In this document: positions 1 through 64,000 of the stretch, piece after piece
How the letters are laid out: each line of letters opens with the position of its first letter
Numbering within the stretch: position 1 is the stretch's first letter
NCBI GenBank assembly: GCA_033439795.1
Contig: JAUTDP010000009.1
Coordinates: 2,480,001-2,544,000 of the forward strand
From: Sordaria brevicollis
Taxonomy: Eukaryota > Ascomycota > Sordariomycetes > Sordariales > Sordariaceae
Direction of reading: 5' to 3'
Length of the DNA: 64,000 nt
Program-made: the position numbers and the translations under genes
Notes under the pieces: model-generated
The model's input: the letters and a program-made list of their open reading frames with translations, nothing else
Database searches by the model: none
Told to the model about the DNA's origin: nothing

Positions 1-25
1 ACGAAGCAATCTCCAGAAAATCTCC

Positions 26-979
26 ATGGCTTCCTTGCGCGACAAGATTTCGGCCCCCATCAAGCTTAACCATGCCACCAACGTGCTCGCCTATAGTGCG
101 CCCGATATCTATCCACAGTCTGCAACTTCGACCAAGTCGTCATTCCTGAAATCCGACGATGATCTTTCCGACAGCGCGCATACCCACACATCATCTCCCC
201 CTACCAGCCCGGATATCGACGAGGCCCCGGATAGGTGCCTGTCCCCAGAGCCAAACCATCTATCATGCTATTTCACTGCCGACAACTCGACGACATCTCC
301 AGTCACCACTCACAAGCCGTCACCATTGGCCGAGGCTCCGCTTGTTCCCTCGCGCGCGCCTTCCCACACCAAAAAGACCTACGATTCGCGAGTACGTGAG
401 CAGTCAGTCGCAGGCCGGGCCTCAGTACAGTCGCAGCGCACAATTTCGACAAAAGCCAGCTTCAACTTCTCGCAGCCACGATCAAGGAGCACCTCGGTAT
501 CGTCAGTTAGCGTCCCTCCCTCGCCTTCGTCCTACGCGAAGAAGAGGCCTCAAGTCACTGTGCCCCCGACCTCGATCAACCACTCGATTCCCTCCGCCAC
601 CACAGCCTCTCCTGCTTCACCACCCAGGCAACGGTCTCTGCGACATGTCGAAACCGCCATCGAGTCATCCCCAGCTCGCACGAGCCACAGGGCAGAGTTC
701 TCGCAGTCTCACTCTCACCATCCTTTCGGACAGGAACTGGCCCAAGTAACGGAGATTGCAGAGGAGTACGGCGTCAAGGAGAAGCTGAACGACGAATATG
801 CGGCCGAGGAGCGGGAGATGGCCGCCATGGGACTGTGCAAGTTCAGCGCCGACGATTATCTGAAGGAGATTAAGGGATTCTTCGTCACTTTTTACGGTGT
901 TGAGCCTGTCGACTACGAGCCTGCCACTCCAGCTCCGTCTGCGGTTGCGGCTGTGGCGCCGGCTAGCGCTTGGATATGA
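26..979 (+). CDS. Ser/Pro/Thr-rich protein of unknown function (possibly 5' partial)
   Basis: One open frame ends in a stop at 977-979 and gives 317 residues from the ATG at 26. The frame is also open upstream to the window edge (positions 2-25), so this may be the last exon of a longer gene rather than a complete one. Most of the protein is low-complexity and predicted disordered, rich in Ser, Pro, Thr and Ala, with many basic-Ser patches. Only the last 80 or so residues look structured: an acidic, helix-like stretch (around EKLNDEYAAEEREMAAMG) is followed by an aromatic segment containing KEIKGFFVTFYGVEP. I see no signal peptide, membrane segment or known catalytic motif. I do not recognise the family; a fungus-specific regulatory or scaffold protein is possible but is inference. 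Codon use is GC-rich and gene-like, unlike the shadow frames. Confidence 0.6.
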   Translation: MASLRDKISAPIKLNHATNVLAYSAPDIYPQSATSTKSSFLKSDDDLSDSAHTHTSSPPTSPDIDEAPDRCLSPEPNHLSCYFTADNSTTSPVTTHKPSPLAEAPLVPSRAPSHTKKTYDSRVREQSVAGRASVQSQRTISTKASFNFSQPRSRSTSVSSVSVPPSPSSYAKKRPQVTVPPTSINHSIPSATTASPASPPRQRSLRHVETAIESSPARTSHRAEFSQSHSHHPFGQELAQVTEIAEEYGVKEKLNDEYAAEEREMAAMGLCKFSADDYLKEIKGFFVTFYGVEPVDYEPATPAPSAVAAVAPASAWI

Positions 980-2229
980 TTGCGCCGAACACGATATGGG
1001 AACGAAACCACTACACTTTTAAACTTCATGTCACTCATTTACAAAACGATTTATATCCACAAGGGGAGCTTTTCAAGGGAATCAGGAGAAGGGAAGGAAG
1101 ATGATCGATGGATGGATGGAATGCATGGGAAACGGCGAAAATTATGGCCATATCATGGAAGGGAACGGAGGATGTCATGTTACAACGTTTATTACTTACT
1201 TTCTGTATGTTTCTCTATGTTGTACATTATGCTTGGAACAATTGGCAGGGGCTTTTTATGGGGTTGGTTGGCGGTACCCTGCTGCTTTGGTTTGATGTTT
1301 GATACCTCTTTGGCTTTTGATTCTCGTACCTACGCCAGATAGTAGATCTTGAGAGGCGTGGTGGATGATTTTATTCTATTCTTCTTCAAACCATGGAAAT
1401 TCTTTGGGTGTATGCTCCTATGCCTGAACAGTTGGATCCGAAGGAAAGAAAAACATCCTTACACACATGAAACTCTGCATATATATGGCACCATCACTTC
1501 GTTATGTCACCATCATATCTATGATGCTTACAACTTGAGTCCAAGTTATAGTCACTCGAGAATCATGATGAGGCGCAGCTCAGGTAGTGAAATTGCAAAG
1601 GATTCATATGGTCCTCAACCCTGTTTGTTGGTTACATGCCCCTCCTATAGAGTCAGAACAGCCTGACCGGACCGGGCCATGATCCTTCCATAAAGCAAAA
1701 CACCGGAGCGGAAGAAGTCCATAGAAGAAGCTGTAACGGGGCCGGTTCGGGCCTGGACCAACGGGATTCGCGCTGTCACTGCACGGGTCCCGTTCATGCA
1801 TGACGATCCAGTCGACCCTGAGACTGGTTGTTCGTCTTGGCTTTTCATTATGCCCACCAAAACTCGTCAGTTCCTGACCAGGAAAAACTGGAATCGTGAT
1901 TCTTTCTCTTGGATTCTATCTAGACGTTTGACACGACAAATAAATGACAAGCCACACGAGAGAATTCGTAGTGTCAACATAGGTTGTTATTTGGAAGTCG
2001 TTAGTAGAGAAAGGTTGCTTCACAACAGGGTTAGGGTCATCCGTGTGTAATTCCAGTCTTGGCGTTTACATAACAGTACAGCGCCGTCCCGTCGCCACCC
2101 CAGACGGAATTGTCCAGGGACTTCTTTATCCATCTAACAACCAACACACCCTGCACACTTCGTCTCGATTTTTGCACCTTGACTTCTCCCATTCGAACGA
2201 TACTAGTCACGAAACATCAAGAACCCGAG
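980..2229. other. Intergenic stretch: 3' UTR of the first gene and upstream region of tls1
   Basis: No supported gene. Short frames on both strands are low in coding character and resemble no family I know. The stretch must hold the terminator region of the first gene and the promoter and leader of the Tls1 gene. A pyrimidine-rich leader (CACC and CTTCT tracts) precedes the start codon at 2230. Confidence 0.6.
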
Positions 2230-3671
2230 ATGGACGCCTCTGCGCCCACGCCAGAAGCGGCTGCTACCGCGCCAACACCAGAACCGACTGCCGCTGCCGC
2301 TGCACCACCTCCGGTTCTCTTTCGCGCCAGCAAGAAGAAGAGAGCCTTCCGTCAACGAGCCGAGGACAACGATGATGATGTCGCGAAGCCAGGAGTCCAA
2401 CCCAATTCAGCGGCGACTATCAACACCGCCAGTGATGCAGCTGCACCAGGCCAGGGCAATGCCACCTCGTCAACCGATCCAACTGTTTCTGCGACACCGG
2501 CGACGACTGCATCTACATCGAACGACAAAGAAGAGGGCGGTCTCTCCGTCGCCGAAGTTCTACGATTGCGAAACGCAAAGAAACACAGACTAGGCGGCGT
2601 CGCGTTTCGAGCTGGGGACGACGGCGCGACAGCTACATCGACAGTGCAACAAAACTCGGAGCAAGCAATGGTTCTACACGAAAACGGAGGGGAAGTGCAG
2701 CAGCAACAGGAAGCTGCAATCCTCGGTGGAGTGGCCAAGAGGTTTGCGCCGCAGACTGGTATGGTCGGCGAGTTGGTGAACAAGCACATGTGAGTATTAT
2801 CCATGCACAGTACTGAGCGGGGGGGATTATGGGAGTTTGGTGGTGAAAGACAGCGGCTGATCAAGCAAGGGAGGAATACATAGAATCCGAGCTGGCTAGA
2901 CGAAAGCGGCTCGCCGCTGAACATCGAGCACAGCAAGATGGTGGCGACGTGAACAATAGCAACAATGCGATGGCGAACAGCAGCAGCGGTATGGCGAATC
3001 TCCTCGCGGCCGATCCGACGTTGAGCGTCGGCGGCGGCAAAGTCGAGTCCCAGCGAGCTCTGCATGGCAAGCTCATGGAGATTGATCTCGGCGAGGAAGC
3101 GCGCGCGCGCAACATTGCGGAGACGGAACGCGCGAGACGTCGACTTGAAGGCCAGATCCTCGAGGAGGAGGGGGGAGAGCTGGATGCGGATGGCCGTCGC
3201 AAGAAGGTTCGCCTTGGTCCCGACGGAAAGCCGTGGCGGTCGAGGAACCGCAGGGATAGCGACGCGCTTAAGCGCGATCAGCAGGTGGAGGAGTTTTTGC
3301 GTGAGAACAGATGTAAGTTTCACGTCCTCCCATTTGCCAACCAACTTTGTTATCACATGCTAACCACAATGTGTGCTCCAGTGGACGTCTACGACGTACC
3401 CTCCGCCGAGCCCGAATATGCCACCAACATGGACGACGACGAGATGGCCGCGGACGACCGTATCGCTGAAGAGTTCCGGCGCGACTTCATGGACGCCATG
3501 TCGCAGAGACATAGGCGCAGAAGACCGGCTGTCAATGCCACCGCCAGGCCTTCGGCCAGAAACCAGGACTCTGAAATCCTCAAGGGTCCCAAGCTGGGTG
3601 GCAGTCGCAATGCCAGAGCGGCTATGCGCGAGAAGCTGCTCAGGGAGCAGGAGCAGCAGAAGAGGCGTTGA
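2230..3671 (+). CDS. tls1: Tls1/Hep59 (C9orf78) family splicing-associated protein
   Basis: Three exons join to 430 residues: 2230-2789, 2870-3312 and 3382-3671. Intron 1 has a GTGAGT donor and a CAAG acceptor; intron 2 has a GTAAGT donor and a CCAG acceptor; both keep the frame. The start was chosen at 2230 because upstream codons in that frame resemble leader. The order fits the Hep_59 family: a low-complexity N-terminus, the block GLSVAEVLRLRNAKKHRLGG, then NKHMEEYIESELARRKR across the first junction, a basic region, and LDVYDVPSAEPEY followed by ADDRIAEEFRRDFMDAM across the second. In fission yeast the relative Tls1 helps splice transcripts for shelterin and heterochromatin factors, and human C9orf78 associates with the spliceosome. 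A nuclear role is therefore expected. The C-terminus is strongly basic with an Arg/Gln/Glu helix. The gene lies 0.9 kb from the RIP-mutated block but is itself undamaged. Confidence 0.88.
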
Positions 3672-4571
3672 TGATTCTTCTCTGTCTGCCAGAGGTGTAC
3701 CTCGAATATCATCGACGAACTCGGAAGATGAAGAGAACAACTACTTACTATCCATTGAGGGAGTTGGGAGAGGCCTGTATACGATTTATGGCCGAACAAC
3801 TTTCAATGGGCCATTTGAGCGGGGAGAAAGAGCGCAAGCTGGTGATAAGGAACTTTGCATCTTCAATCGAGGCTGGCGGGCAGTTCAGGTATGTAGCGTG
3901 GATTATGAAAGCAGTGGCAGTGATCACAAACAGGCAAGCATCGTCAACTTTAGAGCCTCGGCGCTTCAACGAGAACCAAGTGAGATCTAGCCGTTGGTTA
4001 TCATGGTATCATCCTTCCGACACTCACTTATCGTTCTGCAGAAGTTGGCTACTCGGTCACTGCGCACACCATACCTTATGGAACGGTGTCACAAGGCGGC
4101 GGCGGCGGCGAACTGCTGAGGAACGTTTGGCTCTTTCATGAGAACTTGCTCTGCCTCTTTCGTACCACACCATTAGTGATTTGGTTTGATTTCCTTTCAA
4201 TCATTCGAAGAGGGGAAGCAGCGGCAAGTTGCAGTATCTTGGCTGCGAAATTCATATGATCCCCGTGTTTAGTTCTATAGCAACTAATCCATCAATTTTT
4301 GAATGACACTCCCCATCATAGCGTTTAGCAAAACTTCAGAAATGGTGATTTACAGATCACGACCGGACCACATAACTCGAAATGAAATAGGATCAAACGG
4401 CCAAATCTAACCCCCCTCTCTGCTCAAACACACAAGACACAAACTCGGACCACGAACGAAATAGTCAGCCGCACATTTGACAGTGGTGAGAGCGACGAGT
4501 GGTGGAAGTTGTTGGTTGAAGTAGCGTAGAGTAGCGCAGTGCTTATAAGCCTCCTTCACGGTGCTTTACAC
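3672..4571. other. Intergenic stretch between tls1 and the AT-rich block
   Basis: No supported gene. A 157-residue frame at 3668-4141 overlaps the end of tls1 and has no recognisable domain. Base composition is ordinary until about 4600 and then drops abruptly to extreme AT, so this is normal euchromatic DNA up to the block boundary. Confidence 0.6.
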
Positions 4572-4620
4572 TTATCTCAGTGCTCAGACCTTCTTACTTT
4601 TTTAGGCAAGGACGTTTATA
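4572..4620 (+). repeat. Left terminal inverted repeat of the composite block
   Basis: The outer 21 bases (4572-4592, starting TTATCTCAG and ending AGACCTT) are the inverse of 27065-27085 with a single A/G difference. A second matching segment follows inward, where 4607-4618 contains GGACGTTT and the right side has AAACGTCC. The spacer between the two matches differs in length by a few bases. This repeat marks the exact point where normal base composition ends. Confidence 0.75.
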
Positions 4621-5559
4621 GACTATAATTGCCTTTTTATGTTTATATACACGGACCCTCCATATTTAAAAGTTTTAATATTTATAATATCGGTCCGTAC
4701 GTTCTTATTTTTCATTATAATTATTATTTTATATTAAAAACGCTTAAAAAAGAGGTTTGAATTCAAAATTAAACATTATATAATTACGGGTTTATAGATC
4801 GATAAATTTGGCGTAGATAATCCCCAACCCTAAAATACTATAAATACTTTTAGTAATACAAAATATATATTAGGAATAGCCTTATCGAAACGAATACAAT
4901 AATGTAATTAATTTTTTAATCCGGGCAATATAAATTTCAATTATTAAAATATTTCGAAAAAAATTACGGGTTTTTATATTATATATCTACATTATACAAC
5001 AATATTTTTTATTCTAACTTTCTAAAATTTAATAAATATAGCCGTAATAGTATTTTAAACGCGTAGGGTTATTCTACCCTAATTACGTTACGTTATTATT
5101 TTTCCTTAATTTTTTATTCTTAATAGAATAATATTATAAATAACGACGACGCCCCCTTCGACGCCCAATACGTATTAATAGTAATACGAAATATTATTAG
5201 CGGTAAATAGCTTCGTAATAAATAGGTTCGAATAATTATACACCTAGTTATCGAATAATTGGATATTATTCTAAATGCGGCAATTAGGTATAGTAAAAGT
5301 ATTATACTATATACTTTTTTAATATTACGCGATAAAATCACGATTTAAATTATTCCCTTTACGAAATTAGGAGAAAATTAACGTAATAATATTATAATTA
5401 AATTCCTAGAATTTAAACCGGTATAAATAAATAAAGACGTAATTTTGAAGGTAAGTAAATACTACCCCCTTTTACTTTTTTTTTTAATTAACCGTAATAT
5501 AGAACAAGGATATTTAAGATTAAATTTAATATAGCGATTATATTTATATCCTTTTAAGT

Positions 5560-7720
5560 CTAAAATTGGCTATTAATACGAAATTTAAAGCTATATTGAG
5601 GTTATTAAAATTTTATAAAAAAATCGGATTATTTATAATCGACGAGTTATATTGTATATTAAAATGGCGCGATTTTTATAAAGAATTTTAATATTTATAT
5701 ATTTTACGACCATTATTATTAAAAAATATTCCCTAATTTAATTATACGGTTACATTAGCCGATATTTATAAAGATTTTATTATTAAGAAGGCTAACTTTA
5801 ATTCTAAAAACCTCGAGATTATTAGAACCTTTATCGACCGGCTAGAAATCTCGATTATTATCTAATTATTATTAAGAAATTATATTAGCGATTTTAGGCG
5901 TTTCTTCTTTTTAATAGAAAGTTTTATATTATCGATTCGACGCGATATCCTAAAAACGATTGTATATATTGATAATTATAATAATTTTTTAATAATAAAA
6001 AATATTTTAATTAATTATTTATATAATAATTATAATTTTAGTAAAGAATTTAGCTATAAAGTTATTAGGTTATATAATTCCTTAGTCCGCCTAATAGATA
6101 AAGATATTATATATAAGGATTTTACTACTAAAGTTGGTACCGATTATTATATATATTTAGTAATTACTTCTTTGGGTATAAGTATAAACCTATTTAATAT
6201 TATTCGAATTATATAATTTAGTATACTTTTTATTCCTAATATTCTAGATATATAGTAGCATTTTAAAAGAGTAATACGAAAACCGAGGGATAATAGTATA
6301 TAAAGGAAAGCTTACTTTTTTATACTATATTAGGTATTTGATTATTTTAGTTTAGATAATAAATAGCCTAAACGATTATAAAAATAATAATAATTATAGA
6401 GATTTCGTTAACTTTATGCGCTAAATATACCGAGTAGGTTAATAAACGTTATTATAACCGTAAATAAGGAAGAAAATCCGGATATAAATAATAATAATAA
6501 CGAAAATAACGTTAATATTAAAGAATAGGGGTAACTTTAAAATAATAATAATGAACTATTATTAAATATTAGGGAATTCTATTCCTTATACGAATTCGAA
6601 TATAAAATTAAATAGTCGAAATTTAATAATAAGGTTTATACTAAGTATTAAAAAAAAGATCTAATCTTTATAAAATTCTTTAACGTACTATATTTTCGCA
6701 AAGTTATTTTTAATTATTTTTAAAAACCTCCTAATAAAGACTTCGAATATAAGCGATTTATTCCTAATAATATATATTGTAATAAATTTAATTATATACT
6801 ATTATTTAAGAGGATTTTTATAATATTAAAGTAAGACCGAAATAAGGTATTTAATAAACCGACGGTTAAAATATTAGCGGATAAAGTAATATTATATATT
6901 AATAATTAGTATAAAAAGAAAGTATAAGAATTTATTTTAAAAAGTAACTATATATTCGAAATTGTATTAGAGATTTTAATATCTATCTAGCTTTAATATA
7001 TAATCGTATACTTTTTCGCCAATAATAATATAATTCGTTGGAATAAAGAGCTTCTTTTCTCGGACGTTAATAAATTAAAAAATAAATTACCAACTATATA
7101 ATAATAGGAATATAAAAAAGAGTATATCGATAATCTAATTGAATTTTGCTTTACTTCCGTTACTAAAGTATATAAAGAGTAAAAAGGGGAATATTTTCGA
7201 CTTTAATACTAAACCTAACTTCGGTTATATATTAATAACCGGTTATATATACCTGCAATTTTTATTCGTCCTACTTCCTTTTTAATTAATATTCTATAAC
7301 GCGTTATTATTTTTATTATTCCCTAATTAGAAGCTCCTTAATTAGAAATTGGAGAATTTTTAGTAATATTAGAGGTAATAATATTAGGGGAATAAAAAGT
7401 AGAATAAAAAATAGAATAAAGTAGTAATAATAGTAATAATTAAAATAAAGTTTAAAAAGGAATAGAAATTAAAATAAATCTAGCCGAATATTAATATTAA
7501 TATTAAAGTCTTTTAATATTATAATAATATTAATATTAAAGTTCCGCTCCTTTAATTTTAATATTATAATAGGGATTCGAAGAAATTAACCGGTTATTTT
7601 ATAATCTTGTTAATTCGTTATTAATTATTCCTCTCTATAATTTTATAATTGGTTTTATAATTAGAAATAAAAAAGGAGAAGAGGAAAGACCAACTTCTCC
7701 TTTTATTAATTTGCTTATAT
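5560..7720 (+). pseudogene. RecQ-like superfamily 2 DNA helicase relic
   Basis: One frame (codons starting at positions such as 5641, 5746, 6160 and 6691) carries helicase motifs over more than 1 kb with no detectable frame shift, though many TAA/TAG codons interrupt it. Visible in order are: a DExH-type motif II read as IIDELY at 5635-5652, where the Tyr codon TAT derives simply from a His CAT; a motif III position reading TVTLAD at 5746-5763; a motif V-like TSLGMxIN stretch (read TSLGISIN) at 6166-6189; a motif VI-like QxFxRxIR region at about 6253-6279; and a possible RecQ zinc-binding remnant at 6691-6790 with FRKV and Cys/Tyr positions. The same frame continues with coding texture (EYIDNLIEFCFTSVTKVYKE near 7123-7180) to about 7720. 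The N-terminal Walker A region is too damaged to place. Its neighbours suggest it is a gene of the surrounding inverted-repeat element. A telomere-linked-helicase relative is the alternative. Confidence 0.7.
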
Positions 7721-8456
7721 AATTTAATACTTAAATAATTATATTATATAATATAAAAATACATATTATTTTATTATTAATAATTAAGCCGCTATTATTA
7801 ATTAATAAAGGGAAAGGAAAGGGTAAAGGTAAAAAGAGGGAGAATAATACTCTAATTGTTAAATTACCCGCTTATAAAAAATAAAAATATATATAATAAT
7901 AAATTTATATATATAATTAATAGAATATACGCTTCTTTCGATAATCCTTACGCTTATTCCGAAAAACTCCGAAATATCTATTTATAATAATATTTTTCTC
8001 CGATAAAATAATATACCCTATTTAATCCTTATTTCTATTATAAATATCCTTAATACCGTTAATATTTTAATCTTAGAAATTTTTTGCACTTTCCTTATAT
8101 AAACGATTACTCTCTTCGTTATAATTAATAATCTTATTTTAAATAGAAAATTTAATAATATTAGGAAGATATTTTTAATTAATAATATCCGTAAAGAAAG
8201 GGATAACCTTATTCTAATTAATAAGTTTCTTTATAAGGTTCTATTACCTAAGAAAATAAATATTTAGAATATTAAATACCTTTAATTCTTCGGATTCGTT
8301 AATTACCGTTACTATTACTTTCCATTTAATTATATTATTTTTATATAATTTAAAGGTATAAAAAATAACATTAATAAAGGGGTTATTAATAATATAAATC
8401 CTTTTAATAACGCGCCCCTATAGTTTTTCCGTACCTTTTCGAATAATAGTTAATAC

Positions 8457-8762
8457 TGTCACAGGCATTGCCTACTCCTGTATAGAAGTGGTCGTATTGT
8501 ATATACTAGCTGATAATAGCTGTTTACGTACAATATTGGGATTGATAAATGAAACGCGACCGTAGTCGCGACGACCGTGATTAACTATGCCTATAGTACC
8601 CTAATACCTTAATCCCGGCGTCACTTAGATTTATATACGTAATTAGGGCTACGTATTAGCTATATTATAATCGTATAAAATAGTCGCGGTATATAGGATT
8701 ATTTCCTGTTCCTCGTATAATAATAAATATCGTATTTTATTATTTACTTATGCCCTATAATA
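8457..8762 (+). repeat. 5' LTR of element 1
   Basis: It is 306 bp and begins TGTCACAGGC. It matches 16696-17001 along its whole length, with differences that are almost all C/T or G/A. It keeps GC-rich islands such as the CGACCGTAGTCGCGACGACC palindrome-like core near 8558-8577. The start is fixed by the adjacent AATAC duplication and the equal length of the 3' copy. Confidence 0.93.
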
Positions 8763-9189
8763 TTTTATTATATTTAATTTCGCGTTAACGCGTAATAAGT
8801 AATTTCGGATAAATTAAATATAATAAGAATTATTATAGGATTTCGATTTTTTCGATATTACCTTCGGCGAATTAATATAATTGCTAATAATATTTAAAGG
8901 ATTTTAACGTTATCCGGTAGAAAAAATATCCAAAATTTAGTAAATAATTAAAGTCCTTTAGGGTACGATTAGCGTACGAACGTAATACGGTAAAAGTTAT
9001 TTTATTTTAATTATTTTTAATTCGAATAAAGTTTTAATTAATTAATAATTATATTGGACGAAGATTAAATTAATTTCGTTTAAATCTTTTTAACTTTATT
9101 AATAGGTTATTTAATCTTTTAGAAAATTTATAACGATAATAATATTAATTTTATTATTTCGCCCGGTTTTATAATATAAGTTCGCAGCT

Positions 9190-11340
9190 ATAAAAAAGTA
9201 AAGAAGCTTCTTTATTACTTTAATAAGAAATTCGGTAATAAAGAGAAATAAATTAATAATATTATAAATTAAAAGGAGGAATTTATTTAAAAGAAATAGT
9301 AGGAATTCGACGATTTTATTAAGAAAATTAGTAATTTCGTTTAAGAAAAGTAAAACGAATTCGACGATTTTATTAAGAGGGTTAATAAATTTACCGACGA
9401 AATTAAAAATATTATTAAGAAATTCGAATAATATATTATAACCTTTTAAGAAATTAAAAAGGAATTTACCGATTAAATAAATACTCTATAAAAGTAATAT
9501 AATATAATTATTAAAGATAATATTATTTTATAAAATAGTAAAGTAAAAATATAGAACGATTTTATATAGGTTAAGAAATTTTTTAATAACGAAATAGCGG
9601 TTAAGGAATTTAATTATAATAAATTATTAAAATCCCTACGTTTCGTTAATAATAATACTAAGAATAATTATATTAATTTATAGAATATATTAGACGAAGT
9701 TTAAATTTAAAAAATTTTAGCCAAGTTTAATAAAAAGGATTTTAAGATAGTTAATTAAATTATCGCTTCCTTCGAAGAATAAGTCTATTTTATTTAAGAA
9801 GATTTCGATAACGCTTTAAAATTATACCCTAAATATAAGGCTTCGGTTAAAAATATAAAAAATAAGGGTAAAGGTAATTATAGAAGATAGAATAAAGGTA
9901 CCGAAAGTTTTTTTAGCGGAACGGGTAATAGTCCCGGTAATAATAGCCTCGAAAGAATTTTCGGTATAGGAACCGGCTTTAATTTTAGTATTATAGGTAG
10001 TGGTTTTAACGATAATAATTTTAAAGGAAATAATATAGGAATTAGCTTTAATTTTAGTACGGAAGGTAACGGTCTTTAAAGTAGAGGAATAAATATAGGA
10101 GGAATAAGCGGCAAATTTCCTTTTAACCCTAATAATCCCTTTATTAACGGATTTATTAATAAGCCTTTCGGCGGAAGAGGATTTAGAAGTCTTAATAGCC
10201 CTAACGGTTTTAATAGTAACCCCTTCGGTAATAGCCCTAATAGCCCTCTTAATAATCCCCCCGGTAGTCCTAAAGGCTTTAATAATTTTAATAATCCTAA
10301 TGGCTTTAACGGATTTAATAGTAATTTTTATAACGGTAATCCCCCAATAATTTATTACCGAAAGGATTTTATTAAAAATCCCCCGATATTTATAAGTAAA
10401 GAAATTAATATTATAAAGCGTTATAATAAATTTTTAGTTTAAATTACGGCTATTTATATTCGTTAAATAATAAATACGTATAATTTCCCTAACGAAATTT
10501 CTAAACTATTTTATATTATATTTTACTTAAACGGAGAGGCCAAAATTAATATTAACGAATATTAAAAAACGATCTTCGATAATTTATAATATTCTATTAT
10601 TTAGGAGTAATTTATTAGCGATAAATTTTTTAAATATTTTAACGATTATTATTATTAAAAAAATATTATAATTATAGCCGAGGCTAATTTATAGAAATTT
10701 AAGTAGAAGGGTAAATATATTAATTACGACGATTTTGAATCCTAATTTATTTTATTAATTAATTACTATAATTATAATAAAACTACTTACGTTCGTCTAT
10801 TTTATAATAAAATTTCTAAAATTATAACCGATTTAATTAATTATTAACCTATAATTTTAACCCGCGACGATTAGAAAGGATAGTCTAACTTATATAAAAA
10901 TATTTTTAAAGTTTAGAATAAATTTACTTTAATCCGTAGAACCGGTTCGTTATTTATTAGCGGCGGTAATAGAGGAAATAATAATTCGAATAATAATAAT
11001 AAAAAAGATTTTAATACTATAGACCTAAACCGTATTAAATTTATTATAATTTATAAAGACGTCCTATAAATTCGTTATAATAAAAATAATTATATAAATT
11101 GTAATAAAGGTAAATATATAATTAAAAATTACTGTAACGCTATTAATTATAATAATAAGGGTTAATAACCAATTCGTAAGAATTTTAATATTATTAAAAA
11201 GAATAGCGAGAATAAGGTTAATAATTATATTATAAGTAATATTATTAACCCGGTTCCGGTTTAAGCCCCGGTTATTCCCCCGGTTACCCCGGTAACTGTA
11301 ACCCCCCTTACTAACCCCGTTTAATAAAGAAATAGCGAAC
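9190..11340 (+). pseudogene. gag relic of element 1
   Basis: This is the frame with codons starting at 10167 and 11091. The first part (about 9200-9830) reads as a Lys/Glu/Asn-rich, coiled-coil-like stretch. About 9900-10330 is an unusually repetitive Gly/Asn/Ser/Phe-rich segment (units such as NPNGFNGFNSN). The capsid-like part follows, then a CCHC zinc knuckle at 11091-11132, where two of the Cys and the His now read Tyr through single G-to-A or C-to-T changes. Numerous TAA/TAG codons kill it. The long low-complexity segment ahead of the capsid is not typical of fungal gypsy gag. Confidence 0.75.
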
Positions 11341-11899
11341 CCTAAATTTAAATTGCGGTTAAAAGTATTTAAAGATATTAAAGAAAAAGGAGATATTAGA
11401 AAATCGGAAATTTAATATTTAAGTTCTAAATAATTAGAAGGAAGAATAATTATTAAAATTAAATAATTTAAAACTTTATAAAAAGTAGAATATAATTCTT
11501 TTATTTATTTATCTTTAATATTTATAGCGTAATAATAAAATAAAATACGTATTTTTAATCGATTTTAATTACTCTAGGAAGGCTTTTATAAATTAAATAT
11601 TTATTCGGAAGGCTTACTTAAAATATAAAAAACTTAATAAATTAAAATTTTTATACTTAACCGATAGGGATTTTAAAAAATAAATCGACGAATATATTAA
11701 AATTATTATAAGGATTAGTAATTATAATAAAACTATTAATTTTTTCCTAACGGATTTAGCGGAGGATTACCCGGTTATTTTAAAGTAATTATAATTATAA
11801 TAATACAATTTTAATATCGATTAGGTTACTAATATTATAATTTAAAACTAATTTTATTTATTTACCTATATTATATAATATTATTTAATTAAAATTAAT

Positions 11900-14800
11900 T
11901 TTCTTAAAGCGCGTAAAGAGGACCTCCGCCTTTCCGAAGCGCGTAAGGATAATAATCTATACGACCTCCCTTTTAACGAAAAATTTAAAAACGAATCCGA
12001 AAAAGAAGAAGATTTACCCAATTAAGTAACGAATATAATAATAGCGTTAAAAGGGAATTAGAACGCTATAATAAAAGTATTAATAATATTAATATACGTT
12101 TTATTATTCGAAGAATTATTTAAGTTAGTAAAAAAACCGGTTTTAAATATTTATAAAACCTAAATATAAATAATCGGCGGTAAATATATTTAAATAATAA
12201 AAAGACCGGAATAATTAAAATATATAATATAATAACCTTTTAAACCGTTTATAAATATAATAGTATTAAATTTAAAAGATATTAAATTCGTTAATATTAG
12301 AACTTTTATATTTAATATAAAAATGAGGGGCGTAAAAGTTAATATAATAATTTAAATTGCTTTCGAAGAATTTTAAAAAGTAAAAAAAGTACCGATTATA
12401 TTATTAACTTTATTAAAAAACGTATAGTAAGAAATTTTATAAAGGAAGGGTAAATTATATAAATAATTCTTTTAAAACGAAGAAATTTATAAATTTATCG
12501 ATCTCTATAAAATAAATACTATAGGGAAAATACTTAACCTAAATTATATTTTATAACCGGGAGAAGTAATTCGGGAATTCGTTAATAGAATTTATAATCT
12601 AAGTATTATTAAAAAATTAGAAGAAGAGTTAAAGAAAGAATTAAAAGAACGAAAACCTATACCTTTAATAAATATTAATTGTATTTATAGTATTACGGAC
12701 GAAGATATTACTAAATTTATAAAAAAATTTATAAGACTTAAATATACCCCCGAATAAATTAAAGAACGCTTCCTTAACGAATATAAAGATTTATTTTATA
12801 TTACGGACCCTAAGTAAGCGGACGTTATATTAGAATACTAATCTTATAATTATAAAATCGAATTAAAGTTGGGAGTAGGCCCGTTATTATATTCCCAAGT
12901 ATAATTAATATCCCCCTAAAAATTAAAAGTTATTAAATAATAATTAGACGATAATTTAATAAAAGGCTTTATTAGACCCTTAATATTAAATGTAATATCC
13001 TTAATTTTATTAATTAGAAAATTAAGCGGCGGTATTAAAATTTATATCGATTACTATAATATTAACGAAATTTCGCTAAAAAATAAATATTTATTATTAT
13101 TAATTAGGGAGATATTCGATATTATTTATAAAGTAAAATAATTTACGAAGGTCGATATTATTATAGCCTTTAATAAATTAAGAATAGTAAAAAGGTATAA
13201 ATAATTAATAATTTTTATTACCCGTTTCGGTTTATATAAATTATTAATATATCCCTTCGGGTTATTTAAAGTATTAATATTATTTTAGAATTTTATTAAC
13301 GATATTTTATACAATATCCTAAATATTTATATAATAGTATATTTCGATAATGTCTTAATCTTTTTAAAAATATATAAGGAATACGTTTTATACGTTAAAG
13401 AAATATTACAACGGTTAATTAACGCTAAATTCTAAATCGATATCGATAAATATAAATTCTATACCTAAAGGATTAAGTATTTAAGTTTAATTATTATATT
13501 AAGAGGTATTAAAATAGATTAAGAAAAGGTCGACGCTATTATTAAATAGGAAGTACTTATTAATAAAAAGTAATTATAGCGCTTTTTAAATTTTATAAAT
13601 TTTTACCGAAAATTTATTAATAGGTTTTTAAAAATAGGGAAGCCCCTATATAACTTAATTAATAAGAATATTGAATAAAATTAAACTAAGGAATATAATA
13701 CGGCGTTCGAAATATTAAAAAAGGTATTTATAATTATATTAATTTTTAAAATTTACGATTAGGAGAAATTAATAATAATTGAAATTAATATATTAAATTA
13801 AATAATAAGAGGTACCCTCTTTTAAATATATAACGGCGTTCTATATCCGGTAATATATTTTTCGGTAAAATATTCCCTAATTAAATATAATTATAATATT
13901 TATAATAAAGAGTTATTTACTATTATTAAGGCTTTAGAGGAATAGAAATTAAAATTAAAAGGATTTACGCAATTATTCGAAATTATTATAAATTATAAAA
14001 ATTTAAAAATATTTAATACGATGAAGAAGTTAATACTACAGTATATAAAATAGTTGGAATTTTTATTAAAGTTTAATTTTATAATTAAATACCGCTTTAA
14101 TTTAATAAATATAAAATTAAATATATTAAATAGGAAGTTAAAAAATATATTACGAGAGGCGACCGATAATAAATTTAAAGTAAGGGAGAAACCGTTAATT
14201 AATCCTTCGTATTTTAATAAAAAATCCTTCGCCTAAGAAGACGGCCTTATAAATACGGACGGAAAAGGCTTTATAATAAACGTTATAGCGGAAGACGGTT
14301 CCTTACTAATAATTTATAAATTCGAAGATATTATAAAGGAAAATAACGAGGAAGGTTTAAAAATCTATATAAATAACCTAATCGATTGGGTATACGTTAA
14401 TTCCCCCTTTATAATAAATATTCGAATAGCAATTCGTTTAAATATTCGTTAGTTAAAATACTTTAAAAAAAAGTTTAAAATCCCGTTCGTAAAATATAAA
14501 TTAATTAACAATATAATAATATTCTATAATAAGCTAATTATATTATTTAACGACGAGAAAGTCCAATTCGAATTTATTTACCGGATTTATACTTTAATAT
14601 AAAGAAGATACCCGGGTAAGGATAAAACCGTAGTATTAATATATTAATATTAGTAATTAAAAATAACGAACGTTATAAATTAATATTATAAAAATTATAT
14701 CCTATATTATAAAATTAAAATTATTAAAATATTAATTAATAACTTCCTAAAATTATTACTTATCCCCTACGTACTATAGAAGGATATTTCTATTAATTAC

Positions 14801-15900
14801 GTTATACCCCTATTTAAATTAAAACGGGTAAAAAAAGGCGTAAAATATTAATACGTTTTAATAATAATCGATAAATTAATAAAAATATAGTATTTTATTC
14901 TATACGAAGGTTTTATAATAAAGGAATTAATCGAAAAGTTTATCAATAAAATTTATACCCTATATAATTTATTAAATATAATTATTTCGGATAAAAGCGT
15001 CTAATTTGTATTAACCTTCTAATTATACCTTTTATAGAAATTAAGCGTAAAATTAAAATTAATTACTCTATATTATAAAGAAATTAATAATTAAACCGAA
15101 CGGATTAACGCGGAAATAGAATAATACTTTAGGATATTCGTTAATTAAGTATAGGATAATTAAATAAATTAATTGCCTTTAGCCGAATTCTAAGGTAATA
15201 ATTTCAAATTTATTATAATTAGCGTTATTCCCTTTTTTATTAATTACGGTTTTTACCTTCGGATAAATATCAAGCCGTTATTATTTATATTATTAAACGT
15301 TATAAATATATAGAAAAAATAAATTTTTAGCGCGAATTAATTGGTTTTAAAGTTTAAGGAAATATAGGATTTTATTAAAACTTCGTCCTTTTAGGCTTAA
15401 GAGAAATACGAAATAGTAATTAACGTTTATTATAATAATATTTTTAAATATAAGGCGGGGGACGAAGTAATATTCGATATATTTAATTACGCGATTAGCC
15501 GATTATATAATAAATTCGCCCTATATTTTAAAGGCCCTTTTCGCGTTATAAAAGCTAATTTATATATAGTCGAATTAACTTTGCTTAAAAATATAAAGGT
15601 TATATACGTCGTTAACGTTTTTAAAGTAAAACCCTATATTTTAAAATTATTAAATTAAATAAAGTTAATATCGGATATTAAAGCCAACGAAGGTATAGAG
15701 GTTATTAAAATAAATAATTTTAAAGAAGATTATCGTTAAAAATTCGACGAATTATTAAATTATAAAAAATAAGGAAGGGAATAAAAATATTTAGTAAAAT
15801 AAAACTATTATCCCCCCGATTAGTAATTTACGTCCAACTTTAATAAGTATTACGAATTAATTTAGTAATTTTATAAAAAATATTTAGAATTAGGCTTACT
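11900..15900 (+). pseudogene. pol relic of element 1 (reverse transcriptase, RNase H, integrase, chromodomain)
   Basis: All recognisable domains lie in a single frame. The reverse transcriptase spans about 12860-13530, with the catalytic YxDD box now YFDNV at 13340-13354 (the Asn codon AAT derives from GAT). RNase H and its connection run about 13690-14240, including LEFLLKFNFIIKYRFN at 14057-14104, which matches the conserved EFLxxFxFxIxYRPG motif. The integrase core covers about 14770-15300 (KDISINYVIPL, VIIDKL, IISDK). A C-terminal GPF-type region lies near 15530-15650, and a chromodomain at about 15700-15890 (KYLVK, YYPPD). The protease region near 12300 is too damaged to assign residues. 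The conserved frame over 3 kb, despite dense stop codons, shows substitution without indels, as RIP produces. Confidence 0.88.
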
Positions 15901-16318
15901 TTACCCGTCGTTGAAAAAGGGGTATAAAAAATAGTTAAAAACGGGTATTTTCCCGAATAGTATTAATAATAACGAAAATACAATAATACTATTACTAATA
16001 CCAATACCGGTTATACTAACCGCTAATAACCGATAAATATAACGTAGCGTTAAATTAAATAATATTTAAATAAAAAATAAAAGATAAATAAAAATAATAA
16101 AAAAAAAGGAGGTTCCCCCGTTTTAATTATACGCCCCGCCCGAATCCTTTATACTTCGAACTTTTCAGCGAAACGTCGTTAAAAAACGGGGGATAATACG
16201 ATATTTACTACAGCGTACGTCCCCTTACCCTCGCTTATTACCTTTAATACCCTTAGCCTTCTATTTATAATATTTTAATATTATAATTAGTAAAAATAAT
16301 AAAAATAATTATTAGAAC

Positions 16319-16406
16319 GGTACGGATAGGAATCGAATATAGGTCTCTATAATTTATATTATTAATAATAATTTATTCGTTAATAAATTACTATATTACG
16401 GGCGTC
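16319..16406 (-). other. tRNA-like sequence inside element 1
   Basis: The minus strand reads like a decayed tRNA: a D-arm-like TAGTAATTTATTAACG and a T-loop-like TTCGATTCC box followed by CCGTACC at the end, over 88 bases. Acceptor and T-stem pairing is poor, even allowing for RIP, so this may be chance or a tRNA-derived fragment carried in the 3' untranslated part of the retrotransposon. It lies between the chromodomain and the polypurine tract. Confidence 0.25.
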
Positions 16407-16682
16407 TTTATAATACCCTTTTCGGAGTTAATAATAAATAAGGAAAGAGTAAAGGTTTATAAAAGGAAAATAACGAACGTTTAAAGTAATATTTGGGTTA
16501 TTATAAATAAAAAGAGGTTCGAAGGGAAGGGTTAAGTTTAATAAAGGTTTAATAAAAGGTTAATTCCTAAAGAAGAGTCTTAGTACGCGGTAAACTCCCG
16601 TTTAGGGATTTACTTTGGTAATAATTAATTAAAAAATAAATAAGCACCCGGGAATAGAATTTTTAAACGGGGAGTTTTATTT

Positions 16683-16695
16683 TAAAGGGGGGTAA
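16683..16695 (+). other. Polypurine tract of element 1
   Basis: A purine run ending in six G (TAAAGGGGGG, then TAA) ends exactly at the 3' LTR start. In the live element this primes plus-strand DNA synthesis. Confidence 0.8.
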
Positions 16696-17001
16696 TATTA
16701 TAAATATTACCTATTCCTATATAAAAGTGGTCGTATTATATATACCAATTAATAATAATTATTTATATATAGTATTGGGATTAATAAATAAAACGCGACT
16801 GTAGTCGCGACGACCGTAATTGATTATACCTATAGTACCCCAATACTTTAGTCCCGGCGTCACCTAAACTTATATACGTAATTAGGGCTACGCACTGGCT
16901 ATATCGTAATCGTATAAGATAATCGCGGCGCACAGGATTATTTCCTATTCTTCGCACAATAATAAACATCGTACCTTACTACTTGCTCGTGCCCTGTGAT
17001 A
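16696..17001 (+). repeat. 3' LTR of element 1
   Basis: It is 306 bp, the same length as the 5' copy. Its left end is heavily altered (TATTATAAATATTACC against TGTCACAGGCATTGCC), while its right half stays closer to the ancestor and keeps CACTGGC and GCACAGG. It ends at the second AATAC duplication. Confidence 0.93.
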
Positions 17002-17876
17002 AATACATTAAAATTGAGAGCGAACTATATAAGCGTAATTTCGATATTATACGTAGAATTCTTATTATTTTTAATATTAATTGTATATACCCTATTCCAA
17101 TACTCTAATATAAGATTAATAAACTTATATTTATTATTAATAGTAATAGAGCGAATTAGGCTACCCTTTAAAATAGTATTATAGAAATTATCGTCGGTAA
17201 TATCTTTATAAAGAAGTTATATAAAATATAGTATTTCTAAATTATAATTCTATAATTTATTACTATAAAAAATAATAGGAAGGATAGGAATAATTTCCCG
17301 AAGGAAGTTATAGTCGCCGGTACGGATTACTTTATAGATTAATAATAAAATCGATATTATTTGTATTAATTTATAATAGCTTCGAAATTCGATACCGATA
17401 TTTTTTTTTACCTTTAAGGCTAAAGTAGGTCCGGATACCGAAGTAGGTCCCTCAACTTCGATATTAATATTAATATCTATATTATTAATACCCTTATCTG
17501 GATATTCTTTAATTTAACCGTATACGGAAAAAATTATATCCTAAATGCGATTAAATATATTATTTAAATTATTCTCCTCGTCCTCGCCCTCTTCCTTATT
17601 ATTTAATAAGGTTTTTATTATAGATTTAATACTATTAACAGTTAAATTATCGAAATTCCTATATTTAATAAGCTCAATTATTAGAAAAATAAGAATTCTA
17701 ATAATAAATCTATATATAATAAGAGGTATAGCTTAATAATATTTAATCTTTTCTTTTTTAATATTCTTTAACCGTTAGAAGAAATAAACGTTAAAAGAAA
17801 TTATAATTAACGAAAACGCTTTATTTTTTCCTATATTTTAAAAATAATAAAATAATATTTCGATAAAATTGATTTC

Positions 17877-18129
17877 TATCACGGCGCTAGCGGACAGGAT
17901 CCCTGTCTGGCGGACCGGTTGTCGCTCGGGCGGTCACTTGACAAAGGTTGACCGCACTAGCGCACGTGATTGCGTGCCGCCTTCGTAGGTCGCCCGCGCC
18001 TAGGTATAAAACCCTGGCGCGGGGCGCACCCTTTATTCGTTTCTTCTTTTCTTCTTCATTTTATAATTCTATAATAAATTTAAATTCAATATATTAAACT
18101 TATCTCTCGTAACTACATCGCTCGTAACA
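17877..18129 (+). repeat. 5' LTR of element 2, with a TATA-like promoter
   Basis: It is 253 bp and starts TATCACGG (ancestrally TGTCACGG) and ends CTCGTAACA. A GC-rich core at about 17880-18030 has largely escaped RIP. TATAAA at 18005-18010 lies upstream of a pyrimidine-rich CTTTATTCGTTTCTTC stretch, a plausible core promoter and start region for the element's transcript. Confidence 0.92.
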
Positions 18130-18235
18130 ATTATAAAATTATCCTTAATATATTAAGGAGGTATTTAAATATCCTAAATTTATTTACCGATTAAAATAAT
18201 TATAATATATACCCTTATAATTAATTACGATAGCG

Positions 18236-20600
18236 TATACCCCTAACGAAAAGGCTACCGCGGCTAAAACCGCTAAATTATTTACTATTAAAAGCGTTTA
18301 AATAAATAAAATTTAGAAAAAGAATATATCCGATAAATTTATAATCGAATAAATTAAATTTAATATTATAAATATATTTATTATTTTAAATATAATTATT
18401 TAATAAAATAATACTTTTAAACGTCGTTCATTTAACGATATTACAATCAATACCCTTAAAAAAAATAGGATACTTAATTATATAATATTAATAAATTTAA
18501 TTTAAAGGATTACAATATTCCGGAAAATATAGACGAAATTATTATATTTTTTAATTAGGAAATTATTAATAAATTCGCTAACGTTCGTTATACATTTAAT
18601 ACAGAAGATTTACTCGGCTTTTTATATACGAAGATTAACGTAATTGCGAAATATTAGGTTTAATATAATAAAGGTTATTTAACCTTTATTTTTAAAGCTT
18701 TAACGGTTATAGGTTAAAATTATTAGGAATAAAATAACGGTAATATCCTATTAATAGATTTTAATACTTTTAAATTTACTATCGAGGATCCCGAGGGCGT
18801 ACGTACTATTTTCAAGGAAATTAAATTGCGAACTATCTTAATTAAAATTATCTTTTCCTAATAATAAAAATATTAAATTATTACTATTAATTTAAATACT
18901 AATTTAAAATAAATATATAAATATACTACTAACTTATTAAAATATTAAAAGGGTATTAAAATAAATAACGAACATTTTTATAAGGATTTACGTAAAAAAT
19001 AAAATAAGAATATATTCTTAACGCGTTAATTATTAAAAGCCCGCGGAAGTAAAAATCCCGACTTCGAATTAGATAATTACAAAACTTTACGTTATAAAAA
19101 CGCCGCATTACGTAAAAAGAATTATAAATTCTAAGCCTAATTTACTACGCTACGCTAAATTATTAATTATTCTAATAAAGGAATTTAAAATAATATTCCG
19201 TTTAATAATAATTAAAACGACGATTTATCCGACGATAAAAAGGCTTAAAATAATACCCCGTTTAACGACAGCCATATTAATAAATAAAATACCCTTTACG
19301 AATAGAAAAATAATTCTTTAATTAAAGGCTACCTATCCTACCCCTATTTCTTTATTAAATAGAACGAAACTTATTACGATTTAATTAAAAAGGAAAAAGA
19401 ATTCGCTAAAATTAAAAATAATTTAATAATTATAGAAATCCAAACCGAAGAGTTAAGAAGAATAATAATTACCCGGGATAATAATATCGTCGATTTATAT
19501 ATTATAATTATTACTTTAATAAAAAAAAATATCGATTTTTATAAAGAAAATATTAATTTTCGTAAAAAGAAGGTCGCCTTCCTAACCCCCGAGAACTTTA
19601 AACGCTACAATTATACTAACTATAATAAAGATAATAATAATAGAGGGCGTTATAAAGAAATATTTACTACCGATTTTTTTACTACTAATTAAGGACGTTT
19701 ATTAATTAAAAAGAAGGATCCGCCCTATTTTTATAACGAAAAAGATAAAGATATTATTACTTTTAACGTTTAATACCGCTATATTTTTAATAAATTTAAA
19801 TTAAATACCGATTATTTTTCTAATAATAAAGCTAAGAAAATATATATTAAAAATCGTATTATTAATAAAGCTATTTAAAATCTTAAACCTTATTTCGCCG
19901 ATAATCTTTATAATATTAAAATTTTTAATAAATTATTCGCCTATTTACGCGCCGAATATTATAATTACAATCGAAAGGAAAAAGTTATTTACGAATTTAA
20001 TAATTTAAAATTCGAAATAAACGGGGATTTCTAAAAATTTTGTAATAAATTCGTATATTTAATAGGAGAATGCGGTCGTCCTCCTAATTTATAAAAATAA
20101 AAATTCAATTAAAAATTCCCGGGTATTATTTAAAACGCCTTCCTTTAAAAATATAAATAAGAGAATATTACCTTCAATTAATACGCTTTAATAATTAAAA
20201 AAGCGGTCGAAATTAATTAATATATTTTCCGTAATAATAAGGTTAAAAAAGATAATAAGGATAAAAATAAAAATACCTCCTCTTTTATAAATTCGTTTAA
20301 TAAGGTTAGGGGTTTTAACGATTTTAATAAAAATTTTAATAATATTATTAATAATAATATTAATACCGGTAATAATAATCGGAGTAATTCCCGTTACGCC
20401 CCTAATATAATTCGTAAAGAAGCCTATAAATTATTCGAGGAAAATAAATATTTTATATATAAAGAAATTAAATATCGTTTCTATAACTATTTTAATTACC
20501 GTAATAGAAACCCTAACCGGATTAATAAATTCGTTAATTATTATAGCTATAAAAATAAAGAGGATAATAAACCGGCCGACGATAAAGTAGAAAATTAATT
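18236..20600 (+). pseudogene. gag relic of element 2
   Basis: The product is Lys/Asn/Asp-rich. A CCHC knuckle lies at 20449-20490 (read YFIYKEIKYRFYNY, where Tyr codons replace Cys and His codons by single transitions). The start is not certain; an NEKATAAKTAKLF stretch near 18245-18285 is the first protein-like segment. Dense TAA/TAG codons interrupt the frame. Confidence 0.65.
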
Positions 20601-20639
20601 ACCTTAGGAATATTAAATTCCCTCCTAAGGATTAAATTA

Positions 20640-23600
20640 ATAAGTATTTATTTTAAAAAGAATTTAAAAGAAATATTACCGGAGAGTATAAAAGTAAATA
20701 AAGGTTTTTTAAAAAATTATTTAGGTAGACCCGTATTAATTACGTCTTATATTATAATAAGTAATAATAGAAAAACTTTATTTACGAATAACGTATTTAT
20801 TAATTCGGGAATAAACAGTAATATCTTTATAAATAAAAATTTTATTAATAATATAATTAAATAAAGAATAGAAAGATTATATAATTTTTATCCTTACGCT
20901 ATAGGAGGGTATATTAGGCAATATAGCGAAACGATTAATTAATATTTAAAGGGAATTATTAAAGTATAAAGTTAACGGTTCGATAAAGAAGTAATAATTA
21001 TTATTAATTCGGGGTATAACGTTATTTTAAGTAAATATTAACTAAAAAAATATAAGGTTTTAATCGATATTATTAACGTTAACTTTATTTTTAATAAAGT
21101 AATTATAATATTATTAATTTTTAATAAATATATTTAAAAATTCGAAATATTCGTTAAAAATATAATACTATTACCTTTAATAAAATTTAATCGATTAATC
21201 GAATTATTCGAAGAATTAAAGGAACGACCAATTTAATATAGAGAAAATGAAAATTTAATAAAAATAAAACGATAATTATTAAATTAATACGCCTTAAAAT
21301 AAAAGGAGGAAGACGCAATACTTATATAACGAAAATATATCGAAATATTAAAAGTTGAACGAAAAAACGACCCCCTCCGAAACGAAGACGCGTAAGGCTA
21401 ATACCGATTAAAAAAAAATAGCGTAAAATAATATAAATATTATAACGATTTCGCGGTAATCGGTACCAACGCTTTTTTTATATTCGTTAAACGGGAATAT
21501 ATAGGGGTAATTAATCTTTACAAATTCAACCGATTTATTAACGATTATAAAAAATAAGCCTTTATTAAAAATAAAGTAGAATTATATAAATAAATTAAAA
21601 AAGAAGTCTTTAAATACGTTTACGAATATTTAAATATATTTAATAAGAAGGAGTCCGATATTTTACCGGATTATTATATTAATAATTATAAAATCGATTT
21701 AACGAACGGAATAAAGCCCGAAGACCTTAAGTATAGCTTATTATATAAAATATCGGTTAATAAATTAAAGGTTTATCGGAAATACGTAAATAAGGCGCTA
21801 ATTAAGGGCTTTATCGAGAGTAATTTTATACTTTAAATTACGTTTATCCTATTCGCACCTAAGGCTAATAATAAATTAAGGTTTTACGTAAATTATTAAA
21901 AATTCAACGCTATTATAAAAAAAGATAAATACCCTTTTCCTTTAATTAATAAAATTATTATTAAAATTAATTAAACGAAGATTTTCTCGAAGATTAATAT
22001 TAAATAAGCCTTCTATCGAATTTATATATACCCCGACGACGAAGAATTTATAATATTCCGAATAAAATACAATATATATAAATATAAGGTCCTACCTTTT
22101 AAATTAATTAACGGGCCGTTAACGTTTTAATAGTATATTAATAAAATATCAATAAAATATTTCGATAATTTTTATAATACGTATATTAATAATATCCTCA
22201 TTTTCTCGAATAATTTAAAGGAATATAAAATTTATATTAAAAAAATATTAATTAGGTTAGAGGTAGCGGGATTATAAGCGGATTTGGATAAATACGAATT
22301 TTACGTCGAAAAAACTAAATTTTTAAATTTTATTATTAGAATTAATAGCGTATCTATCGACCTTTAAAAGATTACGGTTATAAAGGATTAATAGGTTTTA
22401 ATAAATATACGAAGAGTATAATCCTTCTTAGGGTTTTATAACTTTTATTAATACTTTATTAAAAATTATAACCGGATTGCTAAATTATTAACGGTAATAA
22501 CGAAAAAAGGAGAAATCTTTAATTAAAATAAAAAATATTAAATTATTTTCGAAGAATTTAAAGGACGATTATTATTAATACCTATTTTAGCGTATTTTAA
22601 ATATAAATAGCCGATATAAATAGAAACGAATATTTTAAATAAAATAGTAGCGGGAATTTTATTTTAATTAATTAATAACGAATAGCGTTTAATCGCCTTC
22701 TATTCCGAAATTATATATAAAATAGAATATAATTACTTAATTTACGATAAAGAATTAATAATTATCGTTAAAGCCCTATAATATTAACGGGTAGAATTTA
22801 TTAATTTATATAAACCCTTCCTAATTCTTACAAATAACGAAGCGTTTAAATAATTTAATATTAAAAGATTTCTAAATTTATAATAGGTAGGCTAAATAGA
22901 ATTCTTATCCTAATATTATTTCGTTATATTATATTAATTAAAAAGGGAAAATAAAATTATTAATACTTTATTAAAGAAGGTAAAAGATTTAAAGAGCTAA
23001 AAAATTAAATAGGAGGTTCAACGTACTTTCCAATTCTTTAAGAATTTAAAAGACGGCCGTATAATATAATTTAACGATATAATTAATAATATTATTATTA
23101 TTTACGCGTTTATTTCGTTTTTAAAAACCTTTATAAAAATTAACCTAAAAGTCGCAGAAAGTAATTACAAAGAACGCTTAAAGGGATACTTTTTAATAAA
23201 TTATTTTATATTCGAAAATAAAATTTACTTAGATTTAGAAATTTACTAAAATATAATTAGAAAGGGGGAAAATAGGTATTAATTTATTATTAATAAAATC
23301 CTTACCCATTTCGATAAATTTATTATACCGTTTAATACCCTAAGAGTTTAAATTATTTATAAATTATACGTAAAAATTATTATTACTTATTCGGGTTAGA
23401 ATAAAATAAGACGTTTAATTTCTATATAATATTAATAATTAGGAATAATTAATAACGTCGACCGTTTCGTCGCTAATTGCGTAATATATTATATTTCGAA
23501 GGTTCTCCGTAATAAAATACCCGGTAAATTAAAGCTTATTCCAACGGCCTAACGTACTTAATAAAGCCTAATCGTAAATTTCAAATCGATATTTAAAAAT

Positions 23601-24700
23601 AAATAGGGATTCGATAACGTATTTATAATAATAAATTAATTAAATAAAGTATTATAAATTATCCTTTACTTTATTATAGTAACCGCTAGGGACGTAGCCT
23701 ATATATATTACGAAGGCCTATATTATATTTACAACCTATTAAATAAAATTATTTTGGATAGGGGTCTTTAATTTATTTTAAATTTTATAAACGAATTAAT
23801 AAAAATTCTTAATATTTAGTAGAAATTAATTTCTTCGGATTATAATTAGACCGTAAAATAAATAAAAATTATAAACGAATATTTCGATTAATATTTTCGT
23901 CCTTTTATTAACTACTTTTAAAATAATTAATTAAAAGCGATTTTAATAATAAACGCCGTTTAAATAAAGATATTATATAATAATTTAAAAGGAATATAAT
24001 TATATAAAGTATTGAAAGGGTTCTTTATATTCGGTACCCTAAATTAAAAAGTACGTATAAATTTTAACGGCGCTTAATTAATAATTAAAGAGAAATTTAA
24101 CTGTAAGGATACGTAGGGAATAGTAAAACGGATTCGAAATTTCGTAGAGAAGGCTAAGGAGTATATTATTAAGGTTTAAGAATGAATAGCCAAATAAACG
24201 GATAAATATTAATACGTCCCGGATTTCGGTCTTAAAAATAAAATATTTATTATTAAACGGAGCGAATTTACCGACTAATTAAATTATAAATTCGACTTTC
24301 CTTTAATTAATTAATATTTTAAAATTAAAAAAAGTATAATTATTTATTTAAATTAGAAATTTTAAAAGGGTAGAGGGGAATAGACGTTTTTTATATAAAT
24401 CGGTTAAGGAAATACCCTAATAATTTATTACCCGGCTAGAAATTAAAAGAATTAATAGGAGAATATATTAATAATAATATTAAATAGGAAATAAAAGAGA
24501 TTTTAATTTCTCGGGTATATTTTAGTAAATTCTAATATTAAATAAATTAAAAAGGATACAACCCGGACCCGAAATTTTATAACGCTAAGAATTTTAAAAA
24601 TTTATTTAAATTATTATAAACTTATTACGAAGCGTACCCAAAATACCCGGGCCTACCGCTATATTTAAGGGAATAATTATAAAAAGCGGAAGTAAAAGAA
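20640..24700 (+). pseudogene. pol relic of element 2 (protease, RT, RNase H, integrase, chromodomain)
   Basis: A retroviral-type protease active site reads NSG for DSG at 20802-20810 within VFINSGINSNIFI. The reverse transcriptase covers about 21690-22400. Its catalytic box reads YINNILIF for YIDDILIF at 22182-22205, and AFYRIYI and LPFKLINGPLTF lie upstream in the same frame. RNase H lies near 22590-22960. The integrase core at about 23560-23960 shows TARDVAYIYYEGLY, a DRG and an NEYFD stretch. A C-terminal chromodomain spans about 24490-24680 (SRVYF, KGYNPDPKFY, YPKYPGPPLYLR). Protease and RT frames agree, and stop codons are everywhere. Confidence 0.87.
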
Positions 24701-24849
24701 TTCGATAAGGATTACCCAAATAATAATATTTTTTTAAAGAAAAGTATAAAGAAGTTAAGGAAAATAGTAAGCGCTAAAAAATAAAGGACCTACTTTATAT
24801 ATAATAATAATTCTAATATTTCGAAAATTCGGGACGAATCTTTTTCGAA

Positions 24850-24860
24850 GGGGGGGGTAA
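24850..24860 (+). other. Polypurine tract of element 2
   Basis: Eight consecutive G followed by TAA directly precede the 3' LTR, in the same arrangement as element 1. Confidence 0.8.
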
Positions 24861-25113
24861 TATTATAATATTAACGGATAGGATCCCTATTTAGCGGACC
24901 AGTTATCGCTCGGGCGGTTACTTAATAAAGGTTAACCGTATTAACGCACGTAATTGCGTACTACCTTCGTAGGTCGCCCGCGCCTAAGCATAAAACCCTA
25001 GCGCGGGGCGTACCCTTTACTCGTTTCTTCTTTTCTTCTTCATCTTATAATTCTATAATAGACCTAAATTCAACGTATTAAACTTATCTCTCGTAACCAC
25101 GTCGCTCGTAACA
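24861..25113 (+). repeat. 3' LTR of element 2
   Basis: It is 253 bp and equal in length to the 5' LTR. Differences from that copy are C/T and G/A changes distributed in patches: its left half is more mutated and its right half (AGACCTAAATTCAACG) less mutated than the 5' copy. It ends CGTAACA, followed by the ATTTC duplication. Confidence 0.92.
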
Positions 25114-27031
25114 ATTTCGATATAAAAGAAGGCCGGGATAGGAAGTATTTATTTCTTTTATTCCTATTATTCGTTAATTTCGATTTTATAATATTAAATA
25201 TATTTAATAAACGATATAGTTTTTTAATTGTTATATATTAAAATAAGCCGGTAAATTAATTCGGATTTATTAAAAGTAAAACGGTTATTTTATAGTTCCT
25301 TATAAATCTAATAAATACCCTTAAATTTGCTTTTATCTTTATAAATAGTATTAATTTAAAGATTTAGCAAATTTTTATACTTAATTTATTTAATAATAAG
25401 AAAGGCCGGTAATTTATTATTTTCGATAAATCGAGTAATAGTAACGTTATTAATTGTACGAAGAAATAAGGATTTAATAATCAAATTTAAAAGCTATTAG
25501 GAAGTAATATTAGTATTTTTACGCTTTAATAATAAATATTTTATTACTATTTTATTAGTAAATTTCTTTGTACGGTTAAAAAATAATTATTAAAGGGGGC
25601 TATAAAGTAATAGGTATTATATAAGATTAATAATAATTAAATTAATTATTTAATCTTATTTTCTTCTAATTAGCTTTCGAACCGTATTTTTATAATTAAA
25701 ATTATTATATATAATAATACTATTAGGGTTATAGGTAGTACGCTTAAAGTTATACTTTATTTAATCTACTATAGTATTAAATAATTTATTAAATATTATA
25801 TATAATAAAATAATATTTATTTTAAATAAGGTTTAAATTATTCTTCGTAATATTCTTATTAATATTATATAAAAGTTAAAAATTCAACGAAGAAAATTAC
25901 TTTTAACTTCGGAAAATTTAAATATTTAAATAAATATAATAATAATAATACGGTTATAAAAATTTTAATCGATAATCGCGTTCTCTTTAATTATAATATT
26001 AATAAATTTAAATCGGTTAATTATAAATTGTAAAATTATAATAACCAATATAGGAGCCGTCTTTTTGAAGTTAGGCTATATTTTAATAAGGGAATTCTCT
26101 AATTAAAACGAATTATTTAAATTAAAAATAGTAACCTTCCCGTCTCCTTCGCTCTAATAAATCTTTTCAACGTCGAAGTAATTAAAAGTAAATTCGTTAA
26201 TTAAAATTAATATTTCTTTACGTATAATAAAAATATAAAAGTTAGGGCCGGGTTTATCGGTTTAAACGTTAAAATTATAATTATTAAAAATATTTTTGAA
26301 TTCGTCGTTTTCTTCGAAAAAGTTGACGAAATTTATACTTCTATAAGAGTTTTGTAATTATTCGATTATAAAAACCTTTATATTAAATTGTATAGGTTAA
26401 GAGTCGGTATTATTAGTCCTTAATATTTTGGCGGAATAATTAATATATTTCGAATAGAGGCGTTTTTAAAACTTTTTAATTTTACGAATAATTTCGTAAT
26501 TTTTGTCTTTTTTATCAGTATTACGTTAATCGTTTGGGTTTTATTAATTAAAAATACGGCGGGTTAAATTATTACGAATTCGATTAGAATTATAAGTTCG
26601 ATTAATTAGAGTATTAATAGAAATAGGGGTAGAAATAATTAGCGGAGATTTTACGGGAATTTTAAGGGTACTAGGTTATTAAAGGCTATTTAATTATAAT
26701 AACCGTCGGCGTTAAAGGGTATTTTCGTCGGCTATATTCGCAATTTCGGGGGTTTTTATTTTTAAGGTCGCTATTAATAATAAAGGTTTAAAAGTAGTAC
26801 CGTTGGATAGAATTAGTTTACGCGATTCTAAATATATTAGAAGTATATTAATACGATGTATTATTATTGAATTATAGTATTGATATTAATTTGCTTGGTG
26901 TGTTTGAAAACCCGTATACGGTTTTGGTTAAATCCTGTATTTAGACCTCCTTGAGCGGAGTGTATAATATTACCCAGATTAAAAATAAAAAATTAATTTA
27001 TCGATAAAATAAAAAAAAACGTGTATTGGCT

Positions 27032-27085
27032 GTAAAACGTCCGTGCACGAGAGCTCAAGGAAGGAAGGTCTGAGCGCTGAGATAA
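27032..27085 (-). repeat. Right terminal inverted repeat of the composite block
   Basis: This is the inverse partner of 4572-4620. The outer 21 bases AAGGTCTGAGCG...GATAA match with one difference. The inner AAACGTCCGTGC resembles the inverse of the left side's GCAAGGACGTTT. Normal base composition resumes from about here. Confidence 0.75.
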
Positions 27086-29392
27086 CTTCACACCCGTCAA
27101 TGTCCAATTTACACTGGCCTCGTCGCCTCAGAAGCTGTCCACACAGCCTGTGTTACCACAGTGTGTAAGGATCTTCATCAGAGCCTTCATTTTGCTTCTC
27201 CTCTGCCTGGGCACTTTTGGCGCCGTGTGTGTGTCCACGAAACTCGGGGTTGGAGCAGATCCAATCTTCTTCTTCGCTCTCCTCGCTCAGACTTTCGCCT
27301 GCTTGTGGTTTGTTTTCACTCTTGCGAACTCACAGGGATTGCACAACTTTCTGTTTGCCTTTCACTTCAATCAACTTTATGTCCTTCTCTGCTGTGGACC
27401 ACTGTGGAAAGCAACGAAGTAACAAAATCTAGCCACGACAGTCTTCACAATCCTTAGCCACCAACCTAATAACGACAGCGAATCGCTCTTCTTTCTTGGC
27501 GCCAATCCTACTGCTGCTACCGCTGCTGCTGCTGCGGCGGTTGTTGAAAGTTTTTAGGTTACCGTTACAGTTGCGGTTGCAACTCTACGTTCGGCTTGCT
27601 GACTTGCTACTTGCTACTTTGCGAATGATGGAGGGGCACAGCCCACCGCAGCGAAGTGAACGGCGAACGAACGGCGAACGGGACAGCGGGAAAGGATACT
27701 AATTTAGGTTTGATGTGGATGGATTGACACTCGGTCAACGTGTGTCTTCTGTTGGTGGTGATGCGTTGGAGAGGCGCGGGGAGGGGGATGGGAATGGGAC
27801 CCCTTTTTGATGTTTTTGTAATGATCTGAACGAAGCAGACAGTTTCGCTCTCGGTTTGCTTTATCTCTCGTCTCTCTTCGCTCTCGGATATCACAAACCG
27901 AGAAGATACCCGGCGTTTGTGTCCACAGGTGTTTGTTTGATATGAGACCGAATGAATGGAAGATTCCTGTCAAACATGAAGAATGAAGGGGTCGGTTATT
28001 TCTTCATAACCGAAACCTAACAGAACTGTAAATAAACGGTAGAAACAGCACCTCAGGTTACATTTCTACCCATGGGTAGCATTCAGCCCACCAAGGCTAA
28101 AAGTGTTTGAAGTCGCGATGGATTCCCAATGGAGCTAAGCCTGGGCGGGGGAGTATTGTAGATCATTTTCTAGGCAAGAACGTTTCATGGGTTGAGTGAT
28201 ACCTTACATTTTTATGTCAGATTCATGACGAGCGGGAAGGGAAAAGAGTGAGGAGAGGAATCGTTCTTGCTGCTGCTCCCACATTGGTAATGAAAAGGAA
28301 GAAAGGAAGGAACGACAGATGGGGAAGGAAGGAAGGAAGAAAAGCAAAAGCCATCATGGCAGTGCCAAAAGCTTATTGTCTTTTTTCATGATGAGTGGCA
28401 CACACATTCCACCGACTCGTTGCCCGAGAGAGAGTGCTGATGCAGTGTACCGAGACCACTCATGAAGCAGACCGAAACAAACATGGAAGGCAAGTGGTAC
28501 AAGAGGGTAAGGGCGAAGCTGAGCGGGTAGGTAACTGGTTACAGTGACCGAGAAAGAGGGAAAGAGAGAATGTTTTATCCTTGAGAGGACTGGAAGGAGT
28601 GGATGAACTGAACTGAATTGACAGTCGTTCGTTGTTTCCGTTGATTCAGCCGAGTGGCCTTTCCATCCCACCCATTTTATCATTTTTCTTTTCTTCCCCT
28701 CGTCACCCTCCCCCTTGCAAGTGTCAGAGTCGTGCTTGATGTACAAGCCACCAACAGGCTACACTAAGCAACACTCAACATCCCAGCCCGCAGCCCGACT
28801 TCAGTCCTCAGTTTGGCCCCCCTCATTTGTGGCCTGGCCTGCTTGACCTGGCCTGGAGGTTGTTTCTTCCTGGGGGGTTCCCGTTTTCCTATCCTTTCCT
28901 CGCCCCCTGCTGTGTCTCCCACACATTATTTGTCTGTGGTTGGGTGAAGGTCACGGTGTTGTTGTACATCCAATCCTTCCAGACGGATAGTTGCTCCTTT
29001 CCCCAACTTGGTATTGGTGCTTACTCCCGAGCCTCGTTCGCTGCTCCGCTCCACAAACCGTACCCCTTCCGTCCGTCTTACCCTGCGCACGCCTTCCCTT
29101 TCGCCATTCCTTCCTTCGTGCGCGGTTCCGTTTGGGTTTGTCGTTCACTTCCTCTCACTTTTTTCTCCTCTGGCACACTTTCGGCTGCTGGCTGTTCTCT
29201 TGACGGCGTCGACACATCTGCTTCGGATTCGAACCACCATCGACACAGACGGAGACGACAACATAGAGTGATGCGTATATCGACCACTACACGCCATATT
29301 ATTTAAAGGAGCGACATCTCTCAAACCCGATCCTGAGGTGCGGCGACCAATTCGAGGGAAAGATCCTAGAGAAGCGGAAGTCGGTACATATC
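27086..29392. other. Gene-free stretch next to the AT-rich block; upstream region of the Mid2-like gene
   Basis: I see no supported gene. Several frames of 60-160 residues exist on both strands but look like simple-sequence or pyrimidine-rich DNA read through (CTTCC, GGAAGG and GCTGCT tracts). The last part before 29393 is likely promoter and long leader of the surface-protein gene. Confidence 0.55.
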
Positions 29393-31033
29393 ATGCGAAT
29401 ATCTCTGGCTAGAAGATGGCTATTGGCCGCCCTCTCGCTGGCGAGTCCAGTGGCTTCACAAACCGCGGTTGCTCAAGATCCTGTCAAATTTGATCCCGCA
29501 TACGGCTTCATCGTCGATCCAAGCGATCCAAGGCTTGGCCGAGCTGCCATCATTAAGTTGGGATCATTACCACCGACTTTTAAATGGACCAAAATGGAGG
29601 GCGTGTCAGTTCATGGCGTCTACCTGAACAAAATAAGAACGGCCGGCGCCGACGAGAAAATCGGATATGGCGGGAACCCCATCACAGGGGGTCCTAATAT
29701 AGATGGAAAAGGCCAAAACGTTGTTCCAAAAATATCACTCATTGGTAAGTAAAGCGCGGTTTGTCCCCTCTATGCTTTGGGTTTGCCCGAGATTCATGAA
29801 ACAGAGAGCTGATGGAACAAAACATGGGAAGTTGTTAATACTACCGACACGGAAGGTGAAGTTTCAATCTCTGTAGATGACAGTTGGAACAAACTCGCCC
29901 TTTGGGACGATGAGAAGCCGTCCATAAACTCGCTGTATTTTGAGGCTCGTTGGACAAAAGATGGCAAGGACTACGAAACTTACAGCCGCCTTTTCACGTT
30001 GGTTAATGGCGGCATCGAGGCTATGATAATCAAGGCTTTGGAGAACAATGAGTTCAAGAATGAGGGGCCGTATCAACCCAAAGTTAAGGCGAATGAACCG
30101 AGTCCTACTACCACAACCTCTAGAAACATTCCAAGCGCAATCACTCAGGTCACTGTCACATCGACCTCGACCCCCACGTCAACTACAGGCGACAACACGG
30201 CCAATACCCCCGATGACAAGACCGGTCAAAACATCAGCGACCCCGAACCCTCTAGCCCTAAAAGCAAAAAGGGCCTCTCCCTTGGCGCCATCATCGGAAT
30301 CGCCATAGCCTGCGGCCTCATTGGCCTCGCCCTCATCGGCGGCATCATCTTCTGCTGTCTCCGTCGACGCCAGAAGCAGAATGCTCTTGGTGGTGTCAGC
30401 CGCGGTGGCATGTCCTACGGGGGCAGCGGCCGAAATGGCGACGAGCTCATGGCCGAGAAGGAAGCCAATGCGGGTGTACTCCACGATGTGACGAGCGCCC
30501 CTACCTCACCCTACTCCGACGACGGCCACAACCACCAACAGCACCTGATGGGAATGGGAAGTGTCGGTTCCAGCAATAGGGATAGCGGTAGTGTCGTTAT
30601 GCCGAACACTGGTGCTGGTGTTCCCGCTCATGGCGTCCTTCCCGGAGTTGATGCGAGATTGGAAGGAGGAGGAGGTAGCCCGGTGTCGAATGCCCCATCT
30701 CACCCCGTGCAGCACGATCATCAGTCCGGAAGGTCGTACACGATGTACTCCGATCATCAGTCTGGGGGAGGAAGAGGTGATGGGTCACCAACTACTCTGC
30801 ACAGCGGCGGGGGTGCACCATCGCTTAGACATGGAGGAGCGGGTACTGAAAACAACCGGGGTAGTCTGATCAGCCAGCAACAGCAGGCCAGGAGTCTGTC
30901 GACGCCATATGCTCATTTGGTAGAGGAGGGAATGACGGAAGACCAAATCAGAGCGTTGGAAGAGGAGGAGCGTCAGCTTGACGCGGCGATTGAACAGCAT
31001 GTGGGCGGGCGAAGGGGTTCTAGGAACATATGA
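29393..31033 (+). CDS. Mid2-like single-pass membrane protein with Ser/Thr-rich ectodomain
   Basis: Two exons, 29393-29744 and 29832-31033, give 517 residues. The intron has a GTAAGT donor and a GGGAAG acceptor; no earlier AG avoids the TGA at 29810-29812. Residues 1-22 form a signal peptide (Arg-rich start, hydrophobic core, ASPVASQ cleavage context). The next 190 residues look like a folded extracellular domain. A Thr/Ser/Pro-rich stalk follows (around TSTSTPTSTTGD), then one membrane helix at about 265-293 (AIIGIAIACGLIGLALIGG) with CCLRRRQK on the cytosolic side. The tail is Gly/Ser/His/Pro-rich, ending in an acidic helix near EEGMTEDQIRALEEEERQLD. The architecture resembles fungal Mid2/Wsc-type wall sensors or Axl2-like proteins, but I cannot name an orthologue. 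Surface sensing or cell-wall anchoring is inference. Confidence 0.75.
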
Positions 31034-31621
31034 TGAATGTTTTGAGAGGTGAAAATGAGCGAGCGTAGCATTTAGGGGAGAACCCGATGATGAGGGCTTT
31101 ATTCTTTCCTTTTCATTGTTAATGTTGGGGAAGTTGCGTATATCCATGTGGAGGGCAGATGATCCTAAATATCTGGTGATGAATGAAAAGAATCTATATC
31201 CGTAAGCATGAGATTTCCCCATCATCGATCAGTGGCCATGGAGTGAACGTACCGTGGAATATCCAAATCAAAACTAAATACTGCTCGAAGGGTAAACATA
31301 GAAGTAATCAGGCAGAACATCTGCGGGAAAAGCATCTCGAAGTCCATAGGTCGTGTCATATCTGGCTCAACTGACAATATTGCTGGCATAAAGATAAATA
31401 TCACCACCTGCAAACTGGTGAACTAGAGTTCCCATCGCTGACGCCGTCCCAGAAGCCCGACCTGTAATGCACAATATAAAACCGCGGAATCCGATAAATA
31501 GCCTTTTGAGTATGCTCGGGGTGTGGACCAACTGACTGTTTCTGATAAGAATGATCCCACCGAATCCTCGCTCAGCCTATCCTCCGTCCGCAACATCTGC
31601 GTATTACTTCACACTCATTCT
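31034..31621. other. Convergent 3' intergenic stretch
   Basis: This lies between the stops of the Mid2-like gene (+) and tvp23 (-). No gene is supported; it should contain both 3' untranslated regions and terminators. Confidence 0.6.
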
Positions 31622-32678
31622 CTACCTAGAGAAGAACCTCCCAACCATGTTGCTCGCAATATTCCCAGCAATGTTACCCGAGCTGAACGCGCTTCCAGCG
31701 ATATTGGAAGCCTGGCTAAACTTGTCGCATCTCGAAAAGGCAAGCGAGTTGGTAATGGTCAGGACCAACGCGATAGCTACAACACCACCCACTGTCAGCA
31801 AGACGCCCCCTTTCTCCCCCAATAACCCACACATAGGGGAAACGGGAAAACATACCAACAAGCGGCAACCAAATAAACTTTAGACTAAAAAGCGCCACAA
31901 TCGCCAGCACGACCCACAAAAGCGGCTGCGCGTAGATGGCGAGCCAGAAAAAGCGGGAGTCGGTCGCGTTGATGATTTTGGTCCCCGGTTCGCTGCTCTC
32001 AAACACCCAGTGGGAGTCGCCCGTGTTGGGGTCGACTTCGTTCCACCATCGTAGACCGACGAGGCGGCGGCCGGCGATGTTTTTGAGGTAGTAGAAGTCG
32101 CCGGCTAGAAGGAGGATGGTTATGATGAAGATCATTACGCTGTTGTGCGGATAATTAGCTGGCTGTTCATTATGAGGGTGGGAGTCATCCGTGTAAAGGG
32201 AGGGAGGCTGGGCTGGGGACACTCGGGTTCGGCTGGCAAAGGGTAGTTCAAGCAGGATCGGATAGGATGGATGTATGTTCGAGGGATTCGATGGGGTTGC
32301 TTCTTACAGATTGTCGGTAAAAAGAAGACCAAAAAGGTAGACGAGGAGACTAGCTGTTGTTCGTTGTTCAATCGTTAGCCATTGTGTCTTTCCAAACTCT
32401 CTCCGTCCACCCTCCTCCTCCAGTCTTCCGTTCTCAATTCTCTCCTTCGTATATTCCCATCTTGCGTCGACCCTCCCATTCCTTTCCATTCTAGCCGAGA
32501 TCCCTGACGGACTGGCAGTCCCCAACGCCAATCCTCGAGCTCGTGTATGTTGACATGCCGTGGGGTAGGGAGTTAGGGAGGACCTACAAGACCGAAAAGC
32601 GAGAAACGTCAAAAGCGTAATGGGATGCGAGCTCAAGCGCCAGCTCAAAGAGCCGGGCGTCGGTGTTGCTTCCATCAT
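31622..32678 (-). CDS. tvp23: Golgi membrane protein Tvp23
   Basis: Four exons on the minus strand (32678-32588, 32353-32308, 32139-31856 and 31776-31622) give 191 residues, the usual size for the TVP23/FAM18 family. The splices rebuild the family signature without gaps: [60 protein letters not shown], and an [20 protein letters not shown] stretch before the C-terminal [13 protein letters not shown]. Four hydrophobic segments fit the known four-span topology. In yeast, Tvp23 sits in late-Golgi vesicles with Yip4/Yip5-type partners and helps vesicle traffic. Exon 2 is only 46 bases. Two Met codons begin the frame (32678 and 32675) and either may be used. Confidence 0.93.
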
Positions 32679-33524
32679 CAGGATCGGATGGTCCGGGGTT
32701 CGAACGTTCGTTCGTTGTCTGGTAGTGGTATCGTCGTCGTGGAGTAGTTGTTTGGGAGGAATATGATGCCGTCCGCGCGATGCGTAATTGAGGTGCGCAA
32801 TGGAGGTCAGAACACCTAAGCTCCCGTCCGCGTAGTCAAAGATAGGAGCTGGGGTGCACTAACGGGAGTGGCTCGGATGGGTAGCGCACCGAAGTAGTGT
32901 GTACGCTCTTTTACTAGCATTTAAGTAAGCAAATGAGGTACTCCCTACCGAAATCCATTTGACTACCGTTAGTGTGCTAATTATTGTGTTTCACTATGGC
33001 GGGAATGACACCCGTGCTGATCCTCCGCTCCAACCCTCCTGAAGACGGAAAGAGCGATACTTTACAAACCGTAAAAGTGTTCATTCCATGTGAACTTTGT
33101 CATTAAATTCAGTACCTTCAATTCGTTTAAGATGGGCTGTCAGCGAGTAACTCGGCATCTACATTTCAACTACATCGGGAAGTCGGAGGATAGAAGAAGG
33201 TAAAGTTTAGTCCGAATAGCGCCCCAGCCGACAGCGGCCCGAAGCTACAGCTCCCCGCTAGTGCTACGTCACATGCTATTGTTCCTTGAGGTTCCCATTG
33301 AGCACTTCATCTGTTGACATTTCCCCCCTTTCGCCATTGACGAATCGTGATCATTGGATCAATTTACATTCATTTCTGCTGAACAGAATTCACGGGTTAA
33401 CTTTTGAAGCAGTCGTCCACAAGGGAAAACGTGGTTGATTGTCACCAAGTAACCCAGCTCTCATCGCCCATACCAACATCCCGACATCCCGAGAAGTCCA
33501 CCCCATTGACTTTGACTGTTAACC
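32679..33524. other. Divergent promoter region of tvp23 and the citrate-lyase-like gene
   Basis: 846 bp between two divergent start codons. No gene is supported. It contains short repeats of GTTCGTTCG near 32700 but no other structure I can interpret. Confidence 0.6.
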
Positions 33525-34609
33525 ATGGCTACCTCTTCCGTCCTCCGTCGGGCGTTGCTATACGGTGTGAACTATCCAAGATCATAAAATACGAGTGCTT
33601 ACTAACTCAAACGTCCAGTTCCTGCATCTTCCCAAAAGTTCATGACCAAGTCACTCTCCTTGGCTAGTGACAACATCACATATGATCTTGAGGACTCTGT
33701 GACTCCTGCAAACAAGCAGACAGCTCGCACACAACTGCGCGACCACCTGTCCTCGCTTTCCAACAAGCCGGCCTCCATTGGAGAGCTTGCTGTACGCATC
33801 AATGCTGTCTCAACCCCTTATGCGCTTGATGATCTAACCACTCTCGCAAGCGCGCCGAACCTTGATGCTATTGTTATCCCAAAGGTCAACAGTGCTAGCG
33901 ACTTGTCCTTCGTCACCGATGTCATCCGTCACGCAGCACCCCAGCGGCATGCTTCAGATCCTAAGGCGAACCCTCTCAAGTTGATTGCCCTGATCGAGTC
34001 GGCGAAGGCAGTGATGGATTTGCGCTCCATCTGTGCTGCGTCGCCATATCTGAGTGGTCTGATTTTCGCAGCTGAGGACTTCGCCTTGGACCTGTCCCTT
34101 ACGCGGACGCCAAGTTTGTCGGAGTTTCTGTACGCCAGAAGTGCCATTGTGACTGCAGCTAGAGCATATGATCTTCCAAGCTCCATCGATCTTGTCTGCA
34201 CCTCGTACAAGGGCCCAGAGGGCGTGAAGCGGCTAGAAGAGGAGTGTCAGAATGGCAAGGAAATGGGCTTCAATGGAAAGCGTGAGTTACCTATTTTGAA
34301 GCAGTTACTTATACGAACGGGACTGATTTCACTAACAAATGGCATAAACCAGAATGTATCCATCCCAGCCAAGTCGAAGTGGCCCAGAGACTGTTCGCCC
34401 CTGGAGAGGCCGAGGTTGAGTGGTCCATTCGTGTTCTGATTGCCGATGACAAGGCCTCAGCAGCAGGTCGAGGTGCTTGGACCTTGGAGGGAAAGATGAT
34501 TGATGCTCCTGTGGTTGGAAAGGCTCGGGCGGTCGTCGACAAAGCGGCAAAGTGCGGAATGGACGTTGAAAGCCTCAGGCAAAAGTGGAAGGATCAGAAG
34601 CCGGAGTAA
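33525..34609 (+). CDS. HpcH/HpaI aldolase / citrate lyase beta subunit-like enzyme (CLYBL type)
   Basis: Three exons (33525-33564, 33619-34281 and 34353-34609) give 319 residues. The short first exon encodes MATSSVLRRALLY; joining gives RRALLYVPASSQKFMTKSLS, the usual start of the CitE fold. Seen in order: the DLEDSVTP motif (acidic metal-binding loop), an IVIPKV strand with the conserved Lys, ALIESAKAVMDL with the Glu that binds the metal, IFAAEDFALDL with a second acidic pair, and GKQCIHPSQVEV, which closes the active site. Relatives cleave or form short acyl-CoA/oxo-acid products; animal CLYBL is a mitochondrial citramalyl-CoA lyase. The exact substrate here cannot be told from sequence. 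No obvious long targeting peptide is present. The gene ends 26 bp from the stop of the convergent neighbour. Confidence 0.88.
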
Positions 34610-34635
34610 TGGCCTCAAGAGAAGCGAATTACATC

Positions 34636-36812
34636 TCAGAACCTGCTCGGATCTTCCCACATTCTCGGCAACCGGTTATCTTGGTACTCTATACCCTGTC
34701 CGTCATGTTCTAGGTCGAAATATTCGGAATCTCGTACTTGGACGTGTGCTGGGTGTGGTGGTAGTGGATGCTGATCATACCACGTGGTGTCCGGACGGAG
34801 CATATCATTGCCTTCAGGATATGGGTCAAAGCCAAGCTGTGGCAGCTCCATGTTTTCGGGGTGCCCAGGACCAAGAGGCTGTCGCTCGTCCACTTCTCCA
34901 TTGTTAGTGGAACATTGCAAAGCTTCTTGTTCGATCCTGTTGATGTATTCCTCCAGAGTCTCACGAGGAGGCCCTCGTCTGTCAACATCCAAAGGCTGAG
35001 TTGAAGAGTACACATGAGGACCTGGGAGGTTCTCAGCCACAGAGCGTAGAGGGGTTGGATGGTGACCAGGTATTACGGGCTGAACTCTCGAAGGAGGGAG
35101 CAGCTGCGTATATCGGTCAACCGCCTGCTCAACGGAGGGCCCTTGATATGTCTGCCAGTCTCTATCGGCTCTTTCGGGTAATAACGTTCGCGCTGGTACA
35201 AAGGGCCGAACGTTCAGTCCATCACTGGAACCGTAGGGAACCCAAGCTGGTGGCTGAGACTGGGATTGTGGCTGTGGTGGTGCATCTATCGGCCTTGCTG
35301 CTGTCATGTTGGATGGAGGCTGTTTATCCATAGGCCTTGTGTTCATGTCCGGGACTGATTCTGTAGCCAGCATAGCGACTCGTTTTCTAAGGTTGTTCGT
35401 GTCGTCGTCTGCGGTCATAACTGCAGAATCTTGATACTGAGGTGGTCGCTTATCTGCTCGTTGGTGATGTTGATCCTTTTCGACATCAAAAGATGTTTGG
35501 ACCTCAGCATCTTTGTACACGACTCGTTTTGGTGGACGGTGCTTCACTCTCGAAGTTGGCCTGGCTTTGAGGTCCTCCAAAACCACATTCGCGCTACTGG
35601 GTTTCCGCTCGTGGGGGGTAAGCTTCCTAGGAGAATCTTCTATGTTCCCGTGTGGTCTCTCAAACGTGGAATGGTCAGATGCCGGCGCCTTAGCCCTCGG
35701 GTCCCTGTCACTTATCGACCATGTGAAGTATGTCGTGGATCTACTACTCGGCTGGACCGGCGGAATATTTCTTGTGTCATCAGCGTACCCCGAGATACGA
35801 GTGTCTTGGTCGAAAGATGCGAGTGAAGGCTGTCTGGTAGAGCCTATGCTTCGAGTAGGGTGGAGCGACCTAGCAGGCGAATCGTGTGATTGTTGCTTGC
35901 GGGAGTTCGACACGAGATGTCTGGTACCGCCAATTTCGTAACGCTGTTCTCGACGGCTTTCGCGACGGGTTTTCTCAGCCTTGGCCCTTCCTCCACCAGC
36001 TCTTCTTCCAAAGAAGGCATTAATCTCCTCCAGCTCTTTGTCTTCCGCTTGTTGTTTCCGATTATGTGGTCTCGGCTCTACAGTCTTTGAAGAATGAACA
36101 GGACGTCTTATGGCGGTTTCAATCTCTTTCGCTTTGGAACTTCGATGACGGGGCAGGCCGTAGTCAGCTGCTTGGACTTGGTCTTTGGATTGTAGCTGTG
36201 ATGTGGAAATGATCAGTAAAGCGCCGTAAATAAAGATAGTAGAGTATAGATACACACCGCATGCTGATATTCACCTCCCTTGTGTCTTTGACCATCGGGC
36301 AAAGATCCGTGACTGTCTTCGCGGAGATCTACTTTACCTTGGCCTCTCCTTTTGTCTCTGTCTAGTTCCGGTCTGTATATATATTTGTCGAGCCTTGTTT
36401 TGTGTCGAGACCTCTTTTCGAAGCGCGGAGCAACTGGGCTACGAGTCTCCCTTGGATTATTAGGCTCGGGCGACTCTGACCGTGTTCTCTTTTTCCTCTG
36501 ACTGGCTTGCTGAACCATGTGTACCCGCGGCGAGATCTTTCGGGGTCTGTCCTCTGGAATCGGTTCTGGTGGGCGAACGCGTGTTGGTTGTGACCTCTGC
36601 AGCCATGACTGGACGTAATCTGTTTTCTCCGGTTGGCTAGCTGGTACATCGAGCTCGCCTTGGTAGTCGTTCCGGCCTTCTCTCTGATGCATTCTCGCAG
36701 ACGAGTAATGGTAGTCATCGCTTCTTCGTTCGCGTCGATGATGATCATGGTCCTTCTTTCGACGTGATTCGTATGGATATTCGTCTCGATCATCGTAGTC
36801 ACCAAAATCCAT
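34636..36812 (-). CDS. Large basic, disordered protein of unknown function
   Basis: Two exons, 36812-36258 and 36195-34636, give 704 residues. The intron has a GTGTGT donor and a CACAG acceptor and joins in phase 0 (EYQHA to LQSKD). The N-terminus is acidic then His/Arg-rich (MDFGDYDDRDEYPYESRRKK). The rest is Arg/Ser/Pro/Gln-rich with short conserved-looking blocks: TDYVQSWLQRSQ, a helix at DKELEEINAFFGRR, RVVYKDAEVQTSF, PPRETLEEYINRIEQEAL, and an aromatic C-terminus with PDTTWYDQHP and YFDLEHDG. There is no membrane segment or catalytic motif. It resembles fungal nuclear or cytoskeletal scaffold proteins only in composition; I do not recognise it. The strong dipole of short ordered motifs within disorder suggests an adaptor, by inference. 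Confidence 0.75.
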
Positions 36813-39800
36813 GGGCCAAATTGAAGCTGACGGGAAAAGATGTCCAGATGGGTGAATCCGGGGACTAGAGGCTTAGTGACGGGAGCAAGTGGAAGAACAG
36901 TTAAGCCTGGAGATGTTGCGTACTCGCTTGGGCATGCCCTAACTACAAAGACAGAGAAAAAGAGAGAACACCGTCACGACAGCGAGCCAAACTAGGCCTA
37001 CTGCTTGGACATAAAGTAGCAAAGAAAAAGCAACTGCGTTAGATATCTGATGGTTCTGGTAATAAACCTAATATCTACTCGCAATACCCGGTCAAAACGC
37101 GAAAATCGTATGCTCTTCCCATTTGACCTTTTGTGTCACTCAGCAAATGCAGCTCGCACATACAGATTTCCGTTATGACAGCGTCATGAACGTATAATAC
37201 TTTCATCGAATTACCTTCCTAGCTAAATTCTGATGATGATTAGGAAGGCGCCTACCAGTCGAAGCGGTGGTGTGTAATCGACCGGAGGAAGGAACGTCTA
37301 TGAGCTATGTTGTTAGGTTCCACTTGTTCCGGTGTCTCCAAGCCGGAGCCGACGGAACTTGATGTATCAAGCCAAATCAGAACTCATCAACACAAGAAAT
37401 CACAAACACATGAACGAAGAAAAGACGATTTTTCAACAACTGGTGAAAAAGGTGCACTAGGGCCCGGCCGATATCACGATCCCACGTACCCTGCTGAATC
37501 CAATCATTTGCCCGCCCATCGACCAGGACCCTTTTCACATCTTGATGAACCATCAAAACAGCCCGCATCCTGTAGGTACAAGCCGTCCATGAAGTCCATT
37601 GACCAATTCCCGTCAGTTGTGAGGCCTCAATGCCTGCGATCTAGAAATATCATATCATGCGCTGCACAATCTCATGTCCGCGGCAGCAACGGCGTTGACG
37701 TTGTTGGTGGAGACGGAGCAAGGGCACATCTGCGACTCCACGAGACGAACCATGCAGGAGCAGCTGGACCCCAGTTTTTAACACCAGATAAACCAATGGG
37801 CTGCGAGACCGAAGTGGGTTTCACAACCAATAATCCCGGCTGGCAGGGGTTGTGGAGACGAATCTTGGCTTTTTGCCCCAGAACCTCCACACTCCAGATC
37901 TCGCCGGCGGGCAGGCGGGTCCATTATTAGGCTGTGTGTTGACGTTGATGCTATTCCCACCGTGCCGTAGAGGTTCTCGTTGACCGTAGGCTCATTGTGG
38001 CCACGTTGAATAGACAGAGGGTGAGAGCAGCAGTTGAGGCCGCTTTAAGAAGTTGTCATCGAGCTTTGGGACGCCAAGAGAAGAGCGGACTTCTGTCATC
38101 ACTTGTGAAAATATGTTCTGATCGAAGACTCCCGAGGCAGGCAATCTGGGTGTTCTTTAGCCAAACCACCTCTAAACTCACCTGGGGGATGGTGTTGTAT
38201 CTCATCTCTCATCTCATTTCTCCTTACGTTCTGCATCGGGGTCAATTTGTTATGACTCTCTCCCATCCGACAACCGACAAATATTCAACGAAGACAGAGG
38301 AATGACCTGCTGGTCAATTTCATCTTGATATCGCTGGATGACTGCAGTCAGAAGACTTCACCTGCCCCTGTGGTTATCCAGCTCTTTCAACCTGCCAACC
38401 CAACACACACTTCATCTCATGAATCTCACCGTAGTCCCCTACGAGAGTTGATGAAACAGCTCGCCAAATCTCTTCATATTCATCCTGAGACGACTGCACC
38501 CAAAGTCATTCAGCCATTGCCACCGTTTGCCTTCATGAACGGCCACAGCCTCAATCTCAACTTCTCGAAGAGCTTTCGCCATATCCAAACGTGGCGTCAC
38601 GAGCATCTTCGCCGCAAATTGACCGTTCTGTCCGATTTGCGAAACCCGCCTTTTGTGTGTTGAGGCTGAAAGCAGTTTAGCGGGGAAATCTGGAAACGGG
38701 TCCAGGGATCAAACAAGGGCCGGGCCCCTTTGTTGAACCGTGGATTCTTTATCGATAAGATCTTTCCCCCACCCTTCCGGTGGACCGCCCGCAGAATCAG
38801 GCTGCCCTGGTGACGGGATGAGGTGCTTGACCCCTCGGTTTATTGAGTGGAGACAGCTGCATGCAGTGACCAGAGAGGTGGCCGTAGAGGTGTCTGTCTG
38901 CCTGTCCTCTGTCGTCTGCCACTGCCGGTCAGCAACATGACTCCCGAATGTCAAGATGAAAAGACGGTGTTGATTAGACAAAAGGAAATTGGGTCAGAGT
39001 GCAGTGGTTCAAACGAGACATAGAAAAGTGTCCGTCCCAACTCGGGTCAAACACTCTGAGCGGGGTAGGCTTGCAGCTGGGAGGACGCCATTCCCACTGT
39101 AAAATCGAGGGGGAGGGGCGGAGGCCAAAAAGATGACGAAATGTGCCCACGACGGGCTGCCAGGGACGCGCTGTTCCTACAGGAACCCATGCCAGATTGC
39201 AACACTGCTGAATACAGCATCAACTTAACAGACAGGAGGCAACACAGAGGCCCGGCCATGGTCAGACAAACAGTGAGACGGGAACCTCGCTAGAATACCA
39301 TCGCAAGTCAACAGAGCAAGCCGGCAAGTAGCCGTACCAACCTCTTGAGCCCCCCAGTCCAAAACACGAGCTTGCTGCTCAAGTTGACGAATTCTCTGTT
39401 TGATGGACTGTTTGGGCGCCTAACCGCGTTACCATGGAAGGTCGCCTACCTACCACCCGTCATGCTGGTCAAAACAGATCCCTGGCGTCAAAGAACCCCG
39501 TCTCGGGGCTCCTTTTTGGGGGGAGAGACACTCGGGGCCTCTGGTGCCTATCTTTGGGTCTCTGGTAATAGGGGACCGAATGGCGGAGATGGAGAGCATG
39601 TTCGCCATCCCAAAATACGGGACGAAGAAAGCGGCCATCAAGGTGACGTTATCTGGCTTGTCAAAAGAGCGGAAATGGGAAAGTTTAGTCTCGATAATGA
39701 GACGACTTGACGCAAATCCCTGCAGTTGCTGAACTTGCCTCTCTTCGATCTGCTTGGTTCCTCCTGCAATATAAACGATGTGGATATCCCGCCAACCAGC

Positions 39801-40037
39801 GCACCCTTACCAAGCAAATCCGTCCCAATACTACCAGCCTTGACCGACCAGCGGACGCAGATTTACCTTGCCAGAACTTGCCCCGCTGTTTACGGGGCGT
39901 TGTTGGTTTTCTTTTTCTTTCCCCTACTTATATTTTCGAGAGGAACGCGACCCTTCTTTCAAATCTTACACCTTTCTCTCTCAAACTTCAACCTCTCAAT
40001 CAATCTGTGCCTCATCGACGCATAGATTCTATCACTC
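36813..40037. other. 3.2 kb gene-free stretch and leader of the RRM gene
   Basis: I find no supported gene. Frames such as 37307-37930 (207 residues) and 38325-38663 lack recognisable domains and gene-like composition. The last 300 bp is pyrimidine-rich and probably carries the transcription start and first leader exon of the downstream RNA-binding protein gene, ending at the donor at 40038. Confidence 0.5.
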
Positions 40038-40331
40038 GTAAGTCGCGACTTCCCATCTTTCCTTCTATCGTATCATTATCATCATCATCATCATTACGGG
40101 CACAAGTCGCGGGCAGTATTGTTCAAATCAATCGCATTCGACCTGGCCTCTCCTTGCCGCCTCATTTTGCGATCACGACTGCCCTCAGCAGGAACCGCGC
40201 GTCAATCAAGTCATGTCGTGCGGCAACTGCGCTCGAGGAAGCAAGAGTGTCGACCGAGTGCACCTTCTTTGCGTCCCCCCACTTGCCAGAAGCATCAAGT
40301 ATGAGCATGACGTCTAACAATCACCTTGCAG
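40038..40331 (+). other. Probable 5' UTR intron of the RRM gene
   Basis: A consensus GTAAGT donor at 40038 and a CTTGCAG acceptor ending at 40331, with a CTAAC branch site at about 40314, lie upstream of the coding start at 40374. Removing this intron shortens a leader that otherwise holds an in-frame upstream reading frame. This is a prediction from signals alone. Confidence 0.55.
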
Positions 40332-40373
40332 ACTACACCAAACCAAACTTCATAACAAACCACATCAGTCAAA

Positions 40374-41236
40374 ATGGCTAAGCTTTTCGTCGGGTATGTA
40401 TTCCCAGTGTCATGTCTTCCATGCATGGCACACATCTTCCGCGTCTTCTTCGCAGCTAACAGTTTACCACAGCGGCTTGTCCTGGAACACGGATGATAAC
40501 ATGCTCCGTGCCAAGTTCGAGGAGTTCGGCGCTGTTGAGGAGGCCGTAAGTTCTTACCACCCCGTCCAAACTACAACACCTGCTTGCCAGCTTCGGCTTG
40601 CAATCCAGCCCTTGCCAAATGTCACCACGTAACGATGTCCGGTTACCAATCAAATCTGTTTGCTTCGTTTAGGTTGTTGTCAAGGACCGCGACACTGGTC
40701 GCAGCCGTGGCTTCGGCTTCGTTCGTTACGGCCAGGAGGCCGATGCTGATAACGCCATCGCCAACATGGATGGTCAGGAGTATGTCTTCCCGTCTATGAG
40801 ATCAACATTCAGCAAACACTAACACTCAATACCAGGTTCGACGGTCGTCGTGTCCGCGTTGACAAGGCTTCCGACCGCGCTTCCGGCGGCGGTGGTGGTG
40901 GCTTCCGTCAGGGCGGCGGCGGTGGCTGGGGTGGCCGCGGCGGCGGTTATCAGGGCGGCGGTGGCTACCAGGGCGGTGGCTACGGCGGTGGTCAGCAGTA
41001 CGGTGGCCAGGGCGGCTACGGTGGCGGCTACGGTGGCCAGCGTGGTGGCTACGGCCAGGGTCCTCAGCAGGGCTACAACGGTGGCCAGCAGGGTAAGCAA
41101 CACACTCACCTCCACCTCCAAGAAACCAACAAGGCCTCGATACTGATGAGATAAAGGATATGCAGCCCCCTATGGCGGCGGTTACCAGGCCGACCCTTCT
41201 CAGGGTCAACAGTACCCCCCTCAGGGCCAATACTAA
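40374..41236 (+). CDS. Glycine-rich RNA-binding protein with one RRM
   Basis: Five exons (40374-40393, 40473-40545, 40673-40779, 40836-41092 and 41157-41236) give 178 residues; every junction keeps frame with GTATGT/GTAAGT-type donors. A single RRM fills residues 1-80: RNP2 is KLFVGGL, RNP1 is RGFGFVRY, and the linker [20 protein letters not shown] is typical. The remainder is Gly/Gln/Tyr-rich ([19 protein letters not shown]), a low-complexity tail of the kind that supports RNA-protein condensates. The class includes plant GRP7-like and cold-inducible CIRBP-like proteins and fungal relatives; roles are RNA chaperoning, splicing or mRNA stability under stress or rhythm. The first exon has only 20 coding bases, and RNP2 is split by intron 1. 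A long leader with an intron suggests post-transcriptional control. Confidence 0.92.
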
Positions 41237-41984
41237 GCGGCGATTCGCGCCAGACCTCCTCGTGCTAGCTTGATGGGAGAGTGCAGCGACCTGAATCGAC
41301 AGGCGGCACAATGACGCAGCATCAGCATCGCGGATCTTCAACACAAGGTCAACGATCAGAGCCTGTGTCACTTCCGACGAACAGAAACCGATACCCCACA
41401 GCATGTCTTTCTCTTGCATCAGAGAGCAGCTGAGCGACTTCTCGAAAACTTCCGATACCGTCCGATTTTCATTTTCCTTTGGCATTGATTAATACCCCCT
41501 TCTTCGTTCCCGGCACAAAACGTGGGAACTTGTAATTGCTTGATTCCCATAGAACGGCAGGAGGAGCGAAGCGCAAGAAAAAGCAAGCGGAGAGAGATGG
41601 GGAAAATTCTTTCGGGTGGATTAGGAAATTTGTGTGTGTTTGGTGGGCTGGTAACGACGATATGACTTTGAATGATCTGATCTCGAAAGGACATGGTATG
41701 AGCGAGGTTACTTATCGAAAGAAAGACAACAGAGAGCGATTTGCAGGCTTATACTAGAGCCATGGAAAACTTGCCATCCAAAGGGTATATGCAGCCGGAG
41801 GTGAAAAGGAAAAAGGCTAGAGTGGTTGCTTGTGAAGGATGAAAGCATATGGCATATGCTCTTCCCATGACATTTTCCCTTTTTCGAACCAAAAAAGAGT
41901 TTGCGGATTTTCCCTTGCGGGAATCCTTCCTTCTGGCTTCCTTCTTCCTTCTCTCTATGGTGTCGTCTCTATGGTGTCGTCTCT
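41237..41984. other. Convergent 3' region between the RRM gene and chaC
   Basis: No gene is supported. The stretch holds both 3' untranslated regions. Three near-identical tandem units (TCTCTATGGTGTCG type) at about 41953-41995 run across the chaC stop codon. Confidence 0.6.
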
Positions 41985-43415
41985 CTATGGTGTCTTTTCA
42001 GTCTCCTCCTGCTCATCTACGCTACCAGCTCTTCTGAACTGGTGGTGCTCGTGGTGTGTTGTTTCTGTCGTTCCGTCTGCCTCGGTCGTGGTCGTGGTGG
42101 TTTCACTCTCCTCGTCCTCGATCGCACACGGATCAGGCCTCCCCTCCCTCTTATACCTCTCCGCCACCTCTCTAACACGATTCGACAAATCCGTCACATG
42201 CTCATCACCACTCTCCGGGCTCAGCTCATCCAACGCCTTCTCCAACCCCCACAGATAATCCCGGTTCAGCCCGCTCGGCCCTTTGCTCCGGTAGATATGC
42301 TCAGCCAGCTCCTGCGGATCTTGCGGCCCCGTGAACTGCGCGTTGTCTGGCGTTCCAATATATACCAAGGTCTGGATCGGCCCCTTTTGTTCTGGCGGTA
42401 GTAAAGCAGGATCGACGGTAGAGGCAGGGTGAAAAGGCGTGTAGTGGATCGTGTACCCGTTGATTTCGCGAATGTCGAGGTACTCTTTCACTTCGGCGAC
42501 GCGGTCGGGTTTGATGCGGTAGGCTACGCCCCATACTTTGGCGCCGGGGGGCGAGTCGTGGTGGTCGGTTAGGGAGGACCAGTAAGGGCGGGAGATTAAA
42601 GTGACGACGCGGCCGGGGGAGGTGGGGGTGCCGCGGTGGTCTTCGCTATGAGGGGGGGTAGATGTGTGGTTAGTGGGTGGTAGATGGGGGTTTGGAGAGG
42701 GATGAGGACGGGTTGGGAATGTGTGTGGAGGGAAGATGAGGATGGGGGAAAGAGGTCGAGGCGAAGGGTTGTGTGAGTGATTGAGGTGAGGAGTGAGGGA
42801 GTACGGTGGTATGTGCCTCATCACTTGAAAGGGAGAGTTTGAAGAACATCACAAAACGTCTCCTGGTCATCCAGGAGATTATGAGGGTAGTTACCTTGCC
42901 TACATGGAGTAAGTTAGCGTCCGAAGCAAAATGTATACAAAGCAGCCGAAGTTATTCCCAGACAACTAGATTTTTCAACGAACGGCTGCAAACACAACCC
43001 CCATAGACATAGAACATACCTGCCAAAACCTCCGAACGTAACCTTCTACCCAACCCGGGATTCTCCTATCTAGAATAGACAAAGGTCTTAGTCTCTCTCC
43101 TCTCAGATCAGATGCCGCCTCAGCACAACGTCCGCCCAGAAGGATCACCCATGAGATCGATCTGTGGACAACAACATCGAATCGGGACATGACCCGTACG
43201 TAGATCCGGGTCTACCGAGTCTTGGGCACTGGAACGGAAACAGGGTGAGATATGGGCTATGTTACCGAAATGCGGAGGCGGCTTCCAGATCAAGCTCCTA
43301 TAAGACTCGATTAGCTTACCGGAGGCGGTACATGTCGGTGAGTGAGGATGTTTACTTGCCCGTAGCCAAATATCCAGAATTCATCTTGGTTGCTTGGTGG
43401 TTCTTGGGACGACAT
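41985..43415 (-). CDS. ChaC-type glutathione-specific gamma-glutamylcyclotransferase
   Basis: Five exons on the minus strand (43415-43360, 43297-43266, 43069-43020, 42899-42895 and 42645-41985) give 267 residues. ChaC enzymes cut glutathione to 5-oxoproline and Cys-Gly in the cytosol. The joined N-terminus reads FWIFGYGSLIWKPPPHFDRR then IPGWVEGYVRRFWQASEDHR, the family's substrate-loop signature, only if a five-base micro-exon (GCAAG) is included. Further on, the DIREINGY stretch holds the catalytic Glu position, followed by TLVYIGTPDN and a helix with SKGPSGLNRDYLWGL. Intron 1 has a GC donor (GCAAGT); the other donors are GT. The Glu/Thr-rich tail (ESETTTTTTEADGTTETT) is disordered. No targeting signal is visible. 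In yeast the homologue Gcg1 (Ygr...-type, cytosolic) acts in glutathione turnover; the same role is inferred here. Confidence 0.9.
42895..42899 (-). other. Five-base micro-exon of the ChaC gene
   Basis: On the minus strand, GCTAACTTACTCCATGTAG precedes GCAAG, and GTAACT follows. A branch site, acceptor, five coding bases and donor are all adjacent. Including it supplies the Ala-Ser of FWQASEDHRG and corrects the phase between exons 3 and 5; without it no GT-AG pairing of those exons stays in frame with the family sequence. Confidence 0.8.
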
Positions 43416-45222
43416 TTTTGAACTTTTGAGATATTTGTTGGTTGAGTGGGCTGTTACAAGCAGTGTTTGAATAGGCAACCCAGGGTAAGTTTTGAGTTCT
43501 CAAACCTATTGGTGCTTACAAATTATCTCTATCAAAGTCCAGTCACAACTGAAGTCGAGGAAATCGTCGGAGTTGTCGTCGATCGGGAGATGATGAAAAA
43601 GCAATGTTGGAGGGTTAGGGGAATAGCGGCATCTGTTGCTCTATCTGGGAAGGAAGCCAGCTGATAGTGCCGGGCCAAACTCCACACCTAAAGTACCGAT
43701 TTCAAAACATCTACACTAACATGCCATAAACGTCTCTGATAAGCTGCCGGCAATTCGATCCACTCAGCAGGATTCTCCGCCTTTTCTACCGGCTCCTCTT
43801 CTCTTTCTTTCATGTTTCATCCATGAACTAGCGATGAACCTAACATCCAGATCTGAACGAATAGTATCCATCAGACTTAACGATACCGGCTCGCGCGGCA
43901 GACATCGATATCAACTTTTCACTAACGACTCCAGCAAGATGGTTTCCGTGTCATGAGAGGTTCTCGGTGTCCTGATCGGCAGGCACCCGCTTCACGAAAC
44001 GTGAGCTCCTTCGGAAGTTGCACGGCGCCAAACACCTCGACAGCCTGTCAGCAAATAATCCTCCGCCGGCATGAGCTTGCGGTTTTGGTATGGCACCGCC
44101 CTGCTGCGGTCTCATACAACTGTCGCGGTTGGCCGTTGGTAAGTTCCAACACAAGGAAGCGTTGACCAGCATATATACTTGGGGATTTTGTGTTCCTCAT
44201 ATGCCAAGAGTTCTATGTTGCAAGCACTGCTTCGTGCAACGCAAATCCATCTATAAACTCGCTCCCCATGATGATAGAGAGTAGCATTCACTAGGTCATA
44301 CCTATCCGGGCAGACTGAATGGTCATCATACACACGCCAGCTACCATACCGCACAGGTGCCGACGGATGAGTACCCAAGACAACGCCCAGCGTTCCAAGC
44401 CTCCCTCCATGTTACGAATACCAGTGCGGATCACACACGATACGGACGGATACACCGCACAACAAGAACAAACTCCACAGAGGACCCTTAACTAGCCCGA
44501 TGAGGCACGATAGCGTTGAACCACGTTGGACGGACCGTCAAGGGACGGAGATGGACCCATGTGGAATTGTGGAATGGAGCTAAATTAATGGAGGGTTGGA
44601 GAAGGGGAAAGCTCGAAAAGCTGAGAGCTCAAACAAGAGAAGCTCGTGCCTTTTGCCCACCGCTCTACATACAGATCACGAAGAGCGGGAGGATCTCGGG
44701 TTTCTTGACAATCGAACCCTTGAATCGTGTAGTTCTGCTAGTAACCAACATTGCGGTTGCGGTCTGGCATTGTTGCTTGCGGCTGAGGCGATTGGGCACG
44801 TAACTACCTAAATTACGGATTGCCCAGTGTACAAACCCCATACTTCATACGTGGATAAGGCAGGAGGGCAAAGTGTCAAGGAAAATAAGGTAATCTCTGC
44901 TTTCTTGTAACCTGGGAACTGAACTGGGTCTGATCCAGCGACCTAACTTTTTCCCATCACCGACTCCTTTCTCCTTTACTCATTTACTACCAACATACAT
45001 AATACATCTTGATACCCTCATCGCCGGCCGCAGCCTCTCTCTCTCCTAGACGCTCGCTTTCTTCTTGCTGTCCCGTCAATCTTCCCGCTCGTCCCCAGTC
45101 TCCGCACGCCGAGCGACCGCCCCGCCTTGATATACGAGCGACAAACACAATCCTGAACCTGTTTGCGACGGCGACCTCTCAAAAAGTGTCAACATCCTCA
45201 AGCTTCTTACTTGACAACAACT
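43416..45222. other. Divergent promoter region of chaC and the penta-EF gene
   Basis: No gene is supported in 1.8 kb. Short frames do not resemble any protein. The last 200 bp before 45223 is pyrimidine-rich leader (CTCTCTCTCC, CTTTCTTCTTGC) of the + strand gene. Confidence 0.55.
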
Positions 45223-46512
45223 ATGGCCTACAACAGATCTTACAACCCGGACGAGCTCCCAAGGTGTGTATAATGCCCTTATCCTCCGCAGCATAGTCCG
45301 CGTATACATCATACATCCCCCTACATTCTGCATGTCCCCTGAAAGCACCGGAGAGCCCCGCATCCGCCCGCCAAATCATACAGCACCTTCTTAGCCTGTA
45401 TACGTGTAAGTTGATCGCCTGCTGACATCTCTACTCCCAAGATTCGCCGAGCCAGAACCGAGAGTGAGCAACCCTTTTGTCTCCAGCTTCATCGCCGACG
45501 AGCCGATAGAGTCGGACCTGCTGAACCAGTCCACATACTGATATCAAATACAGAACGGCGCCGCACCTGCTCCGCCCCAACAGGCTCCTTCCACAGGGTC
45601 GCGCTACGAGTCAAAGCCACCACCTCCCCGCCCCGTCGAACATCGCAACACGGGCTTCGACCACCACCAGCATCAGAACTCCTACAACCATCCTCCTCCG
45701 CGTCAAAACACATACCACAGCAATCAACAAAGCGCATACAGCCAACAAAACCACTACGGCCAAGGCGCACAAGACCCGCACCGACTATCACCGAGAATGC
45801 AGCAGGGACCGCCACCAGACCGCTACGGCATGAGCCCGCCTCCTTCGGCCACCGGCAGCCGGCCCTCCCACCATAACCTCCCTCCCGTCTCGTCGCGACC
45901 GCCCCCGAGCCCGACGACCCGCGATGGCGCCGACCCGACTCTTCTCCCCCTGTTCAGGGCCGTCGATAAGGATGGTGAGTCCTTCACGCTGCCATAACCG
46001 CACCTGGTCATTCATGAAACCCCAATCTAACCACAACTTTGCTACCAGGAACCGGCCAACTCTCCGAGCGCGAACTCTCCGCCGCCCTCGTCAACGGCGA
46101 CTGGACCGCCTTCGACCCGCACACGGTGCGCATGATGATCCGCATGTTCGACAGCGACCGGAGCGGCACCATCGGCTTCGACGAGTTCTGCGGGCTGTGG
46201 TCCTTCTTGGCCTCGTGGCGGACGCTGTTCGACAGATTCGACATGGACAAGTCGGGCAACATTTCGCTGGACGAGTTCAACAACGCGCTTGTGGCCTTCC
46301 GCTACCGCTTGTCGCCCAGATTTGTCGAGTTGCTGTTCCGCACGTACGATAAGCGCGGGGATGGCGTCATGAGCTTTGACCTGTTTGTGCAGGCGTGTAT
46401 CAGCCTGAAGAGGATGACGGATGTGTTCAAGAAGTATGATGATGATCGGGATGGGTACATCACGTTGAGCTTTGAGGATTTCTTGACGGAGATTTTGAGA
46501 CAGTTGAAGTAA
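45223..46512 (+). CDS. Penta-EF-hand calcium-binding protein (ALG-2/peflin/Pef1 type)
   Basis: Four exons (45223-45263, 45442-45463, 45554-45974 and 46049-46512) give 315 residues. Exon 2 is only 22 bases, and the alternative acceptor inside intron 2 would break the frame. Residues 1-150 are Pro/Gln/Tyr-rich and disordered. The C-terminal half has five EF loops: DKDGTGQLSERE (159-170), DSDRSGTIGFDE (196-207), DMDKSGNISLDE (226-237), a degenerate DKRGDGVMSFDL (262-273), and a last one near DDDRDGY (292-298). EF1-EF3 keep the acidic ligand pattern. ALG-2-like proteins dimerise through EF5 and couple calcium to ESCRT, membrane repair and vesicle traffic; yeast Pef1 acts in cation tolerance and polar growth. 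The disordered N-terminus with peflin-like composition suggests the Pef1/peflin branch. No membrane segment is present. Confidence 0.92.
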
Positions 46513-49500
46513 AGGGATAAAAAGGGGGGTTTTGGGAATAGTTGTTTGGATAACAGCAGTTGAGCTTGCCCGCTTTAGCCTCGTTACTTTTAATGCATTT
46601 GGTTTTGGGTGAATCCTTTGTATCGTGAGCCAGTCATTTTGCCTTGAGCTTGTTTCCTGTCCCTTCCTTTCTTCCGACTCTTGCGCATATGTCGATAACA
46701 AGATTCCATGGAGAAGGACAAGAGGAAGGCTGGATCTTCTAGTATGCCGCTGATGTTGAGTCGCATCAGTTTACTTAACTACGTTTGAAAACCAACCTCA
46801 CCCCAAAGAGGAGAGAGAAAGTATGTGTTCAACAGCAGCTTTGATGAGCAACTAGGTAGCTCCAACCAAGTTTGATACCCTAGATATGATTAAATTTGTC
46901 TTTACAAAATCATCCAGGTATGTCCATATCAAGCTTGAAAATGCATCGGCTCAATGTTCACACCTCTTCGTTTCACTTTCCGTTCAAATAGATTACTCTC
47001 TTTCTGCAAGAGAGTAAATGGGTGTTGCGCTTGCCCAGCCCTACCTTGTACCCTCGGTGACTTTGCCGACGTCCATCGACGAAGGCCACACCTACCTACT
47101 AAGCTATATAAGTTCCCCTTCTCATATACAGTCACGCACATACTACTAACAAGTCAGAAATATCAACACTACAACGTTCCAGGTAGCTCCCCGCGTTGCC
47201 AGGCAGCCTCGAAATGCTTCGCTGAACGTCTCTTTACGTTATCGTGATGATATTGCCCACGGAGCTGGTAACAGCTACCCTGGTAGTATCCTCCGCTGCC
47301 ATTCTCGGGTCGGGCTCGGATCGAGCTCGGGGCCATCCCCATGTACTTCAGGAAGTTAAGGGTAGCTGGCGGCGGCAGGTCTGATACACGGGTAACTTAC
47401 CCGGTACTATTATTTCCGGCTTTGGTGACACCCGGATGTTCTTGATCTAAGGAAGCGTAGGCGGGATGTGACGGAAGAAATGAAGAAGTAGAAAACCGAA
47501 CGACGGGAGCTAGTAAATGCCGGCACTTCTCTAGCTCCAGTTTGAATAGCTCGACCGGAGGACCGGAGGTGGTGAACGTCGGCTGAGCTGAGCTTTCAGT
47601 GTTCGAAAGCGCCCAAGCGAGCACCGCTGCACGTAGATGGAAGGCTTTGGAAGGGTGACTCAAGCTCTAGCTGGCTTCCCTCGTATTTCGTATATGATGG
47701 CATGGAGTCAGCTGACTTACAGAGTGTCTTTCTGGCTTGTGATGTTTGAGTTTAGTTAGAATCATAGAGGTATTGATGTTCTCGAACAGAAACTTGGAAG
47801 GATTCGATATTGCCTCAGGAGGAACAACGTCTCGGGTTGCCTAACTTTTGAACGCCCACAGGGCCTTTACAAGCTGGATTTGTTTTCAAACCTGCCGGTA
47901 TGATATCCGAGATGGAGGTCATTGATGTCGAGGCAGCCCGGTACATGTACCGCGCGGTACCTCCGTGGCTCCAGTGGAAGTAAAAGTGCAACCGATAGAA
48001 AAGTTATCGAAGACGCTTCCATGCATTGCAACTCTGCTTCCTGCAATGTCATCCGACTAAGCGGGGCTGCGCGAAGCATGATGATGCAACGACAAGCTCC
48101 AGCTGATGGGCCCGCTGGGGGCGCGCAAGATTGAAACTGCAAGGTAGGTAAGGTACCGTACTGTACTGTGCATCCTGCGGTAGCGTGATAGCGGGTTTCC
48201 ACGCGGATTGTGCAGGTGCCATGTTACTGTACTACCGCTAAGAAGAAGCTGTGCAGTAGCCGATCGAGACCAAAGATGTGGTGAACGGAATGGAGGTACC
48301 TAAAGGTATTGATCAAGATGATAAGTACCGCAAGGAAGTGGGTGTCCACTAGTACCCTCGGAACAACAAGAATGAAATCGGCTGAAGAAAAAGGACAAAC
48401 TGACCTCAGGTTTCGAGAATCCGAGTTTCGTTTCATTTCTTCGAAAACGTTTCAAAAGTTCCGCCGCGTATGTGTATCATCCCCTCAAACAATGTGCGAA
48501 CAGACAGAATGTAAGTTACATGTTGTTTCGTCGTTGTCGTCGAGAAGCAGGTCTGCCCAGAGGTTGCGAGAAGGCAGTATAGGTACTCGAGTCAAGTTGT
48601 GACAGGTTGTAACAGCCAGGATATACGATCCGTACTCATCATGCGAGAGATATACTTGGATCGGGGGGTGTCATGGATCTCAAGTCATGTGCCTGGAACT
48701 GTGCTTGTCACGAGTCTTCCGTGATCAGCTTGTGTCTTGACACATACAGTACCATGCTACTGTATATCTTGCCGAGCGTGCTGTACGACGGTTCGGAGTT
48801 TCCACCGTTGATAGGTAAGTGCAGGGTTCTGTTGATACCCAGGATGTTAACACTCTTCCAAGTTCAGTGCAAGTTCTCAGTCCTTTGTCGTCCAAGTAGA
48901 GCGTATATATGACATTCGGAGGCAATGCCTGGCTCACCTGGTGCCTGGCAAAGCCTCATGTAATAGATGTTACTTCCCTGGTTTTGGTGATGCGCTTCCA
49001 AACCTTTGGTTGCTGCCCATGTCCTGGGCTGTCATCACCAGGTGCTCCACCCCGGCGGCAGAACGAAACATTCTAGAACTGAACGTCGAAATGTTACCTC
49101 TGAAGGAGGACGAGCGAATGAATCGCGACAATCCAAAGGATGAGAAAGCTGGACTCTTGAAATGGGACGAGGACCATGTTGAGGACCATGTTGAGGAAAG
49201 AGTGTGGTTTCGGACTGTTTTGATCCTCGAGATATCGTTCTGGTCGACTCGGAAGATTCTTGCCAAACCAGGTGCCAACCCGAGCTTTCACTTCAAACGG
49301 CTCGATGATAGCTGTTGTCGGCGTTACCTCTAGCAATGGACGAGATTTCTCTGAGTGGACGACGAAGGAAGAGGGGGCCGTGGACTCACCTGGTTGTAGC
49401 TGCCGCTTTTGCCATGTTGGAGATGCAGTCTTTGCAGGTGCTATCACTGCACATCCCCTCCAGTGCCGTCTAACCCTTGAGGTTGAAGGCTCCGCAATAT

Positions 49501-52223
49501 GTAACCCTGGACCAATTCCCGTCCACATCGTTCGCGGGAACCCTTGACCCCACAAATCCACTGCCTGTCGAGGAAGGATCCACCCCTCTTTTGCTCCAGC
49601 TTCAGGCAAGAACAGTGGAAACTGGAAAGTGCCAAAGTGCTTGCAGCTTCTTCTTCTCGGTTGCCGCTCGCCGTTTGCACCACTGCCTCTGCACTGCATC
49701 AACTTGAAAAGTCAAAATCTTCCGACCTTGCACCACCCACTCGGATGGAAACTTCTGCCTCAGCTTCTTTGATCAAACTCAAAGTCAACTCCGTTCCAAA
49801 ACAACATTCAAGAGGGGATGTCATTGACGTCCATGATACCTGAGATCTTCATACGTACTTCAATCCGCCCAAAGCTCTGAGGATTGGCTTGACCTCACCC
49901 CTAGGCCCCGGGGCCAATGCTCCTCTTGTTTGTGTCGACAATGACATGGAAGGAATGGAACAGCATTGACGAGCAAGGGAAGCTCAAGGTCCCAGAGGTC
50001 CCAGCTACCCCCAGCTCCGGTTGCTCCATCCAGCTCCATCAACTCCATTCAGAACCCGGCGTCCAATCATCGCCAATTGTCCCTCCCGATTGACCGATTC
50101 CCTTTCTGGCAATCTTTCTGACAGACACCCCAAGGAAACCCCCCTCCACGTCCCTCGACCGACCGGGACTCTGTCCATCCGACGCTCAATCGAGTCAAGC
50201 AACTCGAGACAGACATGCCCCCAGCCATCATTGACTGATACAGGCCATTCCTCACCCAGCGAGTTCCAGCGACATCACTCCGTCACTTTTCCAGCGCATA
50301 TCGCATATCAGCGCCATACATAGCCACTGCTGCGGCCATGTGCTTTCATGGCGGCCAACCTGGAGGGAACACTCTGCGACATCCAGTCGGCAAGTTGACT
50401 ATCAGTCACGACATCAACAGCTCCGCTGTGGGCTGGAAAATGGGCTATAGTGACTGAGTCAGCGCAAGCCCCTCGTACCTACACTATCTCAGGCAACTCA
50501 AGGTACGTAGAGTGTGGTAGCATCGATTTTGCTACGAGCTCACGTTTAGTCGGCCAGGGAGTCACTTGCTGGCTGAGATTCGGATGCTTGGATCTACCTG
50601 CCATGTACCGTCTCGCGAGCCTTTCAGCCCGTTCTGGCCGCTGGAAAAATCAGGGACTGTCGAGCCAGTTGAACCAGTCCTGACACGGCATTTGAACGCT
50701 CAGCCAGGCACCCGTGGCACCAAGGCAGCTTCAAGTCGCTAGGAAACGCCGGATGCCCATCGACGGCAACATTGCCAACATGGGCTGGAGGTCACAAACA
50801 GGAGGTTCGCCATGGTGGTTCAAGTCCCCCAACTGGTCAAAGCAACACCCATGAAAGGCCCCACTCCAGCTCGAAGCCTTCCAAAGCTCATTGGTCCCCT
50901 TTGTCCCCCGTCTAGTCGAGCAAGTGCCCGCTGACGCTTTCTTCTGTCCCCCTCTCTTCCCCCTTGCCCCTGGTTTCCCTGACGACATGCCAAAGCTGGC
51001 ACTCCCATGTCCTTTCGACTCTGTGGCTATCACGCTTATCGTTGCAGCATTTGGAGCGTTACTACACTCGGATAATCCACTGGAAATAACAAAAGTGTAG
51101 ACCCGTTGAGGATGCCTGGTTCATATCGAGATGACCCTTTGATGGCGGTTCCGCTCCGGCACACTTTGACAGTATAACAATAACAACGGAGCGAGGCGCC
51201 CGTTGGCTGTCCTGGCTTTCTCAGTTGCCAACTGGTGGGCGTCGGATTTGGGGTAGAGGTATCGGTGAGGTCGGTAGCTGGCGGTATAGCGTTTGGTGAG
51301 AACGAGGCCAAGTACTACCGCAGCTACAGTACCGTGGGTACTTACACGACCGTTTCCTGATAGGAAGTCCTCGTCCAGGTGCTCCATTGTTCTCTCTTGT
51401 TGCCCCGTCTCCCCGTTTCCTCCGTATGAGACCCTCTCTCGATTACTAAGTCAGGATACTGTCGACAGCTTTGCGGTAGCGACAAGTTCCAAAAGAGAAG
51501 TTAGAATGGGATGTGGGCTGCTTCCGGTCAAACCTATACAAGTACCCGTCAGTGCTTCTTCCTTGTTGCCCCCATTGGCCTCTCAGCATCTCTAGCATCC
51601 CATATCAGACTTCGTCTCTCATACACGCATACCCTTACCTGAGCAAACTTTGGAGCTCCAGATATCTACCTCCTGGTCCCTTTTTCGCACACCCCCCATC
51701 CCTTCAATCCACGCTGCATGTCAGGATTGAGTCGTTTCCATACCCTTTCCATACCGGACCTGAGTTTCTCTCCTCGTTATATGGACGGCGGCTGTTGCTA
51801 GCCCCCAATCCCGTGCCCATCCATTCGAGTTGATCCCGCTTTGCCCTGCTTTGGTTTCATTCCTTTATTGTTAAAGGCTCTTACAACCACCGCCACCATA
51901 ACACCTCACCGTCTCCCACCTTTTCCTCGAACATCTTCTTGTTACACACCTACAACGACCCATAGCTTCGATCGTTTTGCTCCCATAATCAATATTTGAG
52001 AGCAATCCATTCAGATCACCGTTGATTTCGTGGCCAACGACTTGCGAAAAGAGAGTCGCATAATAGACTCCGAATTCAAAACGCCGATTGAGTAGCATTA
52101 CTACAATACGATACGATACACCGCGATACATACGTATAAGTCTTATCAGCAGTTATCGCTCTTCTATCCGACCTCAACGACACTCTCGACGACATCGTAT
52201 GGTGGGGTATCACGGTATTCAAT
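46513..52223. other. 5.7 kb gene-free stretch
   Basis: No supported gene. The longest frame, minus strand 49702-49094 (202 residues), shows no domain and no clean intron structure; a plus-strand frame at 48941-49333 overlaps it. A short tandem GAGGACCATGTT repeat lies near 49170-49196. Base composition is ordinary and not RIP-mutated, so this is normal intergenic DNA, an unrecognised non-coding RNA locus, or fast-evolving small genes I cannot see. Confidence 0.5.
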
Positions 52224-53830
52224 ATGCCGCCTAGGACATCCCTAACCTCTTCGTTCTCAATCACCGACGCCAATAATGAGGTTGTCTGTCCGTTGCGCAA
52301 CCAAGATGGCTCAAGTTGTCGCAAGCGCTGCATAGGTGTAAGTTGATCACATTCAGTACATCCTGGCTTACACCGCCTACACCGCTGTCAATCAAATCAC
52401 CAGCCATTACCTGCAGCCCTTTCGGTCACGATTATTGCACCTGTCATGGCATGAATAGGATCAGCTGATGTGGATGTTATGATCTTTAGGAAAAAAGATA
52501 TCGCTCCATGCAGGAGCACATTCGTCGAGCGCACCCAGAGCATTACATCTCCAAGCTCCCTGCTACTGAGGAAAGCTTCTTGCTCATGATCAAGACACAA
52601 CCAAACGAACGACCTCAAACCCAGCCAACCTCTGGACCTTCCACGCATGCAGGTCAGGCTAAAGGAATTTCGCATGCATACAACAGAGATGGCTCGAGTG
52701 CTCCAGGGACGCCTCGAAATGGTGAAGAGCAGTATACAGGAGCTGCACTGCTCCCTGCTGCAGCCGCCCTTGCACAGCTACACAACCACAAGATGGACCA
52801 AGGCTGGGAGTCAGATAATGTAAGTTTGATGATTTGGGTTTCACTTTTGGCAGCGGGTTCTCTCCTTTCGAGTCATTTTGCACTCTGCTAAACGGTTTCT
52901 TGTCCACAGGACTGGCATTCGGATCACGAAGGGAAGAGACGACCGAGGTCATCGATTGAGTTGCCCCCGATACACCTTTCGAATGCCGATGTGACGAGCG
53001 CGCCATACTCTGGGTATGACTCAGGGAGACCAAGAGAAATTTTACCTTCGATTTTATCAAACTCGCCCCCTGGCCGATCATCAACCCTTCCGCCACTGCA
53101 TCGATCATTGGGCCCCACCCGCACTCGGAGGCAGTCGATTTCGAAGCGAAGTCAACAAGGAAAGAGGTCCAAAGGCGCTACATCGGAATGGCTTCGTCGG
53201 CTACAGAATGATAGCCAGCATGAACTTCTGCGACCTGGAGGTGGTGACAGGAAAGCTTTGTCTGCCGAGCCTTCGGCCGACTTTGGGAAGCGCTGGGAGG
53301 ACCTGATCGATGCAGCCACTTCAGCAACGGAAGACATAGACGAGGACAGGACACCAGTGAGTTCGCAAGGCCCTTCGAGATTCAATCCATATCTGACCAG
53401 TCAGATTCCTCGTTCACCCGTATCGATCCATCGATCATCTTTGCCTCCCCTTCAGCAGCAGCACCACAACTATACAAGCTATCAGGCATCCCCGCTACAG
53501 CAGGCGCTCACACCACCATCATACGCGCCTGAGGCTACCGATGCCTTCCCATCGGTTGAAAGTGGTGAGAGCGGGGAGAACTTCCATATCGGAGCTCGGG
53601 GATTATCAGACTCGTCGCCAAGCTACTCATCGCAGAATACGCAGATCTACTGCGCTGCGTGTCGGGAAGTATCTTTGCTTCGGGAGTCATACGCGTGCAC
53701 CGAATGCATATGCGGCTTGTGTCGGGCATGCGTTGATGTCTTGATGCTTGAACAAGGTGCCCGTCGGAAGTGTCCGAATTGCGCTACGATAGGGGGCCGC
53801 TTTAAGCCGTTCCAGCTAGATATCAGGTAA
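52224..53830 (+). CDS. Fungal protein with N-terminal C2H2-like and C-terminal RING-like zinc motifs
   Basis: Three exons (52224-52337, 52490-52819 and 52910-53830) give 454 residues, all joined in phase 0. The N-terminus has a C2H2-like finger across the first junction (Cys22, Cys32, His48, His53, with QEHIRRAHPEHYISKLPATE), followed by EESFLLMI. The middle is Ser/Pro/Gln-rich with ALAQLHNHKMDQGWESDNDW and a conserved-looking GKRWEDLIDAATSATED helix. The C-terminus (395-454) has a Cys-rich module: C396-C399, C411-C414, C416, C419, C422 and C436-C439, ending KCPNC...FKPFQLDIR. This resembles a truncated RING or zinc-ribbon and could bind E2 enzymes or nucleic acid. I recognise the layout as a conserved filamentous-fungal hypothetical protein but cannot assign a function. 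It is probably nuclear. Confidence 0.82.
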
Positions 53831-56800
53831 AGGCATTCGAACACTCTTAGTTGGCGACACCAGACCCGAGAGTCGCAATCCAATCTTCGGGCCACTTCTA
53901 GGATCACACACAAGCTCGGCATCATGCGAGGAAGCTTTCATATGCTTGCCTGGCACCACTTTTCAATGGATTACTTTCATACGGATATTTTATAACGGTA
54001 AGGGGTTTTGACGTTCAAATTCATCATTCGGGACAGAAGTATTCATTTTACTTCTTAGCGCAGCAGCGTATGATGGCGGCACCGCCGGACGCTCCCACAG
54101 TCGATCACTTCACTTCCTCACACTTTCTCTCAGGATACCCATCGGACATTCCGTTCCGCTCACAGCCTTGCATACATCATCACCTCGGGGCTTTTCTCAT
54201 CACCACGCATTCACCACATGGAGTAACAGGGGGGACGCTTTCTAGGAGTTTCCTGGGGTGTGGTTCGGTTAATAGGCGCGTCTTTCGTCATGCTGCTTTT
54301 GTTCTTCATTCATGCTTTCATCATGGTCGGACTTTCTTTGCATTCGGTTTGCTCTGGAGTTATCTCTTTTTTTTTTCTGGCGGTGGTACAGGACAACCAA
54401 GTTTGAAAGCTATTTAGCATGAGTACCGACTGCGGTTGGGTCTAAATGGGATTATTATATCGGGTCTGTCATTCATGTCTCCTAGATCAAGGAGAGACGA
54501 TTGGCAAGGGCTAGTACATTCGGGGTTCTGGCGGGCAAGGGTGATCTTCTGCCTTTTAATGCTTTTGATGACTCTCTGCTTTTGTTTCTTTGTAGGTTAT
54601 GGAAACAAATATCACCTGGTTGGCTTCGTTTTGTTTACTGGTGTTCACTTAACCTCCTCAATGCAAAGCTATGTGCGGAATATCATGGTATATTAGATTA
54701 TCCAATCTTTCAAGTCTGGAACTTACGCTTCTTGCCGAGACTCAATTTCGAATCATATTTCCTGGCAAATTTTCGTTTCCCATTCCACTTGGGGTCAAGC
54801 TAAGTACAGTCCTTTGTCACTCCGAGATACGGATGGTGGTGATGCTCCTTCCGTCACTTAGGTCGCTCAGTTCAAAGAAACCAGAAGCGCCTGATTTCAT
54901 TGCTTTGTGTACCGGGCCCAGGAGCAGCACTCAGTGAACGAAAGGAAGGGGTTCATTTTATAACTCCATGTCGTTGAAGGAAAGGCTCAAATATCTTGGT
55001 ATCATGTACCGACCCTCGAGCCCCCAAAATGCTCCTTGGGGTACATAAGCTAGACCACTCGCACCTTCCTTTCGAGGAACTCATGGGCTTCCATATGGGT
55101 TGCAGGTGTAGCGGCTCGTACCACGGCCTTTACTTCCACTTGTAGCTTCGGGAGCCCATGGGTTCACTCCTCAGATCGAACAGGTAACTATTCTTTCCGC
55201 TCTTTCCCGCCTCACCGTCCTTCCCCATTCTCCTTTTTTTCCTTTTGCCAGCTCATGAATCGGACTGCTCATTCGTCCTCTATATGTTTTTGCTCGGCGG
55301 CTTCTTGAACAAAGCTGCTGTTGGCTGCTTCTTTTTTTGTTCGCCGTTTTCTCGAGGACAAAGGGCTCGCGTTTCCAGAAGTTATGCTCCAGCTGTTCCT
55401 CCTTCCGTGAGATGATCTTTTTGTTACGTCCAGGATGGGTGAGGAGTCAATAGGAAGGAACGATGCAGTTTGGGAAGGAGTCTGGAACACCACCATACTC
55501 GCTGTATTCCCCAGATCTCCTCCCATAATTCTAGTTGAGGCTCTTGATCTTCCGGCCGAAAAGTCACAAAGCCGCAGGTATTGAACTTCCTCTTTCACTT
55601 CATCACGAAGACCCTGATGATTTACAGTCAACATACTTAAGCGCTCACATTATCAAGTTTCCATCAATTGAAGGCCTGCCCGCAAGTTTTCGAAGCACAG
55701 CCTCAGACAAAATACTGACCTAACGTCTTACCTCCAACAGATCCAGCGTAAAAAAAAGAAGAATCGAAGCACGCCATTCTGTTTCCTCAACCAGTATAAT
55801 CTGCCGGTCAGTACCATGCAAGAAATCCGGGGCAGACGGACCTTCCCGCAATCTGGATGAATTCCATTCAATTTACCCTTGGCGAGACCAGAACTTTTCG
55901 GACCGCGTTGATATTCGTGAACCGAATGCAATATAGTTTATCAGTGTAACCCGTCGGTTGACTCTTCGTTCTCTTTCTTACACTCTTCTCGGGAGAATTT
56001 TATCTTCGTCAATCGGTTCGTGCCGTGTTACCTACCATCCGGGCATACCACGTTTTTCACCACTGCTACACGCAAGTGGAATCCAGGTCTCGACACCGTC
56101 ACTCTCTTTGCTGAGTCTCTTATGGAGCACAAATGTGTCTTCCCGAGGAATTTTATTATCGTTGCCAGTTTGCTTGCAAAGGACACTATATACTCTCAAG
56201 ATCCGTCATCCCGGCTGCAGAGCGTATTCGGACTTGCCTCTCGGTCGTTCGGGACCCGAAAGAATAGATCTACCGAACTTCTACTTTTTCTTTCAACACT
56301 CTAGACCCATTCCCCCGGTCGCGTCGTCAGCTCAGCCAATTTAGCCTGACAGACATTGTTGACTGCCGTCTGCAAGGCACGACGCACTTTCCGCTGCGAC
56401 GCTAAAATGTGAGCAAGTGTCCATTGCAGAAGCTATTCCGGGGTCTGTCACGGTCAAGACAGATCAAGCTTTGCAATCTAGCCTTGGCTATTCCATATGG
56501 CATGGAGCATGTCGCAGAAGGGAACCATGACCATAGCGAGATAATTTTCAGCCTAACCTGCGAGGTAGGCGGGGTCTCTTCTTTCGGAACTGGAATGTTT
56601 CGCTGTTCCTATCCGTGGGTGTATCCTGGTACAAAAAAGCCTCCTGAGCTCGTCCCGAACGGAAGTCAAGGTGGAAGAATTGATTCTTTCACTTACACCC
56701 GGACATCATTCCACTTGTCACTTCATTGCTTACCCCCTCTCGAGGCTTCGACATATTCTCTCCCAATACTGCAACGACTTCAAACACGTTCTCACGACTC

Positions 56801-57824
56801 TCCTCATCCTGTATCGTAGGGGACCACTTACTCGCACAACATCACCCACGTTGCCAAATCCCCTTTCCTTCGAAGCTTATTCAAACTTGGATCCGCTGTT
56901 GCACCACCATGCGTTGGTGATAAACATCAGCCTTGCTAATGCAGGCACCCGAATCGGAACAAGGGGGACTTTAACTAGGACAAGTCGTGTTGGGACAACA
57001 ACTGGAAGCGCCGTCACCCGTTACACGCCCTTCGTATTTGGCCCGACTAGCTTCCTTCGAGAATACCGCATTGCTGGGCTTCTATTCCACTCTTGTGTAT
57101 CCCGAGGGTCGCAGCTCCACTTCCTTGTCTTGACCGATCCAAGTTCTTGGATAGGGAGGGGGATTGTCCTTGAGACGATAATAGGGTGGCTATTTCCCCT
57201 ACTTTCCAGGGAAGAAGAGCTTCGTTCTTTTGAAATACTCAGAAAATTTGAATATCATCAGTCGACTATCTCAGAATCAGCGTCACCATCTGAAGATTCT
57301 CACCGTCTGAACAACCCTGAGACAGTTTCCGGTTACTGTTCGATACCCAACGAGGATCAACTGTACTCGAGCACTCGTCGTGGCGTATTAGAGCTTCCGA
57401 CAACCAAAAAGACGGGATATCTTTAACCATCAGCAACAGCTCCTTCATCCATCTTTTTCCGATCATCGCCCGGTGCAAGAAACCTTCCAGTGTGTGCCTA
57501 GTTAGCTGGCCGCCAAATCCGCCTGAGAGATTCAAGACAATACTGCAAGCTCCCGAAACCGAACAAAAGTTGCGGTCAATAACCATTCCCGCAAAAACGG
57601 CTATTTCCCGTGGTAGAGATCCCAAACTCGGCCAACTGACGTGGCAAAGACCGTTTGTTCACGGCTTCTTATTTTCTTCGCTTGACCCGGAGACTGATAT
57701 CATCGGTCTTCGTCGAACTACCACAGCCACTGTCAAATTTTGGATACTAAGAAGTACCACGGCTTGACTCTTCAGCTTCTAAGCTTTTCAAAAGACCACG
57801 AAGATCGGTAGAAAGGACGACAAA
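53831..57824. other. 4 kb gene-free stretch
   Basis: No supported gene. Frames at 54070-54417 and 56671-57426 (251 residues) and others on both strands lack recognisable domains, and their residues look like random translation. It should include the 3' end of the zinc-finger gene and the upstream region of the next one. Confidence 0.5.
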
Positions 57825-59037
57825 ATGGCCAAAGGAATCTTTTTCATGTCGTGGGAGCTTTGGCAGCAGATGACTTTTGTAAGTCCAAAACACTCACCAT
57901 AACCGCAACCACCTTCCTCTCAACCGCATTCGCGTCCTCAAAAAGGTGCTAGTTCACTAACGTCCCACCCTGCCCAAGGCACTCGCCGTAGCAATAGCAG
58001 CCGTCTTCGCTGCCGGCCTAGTCAAGCTATGGTGGACGAACCGAATCCTACGACGACAGGAGATCCTAGACGAAGAAAAGAAGGCGCGGATCGATGACAT
58101 GCGCAGCAGTGGGATCCGACCTAACTCGTCCAAGCGCGCAGCAGCCAGCAGCATTCCCTTTGGTGTTCGTGCGATCCAGAGCGGCGTCCAAGTTGATGGT
58201 ATATGGATCTCGAGACCGGCTACTCCCACCGAGACGACGAAACTTACCTCGGAGAAGACGAAGATGGCGTCGGTGACAGTGACGACGTCACAGAGACTTA
58301 CAGATTCCGAGTCGTTTGAGAGTAACTCATCTGGCGCAATTCCCACACCTGTTTCGCGAGAACAGAGGCATTATTATGCCCCGCATCGTCAACAACATGG
58401 GTTGCGAACCCCGACTCCTAATGCTTTGAATGAAGATACTCTTCGACGACTTGAGGGTGGTCAAGACGGAGGTGTTCAACCGCAAAGGCAGACACCAGTC
58501 TATGGCATTTACGTGCCAACTACTTCCTCCTCCCGCCCTCAACAAAGGGGCAATCAGCCAGGTACCGGCTCTTCAGAATCAGGCGACTCCTCTGCTGATT
58601 CTTCTGCTGCCCAGCACCAGCAACGGTTTGCAAGAAGCGGGAGTGGGAGATCGTATGGTAGCTCGTCCAGCGGAGGCGGAGGAGGCGGAGGGTCCAGGGA
58701 AGGAGGAAGACTTTATGCTCCTCCTTCTCAAGGGCTATATCAACAGCAACAGCAGCATCAGGGACATGCAGAGCCCACAATGGTTCCTGCCCCTGAGCCG
58801 ACTTTCGGACCTGGAGATTTGCATTATGCTCCCAACAACAGGTCTATTGCTGCTCGGAGAGTCAATGATGGGTTCGAGGTCCAACCAGTTGGAAGGCTTG
58901 GGACACCGGGTATGAACGAGCCTGGTAGAGTGAATCGGTATCATTTCGATGGTGAGGAAGGGCGGGAGGATGGTGATGAGGAAAGGGAAAGTGGCCCGGC
59001 TTGGGATAGGAGCGGGCCTGGGTATGGACGGAGGTAG
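57825..59037 (+). CDS. Single-pass membrane protein with Gly/Ser/Gln-rich disordered tail
   Basis: Two exons, 57825-57878 and 57979-59037, give 370 residues. The intron has a GTAAGT donor, a CTAAC-type branch (CACTAACG) and a CCCAAG acceptor, and joins in phase 0. The first 18 residues (MAKGIFFMSWELWQQMTF) lead into one membrane helix at about 19-37 (ALAVAIAAVFAAGLVKLWW). A charged helix follows (RILRRQEILDEEKKARIDDM), then IPFGVRAIQSGVQVDGIWIS, the one well-ordered patch in the tail. The remaining 250 residues are Ser, Gly, Gln and Pro-rich, with a GGGGGGGS stretch and a Glu/Gly-rich end. No orthologue is recognised. A short-N, long-C topology with the tail in the cytosol is inferred from the positive residues after the helix. 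Confidence 0.8.
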
Positions 59038-59780
59038 TGGGCGATCAGGGCGTCGAATGGGCCATTCTGCGTTGTCTATAGACTAGATGTCCTCCAGCTT
59101 TGTTCGGAAGATGAGGAGCGGTTGTGTTATTTCTGGTGATGGGTGATATGGGCTGGACACCGCTGTAAACAACCCGAGGGGGAGTTGTCTTCTCTTCTTT
59201 TGGATAGGATCTTTTCATGAACATTCTTTAAAGTCGACGAAGAGGGGGTTGGACTTTTGAGAAGTCTGAGAAAGTCGAGCCGTCAAGAAGAAGGATTTGT
59301 TTGTATGGTATGGTGTAAATATCGTCAAATACAAAAGAGTTCAAGCTTCCACTTGTGATATGTATGAGGACTCCCGTCGGGATCATGATGGGGAGTGTGA
59401 AATTGGAGTGACTTCACAAACCCCCAGGGGTGAGGGCTGGAGAGAAGACTCCATACACTAGTGGAACCCGTCCCGCTGTCTCCACTGAATCTAGGCATCG
59501 GGCGGGGCCCAAATTCTAGCACCCCGCTTGCTGGGCTGAATTGGTCATCCGGGTCACATGTTAGCGTGTCGCTCTTCCCCAATTTATCGAACGCGGATCG
59601 CGCTCTTGCCTGATGTTTTCGCCTCTTGGTCAACATTCCGCGTATCTTTAGCTCCGTCCAGTTGTGGTTCGAATTTTCCTGTGCCCTTTTTTTCGCCTTG
59701 CTCTCTTGTGACCATCTCCGAACCCGTCATACCACTTTTACACACCATCGGTCTCAACAATCTGCGCATCGAATCTCACG
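59038..59780. other. Intergenic stretch; promoter of the Rad51 gene
   Basis: No gene is supported in 743 bp. The final 100 bp before the start codon is a C/T-rich leader. Confidence 0.6.
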
Positions 59781-60947
59781 ATGTCCAACAGCGAGGTACA
59801 GGATGAGTCCGCCATGGAGGATAGCGGGATCCCAAACCCCGGCGCCCCAACACCGCTTTCTGCTCTAGAGGTACGCAGTCTCTGCACAAAGACAAGTCAG
59901 GAATATCCAGTACTAATGGATCTTCATAGGGCGTTGCCGGACTTACCAAGCGCGACATTCAATTGATTGTTGATGGAGGCTTCCACACGGTCGAATCCGT
60001 GGCCTACACCCCTCGCAGAGTACTGGAGCAGATCAAGGGTATTTCGGAGCAGAAGGCTGGCAAAATTCTGGCAGAAGGTGAGTCGCCTCGAACGCATTTT
60101 TGTGGTCAACATGCTAACAACAAAATAAGCTTCCAAGCTTGTGCCCATGGGCTTTACCACTGCGACCGAAATGCATCAGCGCCGCAGCGAACTCATTTCC
60201 ATCACGACCGGCTCCAAGAATTTGGACACACTATTGGCTGGTGGTATCGAGACCGGCAGTGTTACCGAGCTTTTCGGAGAGTTCAGGACAGGAAAGTCGC
60301 AGATCTGCCACACGCTCGCCGTCACATGTCAGCTCCCCTTCGACATGGGAGGTGGTGAAGGAAAATGTCTCTACATCGACACCGAGGGCACCTTCCGTCC
60401 CGTTCGTCTCCTAGCGGTGGCCAACCGATACGGTCTCGACGGCGAGGAAGTTCTCGACAACGTCGCCTACGCAAGAGCATACAATTCGGATCATCAGCTG
60501 CAGCTCCTCAACCAGGCCGCCGCCATGATGTCCGAGACTCGCTTCAGTTTGCTAATCGTCGACTCGGCAACCTCACTCTACCGAACGGACTTCTTGGGTC
60601 GTGGCGAACTCAGCTCACGCCAAACGCATCTCGCAAAGTTTATGCGCACTCTTCAGCGTCTGGCCGACGAGTTTGGCGTTGCGGTGGTGATCACAAATCA
60701 GGTCGTGGCGCAGGTTGACGGTGGCCCGTCTGCCATGTTCAATCCGGACCCCAAGAAGCCAATTGGTGGCAACATCATTGCGCACGCCAGTACCACCCGT
60801 ATCAGCTTGAAGAAGGGCCGTGGTGAGACGAGAATCGCAAAGATTTACGACAGCCCGTGCTTACCAGAGAGCGACTGCCTGTTTGCTATCAATGAGGACG
60901 GTATTGGTGATCCCAGTCCAAAGGATATGGAGAAGATGAACCAATAG
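59781..60947 (+). CDS. mei-3: Rad51 recombinase (Neurospora MEI-3 orthologue)
   Basis: Three exons (59781-59870, 59930-60077 and 60130-60947) give 351 residues, normal for fungal Rad51. Intron 1 has a perfect TACTAAT branch box. Rad51 forms filaments on single-stranded DNA and carries out strand exchange in double-strand-break repair and meiosis; in Neurospora the gene is mei-3. Domains: an acidic N-terminus, the helix-hairpin-helix DNA-binding region ([20 protein letters not shown] to [14 protein letters not shown]), the FTTATE polymerisation motif at 88-93, Walker A GEFRTGKS at 129-136 (Ser where most relatives have Thr), a TEGTFRP ATP-cap region at 164-170, Walker B LLIVD at 220-224, and the [11 protein letters not shown] loop region. 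All catalytic residues are present. Confidence 0.97.
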
Positions 60948-61804
60948 TCTTCAAAAGAATGGCGATGCTGAACCAACACAGCATTCTCAAGTAATCTAGG
61001 GACGCAGGAGCTGATAATTTGATGGTACAGGATCAGAGGTGTGTATTATGGTAATGGGTTAGGTGCTATGGATGTTTCTGATGGACATAAGCGCGTTTTT
61101 TATTGTTTGCATGGGAGGGCAGCCTGGCGTTAGAAATATCTGGTACAACTGGTAGAGATCTGGAGTTAGTCAAATTATCATCAGGAATAGTACTCTGTTT
61201 TTCTTTCACATGTTGTAGACGCTTTGATTAGCCAGTCATGAGCTGTTCGTCAGGAGCTTCGTGATGATGTTCAGACCGGGACGAGGAATGGGGTGTTCCT
61301 AAAAGCATAGGCCTGAAGCTCAAGCTTTTGCATTCACTGCAACTTTGCTGTTGTCCGTCCTTGTCAGACGCCAGACCACGTACTATGATGCAAGATATTT
61401 CAGGTTAAAAGATTCTATTTTCTCTCATATCAGATTCATCCCAATGCCATTGTGCATTCATCTGACGATTTTGGGATGAAGAGATCGGACGACTTTGACA
61501 TCGCTTCCTACCTCTAGGGTGACGTACCTTTCCCTATTCACTTAGTCTAGGCACTAGCAGTTTAGTAAAGAGCTCCCCACCAACCAACGCCAGCGATTGA
61601 CCGACCCGCTGCAACTGCTTTGCTAGCAGCGTTGCGTTGTGCTTTGGAACTTGACTTGCCGGGCGGCCAGAAATTCTGCCCAGGGCATCGCATCACAGCA
61701 AAAGCAACAACCGCGTTTGCATCTCCAATTCCAAAAAGCGCGACACTCAACAACCCCTCGACATTTCCCATACCGCAACACCGAATGATACCCATGGGAA
61801 CAAG
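60948..61804. other. Intergenic stretch between the Rad51 and nucleoporin genes
   Basis: No gene is supported. The two genes run in the same direction; this must hold the Rad51 3' end and the nucleoporin promoter. Confidence 0.6.
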
Positions 61805-64000
61805 ATGAGCGCAAGGGATTTTGAGATTCTCTACAAAGAGACGCGCCTGAACCTCGAGCCGTCCACGTCGTCGTCGACAGTCCAGATCCGCGTCGGATCC
61901 AAGAACCAGAGCTCCTTCAGGTCGACGACATCAGCAAGCGCGCGCGCCATCAACGCCGCCGACGACGAGAAGACCTACCGAATCAAGAACCTAGCCACTG
62001 CCTCCTCAGTATACTACCGAAAGCACCATGTCTCACCCCGTGGCTTCCACTGGCGGGTTCTCGAGAACGACACCGTCCTGAGCATTCGCGCGGCCGATGT
62101 CTGCAAACCAAACCACAGCAACCAACATAACGATGCCCCCGACGCGCCCTTGGTCTTGAACCTACGCTTCCCCTCGCCGATACGAACCTCTTGCATTGGC
62201 TTCTCCGACCCAGAGACTCTCGATGCCCTCTGCGTTCACGTCATCGACCAGTCCAATCAACTGCACACCATCACCCTCCGCCCAGATCACTTCAGGAAGA
62301 GGCAAGCAACCGAGGGCGGGCTCGGCGACCTGTGCAAGTCATACTCGCCATCTGGCTTTGGATTCAAACAGCCACACCGGCTCGTGGTTGTGAACCATGA
62401 ACATTTAATCGTCACAATGCACGATGGAGGAATACTCAGATTCGACAAGAACAGCAGATCAACCGGTAGTGAGCATCTCTGCATCCGCATTGCGAAGTTG
62501 GGACAATTACTAACAAAAGCTTTTCAGGCAACCCATGGAAGGAGACCATCTACAACGTTGCAGGATGGGGACAGAGCCTACAAAAGCTGGTTCCTTTCAA
62601 GCGAGAACCGACGGTGCGGTACGGCAACACCAACATGGAGCTAACAGCAGCTACGTCGACGGCGATCACGAGTGCAGGCATCGACGGCGCCGCCTTTCTG
62701 TTCACCATTTGCCTGGATCATCGCATGCGTGTGTGGGATGTGCGGACGGGCCAGATCATGTATACGGGCGACATCTTGAACGCTAAGCGCGACCCCCAGG
62801 ACATTGCCCGATGGACTATCGACCCTTCTCAAACCAACCTGATCCGCATTCTGGACAATGGCCCCGGCCAGTGTCTGGTCGTCACATACTCGCCAATAGG
62901 ATCGGGCGAGTTCAAGTTCTGGAAAGTCAAGGCCAACGCCCAAGGATCTATCCACGTCGCCGACTGCTTCCCGGAACAGAACTTGGTCCCCGTCAGCCCA
63001 TCTTCTCTCGACATCTGGACCTTGGCAGACTTCGCTGTGGCACAACAAGCAGAGGGCCCTGAGTTGTGGACACTGTGGAAGAACAACATCACTTACCGGG
63101 TCCAGAAGCTCCAGATCCACCCACGGAGTGCCAACGGACCTTTCGACGGTGGTTGGAAATCGGTAAATGTCGAATCTTCGGCAGCCTCTGCGCAAACATC
63201 GGGGCCTTGCGATCCTGTGGATTCCAGCGAGAAGTGGCTGGAACTGATCTTCTTCCCCGGCAGATTCTCCAAGTCGACCCTCGAGACAGCACTGGTGGTG
63301 TACGAAAAGGGTCTCGGAACGTACAAGGAAGGCGCTTCGAAATCCAACAAAAGCATCGCAGAGCAAATCTGCTCCGTCCTCGGGGCTACAACAACGCTTG
63401 ATCGAAGCTCAGTTGGGGGGTTGGATTACGAACAATTCAGGAACACAAGCGAGACTCAATGGACACGGTTCTGGCGTCTGCTACTTGAGTTGGACAAGCA
63501 AAGGGGTGAAGCGCTCTCTTTGGTTCTTGATCCCGTGGATGGCATGATTTGGGTTGCGTGCGCCGACCTGTTGTCTGCCGTCAGAGAGTGCAGCGACCTT
63601 GATCGGATCTATCACAACATTGAAACCCCCAGCCCAAAGGATCAGGACGTTGCGGCGTTGGTCTCGGCTGGTCTGAACTTTGTGGACGCTTTCTCGGACA
63701 GCATGTTGGAGTTGACCAGGGCGGCTTTACAGACAGAGCTCTTCGAAGAGTCATCACTATCCGATTCCGAGCGGATGCAGCAGTTCTTTGAGCAGGCCGG
63801 CTTCTGGCGCCAGATTACCGAAGAGGATGTGGCTCAAGTGGTGGAGACTTTGGGGCAGAACTTCCAAATGGTTACCCCCAGGTTATACGAGGATCTGTTT
63901 GAGCTAATCACAGCGGCCGGCGATGGAAACTCTCAGGAATTGCGAGCACCGTTCACCGGGTTTGGGCGGAAACTGGTCATTCGGACGGTGCAGGAGACCA
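61805..64000 (+). CDS. nup120: Nucleoporin Nup120/Nup160 (5' part, runs off the window)
   Basis: Exon 1 is 61805-62465 and exon 2 starts at 62528 and stays open to the window end, so about 711 N-terminal residues are visible. The intron has a GTAGTG donor and a TTTTCAG acceptor and joins RSTG to NPWKETIYNV. The visible part corresponds to the N-terminal beta-propeller and the start of the helical domain: RGFHWRVLENDTVLSIRAAD, FPSPIRTSCIGFSD, LIVTMHDGGILRFDKNS, AAFLFTICLDHRMRVWDVRT, then PGRFSKSTLETALVVYEKGL and long helices. Nup120 is a Y-complex scaffold protein of the nuclear pore in yeast, Nup160 in animals. The start was placed at the Met giving MSARDFEILYKETRLNLEP. Family proteins are well over 1,000 residues, so roughly half or less of the gene is shown. 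Confidence 0.9.

Follow-up and report, generated by a model that had tools for sequence, protein, structure and literature searches.

AcademH is said to denote Academ DNA transposons that carry a helicase, a group reportedly set apart by Kojima in 2020. The target duplication of Kolobok elements is TTAA, and P elements make 8-bp duplications. Extracts from published accounts add further features of these and comparable systems. AcademH has been reported from Ascomycota, Basidiomycota and Mucoromycota (PMC10799480), its target-site duplications are 9 or 10 bp long according to the author who named it (PMC10045372), and another source speaks of a RecQ helicase for Academ (PMC3627910). KolobokH is known only from fungi, the RecQ gene of Kolobok-1_CCri lies on the complementary strand, and Kolobok transposases carry the motif C/DxxH (PMC9587614). 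Duplications of 8 bp are also described for Zisupton and hAT (PMC12730594). Telomere-associated RecQ repeats, such as X26 of Stagonospora nodorum, form another group of helicase-bearing sequences, and these are RIP-damaged (PMC3017866, PMC4522978).

The window considered here is a stretch of 64,000 nucleotides of Sordaria brevicollis DNA. With a probability of roughly 90%, its block at 4572-27085 is a single DNA transposon of autonomous type, ~6.7 kb in length, which combines 22-bp terminal inverted repeats (TIRs), an 8-bp target-site duplication and two convergent genes, one for a DUF6589 protein that is the putative transposase and one for a RecQ-like superfamily 2 (SF2) helicase (Table 1). 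This is the autonomous layout that an initial annotation had proposed, now sustained by TIRs common to the copies, by the duplication and by the gene pair.

Table 1. Coordinates of the features of the element and of its insertions, in positions of the window.
Feature	Position	Strand	Details
Left target-site duplication, 8 bp	4564..4571		CTTTACAC; 7/8 bases equal to the right one
Left TIR, 22 bp, helicase end	4572..4593	+	21/22 pairing; genome copies; edge 21-mer test
Inner subterminal match	4610..4617	+	GGACGTTT; inverted at the opposite end
RecQ-like helicase gene, degraded	4692..7461	+	74% and 69% identity to L011 and L009 translations
DUF6589 gene (transposase candidate), C-terminal part	7794..8456	-	Residues 748-960 of the L009 translation
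5-bp duplication AATAC, left copy	8452..8456		
LTR retrotransposon in the DUF6589 gene	8457..17001	+	8,545 bp; LTR pair 82% identical; RVT_1, RT_RNaseH
5-bp duplication AATAC, right copy	17002..17006		
DUF6589 gene, middle part	17007..17876	-	Residues 454-747; Pfam PF20231, E 1e-6
5-bp duplication ATTTC, left copy	17872..17876		
Second LTR retrotransposon in the DUF6589 gene	17877..25113	+	7,237 bp; LTR pair 87% identical; RVT_1, RT_RNaseH
5-bp duplication ATTTC, right copy	25114..25118		
DUF6589 gene, N-terminal part	25119..26477	-	Residues 1-453 of the translation used
Inner subterminal match	27035..27042	-	AAACGTCC
Right TIR, 22 bp, transposase end	27064..27085	-	21/22 pairing; genome copies; edge 21-mer test
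Right target-site duplication, 8 bp	27086..27093		CTTCACAC

The two edges of the block were compared by sequence and by composition. The left TIR, TTATCTCAGTGCTCAGACCTTC, agrees with the inverted right TIR, TTATCTCAGCGCTCAGACCTTC, at 21 of 22 bases, GGACGTTT and AAACGTCC form a second match further inside, and the consensus of the element's TIR is TTATCTCAG[T/C]GCTCAGACCTTC. When 361,201 pairs of 21-mers near the two edges were scored, the TIR pair and the same pair shifted one base inward came out highest (20/21), versus 17/21 at best in a reversed, uncomplemented control; a chance inverted repeat was rejected on this basis. The flanks have a GC content of 0.527 and 0.515, five pieces of the block one of 0.213-0.234; both the shared inverted repeat with its inner match and the change in composition that coincides with it had been noted in the initial annotation, and both hold. 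The composition of the block is that produced by RIP, with TpA/ApT at 1.12-1.23 and (CA+TG)/(AC+GT) at 0.15-0.29 in the five pieces, the flanks giving 0.60-0.66 and 1.19-1.22 for the same indices. A 16-mer of the terminus had no match in a literature text search, and among the matches listed for a 9-mer none was on a transposon by title.

Two LTR retrotransposons interrupt the element, each flanked by exact 5-bp duplications. Their removal, with one copy of each duplication, gives an ancestral length of 22,514 - 8,545 - 7,237 - 10 = 6,722 bp, near the 6,665-6,685 bp of uninterrupted copies elsewhere in the genome. The remaining pieces of the window (4572-8456, 17007-17876 and 25119-27085) are collinear with one such copy, the 6,665-bp L011, at 80-85% identity, and match its bases 501-4303, 4313-5194 and 5195-7165 at 81, 80 and 84%, respectively. 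The DUF6589 protein, read with X at stop codons, resumes between residues 453 and 454 and between residues 747 and 748, exactly at the two insertions. The transposon came first and the LTR elements second, because they sit inside its gene. Three lines of evidence, the 5-bp duplications, the uninterrupted copies and the continuity of the gene, thus uphold the nested arrangement over a 6,722-bp ancestor that had been deduced earlier, and the locus is a clean case of an old element read through later insertions and RIP. The same evidence bears on the alternative that the inverted repeats come from separate elements and that the block is a mere pile of retrotransposon relics. Two LTR retrotransposons do sit in the block, but uninterrupted copies share both ends and the interior, and a single gene spans both inserts, which leaves the relic pile a vanishingly small chance; an origin of the repeats in separate elements is ruled out by the collinear L011 and by gene continuity across the inserts.

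The termini of the element recur in the host genome (53,076,358 bases in 27 contigs). A 21-mer of the terminus has 34 matches at no more than 2 mismatches and its reversed control has 0, while a 19-mer version has 38 and its control 1. A search for further copies with the same termini had been advised, with the warning that termini lying elsewhere would count against the element; full-length and short pairs were found, and the paired copies have their termini in common. Thirteen long copies are paired, that of the window included: three are uninterrupted (6,665, 6,665 and 6,685 bp), and the rest are longer or carry inserts. Five short copies of 131, 157, 187, 624 and 659 bp (L015, L016, L017, L039 and L040) share these ends and are flanked by exact duplications of 8 bp, and in a sixth (L038, 150 bp) the duplication agrees at 5/8 bases. 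Two diverged relatives, L043 and L045, retain the TTATCTCAG ends (TTATCTCAGAAGCT), their own two ends agreeing at 14/14 and 12/14 bases; both genes are present in each, with 8-bp duplications of 7/8 and 8/8 bases, and both genes are also present in L044 and L046. The joined flanks of 14 sites match their own halves only (28 matches), so these insertions lie in DNA that is single-copy at that search depth, and the same search found no empty site in this genome.

The initial annotation had counted against itself that no obvious target duplication flanked the block. This weakness is removed, because 8-bp duplications were found. Of 14 paired sites, 13 carry one without mismatch, and in the window copy CTTTACAC and CTTCACAC agree at 7/8 bases, the single difference being of the CpA-to-TpA kind made by RIP. 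Lengths of 3-7 and 9-12 bp match at 0 of the 14. Over all 24 sites inspected there are 17 exact duplications, three at 7/8, one at 5/8 (L038), and three sites (L041, L044 and L046) at which a second end was sought and not located. Beyond the 14, the duplication is exact at L024, L039, L040 and L045, the second end of the first three having been found by means of the duplication itself, and it agrees at 7/8 bases at L037 and L043. The element has two features of a class II TIR transposon, TIRs common to dispersed copies and a target duplication of fixed length (8 bp). That it transposed, with a stagger of 8 bp, is shown by these ends, by the duplication and by the copies. A Helitron was rejected on account of the TIRs and the target duplication.

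The plus-strand gene resembles RecQ helicases. Its matches in the window are split between one frame (4692-5768) and another (5257-7461), which means that a frame change adds to the stop codons of this copy. Pfam alone gave no match on the window helicase piece; a profile search matched the gene to WRN, though weakly (E 7e-4), and Helicase_C was detected, weakly, in two of five related translations (best 0.0016). Of 6,103 candidates in the helicase search a single protein was returned: P0001, which is 574 aa long and matches with 28% identity (E 7.2e-23). It contains DEAD and Helicase_C domains, has RecQ4, RecQ and WRN as its nearest solved structures, and aligns with the window itself over 5503-6279 (E 7.5e-20). 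At eight of nine further loci tested, the helicase and DUF6589 genes are convergent, on opposite strands, the ninth (L026) being a partial element; the earlier proposal of two convergent genes, one a helicase, is borne out by this RecQ-like gene and the DUF6589 gene facing it. The scored genome matches to either gene all hold stop codons.

An SF2 helicase within a TIR element is a feature of AcademH, and the likeness to it drawn in the initial annotation stands to that extent: both are TIR DNA transposons with an SF2/RecQ-type helicase, found in fungi. Membership was not established. As AcademH is described in the extracts cited above, its duplications are 9 or 10 bp long and those here 8 bp; the RecQ gene of the present element lies on the opposite strand, convergent. 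We do not file the element under AcademH because its duplication misses the reported length, the comparison being with AcademH as described; whether it is a true member of the Academ lineage with a helicase, making 8-bp instead of 9-10-bp duplications, is evenly poised. By analogy, the element works like AcademH, as a TIR transposon with a helicase; AcademH is its nearest system in kind, and KolobokH comes next. KolobokH and Kolobok-1_CCri, as excerpted, likewise couple a transposase with a RecQ helicase, whereas the 8-bp duplications here are of varied sequence, unlike the TTAA target. X26-type repeats, as excerpted, are also RIP-damaged and bear a RecQ helicase, but here the helicase lies within an element with TIRs, a target duplication and a DUF6589 gene. 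The locus thus provides another RecQ helicase carried by a transposon of cut-and-paste type, with a duplication length that differs from that reported for AcademH.

The minus-strand gene encodes the candidate transposase. Pfam PF20231 (DUF6589) matches in the genome copies L011 (4e-20) and L013 (5.8e-19) and in 13 of 13 translations of alignment A5, which were chosen by similarity and had stops read as Q or W. Among 13 related translations two other Pfam models matched weakly and only DUF6589 matched well, no other model exceeding its curated cut-off in sequences whose RIP damage lowers sensitivity. The hAT, P and KDZ domains had no Pfam match at E up to 0.1 in the 13 RIP-damaged sequences; the hAT, P and Zisupton/KDZ groups share the 8-bp duplication with the element and may differ from it in domain content, within that reduced sensitivity. 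PF20231 has 10 matches in the host genome, all with stop codons, and none in 14 control genomes. Conserved acidic candidates lie in the motifs Y[D/N]NFNF, [D/N]QK and [D/N]xxxEYxN, and could be catalytic residues. AlphaFold models of the DUF6589 protein from 5 and 13 RIP-damaged sequences reached a mean pLDDT of only 32.3 and 34.5, too low to reveal an RNase H fold with a DDE core. Two protein searches with the gene gave no match, one at E <= 1e-5 among 7,999 proteins and the other at E <= 1e-3 among 7,995, a PDB sequence search with the alignment gave 0 hits among solved structures, and a literature search on DUF6589 found nothing, with only unrelated strings for PF20231. DUF6589, a Pfam family of unassigned function, is now located within a transposable element whose ends and target duplication are defined, which opens its putative transposase role to direct test.

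Another reading is a separate, unnamed superfamily with a DUF6589 transposase, in which a RecQ helicase was recruited independently. The 8-bp duplication and the TTATCTCAG ends kept across diverged families argue for it, as do the good match of the 13 members to DUF6589 only, with two other models weak, and the empty literature search; helicase-bearing lineages already exist, according to the extracts, in Academ and Kolobok, and we consider the separate superfamily unlikely. In its fullest form such a superfamily would be marked by the DUF6589 transposase, a constant convergent RecQ helicase, the TTATCTCAG ends, the 8-bp duplication, and short derivatives below ~0.7 kb that depend on trans-acting proteins for movement and are spared by RIP, a doubtful proposition as well. 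We take the element for a new family, or a new lineage, within a kind already known.

A mechanism can be outlined for such an element. The DUF6589 transposase would bind both ends, excise the element and join it to an 8-bp staggered cut, and the helicase might assist in opening the ends or in gap repair. The short copies, which share these ends and the duplication, would have relied on proteins acting in trans for their movement. Once the transposon was in place, the two LTR elements would have jumped in and RIP would have silenced the pile, although RIP may also have acted before the LTR insertions and between them.

In the six short copies the RIP index lies at 0.91-1.36, without RIP-like depletion. 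A length limit of RIP would explain such undepleted short copies. The GC content of the five short copies with exact duplications (131-659 bp) is 0.40-0.45 versus 0.23-0.27 in the long ones. In seven long copies the outermost 80 bases (in the window, 4572-4651 and 27006-27085) keep the CA/TG that is lost from the interior, either as an edge effect of RIP or through constraint on the ends.

RecQ-bearing sequence extends beyond this element. The genome holds 65 scored matches to P0001, each with internal stop codons; a good part of them lies outside the described copies, so RecQ-bearing repeats are abundant in it. A second, larger RIP-damaged repeat with a RecQ gene runs from L047:3023 onward and through L048, L049 and L050-L052 (C24, C27, C21). 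Four of its frames were scanned against Pfam without a match, and at L047-L052 neither the far end nor a duplication could be located. It is alignable over ~8-9 kb and has an end similar to that of the window element; its terminus, TAGTCTCTGAGCACAGAC, has 28 genome matches at no more than 1 mismatch versus 0 for the control. The host genes that flank the block in the window, by their matches, are Hep_59 (2949-3668), DUF846 (eukaryotic; 31716-32219) and an HpcH/HpaI aldolase (33642-34436).
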